IMG/VR virus record: IMGVR_UViG_3300036760_000150
Span: 62,001 to 126,000 of that record
Strand: one strand, 5' to 3'
Length of the DNA: 64,000 nt
Origin: a virus
Shown here: one piece after another, positions 1 through 64,000 of the stretch
How the letters are laid out: every line of letters starts with the position of its first letter
How positions within the stretch are numbered: the stretch's first letter is position 1
The notes under the pieces: generated by a model
What the model was told of the DNA's origin: nothing
The model's database searches: none
Seen by the model: the letters and a program-made list of their open reading frames with translations, nothing else
Program-made: the position numbers and the translations under genes

Positions 1-382
1 TCAAGTTGACGATCTTTTCTTGAACGTCATCTGCCTTGCCGTCAATCATTGCACCGTCAAACTGTGCTGTTAACTTACCTCCTATAGTGCGATCAACGAC
101 AAGCTCCTTTCCATTAACATCTAGCACCGCAGACAGTGAGGTGGGCTTATCAGAGTTATGTCGGTTCTTTGAGTCTTTTGTTGTCAATCCTACCGATGAA
201 GCTCCAAACAGGGCTACCTTATCGGAAAGTATGAGGGAGGTTTTTCCTGAACCATTGGACCCTCCATTATCTTTGTTCTGACCAACAACAGTACATACAG
301 CGTTGGTAGGTACAAGGAAAGATTGGTTGACACCTATGTCTCTGAAGTTTGAGATGTTAACCTGTTTTAATGATATTCTCAT
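1..382 (-). CDS. SbcC/gp46-like recombination nuclease ATPase subunit (N-terminal part, runs off window)
   Basis: The first 127 codons of a minus-strand gene are visible and the frame is open to the window edge. Residues near 40-50 contain a P-loop (GGSNGSGKTSL) after an N-terminal strand of the type ISNFRDIG. This is the usual opening of SbcC, Rad50 and T4 gp46 proteins, the SMC-like ATPases that pair with an Mre11-type nuclease to process DNA ends. The ATG lies 2 bases after the stop of the zinc-ribbon gene, with AGAAGTAGGA just upstream, so it is the last visible member of the GroEL operon. The coiled coil, the zinc hook and the C-terminal ATPase lobe lie outside the window. The likely partner is the SbcD-like gene at 6874-7902, on the other strand. 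The family call rests on the P-loop and the N-terminal pattern only. Confidence 0.75.
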   Translation of the reverse strand, partial: MRISLKQVNISNFRDIGVNQSFLVPTNAVCTVVGQNKDNGGSNGSGKTSLILSDKVALFGASSVGLTTKDSKNRHNSDKPTSLSAVLDVNGKELVVDRTIGGKLTAQFDGAMIDGKADDVQEKIVNL

Positions 383-384
383 TC

Positions 385-660
385 CTACTTCTTCTCCGTT
401 GGGTCGTCTCGTTTTTCTATCAGCTCAAGGAGTTTATCACCACGCTCTTTTAGTTTGTTGGTGATGTCCTTGCGTAACTCAACCTTGCGAGCCATATTTC
501 CGTTGTCAACAACCTCTATGCTGTTTGTAGAGACATCTGGCAGCTGTCTCTCCATGACGCCGCCGCAGTAACAAACCAGGTGTCCTACCTGGTCTTTGGC
601 CTGTTTGTAGATCTTCTTCATCACATTGTTGCAGAGGTTGCATTTGTATACAGTCATCAT
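385..660 (-). CDS. Small zinc-ribbon protein
   Basis: This 91-residue protein begins with CNLC (residues 7-10) and has a second cysteine pair, CYC, near residue 31. That is a zinc-ribbon or FmdB-like arrangement. The C-terminal half is charged and probably helical, and ends DDPTEKK. It lies between groEL-like and sbcC-like genes in one minus-strand operon. GGAG lies about 9 bases before the ATG. Its function is unknown. Zinc ribbons of this size in phages often bind nucleic acid or a partner protein, but nothing here shows which. Confidence 0.7.
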   Translation of the reverse strand: MMTVYKCNLCNNVMKKIYKQAKDQVGHLVCYCGGVMERQLPDVSTNSIEVVDNGNMARKVELRKDITNKLKERGDKLLELIEKRDDPTEKK

Positions 661-697
661 GACTTAGCTCTCCATCACAATTCTAACTGATGAGTTG

Positions 698-2545
698 TTA
701 GAATCTTGGTTCCCACTTATCCCACTCCTGCTCTCTGTCAGCTTGCGATAGGGTGCGCTGTGTGGAGTGGTAGTCTGCTGCTTCCTCTGAGTCTAGTGTA
801 GAATCTCTTTGAAACACCACTATACCAGACAGCCCCATCAACATCTTCGCAACAGAGAGGCTGTTCTTTATAGCGTACAGTACCGCCGAGGCCGAGTCAA
901 TGACACCGATCTCGATAGCGTCTCCGAACTTATGATTTAAAGCATCGTACGTGTAGAAGAGGGCGGTCGATGTCTGCTCTTTCTTTAGCAACCTATCAAG
1001 CCAACTGCGACGGTTGAACATCATATTCTGCCAGATCTCTAATACCTCACCGATATTCTGTCCACCATTCGTCAAGATGCGCCTGAATGGCTCCACAAGA
1101 GACTTACCCATGATGTACTTGACTGCGTCTGATAGGGCTGGGTTGTTGTGTATCTGACTAGCTAAAGTGTTGAGCGTCTTGGCGCACCCAGGCAGGACAC
1201 CGTCTTTTATAGCACCCTTTATAGCACATACGGCATCTTCTACCCTATGACGCTTCTCCTTGAGTTCAGCCTCAGAGCTGCCATACACCTTGAGCCTGGC
1301 GATGCCACCAGTTAGTATAGACATACGCTCTTTCATCATCTCGGCGTCGTACACACTCTCTGCCTGTTTGGCTTGCTGCTCAAGCTCCTCAACCCGTGGT
1401 ATCAACAGGCCTTCATCTGGGGTACCGATGATCAGACTTTTGTAACGACTATATTCAAACGTCTTCATGCTGTCTATGCCGAGGTCTTTTATCTCAGCTC
1501 CAGGAAGAGGCTTACTGAGAGGGTCGAACACAGATGCTCCAGTGAACGATGATACGTCTAAGAGGAAGTGGTACGGGCTGTTTGCCTGATGAGTCATAGG
1601 GGTGATCACAGGTATCACGTTGATGGTGTTTGGAGCTTTGAAGTTTGACGCCAATGTGGCAACGACGCTCTCAGAGAAGGCGTGAGCGATCAAAACTATG
1701 TTAGGCGACATAGCGTCTTTATCGTGTTGTTGAGCGTCAGATGCATTACCGATCTTATCGAACAAAGGCAACAGTGAGTTTATATCTGTGATCTTCCCGT
1801 TGTACAGAATAAACTTTGGCTTGTCTAGCATCGTCCTGTAATTCGACCTGTCGTTGATGAACTCCTCAAGGAAACGTCCGCAACTGTCTTCAAACCCTCT
1901 TGCGATAGGGAAACCGTCCACTTTCTCAACTCCGAAGCCTCCCATACCAGATGACTCTGCGATCGTAACCTGACCATTTGTGCCTACTAGACCAAAACAC
2001 TCCATTACCGCATCGGTCATCTCGACGTCGTTGTTCGTGGAGATCAACGCCACCTTACGCATGAGGTCATCTTTGTTCTCGTTGGTTATCCTGACAGCGT
2101 TACTTCGTATGAAGGGGACTATGAAGTTCTCAAACGACTTCTCAAGCTCGCGCATGATCTTCTGAGAAGACAGACGTGGATTCTTCTCCAAGTACTCAAA
2201 ACCGTTTCGTATTAAGGAGTCCGCCAGGATCGTAGCTGTAGTGGTCCCATCCCCTGCCTCTACGTTAGTTTTCGAGCTACTGTCCCTGGCGGCCTCCAGC
2301 ACTACCTGCGCAGTTGGATCTGCGAAGGCCATTGAATTGAACACCGTTATGCCATCTTTCGATAGGTAAGGTCCTAGGTTCTCCTGACGTTCGATGAGAA
2401 CTACCTTGCCGTTGGGGCCTAGTGTACTTCCTACCATTGCACTGGCTTTAGCAAGCGTCTTTAAGACTATATCTTTCAACTTTTGATGGTTGTAGGTAAT
2501 CGTCTTCGCTGCAGTTTTAGACTTAGCTACCTCTCGGTAGTACAT
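698..2545 (-). CDS. Phage GroEL-like chaperonin
   Basis: This 615-residue protein aligns by eye with group I chaperonins. It has an equatorial nucleotide-binding segment containing GDGTTTAT (about residues 98-105), an earlier STLGPNGK segment, and a C-terminal RVEDAV segment matching the part of GroEL that carries the ATP-hydrolysis aspartate. It is longer than bacterial GroEL (about 548 aa) and lacks the usual GGM-rich tail, ending in a charged stretch. GroEL forms rings that fold proteins in the cytoplasm; phage versions are thought to fold virion or replication proteins. The chosen ATG at 2545 follows AGGGAGGA; an in-frame start at 2620 would give 25 more residues but no comparable ribosome site. 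No GroES partner is visible in the window. It is the first gene of a minus-strand operon with the zinc-ribbon and sbcC-like genes. Confidence 0.92.
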   Translation of the reverse strand: MYYREVAKSKTAAKTITYNHQKLKDIVLKTLAKASAMVGSTLGPNGKVVLIERQENLGPYLSKDGITVFNSMAFADPTAQVVLEAARDSSSKTNVEAGDGTTTATILADSLIRNGFEYLEKNPRLSSQKIMRELEKSFENFIVPFIRSNAVRITNENKDDLMRKVALISTNNDVEMTDAVMECFGLVGTNGQVTIAESSGMGGFGVEKVDGFPIARGFEDSCGRFLEEFINDRSNYRTMLDKPKFILYNGKITDINSLLPLFDKIGNASDAQQHDKDAMSPNIVLIAHAFSESVVATLASNFKAPNTINVIPVITPMTHQANSPYHFLLDVSSFTGASVFDPLSKPLPGAEIKDLGIDSMKTFEYSRYKSLIIGTPDEGLLIPRVEELEQQAKQAESVYDAEMMKERMSILTGGIARLKVYGSSEAELKEKRHRVEDAVCAIKGAIKDGVLPGCAKTLNTLASQIHNNPALSDAVKYIMGKSLVEPFRRILTNGGQNIGEVLEIWQNMMFNRRSWLDRLLKKEQTSTALFYTYDALNHKFGDAIEIGVIDSASAVLYAIKNSLSVAKMLMGLSGIVVFQRDSTLDSEEAADYHSTQRTLSQADREQEWDKWEPRF

Positions 2546-2590
2546 CGAGCTTCCTCCCTGTGTAACTTCTTTACACCATATGCTCCTGTC

Positions 2591-2620
2591 AAGATAACAC
2601 ACACAGCCTAAAGCTGACAA
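2591..2620 (-). promoter_or_regulatory. Candidate sigma-70 promoter for the groEL-like operon
   Basis: Read on the minus strand, TTGTCA (2620-2615) is followed after 18 bases by TATCTT (2596-2591). This would give a leader of about 40 bases before the ATG at 2545. The match is moderate (TTGTCA good, TATCTT 4 of 6). It lies back to back with the plus-strand promoter at 2655-2683. Confidence 0.45.
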
Positions 2621-2654
2621 GGCCAGAACAACACAATAGAAATCTTATCTGGTG

Positions 2655-2683
2655 TTGACAAAGTAGACAGGAGCAAATATCAT
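2655..2683 (+). promoter_or_regulatory. Sigma-70-type promoter for the rightward early operon
   Basis: A perfect -35 TTGACA (2655-2660) is followed after 17 bases by TATCAT (2678-2683), 5 of 6 to the -10 consensus. Transcription would start near 2690, about 90 bases before the first gene at 2782. Host RNA polymerase should recognise it without a phage factor. Confidence 0.7.
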
Positions 2684-2728
2684 CAACACTTACTACCTTA
2701 ATTGCTCAAACAACCTAGATATCCAGGG

Positions 2729-2767
2729 AGAGATCTCTTTAACAATGATCTATTCTTTATATAAAGA
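2729..2767. promoter_or_regulatory. Two perfect palindromes in the early-operon leader
   Basis: AGAGATCTCT (2729-2738) and TCTTTATATAAAGA (2754-2767) are perfect 10- and 14-base palindromes between the promoter at 2655-2683 and the gene at 2782. Their position just after the transcription start suits a repressor operator. No regulator can be assigned. Confidence 0.35.
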
Positions 2768-2781
2768 TAATAAGTAACACA

Positions 2782-4146
2782 ATGATCAATAAGATTCATC
2801 TCAGTGTTACCTATGATATCTTCTTGTCGATTTGGAGAGAGAGACACCGTGAATTGTTTGGTTCTCAGTCTCGTGCTCCATACGGCGAGTCTTCTAGGCA
2901 TGAGTACTCAGTGTTCTGTAAGATCTGCTGTCAAGTCATGTACGGCAAAAAAAACACTTCATGCTCATCTGGCAACTTGTGGAAGTTACCCTTTGTTGCT
3001 CTAGGTGAGCTTCAGAAGTCCACCTACTACCATGGCCACAACTCAAGTGCTTCCACAGTCTTCAACAGGCAGGAGTCGTCTTTGGATGTAGCCGACGAGA
3101 TGTTCTACTCCTTCATGTGTGTCACCCTGGAGTACATCAGGGATGGGTCGCCTGACTATGGACGAGGTCTAGGTTTACCCAAGTGGTTCAAGAAGTACGA
3201 CTTCATGTCGTTTATACGTAGTGTTTACGGCATAGTGTCTAACCCAGACCATGTAGCCTCGATCATGGATGTACCTAACTCTAAGAACAAAGCGTACACA
3301 GAGGAGGATGCATACAACATGGCTCGTTACCGCGACACAAAGTACTGCATCAGCTACTGTCGTGACAACTCGCCAGGCGTGTGGCTGCGTGGTTTCAAAG
3401 ACGAGGGTGCGTTCACAAGGTCTGTGTCTAGACTCTACGACGAGTGTGTGAGAACGTACGTGGAGCACACCAAGTACGGCATGATAGGTGAAGACGAGGC
3501 TAAGGTGCAACTTAAGGCGCATCGTCTTACGGAGAAGGTGTGTGAGAGGTGGGCTCGTGCGTTAGCGTACCTGTCCTGCATGTCGTCTAGACTTGGTAGA
3601 CCTGTCGACATGCACTCCTCACTTCAACGTGATGTGTTTGGTCGTCACTACAAGCTTCTACGTGAGGCATCCATGAACCTTGGTTGGCTTGTCTGTGTGG
3701 ATGACACCTACAGCCCAGGTTCTAGGTGTATGACGTTTCAACCTCGCGTGTGTTTCGACAAGACCGTCAAGGTTGATAGAACTCCTAGGTTGAACAAGGC
3801 CGAGGCACAGGTCGTGTCTGACTTAAGTCGTTACAGCCTCAAGGATGTTGGTAAGCAGCATGGTGACGAGGTTGTTCAATCTGTCAAAGATCGTGTGTCC
3901 TACCTTGAAGCATGTACGACCCTCAAGGATGTGGCTACTCGTGTGCAGTCAGCATACGGTAAGTACCTGTGGCGTTACGGTGACGACGGCACTGACATCG
4001 TCAACATGCAGTGGTACAAGTCTAATGAACTTCGTCAGTGGCAAATGACCAAAGATAAAGCTAAAGGTGTGTGTGATTGGTACCGTCTTAAGTACAGCAG
4101 ACCTCGACAGCAGTGGTGCGGTAGTGTAAGATTGAGAGTAGCATGA
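2782..4146 (+). CDS. Hypothetical protein (454 aa), first gene of the early operon
   Basis: I do not recognise this protein. It is soluble, rich in Arg, Tyr and Cys, has a Cys pair CKIC near residue 47 and more cysteines through the middle, and shows no membrane segment. Codon use is like its neighbours and the whole frame is coding-like. It is followed after 10 bases by the UvsW-like helicase gene, so it belongs to the same operon as recombination and transcription genes. The ATG at 2782 has only a weak ribosome site, so the true start could lie somewhat downstream. Confidence 0.75.
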   Translation: MINKIHLSVTYDIFLSIWRERHRELFGSQSRAPYGESSRHEYSVFCKICCQVMYGKKNTSCSSGNLWKLPFVALGELQKSTYYHGHNSSASTVFNRQESSLDVADEMFYSFMCVTLEYIRDGSPDYGRGLGLPKWFKKYDFMSFIRSVYGIVSNPDHVASIMDVPNSKNKAYTEEDAYNMARYRDTKYCISYCRDNSPGVWLRGFKDEGAFTRSVSRLYDECVRTYVEHTKYGMIGEDEAKVQLKAHRLTEKVCERWARALAYLSCMSSRLGRPVDMHSSLQRDVFGRHYKLLREASMNLGWLVCVDDTYSPGSRCMTFQPRVCFDKTVKVDRTPRLNKAEAQVVSDLSRYSLKDVGKQHGDEVVQSVKDRVSYLEACTTLKDVATRVQSAYGKYLWRYGDDGTDIVNMQWYKSNELRQWQMTKDKAKGVCDWYRLKYSRPRQQWCGSVRLRVA

Positions 4147-4156
4147 AAGGTAACCA

Positions 4157-5596
4157 GTGAGATTTGTCCAAAGAGATCCTTTAAAACTTTACGTACACGA
4201 CTGCTCTGAGCAGGAGCGTGTAGACCTTGTTAAGTTCTTGTCTTACAAAGACAAGTCTGTCGAGTACCAGATAAAGAAGTTAAGGTCGAACGCACACTAC
4301 TACAACAGGATGGGTGAGTCTTGGTTCACTGAGCGTATCGAGACGTTGAAGTCTCAGGTCAACAAGTTCGTCATGTACCAAGACGAAGGTGGCATGTACA
4401 CCTTGGCTGGCTTGAAGACCAAGTTGGCAGGTCGTTTCATGAGTGCGACATTCGATGTTGATGTAAAAGTGCCAGAAGGATCATCTCTCCCCTGGTCTAA
4501 GGAGCCTGAGTTTCAACTGCGAGATTACCAGTTGGACGCTAAAGAGAAGTTGCTAAATGTTGTTCATGGTAACGTAGAATTGCCACAAGGATCAGGTAAA
4601 AGCAACATAATTTTGCACGTTGTCAGGGAGCTAGGCCTTAAGACGTTAGTCGTAGCCCCATCTACAAATATCGCAAAGCAGCTATATGAATTGTTTGTAT
4701 CTCACCTATCGAAGAAGTATGTTGGATTCTACGGTGGTGGTAAGAAAGAGACGAAGAAGTTGATAACGGTCTCCATAGCTCAGTCTGTCACTAAGATAAA
4801 TCCTGGATCTGAAGAATGGAAGAACTTGTCATCTTGTGATGTATTCGTGGCAGACGAGAATCATCTGTTTGCTGCCGATACTTTTGCCAAGATTGCAACC
4901 GGTATTGCAGCCGGTTCTGTATGGCGGATGTTTTTCTCAGCTACTCCTGAGAGGAACGATGGTAAAGATATACTTCTACAGGGCGTCATAGGTGATGCTG
5001 TGTGCAAGAAGACTCCAATAGAGTTGATGGAGAGTGGCCACCTTGCGAAGATCAGCACATTAGTCGTAGATGTTGAGTCTGAAGATACATACATGACAGA
5101 CAACGCATTGAAGATGAACCAGACGCATCTATACTCAAACAGGAAGATAGTGAAGTTCATATCTGACGTGTGCTACTCTTCGTTCATGGATGGCGTCCCA
5201 ACGTTAATCTTGGTCGACGAGCACTCACAAGAGGCTCTTCTTAAAGCTCACATGCGTAATACATACGAGTATGCCTCAGGTCAGTCTGACACATCTAAGA
5301 TCGTAAAAGATTTCAACGATGGTAAGATCCTTTGTGTAGTTGGTACCTCTGCGGTTAGCATGGGTACTGACTTCAAACCAGTCAGGTTGACGATCGCATG
5401 GCAAGGCAACAAGTCTGGTACCAAGGTTAAACAAGGGCCTATTGGCCGTAGCACTAGAATTGACGAGAAGAGTGGCAAGAAAGACTGTAAGATAATTGAT
5501 TTCAGGGTCACCAACGCTCCAATGCTTAAACGTCATGCTGATGTTAGGATCAAACACTACATGGAGGTTGGGCCGGTAAGGTACACAAAAATTTAA
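4157..5596 (+). CDS. UvsW-like superfamily 2 DNA helicase
   Basis: This 479-residue protein has the SF2 helicase motifs in order: a Q-type region (FQLRDYQLDA), motif I QGSGKS near residue 145, a motif II variant ADENH, motif III FSATPER, a motif V-like segment (VVGTSAVSMGTDFKP) and motif VI IGRSTR. The layout and length match the T4 UvsW group, which unwinds recombination and stalled-fork intermediates and helps switch replication modes. The first 115 residues are a separate N-terminal domain. The start is GTG at 4157, preceded by AAAGG. It overlaps nothing and is followed one base later by the sigma-factor gene. DENH in place of DEAH or DExH is a small deviation. Confidence 0.85.
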   Translation: MRFVQRDPLKLYVHDCSEQERVDLVKFLSYKDKSVEYQIKKLRSNAHYYNRMGESWFTERIETLKSQVNKFVMYQDEGGMYTLAGLKTKLAGRFMSATFDVDVKVPEGSSLPWSKEPEFQLRDYQLDAKEKLLNVVHGNVELPQGSGKSNIILHVVRELGLKTLVVAPSTNIAKQLYELFVSHLSKKYVGFYGGGKKETKKLITVSIAQSVTKINPGSEEWKNLSSCDVFVADENHLFAADTFAKIATGIAAGSVWRMFFSATPERNDGKDILLQGVIGDAVCKKTPIELMESGHLAKISTLVVDVESEDTYMTDNALKMNQTHLYSNRKIVKFISDVCYSSFMDGVPTLILVDEHSQEALLKAHMRNTYEYASGQSDTSKIVKDFNDGKILCVVGTSAVSMGTDFKPVRLTIAWQGNKSGTKVKQGPIGRSTRIDEKSGKKDCKIIDFRVTNAPMLKRHADVRIKHYMEVGPVRYTKI

Positions 5597-5597
5597 C

Positions 5598-6884
5598 ATG
5601 GACGAGAACAGTTTACTGTACACATACATAAAGGAGTTGAACGAAGAAGCCAAGTTGCTTGATCATGGCGTCATAGACTCGTTGTTTGCGAAGTTGATAT
5701 CTCTTGAGAAGTCATTTGAGGTTAAACTCCGCAAGACTGCGAAAGGTAGAAAGATCTATGCTGTGTTCATCAACATGATCTACAAGTCTAACCGAGGTAT
5801 GATCTCCCTAAGGCCTTACTTCCGTCAACGTGAGCACATGTTCTTGGGTACGATTAACAAAGCGGTGGAGAACAACAAGCCAGAGGAGCTGTATGGTTCC
5901 CCTGTCAACTACAGGTTCATGGCATTTGCGTTAGAATGTCTTAACAGCGCCAACGATGAGAAGAGAAATAGCACATCAGATGCTGGTGAAAATCATCAAA
6001 AAGAACTCGCAGACATACTTGAGAAAGTTAAGATAGTCAGAAATGAGATCGTCAACAGCAACCTGTTCCTCTCTCTAGGACGAGCTAAGATACACAGCCG
6101 ATCGTCTTACAGCTCCTCCATAGATACCTCTGACCTTGTTCAGATCGCCAACGAAGCTCTGATCACTGCTGTCGACAAGTACGTACCCGACTCAAGGTCT
6201 GTGTTCGCACATATGGCTATAGGTCGTATCATAGCTAACTTGATCGCAGAAGGGTCATCACCGTCCTCAGCAACTATAAACTCAAGTGGTAAGAAGAAGT
6301 TGTATAGGATACGGAAAGCACTTGAGAAAGCTCCATCTGCTAACAGAGCAGAGATCGCCAAGATCTTAGAGATCGCAGAGCAGGAAGTCAATGAGCTGTT
6401 AGAGTCAACACATTACTCTAGCCTTGACCAACCGTTGTATGAGGGTGATACTAGGACGTTGGGTGATACTGTAGAGGATGTGAAGACAGACCCGCATAAC
6501 GAAGTGGAACGTCGAGACATGTTCATGAAGCTGTTCAGGGCTTATGATTCATTGTCCGTGATCGAGATGAAAGTTTTAAGATTAAAAGGAGTTAACCCTA
6601 TGCGTACACTCAACAAGCATGTGGCTGTGACTGTTCCTACCTTGAAAAAAATAGAGGAAAGAACGGTGAAAGGGTTCCAGATGTCTGAGAATCTTACCAC
6701 TGCTCTGGTAGAGTCGCAGGTTATGTTTGACTCAGAGAAGTTCAAGGTTGGTGAAGTTGTCTACTTCAGGGCTGATATTAAGAATCACAGTTACATGAGT
6801 CAGAAGTACAACTTCGGTGGTAAGGAGTTCTTGCTCGTGCCAGAGGAAATGGTCGTGGCAGTTAAGAGTGCCGATGAAGCGTAA
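5598..6884 (+). CDS. Phage sigma-70-family RNA polymerase factor
   Basis: This 428-residue protein carries segments resembling sigma-70 regions in order. A region 2-like stretch (about residues 175-215) reads DLVQIANEALITAVDKY, then FAHMAIGRIIANLI. A region 3-like part contains SSLDQPLYEGDTRTLGDTVED near 275-295. A region 4-like part around 310-345 has SVIEMKVLRLKG and a helix-turn-helix. Such proteins redirect host RNA polymerase to phage promoters. The virion genes in this window share a non-host promoter element, which makes this the best candidate for the late sigma factor (inference). The last about 80 residues go beyond region 4 and may bind another factor. Its 3' end overlaps the sbcD-like start by 11 bases. 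Confidence 0.75.
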   Translation: MDENSLLYTYIKELNEEAKLLDHGVIDSLFAKLISLEKSFEVKLRKTAKGRKIYAVFINMIYKSNRGMISLRPYFRQREHMFLGTINKAVENNKPEELYGSPVNYRFMAFALECLNSANDEKRNSTSDAGENHQKELADILEKVKIVRNEIVNSNLFLSLGRAKIHSRSSYSSSIDTSDLVQIANEALITAVDKYVPDSRSVFAHMAIGRIIANLIAEGSSPSSATINSSGKKKLYRIRKALEKAPSANRAEIAKILEIAEQEVNELLESTHYSSLDQPLYEGDTRTLGDTVEDVKTDPHNEVERRDMFMKLFRAYDSLSVIEMKVLRLKGVNPMRTLNKHVAVTVPTLKKIEERTVKGFQMSENLTTALVESQVMFDSEKFKVGEVVYFRADIKNHSYMSQKYNFGGKEFLLVPEEMVVAVKSADEA

Positions 6885-7902
6885 GTACATTCTCGTAGGA
6901 GACTTGCATGCTCAAGTTGGTAACCTTGAGGATACCGAGGTGGTGTTTGATAAAGTAGCTATGCTTGTTCGTGAGCATGGTATCGAGTTTGTTGTTTACC
7001 TAGGAGACATGTACCACACACACTCTGTCTTAAGACAAGAAGTAGTTGAACTTCTCAGACGCAAGCTGCCTGAGACGCGAGGTACATGTCAAGGTAAGCC
7101 TGTGGTACTTGTTGGTAACCATGACTTGGTTGGCCCTACCAGCACGTCGATGAATGCTTGTGAGTTGACTCTGTCTGATGTGGCTGCTGTCGTATCTGAG
7201 CCAGTAGAGGCTGGACCTGTGTTGTACATGCCATTCACCCCTGATAACAGTAAGTTCGTAGAGGAATGTAAGAAGTACTACGGCACATCTCTTGTTGTAT
7301 GTCATCAGACATTTGATGGTTCGCAATACGAGAATGGTTTCTATGCTCCAGGTGGAGTAGATCAAACTTTGATACCACAGAAGGTTGTCATCTCGGGTCA
7401 TATACATAAATCGCAGAAAGTTGGTAAGGTTACATACGTGGGTACCCCACGAGCCCTCACTGCTGCAGAGTGTGATGAAGATAAAGGTCTTGTCATGATG
7501 ACCTACGATGATGTGACGTGTGGTGTTGAGCTTAAGATGTACTCGTTGAACGGATTGGTGAAGACTTACAAGAAAGTTGACGTACAAGAACCAGCTGAGT
7601 TTGATATGCCGCTTTTGAACGGTTGGGGAGCCAAAGACCACGTCATGCTGCATGTGCATGGATCTGAAGACTACTGTGAAACCTTCGTGAAAGATAAGTT
7701 ACCCGTACTAAAACAGCTTCGACCTAAGACGACTATAAAGGTGGCCTGTCATGTAGAGAAAGTTGTTGATGGTAAACCTATCATGGACGTATCCTCTGAG
7801 AGTGTTACGGATTCACTTCGTAAGTATGTAATGGAAGTTGCTGACATGAAGGCGACACTAAGAGAGAGGGTATGGGAGACGATATCAAGAGAACTGAAGT
7901 AG
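6874..7902 (+). CDS. SbcD/gp47 (Mre11)-like nuclease
   Basis: This 342-residue calcineurin-type metallophosphoesterase has all the metal-ligand motifs: GDLHAQ (Asp10, His12), LGD (Asp45), GNHD (Asn82, His83) and GHIH (His176, His178). This matches Mre11, SbcD and T4 gp47, the nuclease subunit that works with the SbcC/gp46 ATPase in end resection and recombination-dependent replication. The ATG at 6874 overlaps the end of the sigma-factor gene; a longer in-frame start at 6817 would lie deep in that gene and spoil the usual N-terminal strand. Its ATPase partner is encoded about 6.5 kb away on the opposite strand. Confidence 0.88.
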   Translation: MKRKYILVGDLHAQVGNLEDTEVVFDKVAMLVREHGIEFVVYLGDMYHTHSVLRQEVVELLRRKLPETRGTCQGKPVVLVGNHDLVGPTSTSMNACELTLSDVAAVVSEPVEAGPVLYMPFTPDNSKFVEECKKYYGTSLVVCHQTFDGSQYENGFYAPGGVDQTLIPQKVVISGHIHKSQKVGKVTYVGTPRALTAAECDEDKGLVMMTYDDVTCGVELKMYSLNGLVKTYKKVDVQEPAEFDMPLLNGWGAKDHVMLHVHGSEDYCETFVKDKLPVLKQLRPKTTIKVACHVEKVVDGKPIMDVSSESVTDSLRKYVMEVADMKATLRERVWETISRELK

Positions 7903-8267
7903 AGAATAAAGATTGGATTCTCGCTCGGTTGTTGTTTGAGAAGTTCTCTATACTTCATGATTTTCATCAGATACAGATGAAGACGTATATAGTGGCATGT
8001 TGCAACATCTCTTTAGGTGGAGTTGCAAAACTATCTGTCGCTGACAAGACTATAACGTATGAGTTGGCAACAGAGAGGAAGTTCAAGAAGACTGACAATG
8101 AGCTTGTCGAGAAGAACAAGTTTATCGGACTATGGAGTGTCCCCCCTGTTCGTTACAAAGTAGAGAAGGCTCTTGCCTACGATAATCTGGTGAAATGGAC
8201 GCGACAACTTCTTTGGAACGACACGAATGTTATCTTGGTTGTAGATGGGAAGTCTTATGCTGGATGA
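7872..8267 (+). CDS. Hypothetical protein (131 aa)
   Basis: This small soluble protein is not recognised. It overlaps the 3' end of the sbcD-like gene by 31 bases and the start of the terminase-like gene by 11. AGAGAGGG lies only one base before the ATG; another ATG at 7977 would give a 96-residue form beginning MKTYIVACC. No catalytic motif is visible. Confidence 0.6.
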   Translation: MGDDIKRTEVENKDWILARLLFEKFSILHDFHQIQMKTYIVACCNISLGGVAKLSVADKTITYELATERKFKKTDNELVEKNKFIGLWSVPPVRYKVEKALAYDNLVKWTRQLLWNDTNVILVVDGKSYAG

Positions 8268-8859
8268 TACAAAGAAACCTAACTTCACCGAGAGAGAGTG
8301 GACCCTGTTGAGCACAGTGGCTGACACTGGAGTGAAGCCCATATCTCCCTCTCTCTCTGCAGAGATGCTGAACTTGTACATGGAGAGCTACTCTTGCGAG
8401 CAGATCGCCCATATGAACAAGGGGTTTGCCGAGGTAGATGTCCTGTACTGTCGTTACAAGTACGATTGGGATGGTCAAAGAGATCGGTATGCTAAGCAAT
8501 TGCAAGAGCAGGTTGTCCAGAAACTTGCTAAGCTGAAGATGGAGTCTATGGAGTTCTTGAGCAACATGTTGTCCATCCTTCATAAAGACGAACGAGAGAA
8601 GATGATCGCCTATCTACAATCTGGAAGAGAAGAAGACAGGCCTAAGATCTGGGCGACTAACATCACAACATACAAGTCTGTCATTGAGACCATACAGAAG
8701 CTCACTGGAGAGGATAAAATTCAGAAGCATGAAGTTAAAGCTGAGCACAGGATGATCGCATCACCAGAGCTTAAGAAGGCTATAACCAAGGATATCCAGA
8801 CCAGCCTGCTGAGGCAGCTGGTGACCGGTCCTGGTAAGGTTAAAGGTAAAGGTGAATGA
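8257..8859 (+). CDS. Probable small terminase subunit
   Basis: This 200-residue, helix-rich protein has a possible helix-turn-helix in its N-terminal third (SAEMLNLYMESYSCEQIAHM), a central amphipathic helical stretch and a basic C-terminus (GKVKGKGE). It lies directly before and overlapping the large terminase gene, the usual place of the small subunit that recognises packaging-start DNA. The ATG at 8257 has GGAAG at suitable spacing; an in-frame ATG at 8245 does not. The assignment is mainly from position and fold type. Confidence 0.55.
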   Translation: MLDDTKKPNFTEREWTLLSTVADTGVKPISPSLSAEMLNLYMESYSCEQIAHMNKGFAEVDVLYCRYKYDWDGQRDRYAKQLQEQVVQKLAKLKMESMEFLSNMLSILHKDEREKMIAYLQSGREEDRPKIWATNITTYKSVIETIQKLTGEDKIQKHEVKAEHRMIASPELKKAITKDIQTSLLRQLVTGPGKVKGKGE

Positions 8860-10765
8860 ACAGAATTTCATAGATATAAATGCTCTATCGCCCGATCAGC
8901 GCGATGAGATACTAAGAGCACTTGTTACCAAGCGTCTTACCACTCGTGAAGACCTTAGCATGTGGCTTTTGTTCTTCTTAGGCGTTGACCTTGCTGACTG
9001 TACGGTGTCTAGGTTTGCCACTTCAAATCCTTTGGATATGGTGTGGTCGATTTATCAATTTTGGGCAGATAAAACAGTCGAACACCCACTCTCCACCTTC
9101 TACATCGCCGGTCGAGCTTCTCAGAAAACACTATCTTGCGCAGTGCTTCAGGTTTTGTTGCCATTGCATTTTGGTGTTGGGGTTGTTCATTTCGGTGGCA
9201 CTAAAGATCAAGCAGGTCGAGCCTACGAGTACTTCAAGAAGTTCGTCAGTCGACCATACATACGGGGCTACCTCAAAGATGAGCCCACTCAGACTAAGAC
9301 TTTGTTCAACATAGCTGGAATAGATGAGGAGGTTGAGCATGCAAACGCATCGTTCAACGTAGCCGACAGTGAAGTTAAGATCCAGATATTGCCAATATCC
9401 TCCATGTCAGTACAGGGGCCACATGAACCAGTCGTCTCTCTTGATGAACTGTCCAGCCTCACTCCTGACAAGATCAGGGCATATGAAGACGTATCTGGCG
9501 TTCCTATCTCTAACCCTGTAGATGGTCATCCATGGGTTAAATTTGGCATTAGCTCTCGTAAAGGTAAGTACACCGTCATCGAGACTGAGTACGACAGGCG
9601 TGATAAGTCGGGTGTTATTTTTAAGTTCTGGACTGTGTTGGAGAATACCAAGGCATGTCCTGAATCTATCAGGACTAACATACCCCTTGAGATGTACGTA
9701 AATGTCTATGAGAATGTAGCGATACTGCAAGATGCTTACGATCAACTGGAACCTCTCAAGAAGTCACAGTATGAGAAGATACAGGCCTACAAGGGGTGTT
9801 ACACATGTCCCTTGAAGGCACTTTGCGCTGGCGATGCTGCTAAGCAGACGTCAACATGTAAGACTTTGAGGCCCATCACATCGACGATTCAGGAGTTTAA
9901 AGAGGCACCATCTCTTGAGTGGTTCTTGAGTCAGAAGATGTCTCTGACACCAGCTTCAGAAGGTCTGGTGTTGCCCAAGTTCAATCGTGAGAACTTTGAG
10001 AAGACTCCTCGTGAGATCTACAATATCTGGACTGGTACTGATCCTGGTAGGGAGATCACAAAGGAAGAACTTGTCGTTGAGATGATCAAGGCTGGCGTCA
10101 AGAGACATATGGGGCTTGATCATGGTTACTCGCATCCTGCTTCGTTTGTCGTGGTATTTCAAGATCCAGCCGACAACATCTACGTCATGAAAGTTATCAA
10201 GAGGGTTGGTTTGGAGCCTAACGAGGTTGTTGAGCTTGTTGCGAAGTTGAAGAACATATACCATTTAACTCGATGTCACCCTGACACGGCAAGACCTGAT
10301 GTCAACAAGATGTTGAGGAAAGTTATAAAAGTAGGTGATGATTTTGACAAAGACGTTGATAGGGGTATAACGTTGATTCGTGGCAAGATCTCCCCAACCG
10401 TTGGAAGTACTAAGTTCTTCGGTATCAAAGGTGAAGTTGAAGATTTGAGTTTTGAGCTTGAGAGGTATCACTATGATACTGACTCGGCTGGTAAGATCAC
10501 TGAAGAGGTGGTAAAGGAGCTGGATGATGCTATCGACGCGCTCTCCTACGATGCTCAGAACCAGTGGGGCAATAGTGCTGTGAACATACCTCCTGCAGAT
10601 GAAGTCAAGGGCAAAGAAGAGACGCGAGAACAGTACGCTGAGCAAGTTAAGGCTCAGATGAACAACTGGCTGTCCAGTCAGATCAGAGAGCATGTGGTAG
10701 AGCAGAAAGGTAGCGCTGGCAGCACTGGTCAATCGAAGAATTCTGGTGTGGTATGGGATTTCTGA
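8852..10765 (+). CDS. Large terminase subunit (TerL), packaging ATPase-nuclease
   Basis: This 637-residue protein has the two-domain plan of TerL. The ATPase domain shows a variant Walker A, AGRASQKTLS, near residue 90 and Walker B plus catalytic acid in VVSLDELS near 195. The RNase H-like nuclease domain has acidic residues in GLDHGYSHP (near 422) and in DDAIDALSYD (near 557). It pumps DNA into the prohead through the portal and cuts the concatemer. Between the domains is a cysteine cluster C-x2-C-x5-C-x9-C (about residues 318-337), which looks metal-binding and is unusual for TerL. The start is GTG at 8852, overlapping the upstream gene by 8 bases. Confidence 0.9.
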   Translation: MNEQNFIDINALSPDQRDEILRALVTKRLTTREDLSMWLLFFLGVDLADCTVSRFATSNPLDMVWSIYQFWADKTVEHPLSTFYIAGRASQKTLSCAVLQVLLPLHFGVGVVHFGGTKDQAGRAYEYFKKFVSRPYIRGYLKDEPTQTKTLFNIAGIDEEVEHANASFNVADSEVKIQILPISSMSVQGPHEPVVSLDELSSLTPDKIRAYEDVSGVPISNPVDGHPWVKFGISSRKGKYTVIETEYDRRDKSGVIFKFWTVLENTKACPESIRTNIPLEMYVNVYENVAILQDAYDQLEPLKKSQYEKIQAYKGCYTCPLKALCAGDAAKQTSTCKTLRPITSTIQEFKEAPSLEWFLSQKMSLTPASEGLVLPKFNRENFEKTPREIYNIWTGTDPGREITKEELVVEMIKAGVKRHMGLDHGYSHPASFVVVFQDPADNIYVMKVIKRVGLEPNEVVELVAKLKNIYHLTRCHPDTARPDVNKMLRKVIKVGDDFDKDVDRGITLIRGKISPTVGSTKFFGIKGEVEDLSFELERYHYDTDSAGKITEEVVKELDDAIDALSYDAQNQWGNSAVNIPPADEVKGKEETREQYAEQVKAQMNNWLSSQIREHVVEQKGSAGSTGQSKNSGVVWDF

Positions 10766-10779
10766 GCAAGATCAGGGAT

Positions 10780-10801
10780 TTAGGTTAAAAGCTTAATTTT
10801 A
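10780..10801 (+). promoter_or_regulatory. Phage late-type promoter element
   Basis: TTAG (10780-10783), 8 bases, then CTTAATTTTA (10792-10801), 32 bases before the ATG of the structural gene at 10833, which has its own GAGGAG site. It is one of six matches to TTA(G/T)-N8-CTTAAT(C/T)TTA, all upstream of virion genes. Confidence 0.7.
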
Positions 10802-10832
10802 TTAAGGACTTAGACATGAGGAGAAGTGTTAG

Positions 10833-11810
10833 ATGAGTACAAGTAACCTGAGGTTAGGCTGGACGGCGTACAATGATACAGCTCCCGGCAACAACCCATA
10901 CATCAAGATATTCGACCTCACATACAACCTATTGGGTGTTACATCTGCCAAACCTTTGGCTGAGAACCGTGTCATACCACCTGGCGCGACCGAGACCATA
11001 TTCGACGGCACGCGTATCACTTCCGTAGACGGTACCACTGCGTTTGATGTGACAAAACCTTACCTTGCGTTAAATACGTACAGGTTCATGCGAACTGCTG
11101 GCACACAACCTCAGTTCAGGACCAACAGAGCTATCGCTGTAGACAACACAACTGAGTTCACGGTCACAGTCAACGGTCCTATCGCAACTCTTACAAACTC
11201 AGCTGGTACTGCCCCAAACCTTGCCAGCGTCGTGGTTGGTGATGTACTACGCGTCGATCTATCTGCTGGGTTCTCGGCAAACAATCAAGGGACATTTGTA
11301 ATAATAGCCAAGACGTCTAACTCGTTGACTGTTAAGAATATATCGGCAGTTGGTGAGGTGGTTACATTGACCAACACAACAACCAACAGCTTCTTGGTGT
11401 ACAGCAACGGTGCTTTGGGTAACCAAGTGCAGGTCGGCGACAACGTCATCATATCGGCTGGTTTCAGTCAGGCTACATTCGGCACGTACACAGTGATCGA
11501 TGTCACCCCATTCTGGTTTGATGTAAATGTCGGTGCGCCGAACGGCCTTCCTCTTGAAGCAGGCATCATCACTGGATCGTCAGGTCTTGTGTTCTACAGC
11601 TCTGCCAAAAGATCTGTCATGGTGGCAGCTGAAGACCGCTGCTCTGTCAGGGTGAACGGCGATAACACAGACAACGCGTTGCTAGAGCCTAAGGAGATCG
11701 GTGATCCATCTAGGCCCGCTATATACTTCAAACATGGGACGGCCTACTCCCTTGTCATCCATAACTTGAGTTTGAGTCCACTCAACGTCGTAGTGGCTTC
11801 TGCAGAGTAA
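10833..11810 (+). CDS. Beta-rich virion protein
   Basis: This 325-residue protein is rich in Val, Thr, Asn and Gly with almost no helix-forming stretches, as expected of a head-surface or decoration protein. The middle contains two related segments: VVVGDVLRVDLSAGF ... QGTFVIIAKT and VQVGDNVIISAGF ... FGTYTVIDVT. This suggests an internal duplication of a small beta domain of about 85 residues. It lies between TerL and portal and is the first gene after a late-type promoter. I do not recognise a family. Confidence 0.75.
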   Translation: MSTSNLRLGWTAYNDTAPGNNPYIKIFDLTYNLLGVTSAKPLAENRVIPPGATETIFDGTRITSVDGTTAFDVTKPYLALNTYRFMRTAGTQPQFRTNRAIAVDNTTEFTVTVNGPIATLTNSAGTAPNLASVVVGDVLRVDLSAGFSANNQGTFVIIAKTSNSLTVKNISAVGEVVTLTNTTTNSFLVYSNGALGNQVQVGDNVIISAGFSQATFGTYTVIDVTPFWFDVNVGAPNGLPLEAGIITGSSGLVFYSSAKRSVMVAAEDRCSVRVNGDNTDNALLEPKEIGDPSRPAIYFKHGTAYSLVIHNLSLSPLNVVVASAE

Positions 11811-11816
11811 GGTGAT

Positions 11817-13793
11817 ATGAGCAACAAGAACGATACTTCTAAATCTGACAACATGTCACCCACCGACAAGAGATTCACCTCCATAGTCATGGAGAAGACT
11901 GACGTGTCGACTATGAAGGAAGATGTCTTATCACAGATCCTGCTCACCTTGAAGAAAACTCAGGACGAGGAAGTGGTCCGAGTTGCCTTTGAGGAAGATC
12001 CTACAAACAGAAGTAAGTACGCTGGGCTGTTCAAGAATCGTGGTAGTGGAATCCCCAACGAGATGCTTAAGAGAGTCAGAGACTCTGAGGAGCTGATCGG
12101 CGGAGTCATCATACCCACTCGTGCTAGACAGATCAGCCTGTTTGGTCATCCTCGTGCCAACAGATTTGATATAGGTACCACCATCAACCTGAAGCCTCAC
12201 GTCATGTCTCAGATGGATGTTCAGAAGGCAGAGGATTTAAAGAACAAAGAGATACCGAAGATCAGAGAGATGCTGATGAACTGTGGCATCAAGAAAGGTA
12301 TCACCGATCGTGAAAGACTCACGTTATCTGAGTGTATCTACGAGATCATAGAGGATGCATTGACGTTTGGTTACCTATCTATTGAGGTGCGACGCAACAC
12401 TGTTGATGAGTTCCACAGCTTCAGGCCCATAGACTCTGGCACAATCTACCAGTTTGCTACACCTGTAGGTAGCGAGTCTGAAGTTCAACGTATCAGAGCT
12501 GAAGCCAAAGAAGCGTTTAAGACTTTGACCGGGAAACCGTCTGAGCTTAACGTTAAGATCGACAAAGATGAGATCACTTGGGTTCAGGTGATAAACGGTC
12601 AAGCGAAGCAGGTGTTCACCGACAATGAACTGTTAGTTTACAACCTGTATCCTTCAACAGACATACGTCGTAACGGCTACGCATGCTCACCTATCGAGCG
12701 CATGTTGACCGCTGTCGTAACTCACATCAACATAACAAACCACAACAAATTGTTCTTCCTGAACGGTAGAGCTGCACGCAACGTCATGGTGTTTCAGTCT
12801 GAGAACTTAGACGTTGAAGACATCAAGAACATTCGTTCGCAGATGCAAGACCATATCAACTCTGCCAACGCCTCGTGGCGTATGCCAGTGTTTGGCGTCG
12901 GTCAGAACGACAAGATCGACGTGTTGCCACTTGATGGTGCTGGTCGAGACATGGAGTTTCAGTACCTGGCTGACCTTACCAAGCGTATGATCTTCGCTGC
13001 GTACCAGATGTCGCCTGATGAAGTTTCAGCTCTGTCGTACTTGTCGCGTGGCACAGGGTCACAGTCTCTTTCAGAGTCGAACAACGAGTATAAGCTTGAG
13101 GCTGCCAGAGATCTAGGTCTTCGTCCCATCTTGATGGCTATCGAGTCGTTCTTCAACGAACGTCTACTTCCTCAGATAAGCAAAGATTGGGCAGAGAACT
13201 TCTACATCAGCTTTGAAGGTCTCGACGCTGACAGCCCAGAGAAGGAAGCCACTCGCATCCAGCAGGACTCAGCCATCCACATGTCTATGAACGACATCAT
13301 GGACAGAGTCGAGAAGAAGAAAGTTCCACTTGGCGGCAGCTTCGTGCTCAACACGGCTTACATGACAGTGCTTGAGAAGTACTTCACCAAAGGTGAGATC
13401 TTAAGGGCGTTCGGTGGAGACAAGTTCAAAGACGCAGATGACGCCAAGAAGCACCCCGAGTGGGACTACTACATGGGCGACCCAGGTTCCCAGTGGTACA
13501 CGCAGGTGAAATACGGTCAGCAGCAGCAAACTCCTCCTGGAGGATCTGGAGGTGGACCACAGGACGGTGGACAACCAGGAGATCAGTCTGGCAGCACAGA
13601 GGATATGTCATCTATAGTTGATCAGCTTGGTCAGATGTTAAGCAAGGCCGAGAAAGATCTACCTAACGCTCGTAAGGAACTCTTGTCTAAGCACAAAGAC
13701 ATAAAGAACTCTATCTTGAAAGCTTGGGAACAAGAGTCTGACGCTATGTTCAAGCAGATCATCAACGCCATAGACGGCGGCGATGGACACTGA
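11817..13793 (+). CDS. Portal protein
   Basis: This 658-residue protein matches portal proteins in size, position (after TerL, before the minor head protein) and sequence style. It has a long mixed N-terminal domain, a wing and stem region with SECIYEIIEDALTFGY and QYLADLTKRMIFAAYQMSP, and a C-terminal Gln/Gly-rich linker (about residues 565-590) followed by a helical tail. Twelve copies are expected to form the DNA entry pore at one head vertex and to dock the terminase. The AAA-type segment PPGGSGGGPQDGGQ is low-complexity linker, not a P-loop. It starts 6 bases after the preceding gene. Confidence 0.88.
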   Translation: MSNKNDTSKSDNMSPTDKRFTSIVMEKTDVSTMKEDVLSQILLTLKKTQDEEVVRVAFEEDPTNRSKYAGLFKNRGSGIPNEMLKRVRDSEELIGGVIIPTRARQISLFGHPRANRFDIGTTINLKPHVMSQMDVQKAEDLKNKEIPKIREMLMNCGIKKGITDRERLTLSECIYEIIEDALTFGYLSIEVRRNTVDEFHSFRPIDSGTIYQFATPVGSESEVQRIRAEAKEAFKTLTGKPSELNVKIDKDEITWVQVINGQAKQVFTDNELLVYNLYPSTDIRRNGYACSPIERMLTAVVTHINITNHNKLFFLNGRAARNVMVFQSENLDVEDIKNIRSQMQDHINSANASWRMPVFGVGQNDKIDVLPLDGAGRDMEFQYLADLTKRMIFAAYQMSPDEVSALSYLSRGTGSQSLSESNNEYKLEAARDLGLRPILMAIESFFNERLLPQISKDWAENFYISFEGLDADSPEKEATRIQQDSAIHMSMNDIMDRVEKKKVPLGGSFVLNTAYMTVLEKYFTKGEILRAFGGDKFKDADDAKKHPEWDYYMGDPGSQWYTQVKYGQQQQTPPGGSGGGPQDGGQPGDQSGSTEDMSSIVDQLGQMLSKAEKDLPNARKELLSKHKDIKNSILKAWEQESDAMFKQIINAIDGGDGH

Positions 13794-13798
13794 CGCTT

Positions 13799-14611
13799 AT
13801 GCTGAACAAGAGTACTCGAAAACTTCTCGCTGACATCATCGCAAAGTCGTTCGACAAGTTCAAGGGGTCATTCGTAGGCCCATCTGCATCTTCTACCGGC
13901 TACCTATTTGCGCTAAGTGCTCACCCTACAAACAAGCGTGTGTCAGATGCATACGTGCACGCAAACGCGTCCTCTTCTCTTAGAGATACGATCGACAGGT
14001 CTACGATAGAGCGGATCGAAGCCACTGCAGCCAACTACGTCGATGCCTTGAAGCAGAAGGCCGTGTCAGACATACTGCGAACTGTTGAGGAGAACCTGGC
14101 AGAGGCTAAGAATAAAGGCATGCTTAAGGGTGTGTCTCCTCAGATGTTCTTGAGGTCTGAGGATGGTCGAGAGATCATGGACAAGATCAGAGACCAGTTG
14201 ATGGACCAGAAGAAGAAGATAGATCGAGGCATCGAGCTGATCGCAAACGTGGAGCTTCATAACGCACAGAACCATGGGGTAGCTGACGCCATCTTGGGTA
14301 TGGCCAAGTCCATCGGTGATGCTGACCCTACTGTGGCGAAGTTCGGTGTTGTCGACGACAAACTATGCAAGGACTGCAAGAGGCTGTGGCACACAGAAGA
14401 GAACATCAAAGTTCCTAAGGTCTACAAGATGAGCGAGTTGGCTGGCGACTCTGGCGATTGGAAGAGTAGAGTGGCATCAGTGTCGAGCACCCACCCTGCA
14501 TGTCGCCACGTTCTTACGTACATCTCAAAGGGCTTTGGGTTTGACAAAGCTGGCCGTCTTCGCTATGTCGGCAAAGACCATGACGAACACAAATCTCAAG
14601 GTGGAGCCTAA
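13799..14611 (+). CDS. Minor head protein, SPP1 gp7/Mu F-like C-terminus
   Basis: This 270-residue protein lies just after portal, where gp7/F-type minor head proteins sit. The N-terminal part is helical. The C-terminal part shows the family pattern: a DDKLCKDC cysteine pair near 192, a conserved SEL segment, then STHPACRH near 233 with the HP-x-C-R motif. These proteins usually enter the prohead with the portal and may travel with the DNA. The paired cysteines suggest metal binding. It starts 6 bases after the portal stop. Confidence 0.8.
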   Translation: MLNKSTRKLLADIIAKSFDKFKGSFVGPSASSTGYLFALSAHPTNKRVSDAYVHANASSSLRDTIDRSTIERIEATAANYVDALKQKAVSDILRTVEENLAEAKNKGMLKGVSPQMFLRSEDGREIMDKIRDQLMDQKKKIDRGIELIANVELHNAQNHGVADAILGMAKSIGDADPTVAKFGVVDDKLCKDCKRLWHTEENIKVPKVYKMSELAGDSGDWKSRVASVSSTHPACRHVLTYISKGFGFDKAGRLRYVGKDHDEHKSQGGA

Positions 14612-14612
14612 A

Positions 14613-14729
14613 CTACCTGACAAGGTAGGCGAGTAAGGCGAACAAGATGCAGACATCTATGGCTCCAGCTATGTACCATGTGGCTTTGTAACTTCTTAAC
14701 TTCATTATAAAATATCTAAATCTGTTCAT
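14613..14729 (-). CDS. Small membrane protein antisense to the head operon
   Basis: This 38-residue frame starts at an ATG with GGAAGGA 5 bases upstream. It has a basic N-terminus (MNRFRYFIMKLR) and one hydrophobic segment, WYIAGAIDVCILFALLAYLV, a textbook single transmembrane helix. It is on the opposite strand to its neighbours and lies in the only sizeable gap of the head operon. Sigma-70-like sequences lie upstream on its own strand (for example TTGTAA-N16-TATGAT). The function is unknown. Its size and position suit a small inner-membrane moron protein. Confidence 0.55.
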   Translation of the reverse strand: MNRFRYFIMKLRSYKATWYIAGAIDVCILFALLAYLVR

Positions 14730-14794
14730 ATTTCCTTCCATGTTCAGTATCTTTGAACATCGATTTATCGCTGATCATCGATAGTTGATATGAT

Positions 14795-14827
14795 ACAAAA
14801 CTATCACATGTGACACAAGAGTTTTGT
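14795..14827. repeat. Nested dyad symmetry in the gap before the prohead protease gene
   Basis: ACAAAACT (14795-14802) pairs perfectly with AGTTTTGT (14820-14827). Between them is the perfect 10-base palindrome TCACATGTGA (14804-14813), and TGTGACA occurs twice nearby as a direct repeat. The stretch looks like an operator for a dimeric regulator or a folded RNA. It lies upstream of the small minus-strand gene and of the late promoter at 14875-14896. Confidence 0.4.
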
Positions 14828-14874
14828 GACATCATTTGTGTAATCATACTGAAAAGATAAGATATTACAATAAC

Positions 14875-14896
14875 TTATATCAGAACCTTAATCTTA
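14875..14896 (+). promoter_or_regulatory. Phage late-type promoter element
   Basis: TTAT (14875-14878), 8 bases, then CTTAATCTTA (14887-14896). It directly abuts the prohead protease start codons (ATG at 14897 and 14903), so a transcript from it would have almost no leader. Confidence 0.6.
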
Positions 14897-14902
14897 ATGT
14901 AT

Positions 14903-15841
14903 ATGGCAGCCTTAAAGAAGAACTTGATAGTTGAGGGAGTACTCACAGCCCAAGTACCTGACACGGCTGGTGAAGTCCTTGACATATCTGGCGCCGACAT
15001 AAGCGACCTTAAGACTGGTCGTAGCCCCGTCAACACTGAACATATCAACCCGGACGACATCAAGAAAGACAGTGACGACAACGGGTTCCAGTCTATCGTG
15101 GGCCGCGTGATTGACGCAAAAAAGATCTTCAGCGAAGAAGACTGTGACAGCCCTGATGAACTTAGGGCTTACAAGAACCTCAAAGTGCCTTTAATCTGGG
15201 GTAAGATCGAGATATTCGACAACGACAAGTCGCACGACAACGCTCGTGCTGCAGCCTCGATCATCAGGAACTACGCCGATGCAGGTGTCAAGCAGTTGCT
15301 TGGGTACTCTGTCGAAGGCAACACATTGAGAAGAGACGGAAATTTACTTAAAGAAACGGTGATCAAGAGGATCGCCTTGACAGCCAAGCCTGCTAACAAG
15401 GCAGCTGTCGTTCAGGTTGTGAAGGACCAGCCGCAATCTACCTCTGCTTCTATTACAAAGTCAACGAGTAGCATTGGCGGCTATGAGCCCCTCTTTAAAT
15501 CTGAGAACTTCATGAGCCACATGCGCGTGGTCAAGGATGACTACGGTCTGTCAGGCGCCATCTTCAAGTTGAAGAAAGCTCTGACGGCAGGTGGTTCAAA
15601 CGTACCCCCAGGCAACCTCACGAACGGGTCGGCGTTGCAGCCAGAGTCCCAGCTAGGAAAGCTAAAGAAACTGATCGGACGACAGAAGATCAGTAGGGAC
15701 CTTCTAAGACGCCATCTACCTAAGATCTCTGAGGAAGACCTGGACAAGGTCGAAGCTGTCCTGAAGGCAGAGCGTGAGGCTGTAGACCTCAAATCTGCGC
15801 AGGATACCTACGACCAGATAACTAAAGGTTTTAAACAATAA
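14903..15841 (+). CDS. Prohead maturation protease
   Basis: This 312-residue protein resembles HK97-type (U35) prohead proteases in its first 180 residues. It has an N-terminal strand VEGVLTAQVPD, a NTEHIN segment that may hold the catalytic histidine, an IVGRVID strand, LLGYSVEG, and the characteristic late motif IKRIALTAKPANKAA. Such serine proteases cut scaffold and capsid N-termini in the prohead. A flexible Ser/Thr linker follows, then a segment (about residues 223-250) that closely matches the N-terminus of the major capsid protein, then a helical tail. ATG 14903 is chosen over 14897 because the late promoter ends at 14896; neither has a Shine-Dalgarno site. Catalytic residues are inferred from pattern only. 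Confidence 0.75.
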   Translation: MAALKKNLIVEGVLTAQVPDTAGEVLDISGADISDLKTGRSPVNTEHINPDDIKKDSDDNGFQSIVGRVIDAKKIFSEEDCDSPDELRAYKNLKVPLIWGKIEIFDNDKSHDNARAAASIIRNYADAGVKQLLGYSVEGNTLRRDGNLLKETVIKRIALTAKPANKAAVVQVVKDQPQSTSASITKSTSSIGGYEPLFKSENFMSHMRVVKDDYGLSGAIFKLKKALTAGGSNVPPGNLTNGSALQPESQLGKLKKLIGRQKISRDLLRRHLPKISEEDLDKVEAVLKAEREAVDLKSAQDTYDQITKGFKQ

Positions 15842-15861
15842 ATGATAATGTTTCTGCCTAT

Positions 15862-15883
15862 TTAACAAGATAACTTAACATTA
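15862..15883 (+). promoter_or_regulatory. Degenerate late-type promoter element
   Basis: TTAA (15862-15865), 8 bases, then CTTAACATTA (15874-15883). It keeps the spacing of the late element with two changes in the core, and lies upstream of the structured leader and the gene at 15959. Confidence 0.4.
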
Positions 15884-15939
15884 TGTCTTGTACACACGGC
15901 GGATGGCATGTTTCATCGTGCCCGTTCCCCCGCAAGACA
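15884..15939 (+). promoter_or_regulatory. Structured mRNA leader
   Basis: TGTCTTG (15884-15890) pairs with CAAGACA (15933-15939), and inside them GGCATG pairs with CGTGCC (one G-U pair). Together they form a two-tier hairpin just before the ribosome site AAGGAG (15947-15952) of the next gene. It could stabilise the mRNA of an abundant head protein or tune its translation. Confidence 0.45.
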
Positions 15940-15958
15940 AAACGATAAGGAGATGTAG

Positions 15959-16414
15959 ATGTCAGCACAAATCGCTAAATCCAGCACACTGATGCTTAAG
16001 TTGAAGGAAGAGCTTCGTCAGAAGCTGCCCTCATTCGTGCAAACAGACAACGTGGACAGCAACGGCTACCCCACCTTGCTCTTGAGCGCAGACTCCACAC
16101 CCGCTGCTGGTGAACAGAACATGTTCATCCGCATCACCACGATGTCTAGCCCCTTTGTCGACTCCATCGGACAGTCACAGTCGGTCTACGGCCCTCATGT
16201 GATCCAGTCTGTTGAAGAAGCCAGTACAATCTCTGGAGTCTCACTTTTGACTCTTGCCAACCGGTCGAAGATCGATTGGTGTATCACCCGCGCTGGATGC
16301 CAAGAAGAGAAGTACCTCAGAGCCAATGGGGCAGCCCCCGGCCTCTCTGATATCACTTCTGGTAACCTTGTGTCTAAAGTTGCGGACGCGTACTTCGCGC
16401 TCTCTCACCAGTAA
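15959..16414 (+). CDS. Probable head decoration/stabilisation protein
   Basis: This 151-residue protein, without membrane segments, lies between the prohead protease and the scaffold-like and major capsid genes, the usual place of a small decoration protein. The middle is beta-rich (GYPTLLLSADSTP, NMFIRITTMSS) and the C-terminal third is short helices. A strong ribosome site (AAGGAG) and a folded leader suggest high expression. The family is not recognised; the role is inferred from position. Confidence 0.6.
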   Translation: MSAQIAKSSTLMLKLKEELRQKLPSFVQTDNVDSNGYPTLLLSADSTPAAGEQNMFIRITTMSSPFVDSIGQSQSVYGPHVIQSVEEASTISGVSLLTLANRSKIDWCITRAGCQEEKYLRANGAAPGLSDITSGNLVSKVADAYFALSHQ

Positions 16415-16461
16415 GCAACTGGAGAAAAAAACGGTTACTTGTTGGAAAGAGAGGAGATGTT

Positions 16462-17415
16462 ATGGACCAAGACCTTAGTAAGTTAGTAGCAGAAGCGACA
16501 GAAGCACTCGACAGTCTTATCAAGTCTGAGAGAGAACGCTTCGACATCCTCCTGAAATCAGAAACGTCTGATAAGAAAGATGGCACCAAGCCGCTAGCTA
16601 AGAAAGAAGAGTCGTCCAAGGAGGAGTCTTCAAAATCCAAAGAAGAGTCATCCATGGCGAAGAAAGAGGAGTCTTCTAAGAAGGAAGAGTCTTCAAGATC
16701 CAAAGAAGAGTCTATGAAGAAAGATGACCCAGAAGGTTCGGGCTTTCAAAGCCCTGCCCCTGAGGCATCTTCAAAGCCTGAAGAGTCTAGCTCGCCTGAA
16801 GGGTCAAAGACCCCTGAGGCCTCTAGTTCTCCCGAAGCGTCTGGTGATGCTGGCGTCGATCATATCTCAGAGATGCTCTCTGGACTTGACGACGAGCAGT
16901 TGCAACACCTCTACATGTCGTTGAAGTCTGAGCTGATGTCTCGCATGAAGCCTGAAGATCAACCAGCTAAGCCCGACATGTCAAGTGCTCCGGCCCCTTC
17001 ACCTGCCGCACCATCGCCGTCGCCTGAACAACCAGGAATGGAGAAGATGTACATGGCAGAGAAGAAAGAAGTCGAGGAGAAGTTGTCGAAGTCTGAGGGT
17101 ACCCTTAAGAAAGCACAAGAAGAGAACGGTGCTCTTAAGAAGGCTCTTGAGAACGCGACTGACATGCTCGACAAGATCCTCAGCCGTCCCGTCAAGAAAG
17201 CCATCACCGACATCCGATTCGTGGAGAAGGGTGAGGAGCTTGCCAAGACAGACGACAAGATCAGCGACTCTGATCTGAAGAAGAAAGCCAACACCGTGTC
17301 TAAAGACATGGGTAAACTCAGCCAGTTATCTAAATCTGAACGTGAAACCCTTGTTGACTTCACCACCGGACGCTCAAAGGCTCGTGAAGAAGTTATCAAG
17401 ATCGTTAACAAGTAA
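16462..17415 (+). CDS. Scaffold-like head protein with Lys/Glu/Ser repeats
   Basis: This 317-residue protein is highly charged. Residues about 48-90 repeat short units of the type KKEESS, KEESSK and SKEESS; residues 95-125 are Pro/Glu/Ser-rich; residues 200-240 form a coiled coil (EKKEVEEKLSKSEGTLKKAQ). Immediately before the major capsid gene, this is what a prohead scaffold or internal core protein looks like. It would be destroyed or cleaved by the protease at maturation. The ribosome site AGAGGAG is well spaced. A frame on the opposite strand here is an artefact of the repetitive composition. Confidence 0.65.
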   Translation: MDQDLSKLVAEATEALDSLIKSERERFDILLKSETSDKKDGTKPLAKKEESSKEESSKSKEESSMAKKEESSKKEESSRSKEESMKKDDPEGSGFQSPAPEASSKPEESSSPEGSKTPEASSSPEASGDAGVDHISEMLSGLDDEQLQHLYMSLKSELMSRMKPEDQPAKPDMSSAPAPSPAAPSPSPEQPGMEKMYMAEKKEVEEKLSKSEGTLKKAQEENGALKKALENATDMLDKILSRPVKKAITDIRFVEKGEELAKTDDKISDSDLKKKANTVSKDMGKLSQLSKSERETLVDFTTGRSKAREEVIKIVNK

Positions 17416-17426
17416 AGGAGTGCAAA

Positions 17427-18830
17427 GTGCAAGAAGTCATTCAGAAAATCGAAGAACTTAGGAAGGCGCTGGAAGCGGGTGGGATGAACGCCGCTCCCGG
17501 AACACTGACTCAAGGGTCTGCGCTCCAACACGAAGACCTCAGTGCAGTGATGAACGTCACCACATTTGAAGACAAACACATCAAGCTGCAGAAGAAGTTC
17601 AAAGTCGTCCCCGCCAAAGGGACGATGGTCCAGTACAATCGTCAGCTTGACCGTGGTATCTTCGGCGGATCTGCCGTCATCGAGGGTGCTGTCGGAGACG
17701 AGAGCACATCGACGTATGTGCGTGAGATCGTCAACATGTGCTACTACGCTGAAGTGCGTAGGACCACAGAGCAAGCCAACCTCATCGAGTCTTTCGACGG
17801 TGTCAAAGCCGATGACAGGGTCGAGCAGGATGCAGCTCTCAAGATCGCTGGCGACGTCGAGTTCGACCTCTTCCGAGGTAAGTCGATGTTCTCCAACGGT
17901 GGGGTGTTCGACGGCCAAGGTTCTGCTATCCCTCAGAACATGCCTAACATCCTCGGTCTCGACCCTCTCATCAGACGGTCAGACATCCTTCAAACTACAC
18001 AAGACCTCATGTTCAACGAGTATGGATCTGACGGATCTATCCAGTTCAACCAAGCTGGTGTCCTGTCTCAGTCCACTATCGAAGACATGTACGCTCGCTC
18101 CAGCATGAACCTCGGTATGGCTGACTGGCTCGGACTTGATCCTTTGACCCACAGCGGGTACAACAAGATCAGTCACGCCAAAGAGCGTATCGTCCTCGCT
18201 GGATCGCCTCAACAAGCTACTGGTGCAAGCCTGAAGGAGCAGTGGGTCGCTGGTGGTGCTATCACCGTCGAGTCCAGTCGCTTTCTCTCAGCCAAGACCA
18301 GCCCTGCTCGTCCTAAGATCGGATCTCCTGCAGCCCCAACACATGCTGCCGCTGACGGGTCTCCATCGGGCACATCGTTCATCGCTGCTCAAGTCTACTA
18401 CTACCGTGTTACCTCTGTCAACGAACGTGGTGAAAGCTCTGCTTCAGCCGCTGCCTCGTTCACGGTTGCGACCTCTGGTAACAGTACCGCGCTCACGATC
18501 ACCCCTGCTGGCGGTGTCCAAGCACTGTACTTCAACGTCTACCGCTCGAATGCTGGTGAACCTGCATCGAAGGTTCGCTTCATCGGTCGCGTCGCTAACA
18601 GCGGTGCTGCTACCACGATCTTTACCGACCTCAACAACAGACTTCCAAACGGCGTCACGGGCTTCCTGCTCGATATGCGCGGTATGGAGATGCCTGAGTT
18701 GGCCAGCTACCGATCGAAAGAGCTTGCTAGAACAGACTTAAGCAATCCCAAAGTATTTTATCGCTTCACAACCCTTGCGGTAAAATTACCAAGGTTCAAC
18801 TGCCTTGTTGATAACTTGCTCCCAAGCTAA
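17427..18830 (+). CDS. Major capsid protein with an Ig/FN3-like insertion
   Basis: This 467-residue protein has the HK97-type major capsid layout. An N-terminal helical arm (residues 1-45) is followed by a body with VPAKGTMVQYNRQLD, STYVREIVNMCYYAEVRR and DLFRGKSMF, typical of large-phage capsid proteins. Residues about 310-410 look like an inserted fibronectin/Ig-like domain (AAQVYYYRVTSVNERGESS ... FNVYRSNAG), which would lie on the capsid surface. The N-terminal arm shares a motif with the protease gene product (see findings) and is probably cleaved. The start is GTG at 17427, with AAAGGAG. A terminator follows at 18857-18887. Confidence 0.85.
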   Translation: MQEVIQKIEELRKALEAGGMNAAPGTLTQGSALQHEDLSAVMNVTTFEDKHIKLQKKFKVVPAKGTMVQYNRQLDRGIFGGSAVIEGAVGDESTSTYVREIVNMCYYAEVRRTTEQANLIESFDGVKADDRVEQDAALKIAGDVEFDLFRGKSMFSNGGVFDGQGSAIPQNMPNILGLDPLIRRSDILQTTQDLMFNEYGSDGSIQFNQAGVLSQSTIEDMYARSSMNLGMADWLGLDPLTHSGYNKISHAKERIVLAGSPQQATGASLKEQWVAGGAITVESSRFLSAKTSPARPKIGSPAAPTHAAADGSPSGTSFIAAQVYYYRVTSVNERGESSASAAASFTVATSGNSTALTITPAGGVQALYFNVYRSNAGEPASKVRFIGRVANSGAATTIFTDLNNRLPNGVTGFLLDMRGMEMPELASYRSKELARTDLSNPKVFYRFTTLAVKLPRFNCLVDNLLPS

Positions 18831-18856
18831 TTAAGCGTATAATCTAATAGATATCA

Positions 18857-18887
18857 AGACCCTGGCTAAACACCAGGGTCTTTTTTT
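18857..18887 (+). terminator. Rho-independent terminator after the major capsid gene
   Basis: AGACCCTGG pairs with CCAGGGTCT around a 7-base loop and is followed by seven T residues. It ends the rightward head-gene transcript and isolates the accessory segment that follows. Confidence 0.9.
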
Positions 18888-18908
18888 GTTTAAAATTTGA
18901 CTTCAGAC

Positions 18909-18938
18909 TTGCCTTTTAAGATCAGGTTGTGCTAGTAT
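18909..18938 (+). promoter_or_regulatory. Sigma-70-like promoter of the accessory segment
   Basis: TTGCCT (18909-18914), an 18-base spacer, then TAGTAT (18933-18938) preceded by an extended -10 TG. It lies directly after the capsid terminator and before a double-hairpin leader and the prim-pol fragment, as in an independently transcribed moron. Confidence 0.5.
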
Positions 18939-18946
18939 ATTTAATA

Positions 18947-19016
18947 AGGGGTTATCACCCCTCAAGGCCCCAATGCCAAGGCTCCTTTCTCAGATCTGCC
19001 GAAGTGTTGGGGCCTT
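18947..19016 (+). ncRNA. Double-hairpin RNA or leader
   Basis: AGGGGT-TATC-ACCCCT (18947-18962) is followed at once by AAGGCCCCAA (18964-18973), which pairs perfectly with TTGGGGCCTT (19007-19016), then TTGTTTC. With the promoter ending at 18938, a transcript would begin near 18945 and consist mostly of two hairpins, the second resembling a terminator with a 33-base loop. It may be a small RNA or an attenuator of the gene at 19041. Confidence 0.4.
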
Positions 19017-19040
19017 TTGTTTCTATAAGGAGTTTTACGT

Positions 19041-19229
19041 ATGGAAACACCGAATGATCTTCTCTCTTACGCCTTAATGTATGCCAGCAGAGGGTGGCCA
19101 GTGTTCCCTTTGCACTCATGGACAGGGCAACGATGTTCATGTGGGAGAGAGGACTGTCATAGTCCCGCCAAACATCCAAGAACACATGATGGCTTTAAGT
19201 CTGCCACCAAGGCACTCTCTTCGCCTTGA
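19041..19229 (+). pseudogene. Truncated N-terminus of a bifunctional primase-polymerase (prim-pol)
   Basis: The 62 residues match the first part of plasmid and phage prim-pol proteins very well: LLSYALMYASRGWPVFPLHS, then CSCGREDC and SPAKHPRTHDGFKSAT, the conserved Cys-containing opening of that domain. The frame then stops. The catalytic acidic residues and the helicase part, normally several hundred more residues, are missing, and no continuation appears in other frames downstream. It is most likely a remnant, although AAGGAG before the ATG means a short product could still be made. It sits in an accessory insert between head genes and a broken homing endonuclease. Confidence 0.6.
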
Positions 19230-19290
19230 CCTGAATCTGCCTTAAGTACGTTTTTTTATCATCTGTTCTCGGCTGACCTCGACGAGCGCC

Positions 19291-19455
19291 ATGTCACCTT
19301 GTAGAATAGGAAAAAGGAATGGCAAGGAGAGAAATGACGTTAGTGACGCATGTGACAGCTGCTCAGGGTTGTTACCCAATAGGCATGAAAGGGTAAGAAG
19401 TGAAGGGAGAAGGTATTTCTACTGTCATGCGCGTCATCTCACACACTGCCAATGA
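19291..19455 (+). CDS. Possible small Cys/His-rich protein (54 aa)
   Basis: This short frame from ATG 19291 encodes a basic peptide with CDSC near residue 25 and a C-terminal run YFYCHARHLTHC, enough Cys and His residues for one zinc site. No clear ribosome site precedes it. It lies between the prim-pol remnant and the endonuclease remnant, so it may be a degenerate piece of either. It has no recognised family. Confidence 0.3.
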   Translation: MSPCRIGKRNGKERNDVSDACDSCSGLLPNRHERVRSEGRRYFYCHARHLTHCQ

Positions 19456-19466
19456 CTTAGATCCCA

Positions 19467-20238
19467 GTGTTAACGAAGAATCCAATCACTGTGTTGTGTG
19501 AAAAAGGTCACAGACGAGATGTAGAGAAAGCAGTGAATATTTTTCTTGGTAAGTCCTGTCCATCATGTGCTAATGTTGGTACATCCAAGCCCGAAGAAGA
19601 TCTAAGAGGATGGTTGACTGCTTTAGGTGTTAAAACAGAAAAATTCTCGTTAAAAGATGAGAGTAATGCACATGTACGAGGAAGAAGGTCTCAGATAGAT
19701 ATTTATATTCCAGATCATAATCTTGGAATCGAATACTGCGGTCTCTATTGGCATAACGAAGATTCGCCCCATCCAAGGTGCTAGCTCACTGCATAAGATA
19801 GCTTTCGGGTTATATCACAAAGATCTTCTTATCGGAGTAATCACTGGCGGCAGGCACAGTAGAGTCAACTCGGGCGAGTTACTTGTCCTTGATAGGTTAT
19901 GTTTTGCCTACGACTATTCTGTTGTCGGCGGCTCATCTAAACTGTTCTCATATCTGTTAGAATGGGCTAAAAATAATAATTACAAGCAAATCGTCAGTTA
20001 CTCAGACAGTCGATGGTCGGAAGGCAACGTATACGACAAGCTGGGCTTTATGTGTACTAAGATTTATAAATCGGATTACAGTTATGTCAAAGGACAACAA
20101 CGATATCCTAAACAGCAACTCAAATTAACACAAGATGAGCGACAACTTGGAATCCCAGAAAATGAATTACGTAAAACTCAAGGATACCGTCGCATCTGGG
20201 ATTGCGGCAAGAAACGATGGGTTTACTATATCAATTAA
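19467..20238 (+). pseudogene. Degenerate homing endonuclease (PD-(D/E)XK/Vsr-like type)
   Basis: Two frames together look like one phage homing endonuclease. The first (19467-19784) has a zinc-finger-like part (CEKGHRRDVE ... CPSC) and a nuclease core SKPEEDLRGWLTALGV ... QIDIYIPDHNLGIEYCGLYW. The second (read through to 20238) gives the C-terminal part, GLYHKDLLIGVITGGRHSR, SVVGGSSKLFSYLLEW, VSYSDSRWSEGNVYDKLGF. The frames join near 19770 with a shift, and the middle 60 or so residues expected in this family appear to be missing, so the gene carries a deletion and is probably inactive. The start at 19467 is GTG; the original N-terminus may also be lost. It lies in the accessory gap after the capsid gene, convergent with the minus-strand gene ending at 20235. 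Confidence 0.75.
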
Positions 20239-20630
20239 TCTTCCCTTACCAGTGTCTCAAAACCTCTAGAGATGTACCTGGCCTCCTCATTTTTCATGAC
20301 GGCTTCACATAGTATGATGCCGTTTGCTAACCCATGGTGGTAGTTGTCACATTGCGCGTTACCTACTTGGTTGTCACGCAGGCTACCTAAATCACTGATT
20401 CTATCTAGCAGTACCATCAGGTTGTATGCCAAATCCTTCGCATCTTCGTAAAGATCTGATCCTGGACCGCAAGGCCCTTCTTTAGTCTGCTCCAACTTGT
20501 TGACGACACATTCTAAGTGTCGACGCATGTCATCTGTTGTCATGGGGCCTCTATTGGTGGTAAATGGTTCAGGCCGTCGGCCTAACTGGCGGTTGTCCTG
20601 AGCCTCATTTGTGATTTTTGATCTGTACAC
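20235..20630 (-). CDS. Hypothetical protein (131 aa)
   Basis: This soluble protein has no recognised family; the second half is helical and contains several Cys and His residues. The start is GTG at 20630 with a good AGGAG site that overlaps the end of the upstream metallopeptidase gene. It is the last gene of the minus-strand cluster 23275-20235. Confidence 0.7.
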   Translation of the reverse strand: MYRSKITNEAQDNRQLGRRPEPFTTNRGPMTTDDMRRHLECVVNKLEQTKEGPCGPGSDLYEDAKDLAYNLMVLLDRISDLGSLRDNQVGNAQCDNYHHGLANGIILCEAVMKNEEARYISRGFETLVRED

Positions 20631-20632
20631 GT

Positions 20633-21076
20633 CTATCTCCTTAGCTGAAGACCCTTGGTCTTCGTGAAACGTGCCATGTCTGAGAGGATACTATGATCGA
20701 CCGGCAGCCGCAAGCACGTCGCCATGGTTATCGCAGCTGCGTTGGCATGGATCTCTTGCATCTTGTTTGTCACTGTCCCCTCAGGCATCCAGTAGAGCAT
20801 TATGGCATGACCTATCTCGTGGAGTATGACGAGCTGTTGTGCCGACTTGTTGTACGGCATCTCGTCTCTCAACCATATAACTCCGTTGCCGAAGTAGATC
20901 GCTATGTTGTTTTTCGGGTACCTTGCCGTTATACCAACGGACTCTGGGGTAGGACCAACCTTGATGTCAAGGCCAAGCTCCATAGATAATGTGTGTACTG
21001 CAGGTGAGATCTTGGTTTTGTACAGCTTACCTAGAGAACTTCTTGATGTACTCCGCTGCGTCTTCGTGCGGCTCAT
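20633..21076 (-). CDS. Small zinc metallopeptidase with HExxH motif
   Basis: This 147-residue protein has the zincin motif HEIGH (His86, Glu87, His90) inside QLVILHEIGHAIMLYW, followed about 25 residues later by an acidic QEIHANAAA segment that could supply the third ligand. This resembles ImmA/IrrE (M78)-like and related small peptidases. In bacteria and phages such enzymes often cleave a repressor. The ATG at 21076 has AGGGTAAGG upstream; it overlaps the preceding gene by 50 bases, so a shorter product from 20983 (MELGLDIKV) is also possible. The substrate is unknown. Confidence 0.65.
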   Translation of the reverse strand: MSRTKTQRSTSRSSLGKLYKTKISPAVHTLSMELGLDIKVGPTPESVGITARYPKNNIAIYFGNGVIWLRDEMPYNKSAQQLVILHEIGHAIMLYWMPEGTVTNKMQEIHANAAAITMATCLRLPVDHSILSDMARFTKTKGLQLRR

Positions 21077-21377
21077 CCTTACCCTCACCCTTTCGTACTA
21101 TATAGATCTCAACCCAGTTGTCTCCTATTGGCATTACCTGGATCTGGTACGAGACCGAGTTGCATGTACCGAGAAAAAATAATATGGCTGCCACTAACTG
21201 TTCTGTGAGAGTCTGATAGTCTACAGCAAGCGCCATAGATGTAAGTGCGCAGTCTATCGCGTTTTGTACGCCGCGTCTGTACTCCTCATCTCTCTCATCT
21301 GTGAAGTATAAACCAGACACATACTCAGGTGCACACTCCGAACACTCTGTTACGGGCCAGTCTTCGTCGTCAGCCAT
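21027..21377 (-). CDS. Hypothetical protein (116 aa)
   Basis: This protein is not recognised. It is acidic at the N-terminus, with a CSEC pair near residue 12. ATG 21377 is preceded by AGAGGTAC and overlaps the stop of the small zinc protein upstream, a normal coupled arrangement. A longer start at 21395 lacks a site. Confidence 0.65.
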   Translation of the reverse strand: MADDEDWPVTECSECAPEYVSGLYFTDERDEEYRRGVQNAIDCALTSMALAVDYQTLTEQLVAAILFFLGTCNSVSYQIQVMPIGDNWVEIYIVRKGEGKDEPHEDAAEYIKKFSR

Positions 21378-21543
21378 ACTTGTACCTCTTACCACATCGA
21401 CAGACGATCATCTTCACCGGCATGCCGACGCGGCCTCTCACCATCCTGAGCTTGTCCATGCCGTGGTCACATTTGGCCACATCGAAGATCGTAGACTTTT
21501 TGACCACGTCTTTCATCTTAAGGAAGTCGTTGTAGTGCATCAT
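21370..21543 (-). CDS. Small zinc-ribbon-like protein (57 aa)
   Basis: This short gene overlaps both neighbours: its ATG at 21543 shares a base with the stop of the AAA+ gene, and its stop overlaps the ATG at 21377. AAGGGG lies just upstream. The product is basic, with a single Cys-His pair (CDHG) and a second CRCGKRYKYG motif near the C-terminus, compatible with one zinc site. No function is known. Confidence 0.6.
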   Translation of the reverse strand: MMHYNDFLKMKDVVKKSTIFDVAKCDHGMDKLRMVRGRVGMPVKMIVCRCGKRYKYG

Positions 21544-22550
21544 TATCCCCTTTTGTTCTCGTCACTGCTATAGTCATTTGAACCTATGCCCATACGTCCT
21601 CTACCTGAGTCGTCCGACTTAGGTGAGTACTTCATCTTACCCAGCCTGTTGATCGTCTCTTGTGTCGGCATGCCGAGGCAGAAGATGCTCACGATCATGT
21701 CTCTGAGATGGGCGAACGTGAATCCTTTGGTGACAGTTGCTAGGTTGATATGCTCAACCTCACCGGTCTGCTGGTTAGTCTCCTTGTGGATATGGTTGCC
21801 TTCCCCTAGTTTATGCTCGATGTAGAACTGTCGAGCTTCCTCGCTTGGGTACCCGATCTCCACTATCTTGTCGAACCTAGACGGTCTGTTTACGAGTCTG
21901 GGAGGAAGCTTCTCTGGGTAGTTCGTGGTGGCGATGTACACCACGTTGTCGGCCTGAACTGATCCGTCCAACAAGTTCAACAGGTGGTGCTCGTTACCGT
22001 GCATCAAGATGTCGTCAACATCCTCTAATAGGACCAAGATCTTCCTGTTAGGCTCTACCTGTCTGATAACTCTCATGGCCTCTTCAAGAGTCTGAGGGTT
22101 CTGTGACAAGAACACAAGCCCATCCTGCTTGTTGATCATCTCCTGGGCAACCAACGACACGGTGCAGGACTTCCCGCCACCCGGAGGTCCCCACAGTAGA
22201 AATCCTCGTTTGTGGACGAACCCGTACTGCTCGAACTTAGGCTTAAGACTCCAGAACTTGTCTATCTCGCTCAAGATCATGGCACTCTTGCTGTCTGGGA
22301 ACTTCAGTAGGTTGTCTGTGACGATGTCTTCGCGAGAGAAGACTATCCCTGCATTGTCTATCATGAGTCGGTACAACGCAGACGGCATCTTGTCTACAGT
22401 CTTGGTGGCTGGTCTGTAGTACTTACCGTCTAGGGTTGTGTACTGGACGAACGAGGCGGCACGTTTGGCCTGTACGAAGTCTTTTGTGCTTGATATCTTG
22501 TCATTTTCGCCAACGATCGTGGGTATAGCGACATTTTTCAGTTCATCCAT
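21543..22550 (-). CDS. AAA+ ATPase
   Basis: This 335-residue protein has all the motifs of a classic AAA ATPase: Walker A GPPGGGKS near residue 124, Walker B ILVLLEDVDD near 170, a sensor 1-like IATTNYPE, and the second region of homology with arginines, NRPSRFDKIVEIGYP. The pattern is closest to BCS1/katanin/FtsH-like AAA domains. The N-terminal 110 residues are a substrate or partner domain, and the C-terminus is a polar tail. It probably remodels a protein complex. It lies upstream of the HExxH peptidase in the same operon, which hints at an unfoldase-protease pairing (inference only). Confidence 0.85.
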   Translation of the reverse strand: MDELKNVAIPTIVGENDKISSTKDFVQAKRAASFVQYTTLDGKYYRPATKTVDKMPSALYRLMIDNAGIVFSREDIVTDNLLKFPDSKSAMILSEIDKFWSLKPKFEQYGFVHKRGFLLWGPPGGGKSCTVSLVAQEMINKQDGLVFLSQNPQTLEEAMRVIRQVEPNRKILVLLEDVDDILMHGNEHHLLNLLDGSVQADNVVYIATTNYPEKLPPRLVNRPSRFDKIVEIGYPSEEARQFYIEHKLGEGNHIHKETNQQTGEVEHINLATVTKGFTFAHLRDMIVSIFCLGMPTQETINRLGKMKYSPKSDDSGRGRMGIGSNDYSSDENKRG

Positions 22551-22556
22551 CTCGTG

Positions 22557-22790
22557 TTACTCCTGTCGAATGTTGTTTAACACCAACGACATGGCGTCTG
22601 CCATGGCATCTATGTAGCCGTTGTGGTAGTCGAGCTTGCGATCCCACAGCTCATCTTCCGTCATCTGGTGCACGGGTAAGGTGTGTGCGAATATCTCAGC
22701 CGACGACCTGGCCATGTTAAGGATGTTATCACGCTCGTCGGCGTCGAGTCCAGCTTGTCTCAACTTTTCCTCAGACGTCATGTTAGTCAT
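22557..22790 (-). CDS. Hypothetical protein (77 aa)
   Basis: This small, acidic, helical protein is not recognised. Its start overlaps the end of the preceding gene by 8 bases and it ends 7 bases before the AAA+ gene, which suggests translational coupling in the minus-strand operon. Confidence 0.6.
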   Translation of the reverse strand: MTNMTSEEKLRQAGLDADERDNILNMARSSAEIFAHTLPVHQMTEDELWDRKLDYHNGYIDAMADAMSLVLNNIRQE

Positions 22791-23046
22791 AGCTCTCTTC
22801 GTCTTCCCAGAATTCTACATTTGATTGGTCGTCACCAAGCCGTCCTTCATCGATCTCAACCTCTTCGATGCCGTTGTTGCACTCGAAGCACAGCGATGGC
22901 GCACAACTTTGAGCCATGAGATACGCCTTTTTCTCAGAGTCGTTCATGGCCTCGAAAGATTTAAGTTCTTCTCCGGACAACTTTATATTGTTGTAGCCGG
23001 TGCCATACACAGGGAATGAGATCTTGAACGTCTTACCCTCGCCCAT
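22783..23046 (-). CDS. Hypothetical protein (87 aa)
   Basis: This acidic protein has a Cys-x6-C ... CNNG pattern in the middle (SCAPSLCFECNNG), perhaps one metal site, and a strongly acidic C-terminus. GGAGAGACAG precedes the ATG. It has no recognised family. Confidence 0.6.
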   Translation of the reverse strand: MGEGKTFKISFPVYGTGYNNIKLSGEELKSFEAMNDSEKKAYLMAQSCAPSLCFECNNGIEEVEIDEGRLGDDQSNVEFWEDEESYD

Positions 23047-23275
23047 CTGTCTCTCCTTTTATTCTTTTAAAGATCTTAACACATCGCGGACAATTTATCG
23101 CATCTAATGTACAATCGTCACGAGATTTTATGTCGAACTTTCCTTTTCTACCGCACAGCAGTTGATACTGAGACCTTGTTATGCGGCCTACTGTTAGGTA
23201 GGAGTAGTTAACGTTTGGGTTGTTAGGCACGAATTGAGCGTGCACAACAGAATGTTTATTTGTTCCTGTCCCCAA
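23033..23275 (-). CDS. Hypothetical protein (80 aa), first gene of a minus-strand operon
   Basis: The C-terminal part has CPRC and basic residues (CPRCVKIFKRIKG). The only upstream start giving the full frame is TTG at 23275, without a clear ribosome site; a GTG a few codons later is possible. It diverges from the gene at 23362. Confidence 0.45.
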   Translation of the reverse strand: MGTGTNKHSVVHAQFVPNNPNVNYSYLTVGRITRSQYQLLCGRKGKFDIKSRDDCTLDAINCPRCVKIFKRIKGETDGRG

Positions 23276-23326
23276 AATCGTTTAACTTCTGGTCAATGAT
23301 CAATGTGTGTGCACTTCAGTTAGAGC

Positions 23327-23355
23327 TTGCTTTGTATCTACGTAGATGTTACGAT
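23327..23355 (+). promoter_or_regulatory. Candidate sigma-70 promoter
   Basis: TTGCTT (23327-23332), 17 bases, then TACGAT (23350-23355), 7 bases before the ATG at 23362. If used, the transcript would begin at or next to the start codon. Confidence 0.35.
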
Positions 23356-23361
23356 GTTGTG

Positions 23362-23598
23362 ATGAGTAAGTATGTCAAGATCGTTCTTCTTTATCTAGTG
23401 CTTCCAGTTGTCGTAGTTCTGTCTGCTCGTGTCTACATACTTGACTGGGCCACTATGTCGTTTAAGTTCGGATGTGACACTGCGGCAGAGCGTGTCTACA
23501 GGTTCAACAGCAAAGCTCTAGGTCGAGAGCTTCAGCATTTCTGTGTCGTGTATACCGGCAACATAAAGAAGGAGTTCGGCGATGGCTTCGATCACTAA
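23362..23598 (+). CDS. Small membrane-anchored protein (78 aa)
   Basis: Residues 6-26 (KIVLLYLVLPVVVVLSARVY) form an N-terminal membrane helix, followed by a soluble region with two cysteines (FGCDTAAERVY, LQHFCVVY). This looks like an exported or periplasm-facing small phage protein. It overlaps the next gene by 17 bases. A longer frame upstream is rejected because it reads back into the promoter region. Confidence 0.55.
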   Translation: MSKYVKIVLLYLVLPVVVVLSARVYILDWATMSFKFGCDTAAERVYRFNSKALGRELQHFCVVYTGNIKKEFGDGFDH

Positions 23599-23836
23599 AA
23601 TGTACACATATTTACTGGTAGTCATCCTTTTTCTAGGAGTTGGGTTAGGATGGTACTGTGATCATGGTCAACAACAGAGGAAGATAAGGCAAGCTTACTT
23701 CGACGCATGTTATTCTTTCATGTCAACAGCGGCGACGCAGATGGTACAAGACAACGATAAAGAAACTCTTGATGTGCTACCCTTGGATATCATCTACGAA
23801 CAATGTAGCAAATTATCTAAAGAGTACATGCAGTAG
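23582..23836 (+). CDS. Small membrane-anchored protein (84 aa)
   Basis: The N-terminal hydrophobic segment (YLLVVILFLGVGLGWYC, residues 8-25) is followed by a helical soluble domain with three cysteines. Size and topology resemble spanin-like or Rz-like i-spanins, but no lysis genes are seen beside it, so this is only a possibility. Confidence 0.55.
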   Translation: MASITKMYTYLLVVILFLGVGLGWYCDHGQQQRKIRQAYFDACYSFMSTAATQMVQDNDKETLDVLPLDIIYEQCSKLSKEYMQ

Positions 23837-23844
23837 TACGATAG

Positions 23845-24039
23845 ATGAAGTTAATCGAGTTATGTCAATTTGTTGTCAAACCATGTGAGACCGATCTTTG
23901 TCGTCATGTTGTGTACGGCGCGATCGCTTTGGCATTTTTAGTTGTTGTGGTATGTGGCATAGGCCTGTACTCTGGTGAGTACCAGAGACGCGAGCAGGAG
24001 AGGTTTAAGAGTGTGCTTAAGCTGAGAAGGAAGAGATGA
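23845..24039 (+). CDS. Small membrane protein (64 aa)
   Basis: One hydrophobic helix (residues about 25-45, YGAIALAFLVVVVCGIGLYS) lies between a Cys-containing N-terminus and a basic C-terminus (KSVLKLRRKR), so the C-terminus is probably cytoplasmic. It is the third single-helix protein in a row. No function is known. Confidence 0.5.
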   Translation: MKLIELCQFVVKPCETDLCRHVVYGAIALAFLVVVVCGIGLYSGEYQRREQERFKSVLKLRRKR

Positions 24040-24260
24040 CTGAGGACGGTAAGAAACTAGTATACCTGCAAGCTTACAGTCTTGCTAAGCAGTACACAAA
24101 AGGATTCTTTGCGGCTTTGCCCACCAACCATCGTTTGATGTCTCCTAAGGTGTACGATGCCGTTCAGGGCGCCATATTCAACTCTTACGTCGATGCCTAC
24201 AACCAAGGTGCACGAGACATGGAAGTGGCAAGGGCTAGGGAGCTGTATGAAACGAAGTGA
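24036..24260 (+). CDS. Hypothetical protein (74 aa)
   Basis: This helical soluble protein is not recognised. It overlaps the previous stop by 4 bases (ATGA) and the next start by 14, which is typical of a compact phage operon. Confidence 0.55.
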   Translation: MTEDGKKLVYLQAYSLAKQYTKGFFAALPTNHRLMSPKVYDAVQGAIFNSYVDAYNQGARDMEVARARELYETK

Positions 24261-24495
24261 GCTAGTTAAACACATGACCGAACACTGGTGCGGACTCTCG
24301 TTCCAGTACATACCTGACGAAGATTCGTACGACGAGGTCATGGAGAACATGGATATCATGTTAACTTTGATCGAGTTCCATGGTATGCTTCCACCTCCTA
24401 CGTTTGGTCAGATCGGCTATGGTGCTTCACAGATAAAGCATGACACCATATTCTTCCAATGGGACCCTGAAGCAGAAGACAAGCAGGATGCGTGA
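24247..24495 (+). CDS. Hypothetical protein (82 aa)
   Basis: The ATG at 24247 has AGGGAG upstream; a longer in-frame start would lie wholly inside the preceding gene. The product is acidic and has no recognised domain. Confidence 0.55.
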   Translation: MKRSELVKHMTEHWCGLSFQYIPDEDSYDEVMENMDIMLTLIEFHGMLPPPTFGQIGYGASQIKHDTIFFQWDPEAEDKQDA

Positions 24496-24692
24496 TGTGT
24501 TGCATGATATGTCAACTTATAGATCGTGAACGTCTAACGTATGAGGAAGCCTGGAAGGCTGCGGGTGGCGGCGAGCATATCGTTGAGCCTGAACATGCAG
24601 ACGAGTTGATCGGTAAGATCGATCGATTGTACCGTGGTGAACAAGGAGCTGCTGTAGAGCATGGCACTGAAGAAGACGAAGAAGAGTCATAG
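24495..24692 (+). CDS. Hypothetical Cys-containing protein (65 aa)
   Basis: It starts MCCMICQL and ends in a very acidic tail (EEDEEES). The ATG overlaps the upstream stop (TGATG), so it is probably translated by coupling. The start of the next gene lies inside its 3' end. Confidence 0.45.
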   Translation: MCCMICQLIDRERLTYEEAWKAAGGGEHIVEPEHADELIGKIDRLYRGEQGAAVEHGTEEDEEES

Positions 24693-24864
24693 GAAAGACA
24701 ACAAGGTAGACACGAAGCTAGACACGAAGCTAGACACGAAGCTAGAGTACTGCCATCACGATCCCAGCGTCAAGACCGAGGTGATCCACGAAGGCGACCC
24801 ATACATCTTCGTCTACTGCAAGAACTGCAACGAGTCGATCTACAAGTGGAGAGGGTGGGATTGA
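24661..24864 (+). CDS. Small zinc-binding-like protein with DTKL repeats
   Basis: This 67-residue protein has a basic N-terminus, three tandem DTKL units (residues 17-28) encoded by three exact 12-base repeats, then CHHD and CKNC, a probable four-ligand zinc site. It overlaps the upstream gene by 32 bases in another frame. Confidence 0.5.
   Translation: MALKKTKKSHRKDNKVDTKLDTKLDTKLEYCHHDPSVKTEVIHEGDPYIFVYCKNCNESIYKWRGWD
24709..24744 (+). repeat. Three perfect tandem copies of a 12-base unit
   Basis: GACACGAAGCTA occurs three times head to tail (24709-24720, 24721-24732, 24733-24744), in frame within the gene at 24661, adding DTKL per copy. The number of copies could vary by slippage without breaking the frame. 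Confidence 0.9.
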
Positions 24865-24865
24865 T

Positions 24866-25111
24866 ATGTACAGAGATGGTAGACAGTACTTCTTCAAGAA
24901 CGTTCGGTTGATCAAGAGTAGGTGGATCAGCAGTTGCCTTGTCGTGGACGGTTACGAGTACAACCCGTTCTTGTTGCTTGAGATCAGTCCGAACCTGACT
25001 AAGTTCCCTAGAGGGAAGCGCCTGTGGGACAATGGCTACGTGTCGTTTGGCCTCTTTCGTCTCAAGCTCACGCTGTACGTGACCTTGACATTTCTAAGGT
25101 ATCTGAGGTAG
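24866..25111 (+). CDS. Hypothetical protein (81 aa)
   Basis: This basic protein is rich in Leu, Phe and Arg, with a hydrophobic C-terminus (LFRLKLTLYVTLTFLRYL). GAGGGTGGGA lies before the ATG. No family is recognised. Confidence 0.5.
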   Translation: MYRDGRQYFFKNVRLIKSRWISSCLVVDGYEYNPFLLLEISPNLTKFPRGKRLWDNGYVSFGLFRLKLTLYVTLTFLRYLR

Positions 25112-25148
25112 TTTACAGGTACATGTCTGTTACCATGAAGGAGTACAC

Positions 25149-25472
25149 ATGAACAACGTATTATCTATATCTCCAAGGAAGATCACGAAGAACGGGCAGA
25201 TCGTCCTGCCCAAGGCAGTGCGCGACACACTAGGCGTGAAGAACGGTGACTTCGTGTCGTTCAACATCATAGACGGCCTAGTCACCGTCACCCGAGAGCC
25301 CATCAACGAGGCTGTCCAGAGTGGTCGGTCTTTGTCTACCAAGGAGTTAGACGAGGCGTTTGACGAGGTCGAGGCGACCATCCAGAAGTCTGTGGCGATC
25401 AGCCCAGAGACCCTGACTGGTGGTCCTACAACCGCAACTGAGGTTGCGGACGACGGGTTGGCGCCGTTCTGA
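25149..25472 (+). CDS. AbrB/SpoVT-type DNA-binding protein
   Basis: The first 50 residues match a swapped-hairpin AbrB domain: RKITKNGQIVLPKAVRDTLG, then NGDFVSFNIIDGLVTVTR. Such domains bind DNA as dimers and are found in transition-state regulators and antitoxins. The remaining about 55 residues are a polar tail. AAGGAG precedes the ATG. No toxin partner is seen. The following gene overlaps its stop by one base. It is probably a phage transcription regulator. Confidence 0.75.
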   Translation: MNNVLSISPRKITKNGQIVLPKAVRDTLGVKNGDFVSFNIIDGLVTVTREPINEAVQSGRSLSTKELDEAFDEVEATIQKSVAISPETLTGGPTTATEVADDGLAPF

Positions 25473-25636
25473 TGACATCAGATCATTTTAAAGTGGCACT
25501 GACCACTGCGGCGATCTTCGCCGTCTTCATTGTAGGGTATGCGTACTTCATCGGTGCCCCATTGGCACAGGCCTCGAAAGGTATGGCAGCGGCCATATGT
25601 CAATCCTGGCACCTTAACTGCTACTTTGGTCCGTGA
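25472..25636 (+). CDS. Small membrane protein (54 aa)
   Basis: The ATG overlaps the stop of the AbrB-like gene (TGATG). Residues 8-32 form one hydrophobic segment (VALTTAAIFAVFIVGYAYFI). The short C-terminus contains two cysteines (ICQSWHLNC). The function is unknown. Confidence 0.5.
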   Translation: MTSDHFKVALTTAAIFAVFIVGYAYFIGAPLAQASKGMAAAICQSWHLNCYFGP

Positions 25637-25660
25637 CGGTTCCTGAATAAGATCAACAAG

Positions 25661-25682
25661 TTAGGGTAAAGTCTTAATCTTA
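25661..25682 (+). promoter_or_regulatory. Phage late-type promoter element
   Basis: TTAG (25661-25664), 8 bases, then CTTAATCTTA (25673-25682), 30 bases before the ATG at 25713. The flanks (AAAGT before, TTGAAGAATCT after) also match the element at 33307-33328. Confidence 0.75.
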
Positions 25683-25712
25683 TTGAAGAATCTATAAAAG
25701 AGGAGCCTCACC

Positions 25713-26123
25713 ATGAGACTAGGCCTAGTCATACTCAGCCCCTTCTCAACTCTCAACAACCTGCAGCACCTCAACCAGGCCTCTGTGTCTCAGGGCGACA
25801 CTGCTGACGTGTACTTCCAGCTCGTTGACATGGACACCATATCTGAGAGATTCCAGAGAGGTATCAGGTACATGCCAGCTTCTGGTGCCACGATGCAGGT
25901 GACCATGAAATCTATCAACGATGCGAACACGGTCGCGAAGGCAGCCACGATGGCGTTCCCTTCGGACGACAGGTCTATCTGGAAGTTCAGCCTGTCTGCT
26001 GCGGAGACGCAAAAAGTGGCCGGTGTGAACCTCAGAATCGTCTTGACAGAGGGGTCCAACATCAAGTCGGCCAACGCAACCAACGTCATATCTGTGACGC
26101 CTGCGAACCAGTTTCAGTGTTAG
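25713..26123 (+). CDS. Virion protein (136 aa)
   Basis: This beta-rich protein directly follows a late promoter and an AGAGGAG site. The sequence has alternating strands (ADVYFQLVDMD, GVNLRIVLTEG) as in small head-tail joining or surface proteins. The family is not recognised. The virion role is inferred from the promoter and the neighbours. Confidence 0.6.
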   Translation: MRLGLVILSPFSTLNNLQHLNQASVSQGDTADVYFQLVDMDTISERFQRGIRYMPASGATMQVTMKSINDANTVAKAATMAFPSDDRSIWKFSLSAAETQKVAGVNLRIVLTEGSNIKSANATNVISVTPANQFQC

Positions 26124-26124
26124 T

Positions 26125-26262
26125 ATGAGTTGTCTAAACTGTGGCAAAAAGTTAAGGCTACAAAATACTATTGGATATTGTCGTAAACATAGAGGCCATG
26201 CACCTAAGGTTGTTGAATATCATAAACAATATCAACGAGATAATAAAGAAATTAAAGGGTAA
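26125..26262 (+). CDS. Small AT-rich zinc-finger protein (45 aa)
   Basis: This short frame encodes CLNCGKKLR ... GYCRKHRG, a compact Cys/His zinc knuckle, followed by a basic helix (VVEYHKQYQRDNKE). Both are common at the N-termini of HNH-type homing endonucleases. The DNA is clearly richer in A/T than its flanks. It may be a remnant or a small cofactor-free piece of such a mobile gene. Confidence 0.5.
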   Translation: MSCLNCGKKLRLQNTIGYCRKHRGHAPKVVEYHKQYQRDNKEIKG

Positions 26263-26280
26263 TAAGACAGGGGCAATTTA

Positions 26281-27165
26281 ATGTCTGAATATAGTCGTAC
26301 AAAACCTATCCCAAATCGTAACTATCCATCAAAAAGTGTAGTTGGTGGTGTTGCTGGTTTTTCACGTGTAGAAGCCATGTTAACAGTAGATAGATTACGT
26401 CAAGAATTTTTGTTCGGTATACCATTAGTTTCTTTCATCACGAAGGAGACCCTTAAGGACGAAACTATCAGGAACATCTTGAATCGTGCTGCTGCTCGCG
26501 TAGAGCTTGAGTGTAAGATCGACGTCACTCCTGTGCAAAGAGAGGGTCATTTTCCATTTGATAGAGTTAAATTCCTGCAAGGATTCAACCAGATCGACCT
26601 CAGCAACGTGCCACTCAGGAGTCTTGAGGAGTTCTCAATTCGAGCAGTCAACAGTGCGAACACGCCAGACAACGTGAGTGGTGGAGGTCCTGACGGTAAA
26701 GGGACGGTTATATACACCCTGCCACTTGATTGGATTGACCTATCACAATCACATAAAGGTATCTTGCATGTGTTCCCATTGATCAGCACGTTCACCGGTA
26801 CTGGTCAGGTTGCCGCTGCAGTCATGGGGCCGTCAGCATCTCTGTTCATGAACTTGATACATCAGACATATATGCCTGCTTATTGGTATGTCCGTTGGAC
26901 GTCAGGGTTTGACGAGAATGCCGTTCCTGCAACGCTGAATGAACTTATAGGTTGTTTTGCTGCCTTAGAGATCTTGAGTTTGATCGGTCCTCTTCGTCTA
27001 TGGAACTCACAGAGTATCAACATCGACGGATCTGGACAATCTGTAGCAGGACCAGGTTCGCAACTGTTCAAACAACGTATAGATGAGTTGACCAGTCGTA
27101 TCGCTGAGCTTAAAGATCTGATCAAAGCACGCTTTAGCCAGAAGATCGTGATGGTTCATATCTAA
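26281..27165 (+). CDS. Virion protein, possible head-tail connector (294 aa)
   Basis: This protein has a helical N-terminal half (DRLRQEFLFGIPLVSFITKE, then RNILNRAAARVELE) and a beta-rich middle, ending in a coiled helix (RIDELTSRIAELKDLIKARF). Size and position among structural genes suit a neck or connector protein, but no family is recognised. The first about 50 codons are A/T-rich with codons unlike the rest, continuing the composition of the small gene upstream; the change occurs near 26440. Confidence 0.6.
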   Translation: MSEYSRTKPIPNRNYPSKSVVGGVAGFSRVEAMLTVDRLRQEFLFGIPLVSFITKETLKDETIRNILNRAAARVELECKIDVTPVQREGHFPFDRVKFLQGFNQIDLSNVPLRSLEEFSIRAVNSANTPDNVSGGGPDGKGTVIYTLPLDWIDLSQSHKGILHVFPLISTFTGTGQVAAAVMGPSASLFMNLIHQTYMPAYWYVRWTSGFDENAVPATLNELIGCFAALEILSLIGPLRLWNSQSINIDGSGQSVAGPGSQLFKQRIDELTSRIAELKDLIKARFSQKIVMVHI

Positions 27166-27169
27166 AGTT

Positions 27170-30100
27170 ATGGAAGATAGTAATCGCAAAGACATCTTGA
27201 CATCAAAAGATATCAACGAATCGTTGACGTCAGATGATACCAACTTAGAGAAGTCGGTGAATACCAAGCTTGTTCATCTAGCTACTATAGCCTCACTTCT
27301 CGGTGTCCCGTACTCTTCAAACATGCAGCCACCTAAAGCTGTGGCGGCAGCTCCAGCAGTTGTCCCCAGCGCCACCCCTCATCCCGGTCTTGAGCCCATA
27401 GCGTACATGGAGTCCAGGAATGGTAGGAACCAGAGGCACAAGCTTGTGACATGGGGCCTCAACTCTGGAACCAAGGCTGTAGGCAAGTACGGCCTCATGC
27501 CACTGACTGTCCACGAGACTGCCAAGCATGACAGCACCATCGGCAGGATGTACCCTGAGTTTAAGACTCTAGACCCTATCAAGGATCACGACAAGTACGA
27601 GAAGATCTTGCTTGCCAACCCGCAGGTGCAGGACCACATCGCCAACTCACACTGGGGTAGGTTGACTCGCACCTTCGGTAAAGACAAGAACAGGGCAGTC
27701 TACGCCTGGAAGTACGGCATCACAGGTGCCAAGACTGCATCACATAGCGATGTTTCGTCTGCTCCTTACGTGAGGGAGTACAACAAGCATCACAACATGC
27801 TGAATGTTCAGACCAAGAAGAGTCTTCGCAAGTCAGAGTTTCAGCTGCCGCAGCACTTCAGTTTCATATCAGCTCAACGCGGTGGTGATCACAACCATGA
27901 CGTACATCAACGTCTGTACCAAGACCTGAGAGACTCAGGGTTCGACCCCGTTGAGGTGACGGGCCACTACGGCTACCAGGAGAGGTCTTTCCTAGTACCA
28001 CACACAGGCTCTGCTGTCGATCGCAACAAGGTCGAAGATCTAGGCAGGAAGTACAATCAGGAGAGTGTGTTACACTCGTCCGACTTGAACAACGAGCTGG
28101 TCAACCTAGAAGATCCAACGAAGAGTATGAGGGGTTCTGGCATCAGCAACGATTACAGTGATGCCATGTACACCGAGCTGCCTGGTGGTAGTAGATTTAA
28201 GTTGAACCTAAGGAAAACAGAGGTCCTTGAGAAGGCTGACGGACAACCTAACCCACAAGCTCGTCAGGTGGCAGAGGGTTACGCCAACTCAAAAGGTATC
28301 AAGCTGCGGCGTCTGACTCCGGTTAAGGTAAACCCACAGTTCGCGACGCATGTCGCTGGCGCCTACGAGAAGATGCCTCACTCTCCTAGCAGTCCAGACA
28401 CCAAACGTTCATACGACGCCTTGATCAGCGAGACGCTGGATCAGTTCCAACACATGAAGAACGCAGGCCTTAAGATATCAAAGATCAAGCCTGGCATGGA
28501 GAACCCCTACAAGTCTTCAAAAGACTTGTTCCATGACGTTCAGCACAACAACCACATGTGGTACTTTCCAACTGAGAGTGGGTTTGGATCATCTGAAACT
28601 CGTAGCGACCATCCTATGCTTGCTCCAACAGAAGAGATGCATGAGGGCAAGCCGATGCTTGCGAATGATGTGTTCAGGGTAGTTCATGATTACTTCGGAC
28701 ATGCAAAAGAAGGTCATGCCTTTGGCCCCAACGGGGAAGAGAACGCCTGGCAGACTCACGCTCAGATGTACTCGCCGGAGGCTAGACGGGCAATGACCGC
28801 CGAGACTCGTGGACAGAACAGTTGGGTTAACTTCGGGCCGCATGCTGCACACAACAGGTCAAACCCACACCAAACTGTATACGCTGATCAGAAGGCTGGG
28901 CTGTTGCCTGACTGGGCTCATGCAGTAGATCCTACACAGGCGTTTAGTAAATCAGAAGATGATGATAAAGTTCTCTACCACTACTCACAGCATCCTGAGC
29001 CGTTGAAGATCATAGACCCTGTCTTCCACGGTACTGGTTACCCTGGTGCTGAAGGCAAACGTGACGACAGAGTGGCTCGTGCGTACTACTACGACACACC
29101 GACGGGTCATGAACCTGATGTTATCTCTGGTGCTACGCATATGTACACTGTGAAGCATCCAGGCAACATACTTGACGTCGCCAGCGAAGAGGCCGAACCG
29201 TTCAAAGAGAAGGCTCGCAACCAATATGGTATCATAGACTACTCAGACCTTGAGCGTCACATGAAAGATGCTGGGTACAACGGTTACAAGAACACAGCGA
29301 GCGCCATCCCTAACGCAGTCGCTTTGTTTCATCCTCAGCAGGTTGATGAGTCGAGAGATCTACGTAAGTCGGAAGAGCTTGAGAAAGCATCTCATAACGT
29401 GCGAGAACAAAAGGCTAAGGTATTCGGCACAAAAGCTAATCCTCCTGCTGGATCGCAGATGCGTGAGAAACACATCGAACACATCAACAACTTCGCCAAG
29501 AAATTCCTTAACCTAGAGATCCGTCCTTCAGGCGGTAAGATCAACGAGGCAACAGGACAGAGACGATCTGAGAGTCCTAAGATAGGTACCGACAAACCGG
29601 ACTGGAGAAGTGGTCAACTTGAAGCTCAATGGAACCCGGAAGCTATCATGCATGAGCTTGCACACCTTATGTTGCTACCTTCAGGTGTTGGCTTAAAAGA
29701 AGGCCAAAGGCTGATGGACAAGCAGTACGGAGAGGTTCAAAGTAAATACGGATATATGCAGCAGAAAAGATCTCAGGGTGAGGTACAACCTATGGCTGCG
29801 GAGCAGATCATACGTAGACACCTAGGTCTTCCAGCCAGTCGAGTGAGCATTCCTGTTGAGTCGAAAGATGCCCCACCTAGAGTGTCAGTTGAAGCTCCAG
29901 ATGTGGTTATAGGTACACGAGTTCCACAACCCACTAAGAGTGGTGCAGTTAAATGGGTCGATCTGATCAGACAGTCCCGCCTTTTGAACACAGAGAATCG
30001 AAAGAGGTTGGAAGATATCTTTAGTGGTAACATCAAATTTCATCCAGAGTTGGGTTGGATACCGAAGAAGACATCTATATCCACACAGAAGCCCAAAGAT

Positions 30101-31771
30101 GAACTGCCTACTGGATTGGTCAACGATGATGTCGAACCTTCTAAACTTGCGTCTAGCGAGAAAGTATATACATCAGACGTCTTAGAAAAAGGCGTTAAAC
30201 AAAGGCTGTTCTACTTTAGTCCTGCAGAGGTGCCAGAAGAACATAAGCAGAAGGTGGCACAGTGGACAGATCCATTAGAGACAAATATATCTGGTGACAG
30301 AGAAGTGATACCTAGATTAGAAGGAAATGCTAGGATGAGGGCTCTGCATACTTTATCCAGCAAAACAAAGACTAGATGGAATCCTGATAAAAAAGAGAGA
30401 GAATTTTTATTACACCGAGGAGTGTCTGGAAGTGAACACAATCGTGTAATAAATAACGGACATGTAGAACATCCTGGTAAATCTTCGTGGTCTCCCAAAC
30501 ATACAACTGCCGTTAATTGGATGGATCAATATGGCGGTCTTGCTGATGAAGACCCCAGTGTACTATCTGCGTGGATACCAGAATCTAAGATACATCATGT
30601 TCCTATGCAGATTGGTGCCACAGAAAGAGTAGAGACCGTTAAGCCGGGTAATAAAAGATTTTCGCCAACAGGAAAGTTACAAGGTCCTATGGAGTGGCGC
30701 AACGAACACGAAGTGATCGTTGATCCTGGTAGTCATAAGGTGGCAACTGAAAAGGAAGTTAAGTCAACCGACAAGACCTCTGAGCCTACCGACATCAACG
30801 AGCGAATCAACCGTAAGATGACCAAGTCTGAGTATGATCCTGCCAAAGACGTCACAGCCTTCACATCTTTCTCTACAGAGCCTGGCGACATAGAGCTTGT
30901 GCGAGAGATCAACGAGATGATCGAGGCTGGTCACACCAGGCCGCTAGGTGAGAAAGGCTTGTTCACCGAGGATAGCTTCGTCGTCGGAGAGAAACCAGAT
31001 AACTCTTGGCTTATCAAGGTTGAGGTAGGAAACACGCCCGGCATTAAAGCTGTTCAGTACACCGGCCCTCAGTCTGTTAAAGAGGCCGCCTTCTACAAGG
31101 CCTCAGAACAAGTGTTCGGTCTGTCTCGCTTCGTGCCCAAGTCTGTGCTCGGTGAGGTGCAGACCAAGGACGTACCCAAACTGGCGGTGGCCATCAAGAT
31201 GCTGCCTCCTGAGTTCAAGAACGCCGCCGAGACAGAGGGTGACATCAAAGGTATGATGAAAGGTCTCCTTGAGAAGTACAAGGAGGCAGGTCTCTCTCAC
31301 ATGCTTGCGTTCATGCTCTACGTGTTGGGCGACCTCGATGCCCACGGCAACAACTTGATGACAGACGGGTACAACGTCGTGTTGATAGATCATGGCAGCT
31401 CGTTTGCCGACCTGTCTTCTGAGGACAAGTCTGACAAGAAGCAGTTCGTACCTTACATCTTGAGGCATGAGGGTTTCAAAGGTAAGTTGTCTGACAACGA
31501 CAAGCAGTCTCACATGCCGTTGATCGATAGCCCCGAGATAAGGGCTAACTTGAAAGAGTACATCATGTCTGTAGATCCTAAGAAGTTACATGACGTCGTA
31601 GTCAGCTACGGTCTAAATCCGGTACCATCAGTCACACGTCTTAAGGTCGCGCAGAAGATGCTTGAGCACTCAGACCACCCTGACGTATTAGTGAACTACG
31701 TTTGGATAAAAGGTGCACCTGCGGACCTAGTTGAAGAGCAAGAAGGAGTCGCACATGAAGTTGGAGCCTGA
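27170..31771 (+). CDS. Giant polyvalent-type virion protein: lysozyme-like, ART-like, zincin and kinase-like domains
   Basis: This 1533-residue protein shows several domain signatures in order. A lytic-transglycosylase-like segment lies near 75-115 (IAYMESRNG ... VGKYGLMPLTVHET). A DUF3293-like segment lies near 235-275 (FISAQRGGDHN ... YQERSFLVP). A conserved VHDYFGHA region lies near 500-560. An ADP-ribosyltransferase-like segment spans about 600-725 (VLYHYSQHPEPL ... DAGYNGYKN). A zincin motif HELAH lies at 828-832. A second ART-like segment has LHRGVSG (Arg1083), SSWS near 1106 and an E-H-E triplet near 1179-1181. A kinase-like C-terminus has GDLDAHGNN and VVLIDHGSSF near 1385-1412. This matches the polyvalent proteins proposed to be packaged and injected by phages. 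It lies among virion genes. Activities are inferred from motifs only, and domain borders are approximate. The ribosome site of the ATG is weak. Confidence 0.8.
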   Translation: MEDSNRKDILTSKDINESLTSDDTNLEKSVNTKLVHLATIASLLGVPYSSNMQPPKAVAAAPAVVPSATPHPGLEPIAYMESRNGRNQRHKLVTWGLNSGTKAVGKYGLMPLTVHETAKHDSTIGRMYPEFKTLDPIKDHDKYEKILLANPQVQDHIANSHWGRLTRTFGKDKNRAVYAWKYGITGAKTASHSDVSSAPYVREYNKHHNMLNVQTKKSLRKSEFQLPQHFSFISAQRGGDHNHDVHQRLYQDLRDSGFDPVEVTGHYGYQERSFLVPHTGSAVDRNKVEDLGRKYNQESVLHSSDLNNELVNLEDPTKSMRGSGISNDYSDAMYTELPGGSRFKLNLRKTEVLEKADGQPNPQARQVAEGYANSKGIKLRRLTPVKVNPQFATHVAGAYEKMPHSPSSPDTKRSYDALISETLDQFQHMKNAGLKISKIKPGMENPYKSSKDLFHDVQHNNHMWYFPTESGFGSSETRSDHPMLAPTEEMHEGKPMLANDVFRVVHDYFGHAKEGHAFGPNGEENAWQTHAQMYSPEARRAMTAETRGQNSWVNFGPHAAHNRSNPHQTVYADQKAGLLPDWAHAVDPTQAFSKSEDDDKVLYHYSQHPEPLKIIDPVFHGTGYPGAEGKRDDRVARAYYYDTPTGHEPDVISGATHMYTVKHPGNILDVASEEAEPFKEKARNQYGIIDYSDLERHMKDAGYNGYKNTASAIPNAVALFHPQQVDESRDLRKSEELEKASHNVREQKAKVFGTKANPPAGSQMREKHIEHINNFAKKFLNLEIRPSGGKINEATGQRRSESPKIGTDKPDWRSGQLEAQWNPEAIMHELAHLMLLPSGVGLKEGQRLMDKQYGEVQSKYGYMQQKRSQGEVQPMAAEQIIRRHLGLPASRVSIPVESKDAPPRVSVEAPDVVIGTRVPQPTKSGAVKWVDLIRQSRLLNTENRKRLEDIFSGNIKFHPELGWIPKKTSISTQKPKDELPTGLVNDDVEPSKLASSEKVYTSDVLEKGVKQRLFYFSPAEVPEEHKQKVAQWTDPLETNISGDREVIPRLEGNARMRALHTLSSKTKTRWNPDKKEREFLLHRGVSGSEHNRVINNGHVEHPGKSSWSPKHTTAVNWMDQYGGLADEDPSVLSAWIPESKIHHVPMQIGATERVETVKPGNKRFSPTGKLQGPMEWRNEHEVIVDPGSHKVATEKEVKSTDKTSEPTDINERINRKMTKSEYDPAKDVTAFTSFSTEPGDIELVREINEMIEAGHTRPLGEKGLFTEDSFVVGEKPDNSWLIKVEVGNTPGIKAVQYTGPQSVKEAAFYKASEQVFGLSRFVPKSVLGEVQTKDVPKLAVAIKMLPPEFKNAAETEGDIKGMMKGLLEKYKEAGLSHMLAFMLYVLGDLDAHGNNLMTDGYNVVLIDHGSSFADLSSEDKSDKKQFVPYILRHEGFKGKLSDNDKQSHMPLIDSPEIRANLKEYIMSVDPKKLHDVVVSYGLNPVPSVTRLKVAQKMLEHSDHPDVLVNYVWIKGAPADLVEEQEGVAHEVGA

Positions 31772-32402
31772 GATGATATTGCACAAAAGTATCGTAGGTA
31801 TCTATAAAGACGGACCCGTATGTCATTTAGTTACTAAGGGTGGATATCATATGATGTATTCCGCACGTCCTAATTGTGCATATGAACTACTGTCTGTTGG
31901 CAGCCATCGGGCAGTCGCAAAGCATATGGCAGATATGAAATATAATGGTGAGATAAAATGGGACAACGAGAAACTCTACAAGGCAGACCGCTTGGAAGTT
32001 CTACCTGAGTCCAACCCTTCAAACCATATGGCATTGGCCGATCATCATGCGGTGTTACACAACAAGTACGTCGAGATGGGAAAGAATCCGTCTAAGCATG
32101 CAGACGAGGTCAACTCATACTACAGGGCTTTCATACCGGACCACAAAGACATGGATGACTTCCAACTGAAGCATGACATACACATGCATGCACTGGGACA
32201 TGAAGATACTGCCATCAAAAATTACCAGATGGCAGGTTTGGATAGAAAAGCTGCTTACGAACGGTTGAAGTCGCAGGTCAACCACGCTACACCTCTCAAC
32301 GCCAAAGCTCCGTTCAGTGATGATCAACTTCACAGGGCGTGGAACCATAAACACGCAGACCAGCGTGCGCCAGGCGGCATTGGGTATGATCAAACTAAGT
32401 AA
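31755..32402 (+). CDS. Hypothetical protein (215 aa) after the giant polyvalent protein
   Basis: The ATG at 31755 has AAGGAG and overlaps the end of the giant gene by 17 bases. The protein is His-rich (many H in the central helical part, HKYVEMGKN, KHDIHMHALGHEDTA) with a beta-like N-terminus (GIYKDGPVCHLVTKGGYHMM). No family is recognised. The tight coupling suggests that it acts together with, or is packaged with, the giant protein. Confidence 0.65.
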   Translation: MKLEPEMILHKSIVGIYKDGPVCHLVTKGGYHMMYSARPNCAYELLSVGSHRAVAKHMADMKYNGEIKWDNEKLYKADRLEVLPESNPSNHMALADHHAVLHNKYVEMGKNPSKHADEVNSYYRAFIPDHKDMDDFQLKHDIHMHALGHEDTAIKNYQMAGLDRKAAYERLKSQVNHATPLNAKAPFSDDQLHRAWNHKHADQRAPGGIGYDQTK

Positions 32403-32410
32403 GGTAGGTT

Positions 32411-33289
32411 ATGTCAGACTCATCAGATAGAAAACCAGAAGATAGGGTAGATATACCAATACAGTACCATGATCCCTTTGAGGCCGTAAGAACTTCTCTT
32501 GACGCCGAAGGCTCTTTCATCTCAAACAACGGAGTGTTGTTCGCTCACTGGAAAGCCATGCCGTGTGTAATCGGTCAAAAAGATCTGGATGGCATAAGGA
32601 AAAGTTTTGACCATGCTTACGAGAATGCTGGATGTCCGATGAAGTGTGAGAACGGTTTTTCATACGAGTTCTCTGGCTACGTCTATGGAATCTTTGTTAG
32701 TAACTCGAAGAACTCGGCCAAGATGCCAGGTGGATTCGTGCCTAACGGCCAAGCATACGTCACCCTTAATAGGTACTACAAGAACACCGAGACATCAGCC
32801 TACTTCAGCGAGTACGACAAGCTCATACCTCACGAGTGTCCTGAAGACTTCAAGGCTGAGAATTTCCAGAAGTTCCAACATAACCCTAGCGGCGTAGACC
32901 GTCTTCAGTTCCCTGCTCACAAAGTTCAGTTCCTACACGACTCTGACGGCAAGAGGTACACCCAAGACGTCGACTTCACCGTGGTAGACGGTCAGATAAA
33001 GTGGGGAGACAACCGTCCTGGATTCGACAACCAAGGTAAGCCTAAGATCTGCTCTGTCAGGTACACGTACCAACCGTACTACTACGTGAAGTACGTGCTG
33101 CACGAGCAGAGGCTTAAGGTGCAGGTTGATCCTTACACCCAGGAAGGAAAGGTCAAGACAGGTCCTACACAGTGCCTAGTCGAGCAGGACTTCGTGTTCC
33201 TAGACAGCAGGTTCAAGGACAACCAGAAGGACAGCCAGCTCGAGTCGGGCAAAGGCGGCAACAGCGGGCCTGAGTACGGGCCTCGTTAA
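32411..33289 (+). CDS. Virion protein (292 aa)
   Basis: This Tyr- and Asn-rich beta-type protein (SYEFSGYVYGIFVSN, ICSVRYTYQPYYYVKYVLHE) has a polar Ser/Gly/Pro tail. It is typical of large-phage structural proteins of unknown function. It is followed by a late promoter for the next unit. Confidence 0.65.
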   Translation: MSDSSDRKPEDRVDIPIQYHDPFEAVRTSLDAEGSFISNNGVLFAHWKAMPCVIGQKDLDGIRKSFDHAYENAGCPMKCENGFSYEFSGYVYGIFVSNSKNSAKMPGGFVPNGQAYVTLNRYYKNTETSAYFSEYDKLIPHECPEDFKAENFQKFQHNPSGVDRLQFPAHKVQFLHDSDGKRYTQDVDFTVVDGQIKWGDNRPGFDNQGKPKICSVRYTYQPYYYVKYVLHEQRLKVQVDPYTQEGKVKTGPTQCLVEQDFVFLDSRFKDNQKDSQLESGKGGNSGPEYGPR

Positions 33290-33306
33290 CTAGTGAAAAC
33301 ACATAC

Positions 33307-33328
33307 TTAGCTTAAAGTCTTAATTTTA
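33307..33328 (+). promoter_or_regulatory. Phage late-type promoter element
   Basis: TTAG (33307-33310), 8 bases, then CTTAATTTTA (33319-33328), 30 bases before the ATG at 33359, exactly as at 25661-25682. A partial second core, CTTAATCCTA, lies at 33338-33347. Confidence 0.75.
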
Positions 33329-33358
33329 CTGAAGAATCTTAATCCTAGGAGAAGTGAG

Positions 33359-33742
33359 ATGGGCAAGAGAACAAGACAGTCTGGAAGTAACTATGACCCG
33401 CAGTCGGCTGCGGCGAACACGTACAGTGAGTACTCCGGTGCTCAGAAGAACGTGCCGTCCGGTTGGGCTCGGTCTAGGTTCATCGGTGACGCCACCACGG
33501 CAAAAGCCATCCTCCCTGGACAGAACTTCGCCATCTACAACAACGCCGGAGCCGTTGCCTTCGTCTCATTCTACCCGACAGGATCTGCTGTTGCAGCAGA
33601 CTCCACCAACGGCGTTCCCATCCCCCCCAACGATTACCTGTACCTCAACAGCTCCGACAACGACTTCGTGATCGCCAGCGCAGCCACAGTTCTGATCTAC
33701 GAGATCAGAGACGAGACCTCATACCAAAGACCTCCAGCGTAA
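33359..33742 (+). CDS. Small beta-sandwich-like virion protein (127 aa)
   Basis: After a polar N-terminus (residues 1-40) there are regular beta strands (QNFAIYNNAGAVAFVSFYP, DYLYLNSSDNDFVIAS). It follows a late promoter and AGGAG, and was probably made in quantity. The family is unknown; it may be a head decoration protein or a small tail protein. Confidence 0.6.
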   Translation: MGKRTRQSGSNYDPQSAAANTYSEYSGAQKNVPSGWARSRFIGDATTAKAILPGQNFAIYNNAGAVAFVSFYPTGSAVAADSTNGVPIPPNDYLYLNSSDNDFVIASAATVLIYEIRDETSYQRPPA

Positions 33743-33754
33743 GAGAGAACCTAG

Positions 33755-34702
33755 ATGCGATACGACAAGCTACTTAAGTCTGTGATGGGTGAGGACCTCT
33801 ACGAGAGTCTTCACAAAGCCCTGCAGAAGCTGACGACAAGCTCTGTCGTCGACATAGGCGAGTTGTACCACAGCCTCAAGGTTGCCCCCAAGGCGGTGGT
33901 AGCCTTCCTGGTTCGCGAGCTTAAAGACATGAAGGACGCCAAGGAAGTCAAGCTACCTTGGGCTGAGAACGCATCGATGCTGGTCAACAAACTAGACAGT
34001 GATGTGTACCAAGGTCACATCGTCGAAGATGGTCACATCAAACATGAGTTTCGACTGTCATCTCTACCTGCCCTGGCGGCTCACCTAACCTCTCATTTTG
34101 AACTATACGACGAGGACCAGGAAGAGGAGGCTAAACCTGATCAGTTAGATGACGGTAAAGTCAAAGCTCTTGAGTCTAAACTCAACCAGCTGCAGATACA
34201 GGCCCTTGAGGCTAAGATAAACAGCCTGATGGCACTTGTCTCTGCTAAGGTGACACAGCCAGTGGTGAAGGTAGACGACCTCAGCAAAGCTGGTCTCATG
34301 CCTAAGATGCCCTCACCTCCCAAGCCTGGGATCAAGGTAGGCGGCAACCAGGGCATAATGACGGGTGGTGTGAAGGGCGACAAGACCGCAGCCACCGACA
34401 GGATGAGTAAACCCGTCAAGTCTCTCATCGGTAAACCGATGCTGAACACACCTCCTGTTAAGTCTAAATTGTTGACGTTCAACAAGTCCGACATGATGAA
34501 GAACTGCATGGAGTGCAGAAAAAATGAGTTTGATAAATCTGGCAACTACACTGGATGTGATTGTTGGAAAGGGATGAGTAAGCCTAAGGTAAAGAAGAGT
34601 GATTCTGACACTGTAACTATTGAGCTACCTCAAGATTGGGACTCCGACGCCGTCGTCGCATTGATAAGGTCTGTGAAGAAGTATGGAAGAGAGTCAAACT
34701 GA
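33755..34702 (+). CDS. Virion protein with Lys-rich linker and C-terminal Cys cluster (315 aa)
   Basis: A helical N-terminal domain (residues 1-115) is followed by a coiled coil (KVKALESKLNQLQIQALEAK), a long Pro/Lys-rich linker and a Cys cluster, CMECRKNEF ... GCDCWKG, near residues 250-275 that could bind zinc. FNKSD and VKKSD resemble the recurring KSE-type motif of this region. It overlaps the next gene by 20 bases. The family is not recognised. Confidence 0.6.
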   Translation: MRYDKLLKSVMGEDLYESLHKALQKLTTSSVVDIGELYHSLKVAPKAVVAFLVRELKDMKDAKEVKLPWAENASMLVNKLDSDVYQGHIVEDGHIKHEFRLSSLPALAAHLTSHFELYDEDQEEEAKPDQLDDGKVKALESKLNQLQIQALEAKINSLMALVSAKVTQPVVKVDDLSKAGLMPKMPSPPKPGIKVGGNQGIMTGGVKGDKTAATDRMSKPVKSLIGKPMLNTPPVKSKLLTFNKSDMMKNCMECRKNEFDKSGNYTGCDCWKGMSKPKVKKSDSDTVTIELPQDWDSDAVVALIRSVKKYGRESN

Positions 34703-35555
34703 CAAGGTAGTTGCCATAGTCAGCGTCTACCTGTCAAATCAGATAAAAGACGACGACGATCTACGTGACCAGAACATGTATGTCAGTCGTCTTGAGAAGT
34801 TATGTCATGCCGTCGTGGTAAGCAAAGGTGGACAGGTCACACCTGTGCCTGCTGCCATGGGTATGGGCGACGCGTTCAAACTAGACATCCCCGTCGATGA
34901 GATCACATGCGTGAAACAGCTTGTCTGTCAGGCCAAGGAAGACGAGAGTCTACGTCTGTGTGTTGGTCTAGGACATGACATAGTAGAGGCTAAGTACGCA
35001 CTAGAGCATGCTATGCTTGAAGGACCATGCTCCATAGTCGTCTACCACCCTGACATGGAACCTAAAGAAGAGGTCAAGAAGTCAGAGCCTGAGCGTGAGA
35101 AGGCTCTACAGATACTGCAGACCATCAAGCAGAACATGCAGGTGTTTGAGAAGATGAAGCAAGAGAACCCTCAGATGTACTCGCATGTGTTAGAGACGCT
35201 TAAAGGTCTTGTGCAGGCTGTTGGCTCCAAGAAAGGTCACGCCGACAAGATCAACAACACTGGTGATAACATACAAGATCTGATAGACAACGTTCAGTCA
35301 GGCTACGAAGACGACGATCAAGATGCAGCCCAAGAAGCTGTGGATGCCCTACCTAAGCCTGACGCTGTTCCTCAACAACCGCAACCTGCAGAAGAGCAGC
35401 AACCTCAAGTTGGCCTCAACAAACAGCTGCTTGCTGCTGCCCTTAGACAGGGTGGCAAGACAGATGATTCTCGTCCAGACTTCAGCGATAGTGAAGATCC
35501 TGAGTTCATGGAGGCGCTGTACGACGTCATAATGAGTGGAGACACAAGTGCCTAA
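34683..35555 (+). CDS. Protein with minimal nucleotide-cyclase/GGDEF-like domain
   Basis: The first 125 residues resemble the mCyc/GTP-cyclohydrolase III branch of the GGDEF-cyclase fold. They contain VVSKGGQVTPVPAAMGMGDA, where Asp63 aligns with the metal-binding aspartate of the GGD loop, and later CVGLGHDIVEAKYALEHA, the typical S-x-G-I-G ... AL-x2-A helix. The first-strand aspartate expected in active enzymes is not evident (VAIVSVYLSNQ), so activity is uncertain and it may sense rather than make a nucleotide. Residues 130-200 are helical with a KKSE motif, and the rest is a Gln/Pro-rich linker and acidic tail. It overlaps both neighbours and belongs to the virion effector block. Confidence 0.5.
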   Translation: MEESQTDKVVAIVSVYLSNQIKDDDDLRDQNMYVSRLEKLCHAVVVSKGGQVTPVPAAMGMGDAFKLDIPVDEITCVKQLVCQAKEDESLRLCVGLGHDIVEAKYALEHAMLEGPCSIVVYHPDMEPKEEVKKSEPEREKALQILQTIKQNMQVFEKMKQENPQMYSHVLETLKGLVQAVGSKKGHADKINNTGDNIQDLIDNVQSGYEDDDQDAAQEAVDALPKPDAVPQQPQPAEEQQPQVGLNKQLLAAALRQGGKTDDSRPDFSDSEDPEFMEALYDVIMSGDTSA

Positions 35556-38500
35556 GATCCAGAAGATGCCAGCTGCAGAGGCTGAGCAACATGTAAACAA
35601 CCTGAGCTTGCCCGCCAGCAAGTTGGCCGAGATAGCTGGTCAGCACACAGACAACCCTGAGATCATGCAGGCTATCGCTAAGCATCCTAATGCCGGACCT
35701 CAGGCCCTAGACATAGCCTACAGGTCAGATATGGCTGACAGTGCCCTTGAGCACCCTAACGTGTCGCAGAAGACTGTCGAGCATGCGTTCAACAGGTTCG
35801 TTGAACCAAACGAGCCTAAAGATCTTGAGTACGAACATAAAGACATAGCACTTCATCCCAAGTTGCCTCAAGAAAAGAAAGACACTTTGGTCATGAAGAT
35901 CATGAACTCTAAAGACAAAGGTACTTGGAGTGACATGATAGCTAACAATTACTTTGACAAAGGTCATGCTTCAGAGGCTATGGTACAGCATGCACTTCAA
36001 CACCCGGATGTTGACTACACAGCTCATGCCTTACAGTCTCCCACGGTGTCAGATGAGCATGTTAAGACTGCAGCGGCCAGGAAAGACTTTGACTACGAGC
36101 AAGCCAAAAAGGCGATTGAGAACAAAGCCCTGTCACCTGAGTCTATAGCTTTCTTGTACAACAAGTTCAGGGGCAAAGAGGGTGAGAACACCTACTGGCG
36201 AGATAAGATCGAAGGTAACCTGACAGAGAACCCCAACACCCCACCTGAGATAATCAGCAAGCTTGCGAGTAAGCGTAGTCCTCACCGTCGCGATGCCATG
36301 CAACACCCAGCTTTTCCCGAGAAAGAGTTGCACAACATGGTCAAAGAAGGTGACGAGGATGCCATAGATGCAGCGTTGCCTCGCAGCGACACACCTGAGG
36401 AAGTACTTCGTCACATACACGCACACCTGCCAGATGACGCAAACTACAAGTGGGGTAAAGGAAGATCTTTGGTCAGGCATCCTAACTACCCAGAGGATCT
36501 TCAACTTAAGAGTGCTAAAGGTAGCACAGATGAGGCCAGAGCCTTACTTAAGAGGGAGCAGCTGTCTAAGCCCGTCTTAGATCAACTTGTGAGCCACAAG
36601 AACACCAACCTGGCTGTCGATGCTTTGAAGCATAAGGCAATCACTCCAGAGACAGTGTTGCTGGCGTACAACAGGAAAGCTAAAGATGTCGCTGGTGCTG
36701 CTGGCCTACATCGTCTGTTGCCCAAAGAGTTGAAGATCAACCGAGCTGTCGAGAACGAAGACACAGCTGTAAAATTAGCCGACATATCAAACGACAAAGA
36801 TGTCCTTAGGTCTATCGCTGAGAGGTGGGGTAACAAAGATTCAGTTCGTGGAAGACTGTTACGTAACCATAACTTAGACGGTGACACCCTGCACAATCTG
36901 GTGAGTCACCAGATCCAGGCCACAGGTAGTCGAGCGACTTATTTTCCCAACAACTTAGATGAACATCCCAACATGAAGCCTGAGACTCGCATGATGATGA
37001 TCAAACATCCAAGTGCTTCATACAAGGCTTTCTCTCACATCAACTTGACCCCAGATGAGGCTAGAGAAGGCCTTCGTCACTGGGCAACTGAGGATCGCGA
37101 CCTAGCTGGCGACTATGCTACTGGACTTCTCACTCATCCTAACACAGATCCTGAACTTGCCAAAGAGATCGTCTCTGGTACATACGGGAAGCTTAACAAC
37201 CGACAGCTGCGTTCAGATGAGCTTGAGGAGTTCGTCAAGTCGCATCCTTTGGTGTACACCAAAGGTGTTGTCAAGGCTGCCCTTGAGACTCCTCACGAGT
37301 TGACTGACAAGAACGCCGTTGGACAGATCGCCAAGGGTGCTGATAGCTTGTCTGCCAAAGACATAGCTGAGTATGTAGATGGCGTCAAGAAGATGAAGTT
37401 CGGCGGTGATCGTGACAAAGAAGATTTCTACCATTCAGTAGCTGTGGACATGGTTAGAAATCCTAATGCAGATCCTCATTTTTTAGTTGGACTTGTAGAT
37501 AGGTCACTCAATAACAGTCAACAGACACAGCATGATATCAAACTTGCCAATGCTGCCATACACAACCCAAGCTACCCTAAAAAACATCTAGAAGAGATCA
37601 TAAGACACCCCAAGTTCCCTGAAGACAACGGTAACTTACGTGGTGACCTAACAGGTTTCATAAAAGATAAGATCTACGAACCTGAGATGAAAGAACTCAG
37701 AGACAAAGCGTTGGTCGAGTCTAATCATCCTCAGTTCGTTACAGATCTACTAACTACTAGGTTTAAAGACCAAGAGGACCCCAAGCTAGTCGAGAAGGCT
37801 CTCTCTAACCCACACCCTGAAGTTGTAAAAGACGTATTGGGCTACCTGTCTAACAAGTCAACGCAGATGTCAGGCGCTAATGACTCACGCAGCAGGCAGA
37901 TAAGAGACTACGTAGATCAACTTGCAGACCACGCAGATCCGTCAGTGCGAGCTGCTGCGTTTGAGATGATGTCTCCAGAGGCACAAGCTAAGATGACCCA
38001 AGGTCAAGACTTGATGTCAAACCCAGAACTCATACAAGGCTTATCAAGAGAGAACGCCGAGAAGTTGAAGATAGAGTCACATCATAGTTTGGACGCTATC
38101 CAGCAGCTCCTAAAACATAAGTACGCTCATTGGCAGCATTTTGAGCAGGCAGTTAACCACTCCCAAGAAGGAGCTGAGCTAGCACATAAGATATTATCTG
38201 CTAAGATCGAAGGTGAGGATCGTCCATCAAAGAAAGACGTAGAAGGTCTAGGTTACATACAAGAGAAACTACTTGATAAGTACTCAGACTCCTCTGCCTC
38301 AAGGTTCATAGCTAGAACCACACCCAACACACTTGTGCTGGACAAGATAGTCAACGACCCTCGTCTGTTCAACAAGTTTGGTGGTAACATAACAGAAAAC
38401 GACCATGCCTTGTCTCGTCACCTTGACAGCTTCACTAAGTTGAAAGGTGAGAGTCACGCCAGCCTGATGAGCGACCTGGCCGCTCATCCTAAGGCTAGCA

Positions 38501-41352
38501 CGAAGCTGCTGGAGCACATCGCTGCAAACTACCCAGAGGAGATGGTCAAGGTTGCAGGACATCCAAAGGCTTACTCAAGCAAGGTGCTTCGTACCATACT
38601 TACATCAGGCAACAAAGAGGCTATAAAACAGGTAGCCAACAACGACAAGGTACCTGACGAGGTCAGAGAGCAGCTAAAACGTGACCCTGAGATCATGTTG
38701 AATTTAGATGGTAAGTATGTAACTCCCGACGATCTTACCAGAGCTGTCCCTGAGGCTGACGCGCATAGGCTAGAACAGATCGTAGACCATCGATCAGCAA
38801 ACGATGAAGTGTATAATAAAGTCCTTGATGCGGTTGATAGTGGTAGGTTCTCAGACGAAGAGAAACAGATCACACTGAACAATGTGGCGGATAAGCGAAA
38901 CTTGAGTAAGACAACCATAGATAGGATCATAAGTCATACTAACGCCACTTCACGCAGCATATCTCATGTGTTGTCTAAAAACAATGTGGATAACGAGCAG
39001 TTCAACAAGATCGTGGATAGGTTCGACTCTGATCAACCAGTTATGGCTTACCTTGCCGATAACTTGTCATCATGGCGCGACGGAGATGTTGGCCAAGCAG
39101 CAGATAGACTTATTGACCACATCGATGTTGGAGCAGAACCAAATCTGGTCTCTCAACTTATAAGTAACCAGCATGGTAAACTGCACCCTCAGTTCTTCGA
39201 TAAAACTCTTAGCAAACTTGAGGCCGCACGAGGACCTCAGTACCAGTACACAGACAAGCCTAAGAGTATGTTAGAGTCTGACGGTGAGCTACTGAGTCAT
39301 ATCGCAGAGTTCGCACCTACGTCGTTGCATGGTAAGTTGGTGCAGTACCCAGAGTTACAGCCGATGTTGTTGAGGTCTGGCAATATTAACAAGACCTCGT
39401 ATGACAAGATGGTAGAAGATCTTCCAAGATTGCATGAGATAGCTGCTAAGTCTGACAGCGATTACTTGAAGAAACGTTTTGTCGAAGAACATATTAAACG
39501 TCTGGTAGATAGCCCACACTCTGATGAGTCTGCCATCAACTTGATCTACAAGACTATGGTTGACAAACAGACGCCTGAGGAAAACGGTGTGATGGTATCA
39601 GCCATACTATCATCTCCTAAAGCACCATCTAAGCTGATAGATGACATGTTTAAGGCTGGCAACATCAGGGCTCTGCGTAGTCCTAAGTTATCTAGGCATA
39701 TAGTTGATGAACAACTCTCTAACCTGACAATGACCAACTCTGAAGATCTGGCTCAGAACCCCAACGTGTCTATGGGTGATCTTAACAAAGCCGTAAAAGA
39801 TAAACGAAATTCTCCAGTTGCTTACAGAGATGCATACGGCACGATGTTGTCTCGACCCTCCTTGAGGTCAGAAGACCTTGAGCAATTATATGATATGTTC
39901 TCAAAGAACAAAGGTGCACTTCCCACCGAAGATCAAAATTACCTCACCAAGAGGATCATCCAACGTCCTGAGGTGACTGAGTCTATATTCAACGATGCCT
40001 ATGGTAAAGGCCTCATAACTAATGATCAAGCGTACTCCAACCCTAAATGGGGTGGTCGTCTGTTCAGGGCTATGGATCACAGAGTTCCAAGTGGTGTTCC
40101 CAACTTGACGACTAAAACTCCTGTGACTAACCAGCAGGTGTTGAAGCCAAGAATGGAGAAGCTGCAGTCAGTCGCCTCCATGGTACCACCTGAAGGGTAC
40201 ATAGACTGGGCCACCTTCAAGAAAGATAACCCCTCTATGGCTGGTGACCCTCTTGTGCAACGCATGTTCACGTCTGCCCCTAAGCAGCGACTTACGCAGG
40301 AGCATGCGCAGAAGTACCTGTCTGAGGTTCCTGGCAAAGAGTTTCACATGTCTTACACAAAATGGACAGGCATGCAGCGTCATAGGTCTGTGCCACAGTT
40401 GGTTGTCCAGGTGAACAACGGCTCTTTCATGGACGACGTGCTTGCCAAAGACCCTGAAGCTTACAGGCTGTACTCCTTCATGCAGCAGGCGTCTAAGAAC
40501 TCCGGTCATCCTACCACTCCTCAGTCTATAGGTTGGTCTCGCGTCGACACTGGTGATAAGGATCACTGGTTCATCGATGAGGTACAATCAGATTTTGGTG
40601 CTGGCGTTGCTAGGGAGCTGAGCAAGATACAGGAGAACCCAGAGCACGCAACTGCGTTTGCTAGCAAAGTTGGTATACCTGTCGAGAAGGCTCAGAAGGT
40701 TTTGCATAGGTTGGTCGACGTCATGCAAGGGTGGGATCGTGCGTTGGTGGAGCACGTGATCGATCTCGCTAAGCGTAACGGTGTCAAGCAGGTTTCTATG
40801 CACTCTGGTAAGTCTAAGACTGTCACCAACAAAGGTGGAGAGTCCGAGATCACGAACAAGTACGACAAGCTGTACAACAAGATGCCTCAGGAGATGGGAT
40901 TCCACGGTGACTTCTACAAGAACTTACCTGTGGCTACCGATAAATCATTGATGGAACAACCTGTATGGACGTTGAACATCCCTCAGGAGATTAAGAAATC
41001 TGAGTACGACGAGAGGTCTGTGTTGGTCAAAGCTGGCCAAGTCATATCGAAGCTCAAGAATGAGGAAGTTCAGAACTACTCACCGGAGGCGTTCCAAGCT
41101 GCTCTTGAGGCTGTCCAGGCTCTGGTGCAGGTCTTGAAAGAAAGTGGCTACACATCTCCAGGGCATGCCGACGTAAACAACCATCCGTCGGTTCCAGGAG
41201 AGACTTCGCCTAGACCTAAGGAAGATAAGCCGCTGACACATCAGCATAAGATGTACTCACCAGGTGCCGTTCGCATGTACGACAGCCACGAAGAGCGTCA
41301 GAAAACTCCAGAAGGCAAGTGGGTCAACGTCAGCAGGCAGGGTGATACATGA
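35548..41352 (+). CDS. Giant helical-repeat virion protein with polyvalent-type C-terminal domain
   Basis: This protein of about 1934 residues has roughly its first 1500 residues made of short helical repeats with a recurring HPN/NP ... L..L....D pattern (KHPNAGPQALDIAYRSD, EHPNVSQKTVEHAF, ENPNTPPEIISKLAS). They resemble leucine-rich-variant or HEAT-like solenoids. Residues about 1600-1800 hold a domain seen in phage polyvalent proteins (IGWSRVDTG, then WFIDEVQSDFG and a W-x(n)-LVEHVIDLAKRNG segment). A KKSE motif near 1817 precedes a Pro-rich tail. GTG 35548 has GGAG 6 bases before it; GTG 35536 does not. The solenoid could serve as an injected scaffold or a tape-like internal protein. Its specific role is unknown. 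Confidence 0.75.
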   Translation: MPKIQKMPAAEAEQHVNNLSLPASKLAEIAGQHTDNPEIMQAIAKHPNAGPQALDIAYRSDMADSALEHPNVSQKTVEHAFNRFVEPNEPKDLEYEHKDIALHPKLPQEKKDTLVMKIMNSKDKGTWSDMIANNYFDKGHASEAMVQHALQHPDVDYTAHALQSPTVSDEHVKTAAARKDFDYEQAKKAIENKALSPESIAFLYNKFRGKEGENTYWRDKIEGNLTENPNTPPEIISKLASKRSPHRRDAMQHPAFPEKELHNMVKEGDEDAIDAALPRSDTPEEVLRHIHAHLPDDANYKWGKGRSLVRHPNYPEDLQLKSAKGSTDEARALLKREQLSKPVLDQLVSHKNTNLAVDALKHKAITPETVLLAYNRKAKDVAGAAGLHRLLPKELKINRAVENEDTAVKLADISNDKDVLRSIAERWGNKDSVRGRLLRNHNLDGDTLHNLVSHQIQATGSRATYFPNNLDEHPNMKPETRMMMIKHPSASYKAFSHINLTPDEAREGLRHWATEDRDLAGDYATGLLTHPNTDPELAKEIVSGTYGKLNNRQLRSDELEEFVKSHPLVYTKGVVKAALETPHELTDKNAVGQIAKGADSLSAKDIAEYVDGVKKMKFGGDRDKEDFYHSVAVDMVRNPNADPHFLVGLVDRSLNNSQQTQHDIKLANAAIHNPSYPKKHLEEIIRHPKFPEDNGNLRGDLTGFIKDKIYEPEMKELRDKALVESNHPQFVTDLLTTRFKDQEDPKLVEKALSNPHPEVVKDVLGYLSNKSTQMSGANDSRSRQIRDYVDQLADHADPSVRAAAFEMMSPEAQAKMTQGQDLMSNPELIQGLSRENAEKLKIESHHSLDAIQQLLKHKYAHWQHFEQAVNHSQEGAELAHKILSAKIEGEDRPSKKDVEGLGYIQEKLLDKYSDSSASRFIARTTPNTLVLDKIVNDPRLFNKFGGNITENDHALSRHLDSFTKLKGESHASLMSDLAAHPKASTKLLEHIAANYPEEMVKVAGHPKAYSSKVLRTILTSGNKEAIKQVANNDKVPDEVREQLKRDPEIMLNLDGKYVTPDDLTRAVPEADAHRLEQIVDHRSANDEVYNKVLDAVDSGRFSDEEKQITLNNVADKRNLSKTTIDRIISHTNATSRSISHVLSKNNVDNEQFNKIVDRFDSDQPVMAYLADNLSSWRDGDVGQAADRLIDHIDVGAEPNLVSQLISNQHGKLHPQFFDKTLSKLEAARGPQYQYTDKPKSMLESDGELLSHIAEFAPTSLHGKLVQYPELQPMLLRSGNINKTSYDKMVEDLPRLHEIAAKSDSDYLKKRFVEEHIKRLVDSPHSDESAINLIYKTMVDKQTPEENGVMVSAILSSPKAPSKLIDDMFKAGNIRALRSPKLSRHIVDEQLSNLTMTNSEDLAQNPNVSMGDLNKAVKDKRNSPVAYRDAYGTMLSRPSLRSEDLEQLYDMFSKNKGALPTEDQNYLTKRIIQRPEVTESIFNDAYGKGLITNDQAYSNPKWGGRLFRAMDHRVPSGVPNLTTKTPVTNQQVLKPRMEKLQSVASMVPPEGYIDWATFKKDNPSMAGDPLVQRMFTSAPKQRLTQEHAQKYLSEVPGKEFHMSYTKWTGMQRHRSVPQLVVQVNNGSFMDDVLAKDPEAYRLYSFMQQASKNSGHPTTPQSIGWSRVDTGDKDHWFIDEVQSDFGAGVARELSKIQENPEHATAFASKVGIPVEKAQKVLHRLVDVMQGWDRALVEHVIDLAKRNGVKQVSMHSGKSKTVTNKGGESEITNKYDKLYNKMPQEMGFHGDFYKNLPVATDKSLMEQPVWTLNIPQEIKKSEYDERSVLVKAGQVISKLKNEEVQNYSPEAFQAALEAVQALVQVLKESGYTSPGHADVNNHPSVPGETSPRPKEDKPLTHQHKMYSPGAVRMYDSHEERQKTPEGKWVNVSRQGDT

Positions 41353-42824
41353 GTATCAGGGTTTATATAGCTGAGGAGTCTTTGAAAGAGCTGGGCAAAG
41401 ACCTTGAGAATCTTAGTGCTGCTACGCAAGAAAAAGTAAAGGCATCTCTGCAGATCTTGGCTGCGCAAGTTCATGGATATGTGATACAAGAAGTTAACGC
41501 TACTATGAAAAGTACGAGAAGCGTGTACATCAAGAGCATAGTTGGACCAACTGAAGTTGGTGAGAATATGTGGATGGTAGGGCTCAAGAAAGATGCCGAG
41601 TGGATCGAACAGGGGTATCCTGCATATGATATGATCCCCAAACTCACAAGTGGTCCAAAATCTAAAGTCTCTAAAGATGGATGTGTTTTAAATCCTCGTA
41701 ATAAAATTTTAACCATTCGTGGATGGGTAAAAATAAAAGATATTAAAGTGGGAGATTTTGTTTTAACACATTCTGGTAAATTTCGCGAAGTTAAAGAAGT
41801 TAAAATTCAAAAAGCTGGTATAAATACTGAATATATAACAATATATCCTAAAACAATCGATAGCTCCCGTCCTGTAACTAAAAAATATAATGATTTAACT
41901 TGTCCATCTTTATCCTTAACTTTAGATCATTTAGTATTAACGCCATTGGGGTGGATTCCAGCTGAGAAACTTAAAAAAGGTGATTTAATTGCTACTCCAG
42001 GTGATTTAAAGAAATTATGTAAAAAATGTGGTTCTCCAGTACCAATTAATGTATTAGATTACTCGTTCTGTCTAAATAATAGATGCAATAGATCGTACTT
42101 AGCACAAGAACGTGATAAATATAAAGAAAAGGCATGCGTTCGTGATGGCATAAAATTACTTAGGATATCTAGTCATAAAATTTATAAAATTGGCTCAAAT
42201 ATATCAAGACATCTTTCTTTATGGATAAAAAACCACTCTGGCGAATTAGGTGTTGCTTGGGTAAAAATTTCAAAAATTAAAAAAGGAAAAGTAAATAGAC
42301 CTGCTCATGTATTTGCTAAAAAATATGATTTATGTTTGGATGCAGAAGAGCATTCTTTTTGTTGTGAAACTGTATATATACATAATTCTAGATACACAGT
42401 GATTCCATTCAAACATAACAAGCGACCTTCTGATATGTCTCGTGCCGAGATGAACCTGGCGAACTACGCCAAAGCTGAGCTGAAAGCTCGTGGTCTAGAC
42501 AAGGTGATAAAAGATAGTCAAGGGCGGGCTCTCTCTGGTAAAGTTGCAACAGTTAACCTCACCGGACCTGGTGCACCGATGTCTAGACACAACACACCAT
42601 TGCTTGCCGGTTTGACTGTGTACCAAACTATCATGAAGAACCAACAGACAGGCAAAGAGACTGTTCGTAGAGATGTGATGACGTTCAGAACCGTCAGCGA
42701 GAAACAGAAAGGTACTGGCAAGTGGTACAACAAAGGTATGGCTGGTTTTAGGATCTTTGACAAAGTTCAAGGGCAGGTAGATGCCGCGTGGGGCAAGATG
42801 GTCGCGGAGCTTCTAAATGAGTAG
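41349..42824 (+). CDS. Tail-completion (HK97 gp10-like) protein interrupted by an in-frame intein
   Basis: The frame is 491 residues, but residues 112-346 form an intein. After splicing the protein would be 256 residues, ending the N-extein at SKVSKDG and resuming with SRYTVIPFKHN. The joined sequence, with EWIEQGYPAYDMIPKL just upstream, fits HK97 gp10-like minor tail or neck proteins. These carry a conserved glycine- and Tyr/Pro-rich site here, which is a normal place for an intein. It overlaps the giant gene by 4 bases. The extein DNA resembles its neighbours; the intein is much richer in A/T. Confidence 0.8.
   Translation: MSIRVYIAEESLKELGKDLENLSAATQEKVKASLQILAAQVHGYVIQEVNATMKSTRSVYIKSIVGPTEVGENMWMVGLKKDAEWIEQGYPAYDMIPKLTSGPKSKVSKDGCVLNPRNKILTIRGWVKIKDIKVGDFVLTHSGKFREVKEVKIQKAGINTEYITIYPKTIDSSRPVTKKYNDLTCPSLSLTLDHLVLTPLGWIPAEKLKKGDLIATPGDLKKLCKKCGSPVPINVLDYSFCLNNRCNRSYLAQERDKYKEKACVRDGIKLLRISSHKIYKIGSNISRHLSLWIKNHSGELGVAWVKISKIKKGKVNRPAHVFAKKYDLCLDAEEHSFCCETVYIHNSRYTVIPFKHNKRPSDMSRAEMNLANYAKAELKARGLDKVIKDSQGRALSGKVATVNLTGPGAPMSRHNTPLLAGLTVYQTIMKNQQTGKETVRRDVMTFRTVSEKQKGTGKWYNKGMAGFRIFDKVQGQVDAAWGKMVAELLNE
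41682..42386 (+). mobile_element. Mini-intein (235 aa) with zinc-ribbon-like insert
   Basis: It begins with Cys1 (CVLNPRNKILTIRGWVKIKD, block A). Block B is in LSLTLDHLVLTPLGWIPAEK, with the Thr-x2-His pattern LTLDH. Block F is KKYDLCLDAEEHSF, and the end is HN followed by Ser as the first C-extein residue (block G). All splicing residues are present, so it should be active. Instead of a LAGLIDADG or HNH endonuclease, the middle (intein residues about 113-190) holds CKKC ... CLNNRC, a four-cysteine zinc-ribbon-like unit, and a basic segment. The DNA is strikingly A/T-rich compared with its host gene, which indicates recent acquisition. Confidence 0.9.
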
Positions 42825-43026
42825 GTTTACCAGATCTCTTATGACCACCACTCCACCTATGATCACGCTGGCGTACAATATCGTGAACATGATAGCTATG
42901 CTAGCCACAACAGTCATACCTACAACTGCAGCGATCAGCATCTCCCTTGCCAAATGTCTGAGCACACCTCTCATAACTTACATGGTAGATCAACCCGTCA
43001 AGGTTGTCAACCTCAGCGGGTACTGA
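42817..43026 (+). CDS. Small hydrophobic protein (69 aa)
   Basis: It overlaps the end of the intein-bearing gene by 8 bases. The middle is strongly hydrophobic (ITLAYNIVNMIAMLATTVIP, then AAISISLAKCL), compatible with one or two membrane segments. The function is unknown, and it may be a small membrane protein needed at infection or lysis. Confidence 0.4.
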   Translation: MSRFTRSLMTTTPPMITLAYNIVNMIAMLATTVIPTTAAISISLAKCLSTPLITYMVDQPVKVVNLSGY

Positions 43027-43029
43027 CGT

Positions 43030-44022
43030 ATGGCTGGTTTCTTCAACGCAGACCTGATCATCTTCACATCTCTCAAAGAGGGTATAAGACGCATCAAGGA
43101 TAGTCTGTACCTTGTGGACAGCATCAACGGTCTACTTGTGGAGGACCAACTCCTTGCTGACTTGTATGGTAAGCAAGAGGTGGACCGTTTCCGTAAGTTC
43201 GTCGACAAGACGTACATAAACGTCGTGCTAGACCACAGACCTCCTGAGCAGGCTAAGTACCCGTGCATCTCTGTTGGCATAGGCCAAGGAGCCGAGGAAC
43301 CTCAGCAGAAGCTTGCTTTGGGCGACGGACACGACACCATAACAGTGGACCCCAACAGCCTGCAAGGCCTGAAGGTTACTCCTAAGACCTTGGTAGGTCC
43401 TGTTACCCCAGAGAGCTACGACAAGATGACTGGCACCTTGGTTCTACCTGACAGTGTGTCCTTGAAAGACGTGTACCAGGGGATGGTGGTGCTAGATGAG
43501 GTCAACAACACCTCCTACGACATAGAGATGGTCATAGACAACCAGACCCTCATGATAACCCCAGACTCAACCCCCAACCTGAACGGCATGACGATACGTC
43601 CTAGATCGAAGCTTGTAGGTAACACGAGAAAATCAGTGTACTGTCGCGAGAACTACGATCTCACTGTAGTGGCCACAGACCCCACCGAGCTTCTCTATGT
43701 GTTCAACCTTACCATGCTGATACTGCTCAGGTTCAAGAAGGAACTGTTCGAGCTTAGAGGGTTCGACGTCCAGACGTTCAACTACGGGCCTATCATGAAT
43801 GGTGACGACGGCAGCCCAAACAAGATCTGGTTTAGGACGATCAGCCTGTCGGGTCGTGTTGAGTACCAGTGGAGCAATGAAATCTCTGAACAAATCGAAG
43901 GACTTAAGGTTGATCTTCGTGTGACAAACACAGATGGTGATGATTTGAAGTCACCAGACGGTGTGCTAGCTCAAGTTCAAGCGCAAGGTTGGTCCGAACC
44001 AGGCGACCCAGATGCTGAGTAA
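43030..44022 (+). CDS. Virion protein, probable neck/tail-completion (330 aa)
   Basis: A helical N-terminus (EGIRRIKDSLYLVDSINGLL ... KQEVDRFRKFVDKTYINVVL) is followed by beta-rich domains (IEMVIDNQTLMITP, IWFRTISLSGRVEYQW). Such proteins near the HK97 gp10-like gene often complete the tail or join head and tail. The family is not recognised, so the role is by position. Confidence 0.6.
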   Translation: MAGFFNADLIIFTSLKEGIRRIKDSLYLVDSINGLLVEDQLLADLYGKQEVDRFRKFVDKTYINVVLDHRPPEQAKYPCISVGIGQGAEEPQQKLALGDGHDTITVDPNSLQGLKVTPKTLVGPVTPESYDKMTGTLVLPDSVSLKDVYQGMVVLDEVNNTSYDIEMVIDNQTLMITPDSTPNLNGMTIRPRSKLVGNTRKSVYCRENYDLTVVATDPTELLYVFNLTMLILLRFKKELFELRGFDVQTFNYGPIMNGDDGSPNKIWFRTISLSGRVEYQWSNEISEQIEGLKVDLRVTNTDGDDLKSPDGVLAQVQAQGWSEPGDPDAE

Positions 44023-44052
44023 GTACTTGGAAATCTTAATCTATCCGATAGT

Positions 44053-44074
44053 TTATGCTTCAGTCTTAATTTTA
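44053..44074 (+). promoter_or_regulatory. Phage late-type promoter element
   Basis: TTAT (44053-44056), 8 bases, then CTTAATTTTA (44065-44074), 10 bases before the ATG at 44085. The very short distance suggests an mRNA with little or no leader. Confidence 0.55.
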
Positions 44075-44084
44075 AGTGGTAGCT

Positions 44085-44555
44085 ATGAATATAAGTAAGT
44101 CTCTTCTTGAGAAGATCATACAGTTACGAGACCTTAGGCAGGCTATCAGTGCCGTCAGGAAGAACTCAGCAATAAAGAAAGCTGATGATCCTCCGTCAAC
44201 CAAGTGGCCTAAACCAGATCTGTCAGACAAAGCTAAGGCCAGACAGCCTGGCCATCCTGCTCGCTCTGTTTCTATAGAAGCTCCTGAGGTGGGTGATAAA
44301 AAAGCATACGGTCTGAAACATCTCGGTGTAAAACGTACATACGGCGGCGTCGTTCACATGGTCGGCGTCCCCGGTAGCAACAGGCACTACGAGATTCATG
44401 TGAACAGGTCCTCACCCAAGATCGAGCACACTATACGTCTTGTGACATCAGATGGGTCCACGTTGAACAGGTCGCCAAACGTCCACGGCGATATCAAATC
44501 GGCTGTTGAGGACGTCGCTCATCATTTCAACAAAAGAGAGTGGTTGAGGCGATGA
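44085..44555 (+). CDS. Hypothetical virion-region protein (156 aa)
   Basis: This basic protein has a helical N-terminus, a flexible linker (about residues 35-65) and a beta-rich C-terminal half (THMVGVPG-like strand, HYEIHVNRSSPKIEHTIRLV). The ATG at 44085 is preferred over GTG 44076 because the late promoter ends at 44074 and 44076 would lie at or before the transcript start. No ribosome site is clear. The function is unknown. Confidence 0.55.
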   Translation: MNISKSLLEKIIQLRDLRQAISAVRKNSAIKKADDPPSTKWPKPDLSDKAKARQPGHPARSVSIEAPEVGDKKAYGLKHLGVKRTYGGVVHMVGVPGSNRHYEIHVNRSSPKIEHTIRLVTSDGSTLNRSPNVHGDIKSAVEDVAHHFNKREWLRR

Positions 44556-45076
44556 ACGACATCTACAAGAAGCTGCAAGATTTCTTGACGTTGGCTAAAT
44601 CTAACCCAGACCCATCTGGTGCACACAAAGAACTTGCCATAAAGGTCCATCAAGCCCTTAGTAAGAGGGCGGCTAGTGTGTCATCAGCCACCGTGTCTTC
44701 TCCTGGGATAGTGAACACACCTGGTACAGTTTCTCTACCATTTGAAGTTGCTGGTCCTACCATGCTGAACGTCCGTGGTGGTGCAGTCAAGAAAGGACAG
44801 CCGATGTCTAAAGATCTTTTCAAGTCCTTGCATGAGAAGTTATCCAGCGCATTGAACAAGAAGTGGGGACAGAAACAATCTCAACCTGCTGTACAAGACA
44901 TCGGGAACCAGATGTACCACATACATGATGTAAGTGGTGATAAACCTCTAAGGATAACGACCAAACCGATGAAACTCAACGATATACACAATCGATGGGG
45001 CAAGAACATAGAGAGTAAAGGGTTCAAGTTGATCCCACACAACCTAGATAAACCCCAAGGTCCTGCAGGTCAGTGA
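44552..45076 (+). CDS. Hypothetical virion-region protein (174 aa)
   Basis: The ATG at 44552 overlaps the upstream stop and has TGAGG before it. A helical N-terminus is followed by a Val/Ser/Thr-rich linker and a basic C-terminal domain. It is one of three short lysine-rich proteins in a row that look like internal virion proteins. No family is recognised. Confidence 0.55.
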   Translation: MNDIYKKLQDFLTLAKSNPDPSGAHKELAIKVHQALSKRAASVSSATVSSPGIVNTPGTVSLPFEVAGPTMLNVRGGAVKKGQPMSKDLFKSLHEKLSSALNKKWGQKQSQPAVQDIGNQMYHIHDVSGDKPLRITTKPMKLNDIHNRWGKNIESKGFKLIPHNLDKPQGPAGQ

Positions 45077-45084
45077 GGAGTGAT

Positions 45085-45711
45085 ATGAAACGAGAAGATC
45101 TCATCAAGATGTGTCATGAAGTGGAAGAACTGGCCAAGCAAGAGTTGGCCAAGTTAGACCCTAAAACCAAACTTCCTGGAGTCATGATCGACAAGAAGGA
45201 GTCTAGCACAAAGAAGACCTTGTCTGCTTCTGAACATCTGAGTAAACCTGTGCCTAAAGGTGTGGACCCGGAGAAGTACGACAGCTGTGTTGATCAGGTG
45301 AAAGACAAAGGTGGAGCTAAGAACGCCTATGCTGTATGTGCAGCTAGCTTGAAGAAAGACCAGTACCATGATCTTCACAGTAAGATGAAAGAGTCATTTA
45401 GCAAGAGTGGCTACCTTAAGAAAGACGACAAGCCTCATCCAGCTGGTAGCCCAGAAGAGAGATCACACGCAGTCGCTGAAGGTAAAGAGAAACTTCCAGA
45501 TGCTATAAAAGATCTAAAGTCCCCCGGCGACCAGAAGAAGATGCTCGATCATCTTCGTACCCTTAAAGATCCTTCTCAGCACAGGAGTCCAGAGAACATC
45601 ATCAAGGAAGAGATGAAGAAGGATGGCCCTGCTCCTACCCCTAGTCCTGGTCCTACCCTTAACCCACAAGCAGTTCAGGGATTTCTGTCTGGGTTCAGAG
45701 GAGTCAAATGA
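45085..45711 (+). CDS. Hypothetical Lys-rich virion-region protein with Cys-pair motif (208 aa)
   Basis: The ATG 45085 has GAGGAGTG upstream. Residues near 70-95 contain KYDSCVDQVKDKGGAKNAYA then VC, a small helical motif with two cysteines that recurs in proteins of large phages. The remainder is lysine- and proline-rich with a FSKSG motif. It is probably an internal or injected protein; the function is unknown. Confidence 0.55.
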   Translation: MKREDLIKMCHEVEELAKQELAKLDPKTKLPGVMIDKKESSTKKTLSASEHLSKPVPKGVDPEKYDSCVDQVKDKGGAKNAYAVCAASLKKDQYHDLHSKMKESFSKSGYLKKDDKPHPAGSPEERSHAVAEGKEKLPDAIKDLKSPGDQKKMLDHLRTLKDPSQHRSPENIIKEEMKKDGPAPTPSPGPTLNPQAVQGFLSGFRGVK

Positions 45712-45962
45712 GCAAGAAGAGACGGCAGCAAGAGCAGCCTAAGGAGATTGAGTCTGAGTCGAGGCCTGGACACCAAGATGTCCAGAATGAACCACCTATG
45801 TTATGGGATAGCTGGGAAGCTTTCTGGAACTCATGTGTCAAGGGTGGTACACCGTCGCTCATGGTTGCATGCAAAGAGCATGTCAGATGTCTCGGTTGGT
45901 TAGGCGATCAATCTCGTTGGATAAAAGGTGCAATTCATTTCGGTATAACAATTGAGAAATAG
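45708..45962 (+). CDS. Hypothetical protein (84 aa)
   Basis: This small protein has a polar N-terminus (KKRRQQEQPKE) and a Trp-rich C-terminal half (WDSWEAFWNSC, CLGWLGDQSRWIKG). It overlaps the upstream stop by 4 bases (ATGA). It is the last gene before the tail-sheath promoter. Confidence 0.5.
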   Translation: MSKKRRQQEQPKEIESESRPGHQDVQNEPPMLWDSWEAFWNSCVKGGTPSLMVACKEHVRCLGWLGDQSRWIKGAIHFGITIEK

Positions 45963-45978
45963 TATAGATATCAGCAAC

Positions 45979-46000
45979 TTAGAACTAAATCTTAATCTTA
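45979..46000 (+). promoter_or_regulatory. Phage late-type promoter element before the tail sheath gene
   Basis: TTAG (45979-45982), 8 bases, then CTTAATCTTA (45991-46000), 24 bases before the ATG at 46025, with AGGAG between. Confidence 0.7.
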
Positions 46001-46024
46001 TGCTAGCACAATAGGAGAAGTAAG

Positions 46025-48856
46025 ATGGCGCTACAACAAGTCAATTCTGATGGCTCGGTACTTATTGTCCCGTCGTCATCTGTAAACATAACGGTTGCCA
46101 CACAACCCACTGGTATCGCCACAAGTGGCATCTTAGCATTACTTGGTGAGGCGGACGAAGGTCCTGCTTGGAACGACTCAGGAGAGAGTCTGTCAAGCCT
46201 CAGCTTTAGTCCTGTTGACAGCGATCGTGTCGCTGCCAAGTTCGGCTCAGGCCGTCTCGTCGACGCATTCAGGAACATCGGTCAACCCTCAGCTTCTCCT
46301 AAGGTCGGTGGTGGTCCTAACAGGATCATCCTCATCAAGACGAACTCGTCCACAAAAGCCTCCAGCACAACTGCTGATAGTTCTGGTACGTTCAGCGCCA
46401 AGCGTGCTGGACAGCCTGGGAACCTCATAAAATACAGCATCTCAGACAACGTCTCTGAGTCTGCTCCTACCACAGACTCTTTCTCCTATGTGCCCTCGTC
46501 ATCTTCGTCAGCTCTGGCTGCCAGGGTGAACGGTGGGTCTAGGCAGACCTTGTCTATCTCTGCCAACACTACTCCTACAGCGTTGGCCGCCTCTATAACG
46601 GCGCTCTCTAACTTGAACGCCGTAGGCGGCATCAACCGGAGTGTTCTCTCTGGTTTGTCTGGTCAGAACATCAGCCTGACAGTTGTGTCAGGTCAAGTCG
46701 TCGATATAGCGCTTGCTCTAGGTCAAGTTTTCGCAACCGCACCTCAAGTAGGTGACACTGCTCGCATACCTGCTGGATCAGTTATAGAAGGTGGTTCTGC
46801 TGAGAACGTAGGTTGGTACCTCGTGACGGCAGTCGTCAACACGACCTCGACGGCCAAGATCACTGCGACCAAGATCACCTCTGGTGCTCCTGCCAACGTG
46901 GCAGCGACCCCTATCTCCGGCACCCCAGACAACGACCTTATCGACTACAGCTACATGAGAGTCGACGACATGAGTGGTGAGAACCGTAACATACTCACCG
47001 GTCTGGTTGGTCAGACAGCAACTGTGACTGTGGCAAGCTCTAGCTTGACGTTCACCCTGGCCTCTGGTCAGGTGTTCCCTTCGTCTCCTAAGATCGGTGA
47101 CATAGTCTACATCCCATCAGGCTCTGCGTACCAAGGTGCAGGTAACGCCAACGTAGGTTGGTACTCTGTCACCTCGGTCAGCAACACGACCTCGTCAGCA
47201 TTCCTGACCGCATCTCGGTTGTCAAATGGCAACCCTGTCGCTGTCGGCTCCACAGCCATCGTAGCTACGTCTGATGTCCAAGACTACAGACGTGACATCG
47301 ACGGTGTAGGTAAATCCCTTGAGATCCGTGACAACAGTGGCACCGTGAGTATCACGACCATATTAAAGCAGCTGGGTGTCAACTCATCTGTCACGTGGAT
47401 CAGCTCCTCGTCATCGCCTCAACTCCTCGTCTCAGGCGCTGAGATGCAGAAGTCCGTCAGGTTGGTGAGAAGCTCCACGAACAGCTCTGAGACGTTCAAC
47501 ATCGGTGGTAACATATCGCTTCAGGTGAGCTACCAACCTAGCTCTACGTCTGGTACAGCTACCTTGACCATCTTGACGTCGTCTGGCACACGTAGACTTC
47601 AGACCTCTGTGTCTGGTGGTCCTGGTGTCAACCTAGACATCGACCTCAGCACGGTGCCTACGATCAACGACCTAGTCAACATAATCAACTCCAACACTGG
47701 CTACAGTGCCCAGGCGTTCACCGCCACTGAAGGACAGAGAAGCACCATGGTCCTTGACCAAGTGACAGCTATGGGTATCTGCACAGAGCTTGGAACCAAA
47801 CCTGGCCGCATCAAGTCTGACCTCTACGACTTGACGCTGGGTCAGTCAGGGTTCAGGAACTCTGTACTCATCACGTACTCGTCAGCGTCGCTCGCTGGCC
47901 TGCCCGAGTCTCAGTCTGACACATTCCTCTCTGGTGGAGCTAAAGGTGCATCTACCGGTCTTCAGTTCTCAAACGCCATCGATGCGTTGAAATCTGTCAG
48001 ATGCAACTTCGTCATCCCGTTGGTCAGTCAAGACGCGTCTGACGATGCTGCTGATGGTCTCACAGATGGATCTTCCACCTACCAGGTGGACGCTGTCAAC
48101 CAACTCGTGAAGTCTCACGTGTTGGCTATGTCGACGCCTAAGATCAAACGTCACCGCATCGCTGTGGTGTCCAAGAAGGATACCTTCGACAACGCGAAGC
48201 AATCTGCTCAGAACATGTCTAGCTTCAGGGTCGCCCACACGTTCGAGGATGTGCTAGGGGTAGGGTCTGACGGTAACACCAAGCAGTTTCAGCCTTGGTT
48301 AGCAGCAGCTACAGCTGCCTCGTTCCAAGCTGCCGCGTTCTCTCGCACTATCTTCAACAAGGCCATCAACATCAGCGGTGCCCTTCAGGACGCTGGCGAT
48401 TGGCACGACGAGAACGTCACAGACGTAGAGAATGCCCTACTCGCAGGTTTGCTGCCAATCGTTCGACAGTCTAACGGTCAGTTGGTGTTCGCAAGTGACC
48501 AGATGACGTACGGTGTCGACAACAACTTCGTCTACAACAGCATGCAGGCTGTGTACACCTCAGACCTCATGGCTCTGAGTCTCGCTGACAGTCTCCAGAC
48601 AGCTTTCGTCGGTGAGGTCACAGCTGATGTCACACCTGCTGCAGTCATCGCCTTCATCAAGTCTAAGATGATCGAGTTTTTGAACCTCAAGTTCACGGCC
48701 TCGACAGACAAGTTCCCCGCTGGATGGAAAGATATAACCGTCAACATCAGTGTACCTTCAATGTTCGTTAAAGTAGTTGCCATTCTATCAAGTGGGATTT
48801 ACTTCATTCCTATCGATCTTGTCATTGAAGGTGTAAGTTCCAGTGCGGCTGCTTAA
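46025..48856 (+). CDS. Tail sheath protein
   Basis: This 943-residue protein has an N-terminus of sheath type (VNITVATQPTGIATSGILALLGE) and the conserved C-terminal sheath domain (LLAGLLPIVRQSNGQLVFAS, then VYTSDLMALSLADSLQTAFVG). This outer tail tube contracts to drive the inner tube through the cell envelope. It is much longer than typical sheaths (about 400-700 aa) because residues about 205-430 hold two copies of a 115-residue beta domain (see findings). It directly precedes the tail tube gene, the standard order for myoviruses. Confidence 0.88.
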   Translation: MALQQVNSDGSVLIVPSSSVNITVATQPTGIATSGILALLGEADEGPAWNDSGESLSSLSFSPVDSDRVAAKFGSGRLVDAFRNIGQPSASPKVGGGPNRIILIKTNSSTKASSTTADSSGTFSAKRAGQPGNLIKYSISDNVSESAPTTDSFSYVPSSSSSALAARVNGGSRQTLSISANTTPTALAASITALSNLNAVGGINRSVLSGLSGQNISLTVVSGQVVDIALALGQVFATAPQVGDTARIPAGSVIEGGSAENVGWYLVTAVVNTTSTAKITATKITSGAPANVAATPISGTPDNDLIDYSYMRVDDMSGENRNILTGLVGQTATVTVASSSLTFTLASGQVFPSSPKIGDIVYIPSGSAYQGAGNANVGWYSVTSVSNTTSSAFLTASRLSNGNPVAVGSTAIVATSDVQDYRRDIDGVGKSLEIRDNSGTVSITTILKQLGVNSSVTWISSSSSPQLLVSGAEMQKSVRLVRSSTNSSETFNIGGNISLQVSYQPSSTSGTATLTILTSSGTRRLQTSVSGGPGVNLDIDLSTVPTINDLVNIINSNTGYSAQAFTATEGQRSTMVLDQVTAMGICTELGTKPGRIKSDLYDLTLGQSGFRNSVLITYSSASLAGLPESQSDTFLSGGAKGASTGLQFSNAIDALKSVRCNFVIPLVSQDASDDAADGLTDGSSTYQVDAVNQLVKSHVLAMSTPKIKRHRIAVVSKKDTFDNAKQSAQNMSSFRVAHTFEDVLGVGSDGNTKQFQPWLAAATAASFQAAAFSRTIFNKAINISGALQDAGDWHDENVTDVENALLAGLLPIVRQSNGQLVFASDQMTYGVDNNFVYNSMQAVYTSDLMALSLADSLQTAFVGEVTADVTPAAVIAFIKSKMIEFLNLKFTASTDKFPAGWKDITVNISVPSMFVKVVAILSSGIYFIPIDLVIEGVSSSAAA

Positions 48857-48875
48857 AAGTTAAGGAGATCATAAG

Positions 48876-49349
48876 ATGTCAGACATCATCCACGGTAGTA
48901 GAGCTTTAGTTAAGATCCAAGGGCAGCCTGTGGGTTTGTTCACACAGTGCTCATGGGGTCAGGCTATGGGCTTGGTACCTATCCACATCCTAGGTGCTTT
49001 CGCACCAGTTGACACAGTATGGACTCACCAAGACGCCATCGCGGTCGACCTGACTGGGTTCCACATGATCGAGAAAGATGTGTACGTGAAAGCTGGCATG
49101 CCTAAGCTGCAAGAGATGCTCACGAAAGGTGACATCACCATCACTGTCGAGGACAGGCAGACTGGCAAGGAGATCATGAGCGTGTCCAACGTGAAGATGT
49201 ACCGTTGGGGCACTGCCACCAACGCCCGCGACATCTCGACGTTCACGGTAAGCGGTCTCGGACTCAAGATCACGACGTCTGGTAACCTCAGTGACGGTGA
49301 AGCGCCGAACGCGGCCCATCTGCCTTCTGACACCAGTCGTATAGTTTAA
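48876..49349 (+). CDS. Tail tube protein
   Basis: This 157-residue beta-type protein follows the sheath gene: SRALVKIQGQPVGLFTQCSW, later GDITITVEDRQTGKEIMSV and FTVSGLGLKITTSG. Its length and position match myovirus tube proteins, which stack as hexamers inside the sheath and form the DNA channel. AAGGAG precedes the ATG. Confidence 0.8.
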   Translation: MSDIIHGSRALVKIQGQPVGLFTQCSWGQAMGLVPIHILGAFAPVDTVWTHQDAIAVDLTGFHMIEKDVYVKAGMPKLQEMLTKGDITITVEDRQTGKEIMSVSNVKMYRWGTATNARDISTFTVSGLGLKITTSGNLSDGEAPNAAHLPSDTSRIV

Positions 49350-49376
49350 GAGTTTTTACTTGGGAGAATGTGAAGT

Positions 49377-50078
49377 ATGTTATCAAATGACCTAAAATTT
49401 AGGTTGACACATGCACTAACGAGTGAGCCTCTATCTGAGGAGTTATCTAGTACAATAGATGACATCAACAAGAGGTCAAGTGGCGAGAACGCGTACGACG
49501 GTGATAAGTCCTTTCAGCCGATCGCTCCAGATCTCAGCGTGTCTGATGACGTAGGCAGCGATGATGGGTCTAACCCTAAGTTCATCGCAGCTGTGATGGG
49601 CAACATCCTTGGAGCGTCTCTAACCAAAGCTGCCAACTACCTTGCCGGTGTGATAGGTGCCTTCAGCGTCACTGGAACTAAAACATCTACCTACCCAACT
49701 GGTGCAGTCCTTGCGCAGGTCTCCGACGGTGTCACACAAGCTGACGGTGCAGTTGTCGCGTACGTCGACGGAGACAGTGCAGTTACGAAGGCTAACGCAG
49801 CATTCAAGGCCATGTCTAACAACAGCAACGCTGGGTCTGGCTTTGACTACGGACTTGATCTTCGTTCACCTGGCCACGACGGCTACAACGCCCTCGCTAT
49901 ACTTAAGGCCAACAGTCGCTCCCCCAACGAGGTCTGTGACCTCGAAGGAAGTGGAGCACCAGTTGACGGTACAACCGGCTTGAACTTCGCAGGCAAAGGT
50001 TCCCGCTACACCGACTACGCAGCTGGTGAGATGTACATCAACACCGGCACTAAAGCAGCCCAGTCTGGAAACAAGTAA
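49377..50078 (+). CDS. Tail fibre or tail-associated structural protein (233 aa)
   Basis: A helical N-terminus (LKFRLTHALTSEPLSEEL) is followed by a Gly/Asp/Thr-rich body typical of fibre or decoration proteins (SGFDYGLDLRSPGHDGYN). Its N-terminus resembles that of the next gene, which suggests that both attach to the same tail part. The family is not recognised. Confidence 0.55.
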   Translation: MLSNDLKFRLTHALTSEPLSEELSSTIDDINKRSSGENAYDGDKSFQPIAPDLSVSDDVGSDDGSNPKFIAAVMGNILGASLTKAANYLAGVIGAFSVTGTKTSTYPTGAVLAQVSDGVTQADGAVVAYVDGDSAVTKANAAFKAMSNNSNAGSGFDYGLDLRSPGHDGYNALAILKANSRSPNEVCDLEGSGAPVDGTTGLNFAGKGSRYTDYAAGEMYINTGTKAAQSGNK

Positions 50079-50108
50079 CTCACGCTTAACTAAGGAGAAG
50101 AATATTTT

Positions 50109-51146
50109 ATGAGCGCACTTTCTAAAGAAGCAGCCGACCGCCTCAAAGGTGCTTTGACATCAAACGAGATCGGTGATGAGATCGCAGAGATACTTCATAA
50201 AGTATCACATCTTGGTAGTTCTTTGTCTAGGTATGTAGACCCCAACAAGGGGAGTGATACCAAGGGAGACGGAACTGCAAGTAGCCCATTCAAGACGTTG
50301 AAGAGGGCTCAGTCTACGATCACAGATGCATCGATAGACAGGCAGTACGTCTTGTTCTGTTCTCCAGGTACTTACTTGGAAGCGTCAGACTACGAGTACA
50401 AACCAAACATCTCCATAGTGGGTGCTGGCATCGGGGTTACCATTATCGGTAGAGAAGATAACGGTCCTATGTACCTTCACTACGGTACAGATCCATCTTT
50501 CAACTTGTTCATGAACGCGTCCTTCAACAGCAGCGAGAACATCATCGAGCGTCGTCCTGGTGAGTTCAACGACGGTAACACCTGGTTCCTCGACTCTGAG
50601 GTCTTTGGACTGTCCGCTACTGGGTCTGGACTTGATGACCTGATCGGGTACGATGCCATAACAGTTCAAGGCTGTCTTATCAGAGGGTCTCCGTTCTTCG
50701 GTGCCGTCTCTGCTAACATAGTTAACTCACGTACCAACCCAGATGTGTACATCTACACGGAAGGGGTTGATGGAGTTAATACATCGCCAGTCAGAAGCAC
50801 CATCTACAACTGCAAACTTAGCCGTGTAAAGGTCTACGAGTTTGCCCAGGTGGTTGCACGTAACTCCCAGGTCAACAAGTGGTTCCTGAACGGTACAGAC
50901 TGTTTTGTGTCTAGAGATGTTGTCTCTATGACAACTACCCCAGACGGCTACATCGGTGGGGCAACTGTCGACCAGACTGAGATGGTCAGTCCAGTGTCAA
51001 TGTTGGATCAAGGTACAGTCAAGACGTCATCGATGACCACAGCTGAGCGAGATGCACTTACTGCAAAAGCAGGTATGATCATCTTCAACACAAGTACGTC
51101 AAAGCACCAAGGTTTTGATGGTACATCTTGGAACAACTTATACTGA
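50109..51146 (+). CDS. Tailspike/fibre-like protein with beta-helix
   Basis: The 345-residue protein shows the opening of a parallel beta-helix (YVDPNKGSDTKGDGTASSPF, then FCSPGTYLE and SIVGAGIGVTIIGRED), the fold of pectate lyases and tailspikes. The C-terminal end, MIIFNTSTSKHQGFDGTSWN, resembles fibre tips. It would bind or degrade a surface polysaccharide. The N-terminus (AADRLKGALTSNEIGDEI) resembles that of the preceding gene. AAGGAG lies before the ATG. Confidence 0.7.
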   Translation: MSALSKEAADRLKGALTSNEIGDEIAEILHKVSHLGSSLSRYVDPNKGSDTKGDGTASSPFKTLKRAQSTITDASIDRQYVLFCSPGTYLEASDYEYKPNISIVGAGIGVTIIGREDNGPMYLHYGTDPSFNLFMNASFNSSENIIERRPGEFNDGNTWFLDSEVFGLSATGSGLDDLIGYDAITVQGCLIRGSPFFGAVSANIVNSRTNPDVYIYTEGVDGVNTSPVRSTIYNCKLSRVKVYEFAQVVARNSQVNKWFLNGTDCFVSRDVVSMTTTPDGYIGGATVDQTEMVSPVSMLDQGTVKTSSMTTAERDALTAKAGMIIFNTSTSKHQGFDGTSWNNLY

Positions 51147-51164
51147 TAGGAATAAGGATAATAT

Positions 51165-51341
51165 ATGGCAAAACCAACTAAAACTACGAAAACAGTTGTG
51201 GTCTGCAACAGCAACGACCCCGATAAGCGTCCTCTGAAGGCTGCGACATGGGAGAAGGAAGATGAACCATGTTTGAAGATCGAGGATGTCAAGAGTGGCC
51301 CCAACGCAGGTAAATGCGTCGCCACAGTTCAAGACGGCTGA
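51165..51341 (+). CDS. Small protein after the fibre gene (58 aa)
   Basis: A 59-codon frame begins at an ATG with AATAAGGATA upstream and ends 26 bases before the terminator. The product is basic at the start (MAKPTKTTKTVVV) and has three cysteines. It may be a fibre-associated or chaperone-like peptide; nothing identifies it. Confidence 0.5.
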   Translation: MAKPTKTTKTVVVCNSNDPDKRPLKAATWEKEDEPCLKIEDVKSGPNAGKCVATVQDG

Positions 51342-51367
51342 TATCTTCCTAACATTCTTTTAAATTA

Positions 51368-51404
51368 ACCCCTGATGGTTACTCTGTCAGGGGTCTTTTT
51401 TTTT
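51368..51404 (+). terminator. Strong rho-independent terminator ending the tail operon
   Basis: ACCCCTGA (51368-51375) pairs perfectly with TCAGGGGT (51387-51394), followed by C and nine T residues. On the minus strand it is followed by an A/T-rich stretch, so it may also stop transcripts of the converging minus-strand cluster. Confidence 0.95.
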
Positions 51405-51408
51405 GAAG

Positions 51409-51951
51409 TCACATTAAACTATGTGAATTGCATATGACGGCAATTATGACGTAGTGAGTTAGATGGTGAACCATCTGATCAAAGCCTAACGACCACCAGA
51501 ACAGCTTGTTGCTGCGAAGACGATCGTGCCACTCAAGCTTCTCCGTGTTCAGTCCAGCTCGCACCTCGGCAGCCATAGGAAGAGTTTCTTGTGATAAACT
51601 GAGATCTCTAATCTCTTGTGTGAACTGAGATACTACGTCGTTGTGTTCTTTAAAATCATCCTTAGTCAACGCGGTGTAACGACCAAGCATCTTGGGTGAG
51701 GCTTTTATACGATCCATGATGAAGTGTGCAGTGAAGTCGAACAATGCCAGACATGACGCTAACAGGCCAACCCCAGCATACATAGACGCGATAACTATGG
51801 TGAACAGGCTGTGAACTGCGCAGTGTGTAGCCAACGGTTGCACCCATCCTTTATCTTTGAACTTCCCCAGCATGTAAGGTGTCTGAAGCGGGTAGTCGGC
51901 CAGGAAGTGTTTGATCTGGTATATGACAATCAACAGCAACATTTCGTTCAT
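51409..51951 (-). CDS. DUF3307-like membrane protein
   Basis: This 180-residue protein has a DUF3307-type N-terminal signature, IKHFLADYPLQTPYMLGKF, then FDFTAHFIMDRIK, with hydrophobic segments at about 40-75 and at the C-terminus (HYVIIAVIC). Family members are small membrane proteins of bacteria and phages without a firm function. It is the last gene of the minus-strand cluster. Its ATG overlaps the upstream gene. Confidence 0.75.
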   Translation of the reverse strand: MNEMLLLIVIYQIKHFLADYPLQTPYMLGKFKDKGWVQPLATHCAVHSLFTIVIASMYAGVGLLASCLALFDFTAHFIMDRIKASPKMLGRYTALTKDDFKEHNDVVSQFTQEIRDLSLSQETLPMAAEVRAGLNTEKLEWHDRLRSNKLFWWSLGFDQMVHHLTHYVIIAVICNSHSLM

Positions 51952-52139
51952 AGGACTTCTTTTAATACCTTCTGTAACTTCTTGATCCCAGCTTTCTTGA
52001 GTATTACTGTAGAGTTCATCATGTAGCTGCCACCCACATACTGGCTCAATACGATGTCGCCGTCAGAATAGACTTCGGCATGTATCGAGAACTTCCTGCC
52101 AACTCTTATCTTCGTCGTTTTAATCTTCATGAGAGACAT
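51948..52139 (-). CDS. Hypothetical protein (63 aa)
   Basis: This short basic protein has a beta-type N-terminal half (RKFSIHAEVYSDGDIVLSQY) and a lysine-rich C-terminus. It is coupled to the following gene by a 4-base overlap. It is not recognised. Confidence 0.55.
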   Translation of the reverse strand: MSLMKIKTTKIRVGRKFSIHAEVYSDGDIVLSQYVGGSYMMNSTVILKKAGIKKLQKVLKEVL

Positions 52140-52144
52140 ATTCT

Positions 52145-52576
52145 TTATCCCTCACCCTCTTTGGTTATCAGATCGTTAAAAGCTGTCACTTCTTCTGCAG
52201 AGAGCGCAGCGGATTTACCCTCGTCTAAGAAACATTCAGCCTCATCTTTGCTTAGAACTCTGACCGATACTTCACTTAGTTCACGAGAGGTGTCATACTC
52301 GGTTTGGTCGATCGGTGAGTTGCATTGGTAAGACTCAAGCTCCATCAAGCCGTAGATCTCATAAACATGATCGTCTTCGTCTGGATTGATGCCAGCTTCC
52401 TTGACGAACTCCTCAAGCTCGCTCCATTCCATCATAGATAGCTCTTCTCTGGCCCACCCACTAGCGTCGTTACCTAGTGTGAACGTGAAAGCTAATGGGA
52501 ACACGTCGTTGTGCAACACCTCGATGCCACGGTGACTGTCAACTCTCTCGCATATGACTCTGAAGTAAGCTTTCAT
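52145..52576 (-). CDS. Hypothetical acidic protein (143 aa)
   Basis: This acidic protein is not recognised. The second half is helical with many Glu (LSEVSVRVLSKDEAECFLDE). AAGGA lies before the ATG. It overlaps the upstream stop by 4 bases in a chain of coupled genes. Confidence 0.6.
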   Translation of the reverse strand: MKAYFRVICERVDSHRGIEVLHNDVFPLAFTFTLGNDASGWAREELSMMEWSELEEFVKEAGINPDEDDHVYEIYGLMELESYQCNSPIDQTEYDTSRELSEVSVRVLSKDEAECFLDEGKSAALSAEEVTAFNDLITKEGEG

Positions 52577-52878
52577 GAGTTTTCCTTGGTTGTGATCTTC
52601 TTAACTTTCATCTCAGCCCATCTATCATGAGCGATATTATCGCATTCCTCGAATTTTTTCAAGTTCTTCTTTGTGCCCTCGATGACTATCTCTGTGCGCC
52701 CTTCATGATTATGTAGATCTATGAGATCTTTAACTTTAAGAAAGGTTGTAACTGTCTTGTGTTTGGTTATCCACGTGAAGCTACCAGTTCCATCACCAAA
52801 GATAATCCCTTCAGCCACCACGCCAACGCCGCTGTTTCCGTGCACATCGATATGTCTCATAAGATAGAACTTCTTCAT
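52573..52878 (-). CDS. Conserved phage hypothetical protein (101 aa)
   Basis: The N-terminus (FYLMRHIDVHGNSGVGVVAE, then GIIFGDGTGSFTWIT) resembles a small protein family of many T4-type and other large phages whose members start with a similar HGNSG segment. No function is known. It is coupled by 4-base overlaps on both sides. Confidence 0.65.
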   Translation of the reverse strand: MKKFYLMRHIDVHGNSGVGVVAEGIIFGDGTGSFTWITKHKTVTTFLKVKDLIDLHNHEGRTEIVIEGTKKNLKKFEECDNIAHDRWAEMKVKKITTKENS

Positions 52879-53063
52879 TTTCTTTCTTCTACCCAGCTAC
52901 AGCATCCTCTTCTACATCGACCCATCATGGTGTTAGGATGTACAAGTAGAACTGGCCCATACCACTTAAAGAGGTGTTTTTTACCCTTCCAGTTAGGCCT
53001 TCTCAAGTCTAACAGATCTACCTGCAGTAACCAGCCGGATCTAAGCTTCTTGAGAAATCTCAT
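52875..53063 (-). CDS. Hypothetical basic protein (62 aa)
   Basis: This basic protein has a cluster CRRGCCSW near the C-terminus. GGAAGAGAC precedes the ATG. It is overlapped by 4 bases at both ends by its neighbours. No family is recognised. Confidence 0.5.
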   Translation of the reverse strand: MRFLKKLRSGWLLQVDLLDLRRPNWKGKKHLFKWYGPVLLVHPNTMMGRCRRGCCSWVEERK

Positions 53064-53329
53064 GTCTCTTCCTTATATGTGTCCAACAGTTTCATGCCAC
53101 GATCCTTTGTGTCTACAAGTAGACGCTTGGCAAGGATTGCAGATCTCTGCTCATCCAACGTGATCTGGTACAGTCTGTTGTCGATCACTATGTTGATGTT
53201 CAATAGGCCGTGCGTGTTGAAGTATGCATCTAGGTGATTCATACCGAGGTCTTCCGAGAGGTCATGGAGCTTCTTCCTGTAGATCTTCGATGTGATATTC
53301 CTGGACGTCACGGTGCTTTTGATGTTCAT
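53060..53329 (-). CDS. Hypothetical protein (89 aa)
   Basis: ATG 53329 has GGAGG directly upstream; longer in-frame starts do not. This basic soluble protein has a possible beta-hairpin (LNINIVIDNRLYQITLDE). It is not recognised. Confidence 0.6.
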   Translation of the reverse strand: MNIKSTVTSRNITSKIYRKKLHDLSEDLGMNHLDAYFNTHGLLNINIVIDNRLYQITLDEQRSAILAKRLLVDTKDRGMKLLDTYKEET

Positions 53330-53526
53330 ACTGCCTCCATAACATGAGTTATCTCTCCCATAGCTACCCTGACGCCCTCTTTGGTGAAGTACCACACGAA
53401 CCTCGTTCGATCATCTCTGCGGTCTATCGTCACAGTGCCGTTGTAGTAGATAGAACGCCAGTACCGCACCTTGGTGTCCTTTGGTAGATTTGTCTTGTCT
53501 ATGTGAGGTTGGTATGAACCTATCAT
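53326..53526 (-). CDS. Hypothetical protein (66 aa)
   Basis: ATG 53526 follows GGAGG; an upstream GTG at 53577 would overlap the neighbouring reading frame. The product is beta-rich with aromatic residues (RYWRSIYYNGTVTIDRRD, FVWYFTKEGVRV). No family is recognised. Confidence 0.6.
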   Translation of the reverse strand: MIGSYQPHIDKTNLPKDTKVRYWRSIYYNGTVTIDRRDDRTRFVWYFTKEGVRVAMGEITHVMEAV

Positions 53527-53645
53527 GCGGCCTCCATCTTTGAGATCTTCTCTCTTATAGATGACTTGGGGAACCACGTGTTGACGTGTGTGGTTGTTTG
53601 CAGCGAAGTTCTCAGCTCGTCGAGAGATCCTTCGGTGAAGCTCAC
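53523..53645 (-). pseudogene. Displaced C-terminal part of the DUF6011-like gene (or a 40-aa coupled gene)
   Basis: In the +1-shifted frame after the stop at 53656 the sequence continues CAENIGVSF and on to KISKMEAA, stopping inside the next gene's start (ATGA). The expected fourth cysteine and AE of the zinc motif occur exactly here, which indicates that it was once the same protein. It could also be translated separately from GTG 53645. Confidence 0.45.
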
Positions 53646-53655
53646 GCCGATGTTC

Positions 53656-54255
53656 TCAGCGCATTATAGGGCCAATGCCAGCAGTGACCGACCGAGGATC
53701 TGTCAAGGTGAGACCGCAGATGGCGCACCGCGACATCCTCTGCCCAGACAGGATGAAGGTGGCCTTGTAGGCGCGGTCTGTCTCGCACTCAACAGACGTA
53801 ACCTCAAGCGTGTAGTGCGGCCTCGTCAGCCCTGCCTTCTGTCCCACCTCTCTGGCCAGCCACCTTGACACATTGATGATGTCGCCAGGTTTGAGACTGA
53901 AGTTGGTGGTCTGTCGTGCAGAAGTAGGTTGTACAGTAGTTCTGGTGATCGCTTTCCTGACGCTGGCCACCTGCTTGGGTGAGAGGTGTCCTTTGAACGC
54001 CAGCTGCGACTTGAGGCTGATGTAGAAGTGGAAGTTGCCGGTGTACTGTTTCAACCACTCCACGACGTCGGCGTTCTCCACGTGGAACGGTTTGGTAGAG
54101 TGCACCTGGGATACGCCGTGGAAGTCGTCGCAGTTGAAGTTGTCTGGCACACACAAAATAGTAGGCTCGGCGGTCGCTGTTGCGCCGCTGCTCATGAGGA
54201 AGTCGCGGAACTGCGATATGTACTTAGGATCTGTCTCAGTGATCTTGACCAACAT
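53656..54255 (-). CDS. DUF6011-like zinc protein, apparently frameshifted near its end
   Basis: This 199-residue protein ends with CAICGLTLTDPRSVTAGIGP, a zinc-finger motif of DUF6011-type proteins whose fourth cysteine should follow soon after GIGP. Here the frame ends IMR and stops. The missing C-A-E is found one base out of frame (see 53523-53645), so one extra base in 53663-53668 would explain it. ATG 54255 has GGGGG upstream. The N-terminal 175 residues are soluble and not recognised. It is the first gene after the promoter at 54274-54303. Confidence 0.6.
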   Translation of the reverse strand: MLVKITETDPKYISQFRDFLMSSGATATAEPTILCVPDNFNCDDFHGVSQVHSTKPFHVENADVVEWLKQYTGNFHFYISLKSQLAFKGHLSPKQVASVRKAITRTTVQPTSARQTTNFSLKPGDIINVSRWLAREVGQKAGLTRPHYTLEVTSVECETDRAYKATFILSGQRMSRCAICGLTLTDPRSVTAGIGPIMR

Positions 54256-54273
54256 GATACCCCCTAGACACAT

Positions 54274-54303
54274 AGGATACTACGATGTGGTGTTGAAAGT
54301 CAA
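54274..54303 (-). promoter_or_regulatory. Sigma-70-like promoter within the minus-strand cluster
   Basis: Minus strand: TTGACT (54303-54298), 18 bases, TATCCT (54279-54274), just upstream of the gene starting at 54255. It would drive genes from there down to 51409. Confidence 0.55.
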
Positions 54304-54335
54304 CTAGTATAAAATGTAATGATAATAAGTAGTTA

Positions 54336-54722
54336 TCAGCAATTATTCATCAAATAGGCGCTGTAAGCTCTAAAACACTTGGAAGAGCATACGGTATTGT
54401 CATTGTAATCTTTGCCTACGTAATACATCTCGCCGCAGTTGGCACATCTACCTCTAGGGTAATTTCTGACTGGGTGTGAGTTGTCCACCTCTTCGTAGGA
54501 TATAATAGCTGGGAACTGTGCTTTAGTTGGGTCAATTACCGCACCGTCTGGTGTCTTCAACCACCAATGCTCTCTCTTGCCCCAGAATGCATCTTCTACG
54601 AAGCCGTTGGTGATCTCTAGTTCGGGGTACTCAGCTTTCATGAGTTTTACAGCCTCTGCGCATAGACCGCAGGCTGTATCGCGGTTGTACTTAGATTTTA
54701 TCCATTCTTCGTATCTGTCCAT
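54336..54722 (-). CDS. Conserved phage protein with zinc ribbon (128 aa)
   Basis: It combines CGLCAEAVKLMKAEYPELE near the start, HWWLKTPDGAVIDPTKAQFP in the middle and a C-terminal CANCGEMYYVG ... CSSKC zinc ribbon. The WWL ... DPT-x2-QFP pattern is shared by small proteins in many phages, sometimes with papain-like folds, but the function is unknown. The ATG overlaps the stop of the nucleotidyltransferase gene (TGATG). Confidence 0.65.
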   Translation of the reverse strand: MDRYEEWIKSKYNRDTACGLCAEAVKLMKAEYPELEITNGFVEDAFWGKREHWWLKTPDGAVIDPTKAQFPAIISYEEVDNSHPVRNYPRGRCANCGEMYYVGKDYNDNTVCSSKCFRAYSAYLMNNC

Positions 54723-55342
54723 CAATCTACACCAAAGAACCTAGGTGTACCATCAGGATAGAACCTCAAGGTATCTTCTTTTGGGTTGTTGTAGTCTATG
54801 GTTGCGCATGCTTTGGATATTTCAAGTAGTGTGCCGTTGCAGGCTGTGTAGCCTTTCTGGATGTACTTCTGCATGCGCTCAAGTGTTGATAGTGGAAATG
54901 TGATCTTGTTGACACGCAGATGTTTGGCCAACGTGTCTTGGAAGAATGTTTGGTTACAACGGAAGGCATCATCTACCAACATGGCACAGCATATAGTGTA
55001 GTCGAACGAGTCGATCACTGCTGTAGTGGTCATATCGTAGTACTTACTTTTGATTAACTGGAACCATCTGCCTTCCCATTTGATGTTCAACAAGGCGTCG
55101 TTCTCATTGATGATCTTAACTGCGTCGCCATTCTTAGCTAGCTTGTTCCAATATTTTATCAAGGTATCTTCTGCCTCTTTGTCGTTTGAGAATATGTCGA
55201 TGTCCTTGATCTCAACGTCAGATAGGTAGTCTCTTATGGCTCCACCAGCTATTGCATACTTCTTTGGATCAAGCTGATCAGCTGCGATCTTCTCAAAGAA
55301 GATCTTCTTGTAGTAGAACTTCATCTTGTCAAGGTTTTTCAT
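54722..55342 (-). CDS. Nucleotidyltransferase of the polymerase-beta/CCA-adding type
   Basis: The sequence has the NTase core AIAGGAIRDYLSDVEIKDID with a G-G helix start and D-I-D metal ligands, near residue 40 from the chosen start. The rest resembles a short CCA-enzyme head without a full C-terminal half (total about 206 aa). It may add nucleotides to tRNA or RNA, or modify a protein. The start at 55342 is chosen because GGGA is 6 bases upstream; three ATG codons are close together. It overlaps the preceding gene by 14 bases. Confidence 0.7.
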   Translation of the reverse strand: MKNLDKMKFYYKKIFFEKIAADQLDPKKYAIAGGAIRDYLSDVEIKDIDIFSNDKEAEDTLIKYWNKLAKNGDAVKIINENDALLNIKWEGRWFQLIKSKYYDMTTTAVIDSFDYTICCAMLVDDAFRCNQTFFQDTLAKHLRVNKITFPLSTLERMQKYIQKGYTACNGTLLEISKACATIDYNNPKEDTLRFYPDGTPRFFGVD

Positions 55343-55826
55343 CATCAGTCCCATAAGTCACCCATGTAGCTATAGGTTCATCGTTCCATCCAAGGATGTG
55401 TAACTTACTCTTCTTTCTGCGTGTGACACCATTGATGTACTCCGGGCAGTCTGCGCACTCTAGTATCTCAGCTCTCAGATGAGGGTGTTTCTTCATGGCC
55501 TTCCAGTACGCATGTGAGTACACTTTTCGTTGCCACCAGAAGAACACTTCATGTAAGAACGGAATCTTGTTTAGGAAAGGAGTGATGACCTTCTGATCTA
55601 AGGTGATGAGCCATCCAGGGAACCACCCGTAGTTGTACCATCCAGGGAGACATAAGCCGTGCAGTGATAAGTTACCGAACTGGGCATAGAATCTTAAAGT
55701 GCCGTATTTTTCTTTTGATTGTCCGCCAAGTCGTCCCCAACGTACACATGTACTCTTTACGATGTATACACAGTCGTTAAGTCCTTCCCAGTCGAAATCT
55801 TCCTCACCCCATTGATGATCAGCCAT
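55329..55826 (-). CDS. Conserved phage hypothetical protein (165 aa)
   Basis: This Trp-rich protein carries KEKYGTLRFYAQFG in the first half and KHPHLRAEILECADCPEYI near the end, a signature shared with small proteins of other large phages that lack a known role. ATG 55826 follows GGAGG and overlaps the upstream stop. The middle is partly hydrophobic (GWFPGWLITLDQKVITPFL). Confidence 0.65.
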   Translation of the reverse strand: MADHQWGEEDFDWEGLNDCVYIVKSTCVRWGRLGGQSKEKYGTLRFYAQFGNLSLHGLCLPGWYNYGWFPGWLITLDQKVITPFLNKIPFLHEVFFWWQRKVYSHAYWKAMKKHPHLRAEILECADCPEYINGVTRRKKSKLHILGWNDEPIATWVTYGTDDEKP

Positions 55827-56401
55827 CACATCCTCCTTCCAGATCTACCGTAACCCTTCCACTCAGCTGTGGTGCATAGATCGCGCTCAGCTTGTACCCT
55901 GGTGGCCCACTCGTATGGTACAATAAGTTTACCTTTGGTCAGCCATCCTTCCAGGGCGATCTTGACGTCAAGTAACACATCGGAACCTGTGTCTGGCACG
56001 ACAACCCATCTGTCTAGCATGTTTTTGTCCTGTAAGATCTCTGCCTGCTCTTTGGTGGGAGGAGTGTCCTCTATCATGAACCACTGGTCGTCAAGGCCAC
56101 CAGTGGTGTAGATAGCCTGCAGCTTCTCCGCTCTACCAGCAAGCGGGTGCCATCCTGGGTCTTTGTTGACCTTGAAACCCTTCTCGTCTGTCTCTGTGGG
56201 CCACCAGTTGTGTATCACTTCACCTTCGCCAGCTGCAATCATGACAACCATGTCTTTCCTTGAGTTGTAGCTGACCCAGTAGATGTCGAAGTGCTTTTTC
56301 GCCCAGTTGACCAAGGTCTTGATGTAAGGCCTTAGTTGCCACTCACCTCCGTAGTGGGCGTACAGGACTCCGTCGATGTCTAAGTACAGACGTCCTTTCA
56401 T
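55826..56401 (-). CDS. HAD-family phosphatase-like protein (191 aa)
   Basis: The protein begins MKGRLYLDIDGVLYAH, the HAD motif I (DxDGV/T with a nucleophilic aspartate). Motif II may be in YWVSYNSR, and the later acidic motif in WFMIEDTPP. Such enzymes remove phosphate from small molecules or nucleic-acid ends. It is one of three HAD-type genes in this cluster. The substrate cannot be told from sequence. Confidence 0.75.
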   Translation of the reverse strand: MKGRLYLDIDGVLYAHYGGEWQLRPYIKTLVNWAKKHFDIYWVSYNSRKDMVVMIAAGEGEVIHNWWPTETDEKGFKVNKDPGWHPLAGRAEKLQAIYTTGGLDDQWFMIEDTPPTKEQAEILQDKNMLDRWVVVPDTGSDVLLDVKIALEGWLTKGKLIVPYEWATRVQAERDLCTTAEWKGYGRSGRRM

Positions 56402-56432
56402 GAGTTTTTTAAGCTCCTCACATATTCTCCTA

Positions 56433-56633
56433 TCAATCCAATTTTGTTGGAAATTTAAGTGCCATATCTCGTAACTTCTTCTCTCCGTGAATCAGCCGTA
56501 TAAGGTGGTAGTTGACGAAGTTAAGTTTCCTGGTAGTGGTGATCTCCCGCCCTTTACGATACCAGTACATAGTTGAGTAGTAGAACAGACCTCTCCTGTG
56601 CCAGTACGTGACAGACACTGTCTTAGACGTCAT
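56433..56633 (-). CDS. Hypothetical basic protein (66 aa)
   Basis: ATG 56633 has GAGG upstream and overlaps the stop of the preceding HAD gene by 4 bases. The product is Tyr- and Arg-rich (YWHRRGLFYYSTMYWYRKGR). It is not recognised. Confidence 0.55.
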   Translation of the reverse strand: MTSKTVSVTYWHRRGLFYYSTMYWYRKGREITTTRKLNFVNYHLIRLIHGEKKLRDMALKFPTKLD

Positions 56634-57064
56634 CCGCTTAACCTCTCTGTTAGTTTGATCCAAGACTTCTTTGGGTCGTCCTTGTCGAAGTGGAAGAACT
56701 CACCTTTGAACTTCTTGCCCCACTGCTTGATGTCGTCATCTACCAGTATGTCTCCCAGCAGCAGTCCTTTGTCGCATGTAAGCATGATACGTTTTAACAG
56801 GTATGGGAAGTGCTCTTGTACCCACTTGTACTTCTCTATGGTGCTCCATAAGTTCTTGGTGGATGGTTTGGTGGCTATGTAGAGCTTGAAGTGGCTTTGT
56901 TTAAGTGCCCAGTCCACGAATTCTTTAGCACCCTTGTGAGGCTCAAGGTTCCTGAAGAAGCCCTTGACGAACATCTCTGGAGGATCTTTGACTATCTCCT
57001 TGAGAGATCCCTCGAAGTCAGCCAGCACACCGTCAAGGTCGAGGAAAACAGTGAGCTTCCTCAC
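56630..57064 (-). CDS. 5'(3')-deoxyribonucleotidase-like HAD protein (144 aa)
   Basis: It opens with MRKLTVFLDLDGVLADFEGS, HAD motif I in the exact form of 5' nucleotidase, deoxy (NT5C-type) enzymes. IATKPS is the motif II position and GDILVDDDIKQWG the motif IV acidic pair. These dephosphorylate deoxynucleoside monophosphates and shape the dNTP pool during infection. It is shorter than cellular enzymes, as is usual in phages. Coupled by 4-base overlaps. Confidence 0.8.
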   Translation of the reverse strand: MRKLTVFLDLDGVLADFEGSLKEIVKDPPEMFVKGFFRNLEPHKGAKEFVDWALKQSHFKLYIATKPSTKNLWSTIEKYKWVQEHFPYLLKRIMLTCDKGLLLGDILVDDDIKQWGKKFKGEFFHFDKDDPKKSWIKLTERLSG

Positions 57065-57363
57065 GGATCTCCTCCTCCAGGGTCTAGTAGACGTAAGGCT
57101 GTTGCTTGTATGTCACTTAGCTTCTGAAGTGCATCGATATGGTTTATAAGCTTGCCCATGTCACGTTTAGCACATGCCACGAAGATGCCGTCGTCGTAGT
57201 GCCACATATCTGCACCTCGTTTGGTGCCCTCATGTTTGCTGAGGCTAGGGCGAGGTTTCTCAAGCACCACGTAGAAAGGGATGTTTGCCGTGCCGGTCCA
57301 TTTATCTTCTGGCGCAGCCTTCTCCCAACGTAGTTTTATGTCTCTGAACTCTTCCTCGGTCAT
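57061..57363 (-). CDS. Hypothetical protein (100 aa)
   Basis: This soluble mixed protein is not recognised. AGGAGG lies directly before the ATG. It ends in PGGGDP and overlaps the deoxyribonucleotidase start by 4 bases. Confidence 0.6.
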   Translation of the reverse strand: MTEEEFRDIKLRWEKAAPEDKWTGTANIPFYVVLEKPRPSLSKHEGTKRGADMWHYDDGIFVACAKRDMGKLINHIDALQKLSDIQATALRLLDPGGGDP

Positions 57364-57372
57364 CCTGCCTCC

Positions 57373-57612
57373 TTAAATATCCTCTGCCTTCAGGCTGCTG
57401 GTTAACTTCATATTTATCCAGTCCTTCATGTAGGTCAGCTCTGCGTTGGCATACTTCATGGCTTTGGCTTTTGATAGCAGCCTGATCTTGACCTTATCGT
57501 CGACCATGGACTCGGCCATCAGGAACGCGCTCACGATGCTTTGCTCGTTCGCCGCTATGCGACGATCCAGTTTGTTCAGTACAGCGTTAACTTTTTTGCT
57601 CATAGTGTACAT
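57373..57612 (-). CDS. Hypothetical helical protein (79 aa)
   Basis: This almost entirely helical basic protein has a GGAGG site 6-7 bases before the ATG at 57612 (a second ATG at 57603 is in frame). No family is recognised. Confidence 0.55.
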   Translation of the reverse strand: MYTMSKKVNAVLNKLDRRIAANEQSIVSAFLMAESMVDDKVKIRLLSKAKAMKYANAELTYMKDWINMKLTSSLKAEDI

Positions 57613-57613
57613 G

Positions 57614-58207
57614 TTAGTCCCTCCTCAGTAGCTTGTCAACAGCCCACTGTAGCTTCCATTGGATGGTTCGGTGGTACCGCCAGTAGAACCTAGATATGTT
57701 GTACCAGATCGCCCTCTTTATTCTAGTAAGTTTTTTTTGTAAAGAACTAGACTTGAGGTACCTCTCCACCTTGAACATGTCTCTGGCAGTGAAGCCGTTG
57801 TACGGGTCGGTCAAGAACAAGTTGCCCATGTATGGGTTCATGTCTCTGTCGTCGTCCAGTATGATGATATCTTCTGACTCAACAGGCACGTGGAACATCC
57901 TCAGGAAGGACCTGATCTCGTGTCCACGGTGCCCACCTCTCAAGGCTGGTGTAACACCGACAACTCGTGGGCCTATCTTGGGGCCTAGTATGTCTCTAAG
58001 CTCTGCCAGGGGATGGCCAAGGCGCCATGTAGAAGACACGACGACACTGATATCCTTGTTCTTCTCAAGCAGGTGTGCTAGAAGTGACATAGCCACTGGG
58101 TCAAGCTCATGCCTAGGGGCACGTTCAGCATCGGAGTTAACCTGATGGTGTATGCAGCCGCCAGCAGTGAACAAGACTCCGTCGATGTCAAGGAACAGAA
58201 GTTTCAT
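57614..58207 (-). CDS. HAD-family phosphatase-like protein (197 aa)
   Basis: Motif I LLFLDIDGVLF is at residues 3-13, motif II VVVSSTWR is near 63 and an acidic motif IV, IIILDDDRDM, is near 118. This is the HAD subfamily with an S-T-W-R motif II that is common in phages. The C-terminal 50 residues are basic and helical, and may bind nucleic acid. Function in nucleotide or nucleic-acid dephosphorylation is likely but unproven. Confidence 0.75.
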   Translation of the reverse strand: MKLLFLDIDGVLFTAGGCIHHQVNSDAERAPRHELDPVAMSLLAHLLEKNKDISVVVSSTWRLGHPLAELRDILGPKIGPRVVGVTPALRGGHRGHEIRSFLRMFHVPVESEDIIILDDDRDMNPYMGNLFLTDPYNGFTARDMFKVERYLKSSSLQKKLTRIKRAIWYNISRFYWRYHRTIQWKLQWAVDKLLRRD

Positions 58208-58427
58208 CTGTATCTTTCTTTATGATGGACGATAACCTCATGATGTAACCATACTGCGAGAATTCGTAGTGGTTAAAGGTGAAACTGTGATTGATACATT
58301 CCAATTCGTTGCAGCTGATAAATTTGCTGATACTTCGGTACCATTTTTTTGTTGTCTCAACCTGCTCCAGAGTCCTACATGATCCTAGCACCTTAAGCAC
58401 GTACTTGAACTTGTCCTTGTTACTCAT
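58188..58427 (-). CDS. Hypothetical protein (79 aa)
   Basis: This soluble protein has a helical N-terminus (KFKYVLKVLGSCRTLEQVE), is not recognised, and overlaps the following gene by 20 bases and the upstream gene by 4. Confidence 0.55.
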   Translation of the reverse strand: MSNKDKFKYVLKVLGSCRTLEQVETTKKWYRSISKFISCNELECINHSFTFNHYEFSQYGYIMRLSSIIKKDTDETSVP

Positions 58428-58648
58428 TTTTTACATCTCGGTTTTATACGACCGTTCAGTAGGTATGCCAGTGCATCTTTCAGTTGTCGGAATGTTTCTA
58501 TGCCGAACAATATATGTTCGGCATCAAGCATGTCGTTGTCTCGTAGGTATATGTTGCCTAATTTGTTGTCGCACTCATCATCCTTCCAGTATACCTGGTA
58601 GTAGTCACCGTAGTCTTCAACTCGTATGGTTACTTTTACCTTAATCAT
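58424..58648 (-). CDS. Hypothetical protein (74 aa)
   Basis: This small protein has a beta-type N-terminus (IKVKVTIRVEDYGDYYQVYW) and a helical C-terminus. It is coupled to both neighbours by 4-base overlaps. It is not recognised. Confidence 0.55.
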   Translation of the reverse strand: MIKVKVTIRVEDYGDYYQVYWKDDECDNKLGNIYLRDNDMLDAEHILFGIETFRQLKDALAYLLNGRIKPRCKK

Positions 58649-58920
58649 TCGACGTCTTTAGGAAACAGTATAGAGAATATCCCTATTCTGGGGCTAAACA
58701 TGCCACCGTTGCCATCTTTTTTTCTGGCTTCTTCTTCGGTGTTATGTACATGTTTACCGTATGGTATATAATATTCGCCATCGCCACCTTGTAGTACAGT
58801 CACATACCCCGTCTTACCAGACCATCGTTTGCATACATTGTCATCTATTTGGATGTAGAATTCGGTAGGTTGATCTTCCATCTTCGGGTACGTTTTTGGC
58901 AACGTTAATAGAAAGTTCAT
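58645..58920 (-). CDS. Hypothetical protein (91 aa)
   Basis: ATG 58920 follows AGGAG with 6 bases of spacing, so it is preferred over the ATG at 58938. The sequence contains TEFYIQIDDNVCKRWSGKTG and a Gly/Asp-rich middle. No family is recognised. Confidence 0.55.
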   Translation of the reverse strand: MNFLLTLPKTYPKMEDQPTEFYIQIDDNVCKRWSGKTGYVTVLQGGDGEYYIPYGKHVHNTEEEARKKDGNGGMFSPRIGIFSILFPKDVE

Positions 58921-58930
58921 CTGTTTCTCC

Positions 58931-59452
58931 TTACTCATCGTCTTCCTCTCGATGATGATGCTCGTTAGTTATCTGTCCATCGCTTGTGATAGTGAACGTG
59001 CAATGGTCATCGTCGGTTGTGGAGTATGTTCCGGGTGACAGTACCGACAACCTAGTGTTGTTGCCGTTGAACTTGTCTGACAGAGAGGCCAGGATGATGC
59101 CGTTGTACAACCTCAACAGTACCTCATCGTTCACTCCTGATGCGTCACCACATGGGTTGATAAGCTCGGTGGTCATGTAAGGGCTAGATGCTACGCCAAG
59201 GCCGTCTTTACCATCTTGACCGTCAAGACCGTTGCATATCTCCTGCGACATGATGTTGCTGTCTGACCCTATGTCCAACCGCCCGTTGTCGTTCGTGTCG
59301 ACAGCTGTAAGTAGTGTTACCCCGCCGTTGGAGCAGCTGGCAGCCGTAGGTGCAGTTGACACAACTGCGTTGTGGCCGTTGCCACCAGTACCACCTACCT
59401 GAGGTGTACATGCCGTTAGCATGAGTGTTGTAAGTATCAACAATGACTTCAT
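58931..59452 (-). CDS. Phage lipoprotein with calcium-binding-like and Gly-rich repeats
   Basis: This 173-residue protein starts with a signal peptide and lipobox (LLILTTLMLTAC, Cys15), so it is expected in an outer or inner membrane leaflet of the host. The mature part has Gly-rich linkers, a DTNDNGRLDIGSDSN acidic loop like those that bind calcium, and an NGLDGQDGKDGLG collagen-like stretch. The C-terminus is His/Glu-rich (EHHHREEDDE). Phage lipoproteins often block superinfection by changing surface receptors; that is possible but not shown here. Confidence 0.75.
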   Translation of the reverse strand: MKSLLILTTLMLTACTPQVGGTGGNGHNAVVSTAPTAASCSNGGVTLLTAVDTNDNGRLDIGSDSNIMSQEICNGLDGQDGKDGLGVASSPYMTTELINPCGDASGVNDEVLLRLYNGIILASLSDKFNGNNTRLSVLSPGTYSTTDDDHCTFTITSDGQITNEHHHREEDDE

Positions 59453-59671
59453 TTATCTACCCTTTCCTACGCTAAGCTTTTTGGCAAGTTTGGCGCGCTC
59501 TTTCTTGGACGCGAAACCGCCAGCGTCCAACCTTGCAAGCTGTTGTTGAGGTGTGCACCTGGAAGCCTCAGCTTGGCGAACCTTCGCCTCTTCATGCTTC
59601 TTCTGTTTCAATTGCGCAGCGATCCCTTTCTTACGACTGTTGTCTTTTGGGCCTTTATTGAGCAAGCTCAT
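59453..59671 (-). CDS. Conserved small basic phage protein (72 aa)
   Basis: ATG 59671 has a very strong site (AGGAGG, 5 bases). The sequence SLLNKGPKDNSRKKG ... QQQLARLDAGGFASKKERAK belongs to a widespread group of short basic phage proteins without known role. The same frame also opens 31 codons earlier at ATG 59764, adding a hydrophobic segment (LSELLLTLVKAAIWVCEK), so a longer membrane-tethered form is possible. Confidence 0.6.
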   Translation of the reverse strand: MSLLNKGPKDNSRKKGIAAQLKQKKHEEAKVRQAEASRCTPQQQLARLDAGGFASKKERAKLAKKLSVGKGR

Positions 59672-59753
59672 GTATCCTCCTAGTTTTTTATCCTCTTCCC
59701 GGTGTGTCTTCTCGCAAACCCAGATGGCAGCCTTGACAAGTGTCAACAACAAC

Positions 59754-59933
59754 TCAGAGAGCATTGAGCTTTATCATCGTTGCGTTGAGCTGTCGACGAG
59801 CGAACTGTATCTTCTTGCGGTCTGACTGTCGACGTTCAGGAACGCCGTTGATGATATGGTCAAGGTTCGTCGTCATCTCGATGAACTGTTGGTAACCCTT
59901 GATAGCCTTCTTCAAGTTCTCTGTCTTAGACAT
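59754..59933 (-). CDS. Hypothetical helical protein (59 aa)
   Basis: This 60-codon frame begins at ATG 59933 after ACAGGAGGAACG. The product is helical and basic at its end (ERRQSDRKKIQFARRQLNA). It overlaps the longer possible start at 59764 of the next gene. No family is recognised. Confidence 0.6.
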   Translation of the reverse strand: MSKTENLKKAIKGYQQFIEMTTNLDHIINGVPERRQSDRKKIQFARRQLNATMIKLNAL

Positions 59934-59974
59934 TCGTTCCTCCTGTTTGTGGTACCCCGAGGTACTTGTGATCC

Positions 59975-60307
59975 TTAAAATTTCGTTGGTGCGACCCTTT
60001 CTTGTTGAGCCAAAGGGGTGCAGATAAGTCCAGTTGGGTTGATGACCATCACTAGGTCCAGCTTGTCTGAGTAATGAGTTCTGATCACCACGTTTCTCAT
60101 TATATTGTTCCTCACCTCAACTATCTCAACTCTAACTTGAGAGAAGTCCACGTGACTTGGCGGAGTTATCACCCCATGTCTGTCGAGAAGCTCTCCCCTG
60201 GCATGGTCGCTGAGCTTTAGTCTGACAGGCGCTGTTGGGAACTCACACCTCGGCAACCCCTTGAGCAGGTGGTACCTGCCATTCCTGTACGATCCAACAA
60301 GCTTCAT
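59975..60307 (-). CDS. Hypothetical protein (110 aa)
   Basis: This basic protein is of mixed beta type and not recognised. It contains HARGELLDRHGVITPPSHVD and a strand-rich C-terminus (NVVIRTHYSDKLDLVMVINP). Its ATG overlaps the upstream gene by 4 bases. Confidence 0.6.
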   Translation of the reverse strand: MKLVGSYRNGRYHLLKGLPRCEFPTAPVRLKLSDHARGELLDRHGVITPPSHVDFSQVRVEIVEVRNNIMRNVVIRTHYSDKLDLVMVINPTGLICTPLAQQERVAPTKF

Positions 60308-60543
60308 CGTTCTAACTTGCAGGAGTAGATCGTATCCCCTGTCTGTTCGTTCATCTGAACGTAGTAGAATCCTAAACTGTCGTATCCTGCTGATCGTCCA
60401 GGACCTCTGCTCTTTTGGCAGTGACCTTCAAAACCAAGGCCGCTGCTTTTTACAAGTGTGACTCTGTTGCCACCAGAGGCTACCTTCAGTGCTGCCATGA
60501 TCTTTGGTTTGCGTGGATCTGTAGATTTCACATGTCTAGACAT
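60304..60543 (-). CDS. Hypothetical protein (79 aa)
   Basis: This basic protein has a Gly-rich middle (SSGLGFEGHCQKSRGPGRS), is not recognised, has GAGGTG before the ATG, and overlaps the next gene by 4 bases. Confidence 0.55.
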   Translation of the reverse strand: MSRHVKSTDPRKPKIMAALKVASGGNRVTLVKSSGLGFEGHCQKSRGPGRSAGYDSLGFYYVQMNEQTGDTIYSCKLER

Positions 60544-60706
60544 TTTTCACCTCTTCGTTCTCTATCATAAACGCGACGTCTGCACCGTCGTCCATGGTCA
60601 CGTCAGCGCTCATCATGGTACTTTTAAGCACCATCTCTGTCACCTGTTTGAGGGCATTCTTGAGTGACCCTCCCCTGGTCACGTCGATCTCTATCTTGAG
60701 CTTCAT
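60536..60706 (-). CDS. Hypothetical protein (56 aa)
   Basis: ATG 60706 has AAGGA upstream; the in-frame TTG at 60721 is less likely. This helical protein overlaps the next gene by 8 bases. Its function is unknown. Confidence 0.5.
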   Translation of the reverse strand: MKLKIEIDVTRGGSLKNALKQVTEMVLKSTMMSADVTMDDGADVAFMIENEEVKNV

Positions 60707-60727
60707 ACACGCTTCCTTCAAGGGGAA

Positions 60728-60745
60728 GGCAGCCCTTAGGCTGCC
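60728..60745 (-). terminator. Hairpin at the end of the DUF932-like gene (weak terminator or attenuator)
   Basis: GGCAGCC and GGCTGCC form a perfect 7-base stem around a 4-base loop that spans the stop codon at 60738-60736. On the minus strand it is followed by TTCCCCTTG, a poor U-tract. It may partly terminate or protect the 3' end of the upstream mRNA. Confidence 0.45.
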
Positions 60746-61698
60746 ACCGCCATCGCCACTGCAGTCTCAAGTGCACGTTTGTTGAGCTGAGCACTCTGTC
60801 CGAACCACATCTGGTCGAGTCGAATAGCGTTGTCTTCACCACGGACAAACTGGAGATACTCGTTCACCGAGTTGTATGCTCCCCAAAGTGTACCTTTGAC
60901 GCCGGGAAGGTCGTTGCCACGGCCCTTCTCGAAGATAGGTTGCACAGCGGCCAAGATCCGTTTGTTGTTGATGTCGGCGACATCGCCGCCAGCTTCGATG
61001 ATCTTCTTGTTGGAGTTGAACACCAGCTTCACGTACCTCTCGAAGTCTTTCTGGTTGATCTGACGTGACGCAAGCGCACGGTACTGGGCTGCTGTGGCCT
61101 CGAACTCAGCGTTGGCCAAGTTCATGATACCACGGATGTCTTCGAGGTTCTGGGTGACGTTCTTCGTGTGGCGGACTCGGATGAGCTTTGATCCTTCATG
61201 TCCGTGAGCCATGGCCAATGTGTTAGCGCACACGACCCTCACAGGAGTGAAACCGACTCGGACGGCGAGTGTGCCATCGTGGCTGTTCGACAGCAGGACG
61301 TACTTCTCGACGGCGTCACCTTTGACGATCTCGGTTGGGTCGAGGGCCAACTTAGCAAGGACGAACACACGTTGTCCACCACGAAGCGAACCTGCAGTCT
61401 CGATGGCAGCCTGCTTCTCGTCGATGAATGGACGGAAGAAGTTGAAGGCGTCGGTGTTCTGGAGTGGGACGTAGGCTGGACCGACCACGCCCAAGATCTT
61501 GTTGTCAGACGACCTGCGTGTGGCCAGGGCAGGAAGCTCTTCCTGGGTGCCAGAGAACACCTTCTCTGTGGTCACCTTCCAGTCGAGACCGGCAGCGATG
61601 ATGGCCTCGTCTAGGGTGGGAGGTTCTGTGAACCGTTGACCGAGATTGTGCCAAGGAACATTACCAACATACATGATCTGTTCTACTTCGTGTGCCAT
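60736..61698 (-). CDS. DUF932 (phage/plasmid LGT family) protein
   Basis: This 320-residue protein matches DUF932/TIGR03299 well: start MAHEVEQIMYVGNVPWHNLG, then SDNKILGVVGPAYVPLQNTD and LLSNSHDGTLAVRVGFTPVR with an RVVCANTLAMA segment. These proteins are common on plasmids and phages; their role is unknown but they are often among the first genes expressed. AGGAGG precedes the ATG. It lies directly behind a near-consensus sigma-70 promoter and two operator-like repeats. Confidence 0.88.
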   Translation of the reverse strand: MAHEVEQIMYVGNVPWHNLGQRFTEPPTLDEAIIAAGLDWKVTTEKVFSGTQEELPALATRRSSDNKILGVVGPAYVPLQNTDAFNFFRPFIDEKQAAIETAGSLRGGQRVFVLAKLALDPTEIVKGDAVEKYVLLSNSHDGTLAVRVGFTPVRVVCANTLAMAHGHEGSKLIRVRHTKNVTQNLEDIRGIMNLANAEFEATAAQYRALASRQINQKDFERYVKLVFNSNKKIIEAGGDVADINNKRILAAVQPIFEKGRGNDLPGVKGTLWGAYNSVNEYLQFVRGEDNAIRLDQMWFGQSAQLNKRALETAVAMAVAA

Positions 61699-61728
61699 CT
61701 TGAACCTCCTAGAAATGGTTATAGGAAC

Positions 61729-61757
61729 ATTGTACAGTCAACCGGGTAAGATTGCAA
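61729..61757 (-). promoter_or_regulatory. Strong sigma-70 promoter for the DUF932-like gene
   Basis: Minus strand: TTGCAA (61757-61752), exactly 17 bases, TACAAT (61734-61729). Both boxes match consensus well (-10 5 of 6). It gives a leader of about 25 bases with AGGAGG. Confidence 0.8.
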
Positions 61758-61778
61758 CCATCATGCCAACCTGAAGTC

Positions 61779-61835
61779 GTTTTATACGCATAAAAACGAC
61801 CACAATGTAGACGTTGCCTACTTTATACGCATAAA
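61779..61835. promoter_or_regulatory. Twin operator-like repeats TTTATACGCATAAA
   Basis: TTTATACGCATAAA occurs at 61781-61794 and again at 61822-61835, 41 bases apart (about four helical turns). Each has inverted symmetry (TTTAT ... ATAAA) around ACGC. They lie 22 bases upstream of the -35 box and look like paired sites for a dimeric regulator. Confidence 0.6.
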
Positions 61836-61889
61836 CATCGAATTTTAAGTTGAAACAATTACTTAGATTGGTTTGGCGACATGTTGTGC

Positions 61890-64000
61890 CTAAACGTTCG
61901 CCACCGTTGTGTCGACGACCACTACTGGGGTATCGTCCACCTTGAACGATGGTATACCGTTCCACGGAGCCATGAGCATGACAGCGCTAAGATCCGGCAT
62001 CTCCTCCACGTATCGCCTGACCTGTCTGTAGACGTCGGCCCTCTTCTGTGAGTTGACCTTGAGTTCTATGGCGATCTTCTCGCCGTGGCGGCTGACCATG
62101 AAATCAAGCCTACTCCTGCTGGTTATCTTGACCTCTCGTTCAACAACAGCGTCTGGCACCAAGCCGGGCAATACCTTAGACAAAGCCTCCTGCATCTCTT
62201 TCTCGTTGTTTGTAGGCAGCCTTACTCGTCTGAGAGCCTGTGCAACGTCTCCTATGAGACCGACCTCAGGGACTGGCTCTGGTATATCCTCCCCGATCTT
62301 CTTTAGGTACTCCTTGGCCATGTCACGCACCCTGTCCACGTTGAACCCAGCATCCCTGAGGATCTCTGCCTGACCATCTTTACCTTCAACCAGGCCGTCA
62401 TGCTGGCTGCGCTTGACGCCTAGGATCTTCATCATGAATGGGTCGGAGCCGTCTGGTATGGTGATATAGAATGCTTGAACTGGTTTTGTCTGACCGTCAC
62501 GGTCCAGCCTGGAGACAACTTGGTCCATCACGTGTGGACTCCAGTCAAGCTCTCCGAACACAACAGTCGAGCACGCTCTCTGGAGACCGTCTAGACCAGC
62601 ACCACTTCTTAGGCTGATGATGAACACCCTAGCCTCACCTTCCACGAACTCCTTAACTGCTTTGTCTTTCTGTGCGGCAGACTCGCTGCCTGTGTACATG
62701 ACAGGGTTGTAGGATGCAAGCTCTTTAAGCCAAACATCATAGCAATCCCTGTGCCATCCAGCCAAGACAACCTTGTCGCCTCCGTCTAGGACCATCTTCA
62801 TGAACTCCGCCACCGGTTTAGCCTTGGCTACCCCTGTGGCGTGACGTAGCTTCCAGTCGAACTCCCTCGCACTCTCGCTGCTGTCTGTGACGTTTCCACT
62901 GAGAACGCTGATAGCTAGTAATTTCGCCACATCCTCGACTTCTTTAAGCTTGTCTATGTCGGCGTCGACCGTGTATACGTGTTTGGCGCAGTCACCGAAC
63001 TTCAGTCCAGCCTCCTCTGGTGTCCTGCGGAGCATGAGTCCTTGACTCTTGAGGTAACTATGTAAGATGCTTGGTTCTGTCACTTTTCCCCATGTGCACC
63101 ACTCGTCCATGAAGTCGTACTCTTCCCCTAGACACCCTTCTTTTATCACGTCGAGCACGCTCCATATCTCAGAGCCGTAGTTGTAGATGGGAGTACCTGT
63201 GAGGCCAAGGCAGTACTTCATGTTGTTAGATATCATCTTGCACAAGTTACGCTTGGCAGTGCCTGTGTGTCTCAGCTCGTGAGCCTCGTCTAATATCAGT
63301 GTTTTAACCTGTTTTGACAATGGTACCAGGACGTCTTGCCACGGTGCTAGCCTGTTGTAGCTAGTGACCACTACGTCTACCTGTGGAAGCTCGTAGTTCT
63401 TGAACCCTTTTATGATATGCGTTGTGACTTCTGGAAGAAATCGTTTGATCTCCCTGTCCCACTGGGTGCATAGGTATGGAGGTACGACGATTATCGCCGG
63501 TCTACGCTCTGGCTCACATAGTGTAGATATCGCACTGGCCGTTTTACCTAACCCCATTCTATCAGCCAGAAGCATCCTGCCCATCTTGGCGAACATGTTG
63601 TTGAACTTGACCTGGTGATCTCTTAGTGGTAGAGCAAGCTTAAGAGCTTCTTCGCTTATCTTGTAGACTCCGTCTTTATGAGAGTTGATGACAGCGTCTA
63701 TTATCTTGTCGTACTCTTCACTCTTTGATGTGATCTGATGTAAGTCTGACTCGCTGATCTGCAGGTTGTACCTCTGCAGTATCCATGTGATATCTTTGGC
63801 TGCGTTCATGGTAAGCGGGAATGATATAGGCTTGTGGGTGAACTTACCTTGGTCGAAGTGAGGTTTGGCGTTGTCGAACAGTTTGCGAAGCCGCATCATT
63901 ATGTGAGGTTCGGCATCCACAACAAGTCTACAATCTTGGTTGTCTAAGTAGACAACACCTTGGTAGTTCATCAGGTTAACCTGTTCGCCAACTCTATAGC
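61890..64000 (-). CDS. SNF2-family helicase fused to a PD-(D/E)XK nuclease-like domain
   Basis: The 693-residue protein from ATG 63971 has the SNF2/SF2 motifs: LRDHQVKF, motif I RMGLGKT near 140, motif II ILDEAHEL near 232, motif III GLTGTPIYN near 256, and motifs V/VI SLRSGAGLDGLQ ... VVSRLDRDGQ near 460-505. The C-terminal 90 residues have a restriction-nuclease-type core with Asp623 (SRLDFMV) and E636-x-K638 (IAIELK). It would move on DNA and cut or bind it. The frame stays open upstream to the window edge, so the true start may lie outside it. It lies upstream of the early minus-strand promoter region. Confidence 0.85.
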   Translation of the reverse strand, partial: YRVGEQVNLMNYQGVVYLDNQDCRLVVDAEPHIMMRLRKLFDNAKPHFDQGKFTHKPISFPLTMNAAKDITWILQRYNLQISESDLHQITSKSEEYDKIIDAVINSHKDGVYKISEEALKLALPLRDHQVKFNNMFAKMGRMLLADRMGLGKTASAISTLCEPERRPAIIVVPPYLCTQWDREIKRFLPEVTTHIIKGFKNYELPQVDVVVTSYNRLAPWQDVLVPLSKQVKTLILDEAHELRHTGTAKRNLCKMISNNMKYCLGLTGTPIYNYGSEIWSVLDVIKEGCLGEEYDFMDEWCTWGKVTEPSILHSYLKSQGLMLRRTPEEAGLKFGDCAKHVYTVDADIDKLKEVEDVAKLLAISVLSGNVTDSSESAREFDWKLRHATGVAKAKPVAEFMKMVLDGGDKVVLAGWHRDCYDVWLKELASYNPVMYTGSESAAQKDKAVKEFVEGEARVFIISLRSGAGLDGLQRACSTVVFGELDWSPHVMDQVVSRLDRDGQTKPVQAFYITIPDGSDPFMMKILGVKRSQHDGLVEGKDGQAEILRDAGFNVDRVRDMAKEYLKKIGEDIPEPVPEVGLIGDVAQALRRVRLPTNNEKEMQEALSKVLPGLVPDAVVEREVKITSRSRLDFMVSRHGEKIAIELKVNSQKRADVYRQVRRYVEEMPDLSAVMLMAPWNGIPSFKVDDTPVVVVDTTVANV

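Follow-up and report, generated by a model that had tools for sequence, protein, structure and literature searches.

Organization of the locus

The stretch of DNA analysed here, called the window throughout, comprises 64,000 nucleotides (positions 62,001 to 126,000) of the viral record IMGVR_UViG_3300036760_000150. Positions 5598-6884 of its plus strand form a single, uninterrupted open reading frame (ORF) of 428 amino acids that begins with an ATG and looks like a sigma factor gene and a GroES-like gene sharing one frame. The ORF and its surroundings contain the following features:

698..2620, minus strand: GroEL-like chaperonin (Cpn60), PF00118, with a GDGTTTAT motif; start at TTG 2620 or ATG 2545
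4157..5596, plus strand: helicase, conserved upstream neighbour; order as in Myxococcus phage Mx1
5598..6599, plus strand: sigma-70-family factor, residues 1-334, comprising regions 1.2 to 3 plus the first 4.1 helix and lacking region 4.2
6584..6591, plus strand: Shine-Dalgarno-like AAAAGGAG, 8 nt before ATG 6600, made by the C-terminal Lys-Gly codons of the sigma factor
6600..6884, plus strand: GroES/Cpn10-like co-chaperonin of 94 amino acids, in the frame of the sigma factor and with its own ATG 6600; assigned from fold, profile and occurrence as a separate gene in relatives
6880..7902, plus strand: SbcD-like phosphoesterase, conserved downstream neighbour; order as in Mx1 and several relatives

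The sigma factor ends within region 4.1

A preliminary description had recognized a sigma-70-family protein in this ORF, which is borne out by a Pfam region 3 match (PF04539, E 6e-7, above the cut-off), a PHROG sigma factor match (E 1.2e-13) and a 43-row family profile that finds solved RpoD chains at E 1.1e-12. As a single sequence, region 2 reaches only E 0.024 in Pfam, below the cut-off, and it is covered by the family profile match to RpoD (E 1.1e-12). For the AlphaFold2 model of residues 1-334 (42 rows, pLDDT 84.4), holoenzyme or transcription-complex chains, all of them from RNA polymerase entries, fill the 50 rows shown by Foldseek (best E 4.1e-6). With VIA, model residues 1..334 align to residues 92..566 of sigma70 (Z 13.9, rmsd 12.2 over 261 residues), with a domain-2 match at Z 13.2 (rmsd 3.3 over 194), values to be read knowing that helical models need a Z of about 13 or more. 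The long N-terminal part noted previously thus models onto sigma70 from residue 92 onward and corresponds to region 1.2 and the non-conserved segment before region 2.

The RpoD profile match ends at about residues 567-571 of RpoD, in region 4.1. In all 42 relatives compared (sigma ORFs of the alignment that are at least 300 amino acids long and whose stop can be read, counted once where identical but with some near-duplicates among them), the sigma ORF stops 1-20 residues (median 6) past a conserved Lys-Gly, which corresponds to residues 330-331 in the window, where the ORF runs 97 residues further. Since the profile match ends in 4.1 and these ORFs stop just after the Lys-Gly, region 4.2, the part of a sigma factor that reads the -35 element, is absent in all 42. 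One pattern scan of cellular genomes found no homologous sigma genes.

The protein had been regarded as a full-length sigma-70 in which residues ~315-361 would be a functional region 4 with a helix-turn-helix, followed by an extension of about 80 residues. The ORF is indeed continuous, VTVPTLKKIEERTVKGFQ resembles a 4.2 recognition helix by eye, and certain single-sequence sigma matches (a phmmer alignment with one SigA, together with some NCBIfam matches below cut-off) extend to residues 355-359, probably the basis of the earlier description. Nevertheless, Pfam region 4 does not match the ORF product, AlphaFold2 predicts a beta barrel there, including a loop of low confidence, and 44 of 44 relatives have this segment as the start of a protein encoded by a gene of its own. 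A region 4 with an extension is therefore highly improbable and was rejected on the basis of the barrel model, the Cpn10 fold matches, the sigma stops (42 of 42) and the separate gene (44 of 44). The label of full-length sigma-70 falls with the absence of 4.2, and the supposed region 4 and extension give way to 94 GroES-like residues with their own ribosome-binding site.

A GroES-like co-chaperonin follows the sigma factor

As judged from sequence and model, residues 335-428 are a GroES-like co-chaperonin with a predicted Cpn10 barrel (hereafter, the lid). A homologue of this segment is encoded downstream of the sigma gene in every one of the 44 distinct sigma loci whose stop can be read. The downstream start could be placed in 43 of these loci; in 38 it is no more than 30 nt from the sigma stop, the genes overlapping in 19, and in the remaining five the distance is 62-845 nt. 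A Shine-Dalgarno-like motif precedes the downstream gene in 35 of the 44 loci, a count helped by a choice of starts that favours such motifs.

For the 94 residues, AlphaFold2 (45 rows) predicts a beta barrel of moderate confidence (pLDDT 75.9, pTM 0.62), whose loop 17-31, with pLDDT under 50, sits at the place of the GroES mobile loop. Of the 45 rows, 37 have a glycine in this loop, and at the next position 44 have a hydrophobic residue. When compared with the PDB by Foldseek, the best 29 matches (recognized as co-chaperonins through entry title and chain length) are all Cpn10, GroES or T4 gp31, the latter being the 29th; the best has an E of 1.5e-3, a probability of 1.00 and a TM of ~0.5, no E-value being under 0.001. 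VIA superimposes the model on Thermus Cpn10 (Z 7.4, rmsd 3.2 over 71) and on T4 gp31 (Z 6.1, rmsd 4.4 over 84), dehydrogenase-type enzymes coming next at Z 4.8 and lower; a Z under 8 can reflect merely a common arrangement and by itself is not proof.

Profile comparisons point in the same direction. The lid family aligned by hhalign with a GroES profile (10 phage GroES plus that of E. coli) gives a probability of 94.3, an E of 1e-7 and a score of 41.6, nearly end to end except for the roof segment of GroES, and none of 300 column-shuffled GroES profiles reaches that score (maximum 20.5). The PHROG 'co-chaperonin GroES' matches seven of 46 family members (best 6e-4) and, searched over whole records, only one of 44. 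Against one GroES sequence the similarity is weak (probability 6.8), a PDB sequence-profile search with the lid family found no GroES, and Pfam Cpn10 matches none of the 46 lid family members. The protein is called GroES-like, and not filed in Pfam Cpn10, because it has no match to that family at the curated cut-off. An unrelated SH3-like barrel was also considered and discarded, with only weak SH3 matches in the PDB profile search (E 0.18 and up) and Cpn10 ranked first by the fold search.

The junction and the apparent in-frame fusion

Among the in-frame start codons between codon 2 and codon 335 of the ORF, ATG 6600 alone has a Shine-Dalgarno-like motif upstream, and the arrangement recurs in Mx1 and several relatives. 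This signal and ATG 6600 can, to judge from their layout, start the lid on its own, so that a free lid would be translated besides any 428-residue read-through fusion. Through internal initiation at 6600, a free lid would therefore be supplied whether the fusion is real or a sequence error.

The two proteins share one frame solely in this record; in relatives they are encoded by separate, mostly adjacent or overlapping genes, including the closest relative with both genes (G011/L037), where the ORFs are separate. No other fused relative was seen: one single-sequence search found no relative at all, another returned only the contig of L037, and a further search yielded closer contigs, among which L100 begins inside the lid gene, leaving the junction outside the contig. 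The confinement of the fusion to one record that is a single contig, together with the separate ORFs of G011/L037, would fit an assembly or sequencing error, in which a small indel near 6591-6600 masks the sigma stop of what are really two ordinary overlapping genes; there is, against this, no direct sign of error, and both halves are otherwise intact in frame. Such an error is a possibility to be taken seriously. It is a more tentative suggestion that the fusion is real, is made beside the free lid and either links late transcription to virion-protein folding or lets the GroES-like domain replace region 4. If true, the fusion would be a late sigma factor bearing a co-chaperonin subunit, with both tasks in one polypeptide.

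A phage-encoded GroEL-like chaperonin

Upstream of the helicase, on the minus strand, the product of 698-2620 matches PF00118 with an E of 2.3e-38 (132.6 bits against a cut-off of 34.3) and carries the GDGTTTAT motif. Of 43 related records, a number of them fragments, 38 contain Cpn60, and Pfam Cpn10 is absent at E 1 from all 44 records searched, where a second divergent Cpn10 could escape the search just as the lid does. Since Cpn60 is present in the same record and in the relatives and the group has no Pfam Cpn10, the GroES-like protein is the natural lid. Residues 335-428 thus probably partner the phage's own GroEL-like chaperonin, which they would cap for the folding of virion proteins.

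A different role for the GroES-like domain would be in transcription, for instance in place of region 4, as T4 gp33 serves gp55, and not as a chaperonin lid. The sigma linkage in 44 of 44 loci, a fusion point exactly where region 4 would come and the upstream promoter positions conserved in the window lineage (see below) are compatible with it, whereas the Cpn10 fold and profile, the mobile-loop-like segment and a GroEL without Pfam Cpn10 in the group speak for a chaperonin partner. In addition, gp33 is built of helices, as described in PMC7892883, and proximity in a phage operon does not imply a common function. A role in transcription is accordingly unlikely, and a co-chaperonin remains the preferred reading of the lid.

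In L031 (from about 2281) and in L060, a 1071-residue ORF directly follows the co-chaperonin-like gene and resembles, by eye, a C5 DNA methyltransferase with an intein-like insert at the catalytic cysteine.

A candidate late promoter motif

The preliminary description had also mentioned a matching novel promoter, without coordinates. As a motif, it stands: CTTAATYTTA occurs six times in the window, where 0.16 are expected and none of 100 shuffles reaches that count, and nine times in the 146,673-base record, always on the plus strand and always intergenic according to our own gene calls. The six candidate late promoters of the window are:

10765..10801, plus strand: CTTAATTTTA with the fixed-spacing upstream positions, before the gene preceding the portal gene
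14860..14896, plus strand: precedes the gene of the head maturation protease and abuts its ATG 14897, with a second in-frame ATG at 14903
25646..25682, plus strand: the Mx1 homologue of the gene also has CAATCTT upstream
33292..33328, plus strand: CTTAATYTTA motif
44038..44074, plus strand: CTTAATYTTA motif
45964..46000, plus strand: before the tail sheath gene; the Mx1 sheath gene has CAATCTA upstream

At 14887-14903, the core AAT lies 4 nt before ATG 14897, or 10 nt before the start if this is ATG 14903, in which case only a few nucleotides of leader would precede the coding part of the head maturation protease message.

Of the 50 distinct regions upstream of the pre-portal gene, derived from 68 sequences of the relatives, 46 contain the core [CT]AATCT[TA] (YAATCTW). 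Shuffled versions of the 50 regions give a mean of 1.0 and a maximum of 6, and the reverse strand gives 0. The four misses are the window itself (CTTAATTTTA), L037 (CTTAATAATA), L016 and L034. In the first 43.3 kb of Mx1, nine of 14 forward sites fall within 60 nt of a plus-strand start codon, a zone that holds 5.2% of the positions there, and five sites are on the reverse strand. Comparison of six motif-bearing window genes with the first 50 kb of Mx1 gave four homologues, three of them with the motif and one without.

The distance from AAT to the start codon of the pre-portal gene is 9-40 nt and at least 9 nt in 46 of 46 cases (starts chosen by script). Its value of 9 nt in several relatives implies almost no leader on some late messages. 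The frequent location of YAATCTW merely 9 nt before the start codon could be taken as a sign of a leader or translation element instead of a promoter. However, the spacing ranges over 9-40 nt and never drops below 9, the minimum for a -10 element with transcription starting ~7 nt further on, all window sites are intergenic, and the phiEco32 sigma factor without region 4 reads the similar tAATGTAtA, according to PMC8948821. A leader or translation element seems quite unlikely, and a promoter is the reading that we retain.

As for its reader, a phage RNA polymerase was sought in the same record, with no Rpb1 or Rpb2 match; PF00940, of the T7-like polymerases, matched neither this record nor the control sequences. 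From the positions of the motif we infer that YAATYTW is the promoter read by the sigma factor of residues 1-334, a part of the earlier promoter claim that goes beyond the motif. The factor would bind the host core RNA polymerase through its region 2 and would read YAATYTW, a -10-like element, before head and tail genes; without region 4.2, no -35 element would be needed. In the 30 nt upstream of the YAATCTW core of the relatives, no position at fixed spacing exceeds 0.46 bits, so there is no fixed-spacing -35 element, a blurred one being possible; its absence is as expected for a sigma factor that lacks 4.2. Residues 1-334 are probably a phage late specificity factor, with a role comparable to that of T4 gp55, and go with a distinctive promoter motif.

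The window lineage shows further constraints. The 11 sites chosen with the string CTTAATYTT share A-27 (11 of 11), C-19 (11), A-14 (10), TTA at -12 to -10 (10, 11 and 10) and A-3 (11), positions that all lie outside the string used for the choice. A matrix built from these sites adds one more in the record, the scores dropping from 32.5 to 18.0 below the twelve, and in the closest relative, G011, it finds two sites of ~23 (maximum of 20 shuffles, 18.5), one of them orthologous, before the pre-portal gene, and the other before a 215-residue ORF that precedes the protease homologue. Upstream positions 10-19 nt away (27 nt in the window) are therefore conserved in the window and a close relative. 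Since a sigma factor without 4.2 leaves these fixed-spacing positions unexplained, the conserved C-19 and TTA at -12 to -10 suggest a further DNA-binding factor in the window lineage. The long bipartite motif was not found in most relatives, where TTA-N9-CTTAAT occurs 27 times, versus 30 for the reversed control, over 43 records.

In any case, the most likely interpretation of the ORF, with a probability of roughly 0.78, is that it encodes two proteins, a putative late sigma factor (residues 1-334) that would read YAATYTW and a GroES-like lid (residues 335-428) for the GroEL-like chaperonin of the phage.

Relation to known systems

Myxococcus phage Mx1 is similar in its helicase-to-portal gene order, in its homologous sigma factor (WNM70309, 31% identity) and downstream protein (WNM70310, 28%), in the presence of a Cpn60 in its record and in a CAATCTT-type motif before several late genes. 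It differs in that the sigma factor and the downstream protein are two overlapping ORFs in different frames, and WNM70310, annotated as hypothetical, extends further at its C-terminus. In the paper on the Mx1 genome, the main text does not contain 'chaperonin' and has 'sigma' in a reference title only.

Taken singly, sigma factors that lack region 4, GroES of phages and GroEL of phages are all known already. The phiEco32 gp36 is described in PMC8948821 as a phage sigma factor that lacks region 4 and uses the single-element promoter tAATGTAtA with no -35, both of which, by that description, resemble the system proposed here; on the other hand, regions 1.2 to 4.1 of the present factor align with sigma70, its element would be YAATYTW and a co-chaperonin is paired with it. 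Similarly, T4 gp55, together with gp33, confers late specificity in the absence of a sigma region 4, according to PMC2988020 and PMC7892883, and the putative late factor described here also lacks this DNA-binding region, whereas gp55 itself consists of a region 2 homologue with a helix-loop-helix and a clamp-binding motif.

The lid shares the Cpn10 fold and a profile match with T4 gp31 and phage GroES, but it is very divergent, has no Pfam match and lacks the roof segment, and its gene stands beside a sigma gene in a genome with its own GroEL. The chaperonins of phages EL, OBP and AR9 are also phage-encoded GroEL proteins, although they are reported, in PMC9598537, to be functional without a co-chaperonin; PMC7185714 considers it possible that the phage of EL has a distant homologue of GroES, and phages carrying GroES and GroEL together are also mentioned. 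Flavobacterium phage immuto likewise has both proteins annotated, with its GroES gene adjoining that of GroEL, whereas here the lid follows the sigma factor and GroEL lies upstream on the other strand.

A literature search, with few subscription papers in its scope, returned no sigma/co-chaperonin pairing or fusion and no YAATCTW late promoter. Within the literature searched, the conserved sigma/co-chaperonin pairing and the promoter motif of the group are new, as is the in-frame fusion unless it is a sequence error. The analysis provides the group with a testable late promoter and reveals a GroEL/GroES-like pair of phage origin, and it prompts the question of why genes for late transcription and a chaperonin lid stay neighbours. 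Since Mx1 has already been isolated and grown, these proposals can be tested.

Some minor observations concern other parts of the sequence. The N-terminus of a 1533-residue protein encoded at 27170-31771 of the window weakly resembles S-AdoMet lyase (E 1.4e-5, below the cut-off) and DUF3293, and at 60736-63971, on the minus strand, a DUF932 protein (E 3.5e-56) adjoins a SNF2-like helicase (E 9e-28). Outside the window, inspection of record G000 by eye revealed a tRNA-like sequence with anticodon CAT at about 132340-132480, upstream of a short minus-strand ORF, and tandem units of ~24 bases (with CTCAAGCCAGGTCA) near 146510-146673, close to the end of the record.

Follow-up and report, generated by a model that had tools for sequence, protein, structure and literature searches.

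How the proteases of HK97-type heads reach their place and number, and how they stay restrained until the shell is complete, is to our knowledge poorly understood. Prohead proteases usually co-assemble with the scaffold. In phage HK97, the S78-type protease gp4 removes the N-terminal part of the HK97-fold major capsid protein (MCP) gp5 after a lysine, with the cut at K103/S104, and there is no separate scaffold protein. The T4 cut motif is [IL]-X-E, with cleavage after the glutamate. In herpesviruses, the UL26 protease is encapsidated via a capsid-binding peptide that it has in common with the UL26.5 scaffold, the two being encoded by overlapping genes, and self-cleavage frees the protease. 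T4 gp21 and SPN3US gp245 are prohead proteases that cleave themselves, and proteins can be directed into the prohead by short peptides (PMC10052503); the SPN3US enzyme cuts after glutamate, at AXE, and gp245 loses a 64-residue C-terminal propeptide by self-cleavage (PMC10052503). In the Herelleviridae, including SPO1 and Staphylococcus phage 812/K, the head genes are arranged in the order portal, protease, scaffold, and MCP.

A head-gene cluster encoding an S78-like protease and an SPO1-like capsid protein

We analyzed a window of 64,000 nucleotides from a 146,673-base IMG/VR virus contig. Open reading frames and homology searches revealed a head-gene cluster with the gene order of the Herelleviridae. 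It includes the genes for the terminase large subunit (8852-10765), the portal (11817-13793), a 270-residue protein (13799-14611), and, on the + strand, a prohead (head maturation) serine protease of 314 residues (14897..15841). A gene for a 151-residue protein lies between the protease gene and a scaffold-like gene (16462..17415, +), and the MCP gene (17427..18830, +) starts with GTG and encodes 467 residues. Among named phages, Myxococcus phage Mx1 is the closest relative (52.9% identity for the MCP and 31.9% for the protease). Herelleviridae MCPs have the same fold but are about 20 to 28% identical to the window MCP; with Mx1 nearer, the head genes of the window phage show no close relationship to that family.

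The protease was assigned as Peptidase S78-like from homology, fold, and two conserved residues. It is similar to the putative prohead protease of Mx1 (32% identity, E 2e-36) and matches phrog_1028 and phrog_38466, both head maturation protease (PHROG match at E 4e-8). The window protease itself gave no match to PF04586 (Peptidase S78), which is matched by 12 of 20 aligned relatives (best E 5e-13). H49 and S138 are invariant across these 20 proteases and are the putative catalytic residues. When the protease model was compared with a viral structure library, prohead proteases were among the matches (E 5e-9 and lower ranks); a fold search of the model against the PDB returned no credible match. 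The AlphaFold model ends in a small helical domain (residues 252 to 314; 15650..15838, +) with a pLDDT of about 85 and helices at residues 252 to 260, 267 to 273, and 279 to 313. We also considered homology of this domain with the scaffold C-terminus, which was rejected (hhalign E 0.24 to 0.4; 0 of 26 pairs).

The MCP matched phrog_752 (E 7e-44), and its model matched the SPO1 capsid structure 9vel (E 5e-30, TM 0.75), an HK97 fold of the SPO1 type. The scaffold-like gene immediately precedes the MCP gene, an arrangement also seen in Mx1 and the Herelleviridae, and its product resembles those of ORFs occupying the corresponding position in IMG/VR relatives. It contains seven [LIVMF]xK[SA] sites, compared with 2.0 expected.

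A peptide common to the protease tail and the capsid N-terminus

The protease and the MCP share a 27-residue peptide, located at residues 225 to 251 of the protease (LKKALTAGGSNVPPGNLTNGSALQPES; 15569..15649, +) and at residues 11 to 37 of the MCP (LRKALEAGGMNAAPGTLTQGSALQHED; 17457..17537, +). The initial annotation had reported this similarity, with 18 of 27 residues identical in diverged DNA, and our analysis bears it out: the DNA of the two copies is 58% identical, the same codon is used at 5 of the 18 identical residues, and BLASTP aligned the peptides at E 1e-7. Its MCP numbering was correct, and its protease numbering (223 to 249) fits a start two codons later than the one used here. 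The Smith-Waterman score of the pair was 88, and the highest of 1,000 shuffles reached 65. A profile-profile comparison of protease and MCP peptides gave an E value of 5.6e-10. The similarity is thus real and beyond chance. In the AlphaFold monomer models of both proteins, the peptide is unfolded and directly follows a helix.

The initial annotation had suggested searching related phages for the motif in both genes, and the search found it widely. Of 26 named phages, 24 had a recognizable pair: every member of the Herelleviridae tested (from several subfamilies), Mx1, Jeremy-like phages, and Thermus phage Cumys. DAC16 has no protease copy, and the protease copy of Lalka27b is weak, making that pair doubtful. 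The Jeremy-like phages infect Gram-negative hosts. With the window protease alone as the query, a search for further loci returned no matches, and a five-sequence alignment as the query recovered 80. From the metagenomic loci we obtained 36 usable distinct IMG/VR pairs after three of 39 (L119, L143, and L157) were dropped, in which a protease had been picked as the MCP. Of these pairs, 31 outscored all of their shuffles, and the peptide is visibly shared by at least three others. The two genes need not be neighbors, since in one relative (L014) the copies lie 27 kb apart. Another relative, L018, carries a third copy of the peptide.

Exactly two copies, those in the protease and the MCP, were found when the whole record was searched. 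A motif-profile search of 14 named genomes returned exactly two matches in each of 10 and none in four; Jeremy was missed by this profile, and Cumys yielded two copies when its own peptide served as the query. Further copies elsewhere in the genome, for which we looked with the motif profile, were absent from the window record and from the ten named genomes. The similarity is confined to the peptide: in none of the 26 phages did the protease resemble the MCP body beyond the N-terminus, and in none did the scaffold detectably resemble the MCP N-terminus. When a profile of 20 proteases was compared with the PDB, the only significant matches were phage capsid proteins (E 3e-6). We detected no significant peptide common to protease and MCP in HK97, T4, or D3; for HK97 gp4 and gp5, the best alignment (p 0.03) fell under the shuffle maximum. 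The component parts of the window system, an S78-type protease and an SPO1-type HK97-fold MCP, are known, as are self-cleaving prohead proteases. In the open-access literature we found no description of a doubled peptide or of a capsid arm common to enzyme and shell, and no papers for structures 9vel or 9row.

The two copies vary together. Among the named phages, the copies within one genome are on average 67% identical, whereas copies from different groups are 35% identical, and this between-group mean applies alike to protease-MCP, protease-protease, and MCP-MCP comparisons; the within-genome excess was reached by none of 20,000 permutations. In a separate IMG/VR set, which is mostly one clade with MCP copies conserved among themselves (62%), own copies were 58% identical and foreign pairs 47% (0 of 20,000 permutations). 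Across 54 genomes, own-copy identity stayed at about 0.6 as the MCP bodies diverged, and foreign identity dropped from 0.62 to 0.29. With the similarity of the catalytic domains and MCP bodies removed, the partial Mantel correlation over the 54 genomes was 0.255 (0 of 2,000). Within-genome co-variation of the two copies is therefore well supported.

Codon use argues against a recent origin of this likeness. Codon usage predicts that 206.2 of the 451 identical residues would have the same codon; 202 do, and this chance-level agreement of synonymous codons indicates that the copies are not recent and that selection keeps the two proteins alike. We accordingly reject recent duplication or gene conversion, in which the 5' end of the MCP gene would have been copied into the protease gene without a function. 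The third copy in L018 does show that copying of the MCP 5' end can occur, but the codon test, the presence of the pair across families, and the occurrence of copies in nonadjacent genes leave this explanation with hardly any credibility. The copies also differ systematically at three positions (T in the protease versus E in the MCP, G versus Q, and R/K versus V/I), which need explaining under every model and which suggest that the binding of the two copies may not be identical.

Probable cleavage at the start of the peptide

The first constant residue of the peptide is a lysine that is conserved without exception in MCP alignments of 19 and 24 sequences. The window residue K13 aligns with K24 in phage 812 and with K23 in SPO1. 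The 812 MCP has been deposited with 463 residues (5lii) and also with 439 residues starting from S25 (9row, 9rox, and 9roz), the residue that directly follows K24. In the SPO1 capsid, at most 445 of the 468 residues are modeled, which is the exact length remaining after K23. The chain start in 812 and the chain lengths in SPO1 point to the cut only indirectly. The virion of phage K contains the peptide SFQTGYGITPDTQIDAGALR (PMC5258805), indicating that residues beyond the lysine are kept, with the qualification that trypsin would cut at the same place.

By homology with 812 and SPO1, the window MCP would be cut at K13/A14 and the protease at K227/A228. The predicted MCP propeptide comprises residues 1 to 13 and ends in K13 (17427..17465, +), so that the mature N-terminus would start at A14, within the shared peptide. 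The predicted self-cleavage site of the protease (15575..15580, +; context FKLK-K/ALTAGG) aligns with the MCP sites of 812 and SPO1 and fits the pattern [LIVMF]xK/[SA]. Across 26 scaffolds, this pattern occurred at 174 sites against 27 expected, an enrichment of about six-fold, with serine after the lysine three times commoner than expected. Proteases contained 114 sites (21.5 expected), and MCPs, with 54 (29 expected), were hardly enriched. The cleavage rule is thus likely to be hydrophobic-x-K/[S or A]. It would allow the mature MCP N-terminus, and the places where the scaffold is cut, to be predicted simply across hundreds of genomes.

A T4-like [IL]-X-E cut at the other end of the peptide (ALQPE/ALQHE) was rejected in favor of the lysine at its start on the basis of the 812 chain start and the site enrichment. 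Nor does the peptide resemble a T4-type capsid-targeting sequence, a short N-terminal signal that a gp21-type protease removes after a glutamate motif, as the window peptide lies inside the protease sequence and is probably cut after the lysine at its start.

The initial annotation had suggested a cut at or near the peptide, and the alignment with K24 and K23 puts it at the very start. The annotation had also offered targeting or cleavage as alternatives; the peptide region apparently combines both in tandem, with a general cleavage site followed by about 25 retained residues. The opposite outcome that it named, an intact N-terminus on mature MCP and no motif in the proteases of relatives, is contradicted by the 812 and SPO1 data and by our direct search.

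Of 54 proteases, 50 have the lysine at the aligned position, as do all MCPs if K31 of Cumys is included. The four exceptions are the proteases of LfeInf, Bromius, Mecenats66, and Cumys, which lack the aligned lysine, have hydrophobic-x-K-[SA] sites some residues upstream of the aligned place, and keep the downstream peptide (81% identity in Cumys). From these sequences, the order of elements in the protease appears constant: catalytic domain, predicted cut site, mimic of the MCP arm, and small helical domain.

A proposed docking and release mechanism

Targeting, as the initial annotation had proposed, remains the most satisfactory explanation of the residues downstream of the cut, and we infer that it takes the form of docking. 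We give about an even chance to a mechanism in which the protease docks in the prohead by a tail that copies the MCP N-terminal arm and releases its catalytic domain by cutting itself at K227/A228. This mimic, which sits between the catalytic domain and the small C-terminal helical domain, would fill the MCP-arm site on neighboring shell subunits as the prohead assembles, with the protease acting as a pseudo-subunit. Once activated, the protease would cut after lysine at hydrophobic-x-K/[S or A], a step well supported by homology; its targets would be numerous scaffold sites, the K13/A14 bond of the MCP, and its own K227/A228 bond. The last of these cuts would detach the docking tail, leaving the catalytic domain free to digest the scaffold, and the arm would remain on the mature MCP. 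The two copies would co-evolve because both must fit the same site. The shell is the simplest partner, given that the peptide is kept on the mature MCP; however, the same co-variation would result if the peptide bound the scaffold or the protease, and the absence of a protease copy in DAC16 and its weakness in Lalka27b count against docking.

We consider two further explanations, each of them unlikely. The peptide might serve only as an extended cleavage recognition sequence, with the protease reading about 25 residues past the lysine and its own copy being a self-processing site. This would agree with the near-constant position of the lysine and has a precedent in the self-cleavage of SPN3US gp245. 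However, 25 conserved residues past the cut far outreach ordinary protease subsites, four proteases keep the downstream peptide without the lysine there, and the scaffold sites lack the downstream residues, so that these are unnecessary for cutting elsewhere. Alternatively, the MCP arm might bind a second site on the protease, with the protease's own copy acting as a brake in cis until self-cleavage. Such an exosite would account for the within-genome co-variation and for the location of the copy right behind the catalytic domain, but the MCP arm is strongly conserved though cut just once, and the AlphaFold model, from a shallow alignment of 17 sequences, shows no confident contact between the peptide (pLDDT below 50) and the catalytic domain.

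A third possibility is that the same peptide recruits both MCP and protease to a scaffold core. The scaffold gene lies directly 5' of the MCP gene in most relatives, and co-assembly with the scaffold is the established habit of prohead proteases; yet in mature SPO1 capsids, from which the scaffold is expected to be gone, the peptide is retained and, to judge from chain length, apparently ordered. We regard a common scaffold partner as distinctly improbable.

The proposed docking on the shell resembles the herpesvirus UL26/UL26.5 system in that a peptide shared by protease and assembly protein would be followed by release through self-cleavage. In herpesviruses, however, the peptide is common to protease and scaffold via overlapping genes, whereas in the window phage it is common to protease and capsid protein and is encoded by two separate genes. 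The Herelleviridae have the aligned lysine and a family-specific version of the doubled peptide. It is possible, if somewhat doubtful, that in the Herelleviridae and in Mx1-like, Jeremy-like, and some Thermus phages the protease is encapsidated as a counterfeit capsid subunit, whose tail would fill the lattice groove of the arm, co-evolve with it, and come free through a single self-cut on its upstream side, which would couple encapsidation to activation. A mimic of 25 residues that co-evolves between enzyme and shell offers a concrete, mutable handle on protease placement, and the pair occurs in much-studied and therapeutic phages, including SPO1, K, 812, and Listeria phages. The peptide may also be usable as a cargo-loading tag for such capsids.

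The protease and the N-terminal arm in other phages

Comparison of the HK97 protease gp4 with the HK97 major capsid protein gp5 (L164 3348-5185) returned a borderline common stretch, DGKQGIFEGYASVFN / DGKQGTFGAKTFNK, which was not significant (p ~0.03). This stretch sits immediately upstream of the HK97 cut at K103.

In Myxococcus phage Mx1 and many relatives, the protease open reading frame is 600 to 1640 amino acids long, with large additional C-terminal domains beyond the peptide shared with the capsid protein. Long protease open reading frames of this kind occur at L001 5288-9007 and at several IMG/VR loci (L094, L098, L100, L111, and L121).

A third copy of the capsid protein N-terminal arm was found in relative L018 (IMGVR_UViG_3300045971_001064), within a small plus-strand open reading frame (~7900-8328) directly 3′ of a thyX gene. 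Its product matches residues 7 to 71 of the major capsid protein with 42% identity (E = 3e-12). It may be an arm protein that stands alone, or else what is left of a decayed copy of the capsid protein.

Neighboring genes in the window

Between the portal and protease genes lies a gene for a 270-amino-acid protein (13799-14611), possibly a MuF-like minor head protein. By eye, it resembles the SBSphiC open reading frame at L002 7736-8596, with which it has the patterns C-x2-C and H-P-x-C in common. Shortly 3′ of the capsid gene, two overlapping plus-strand open reading frames in different frames (19467-20238) read like a single endonuclease-like gene split by a frameshift. The scaffold-like gene contains a low-complexity run of KEESSK-type repeats (16594-16720).
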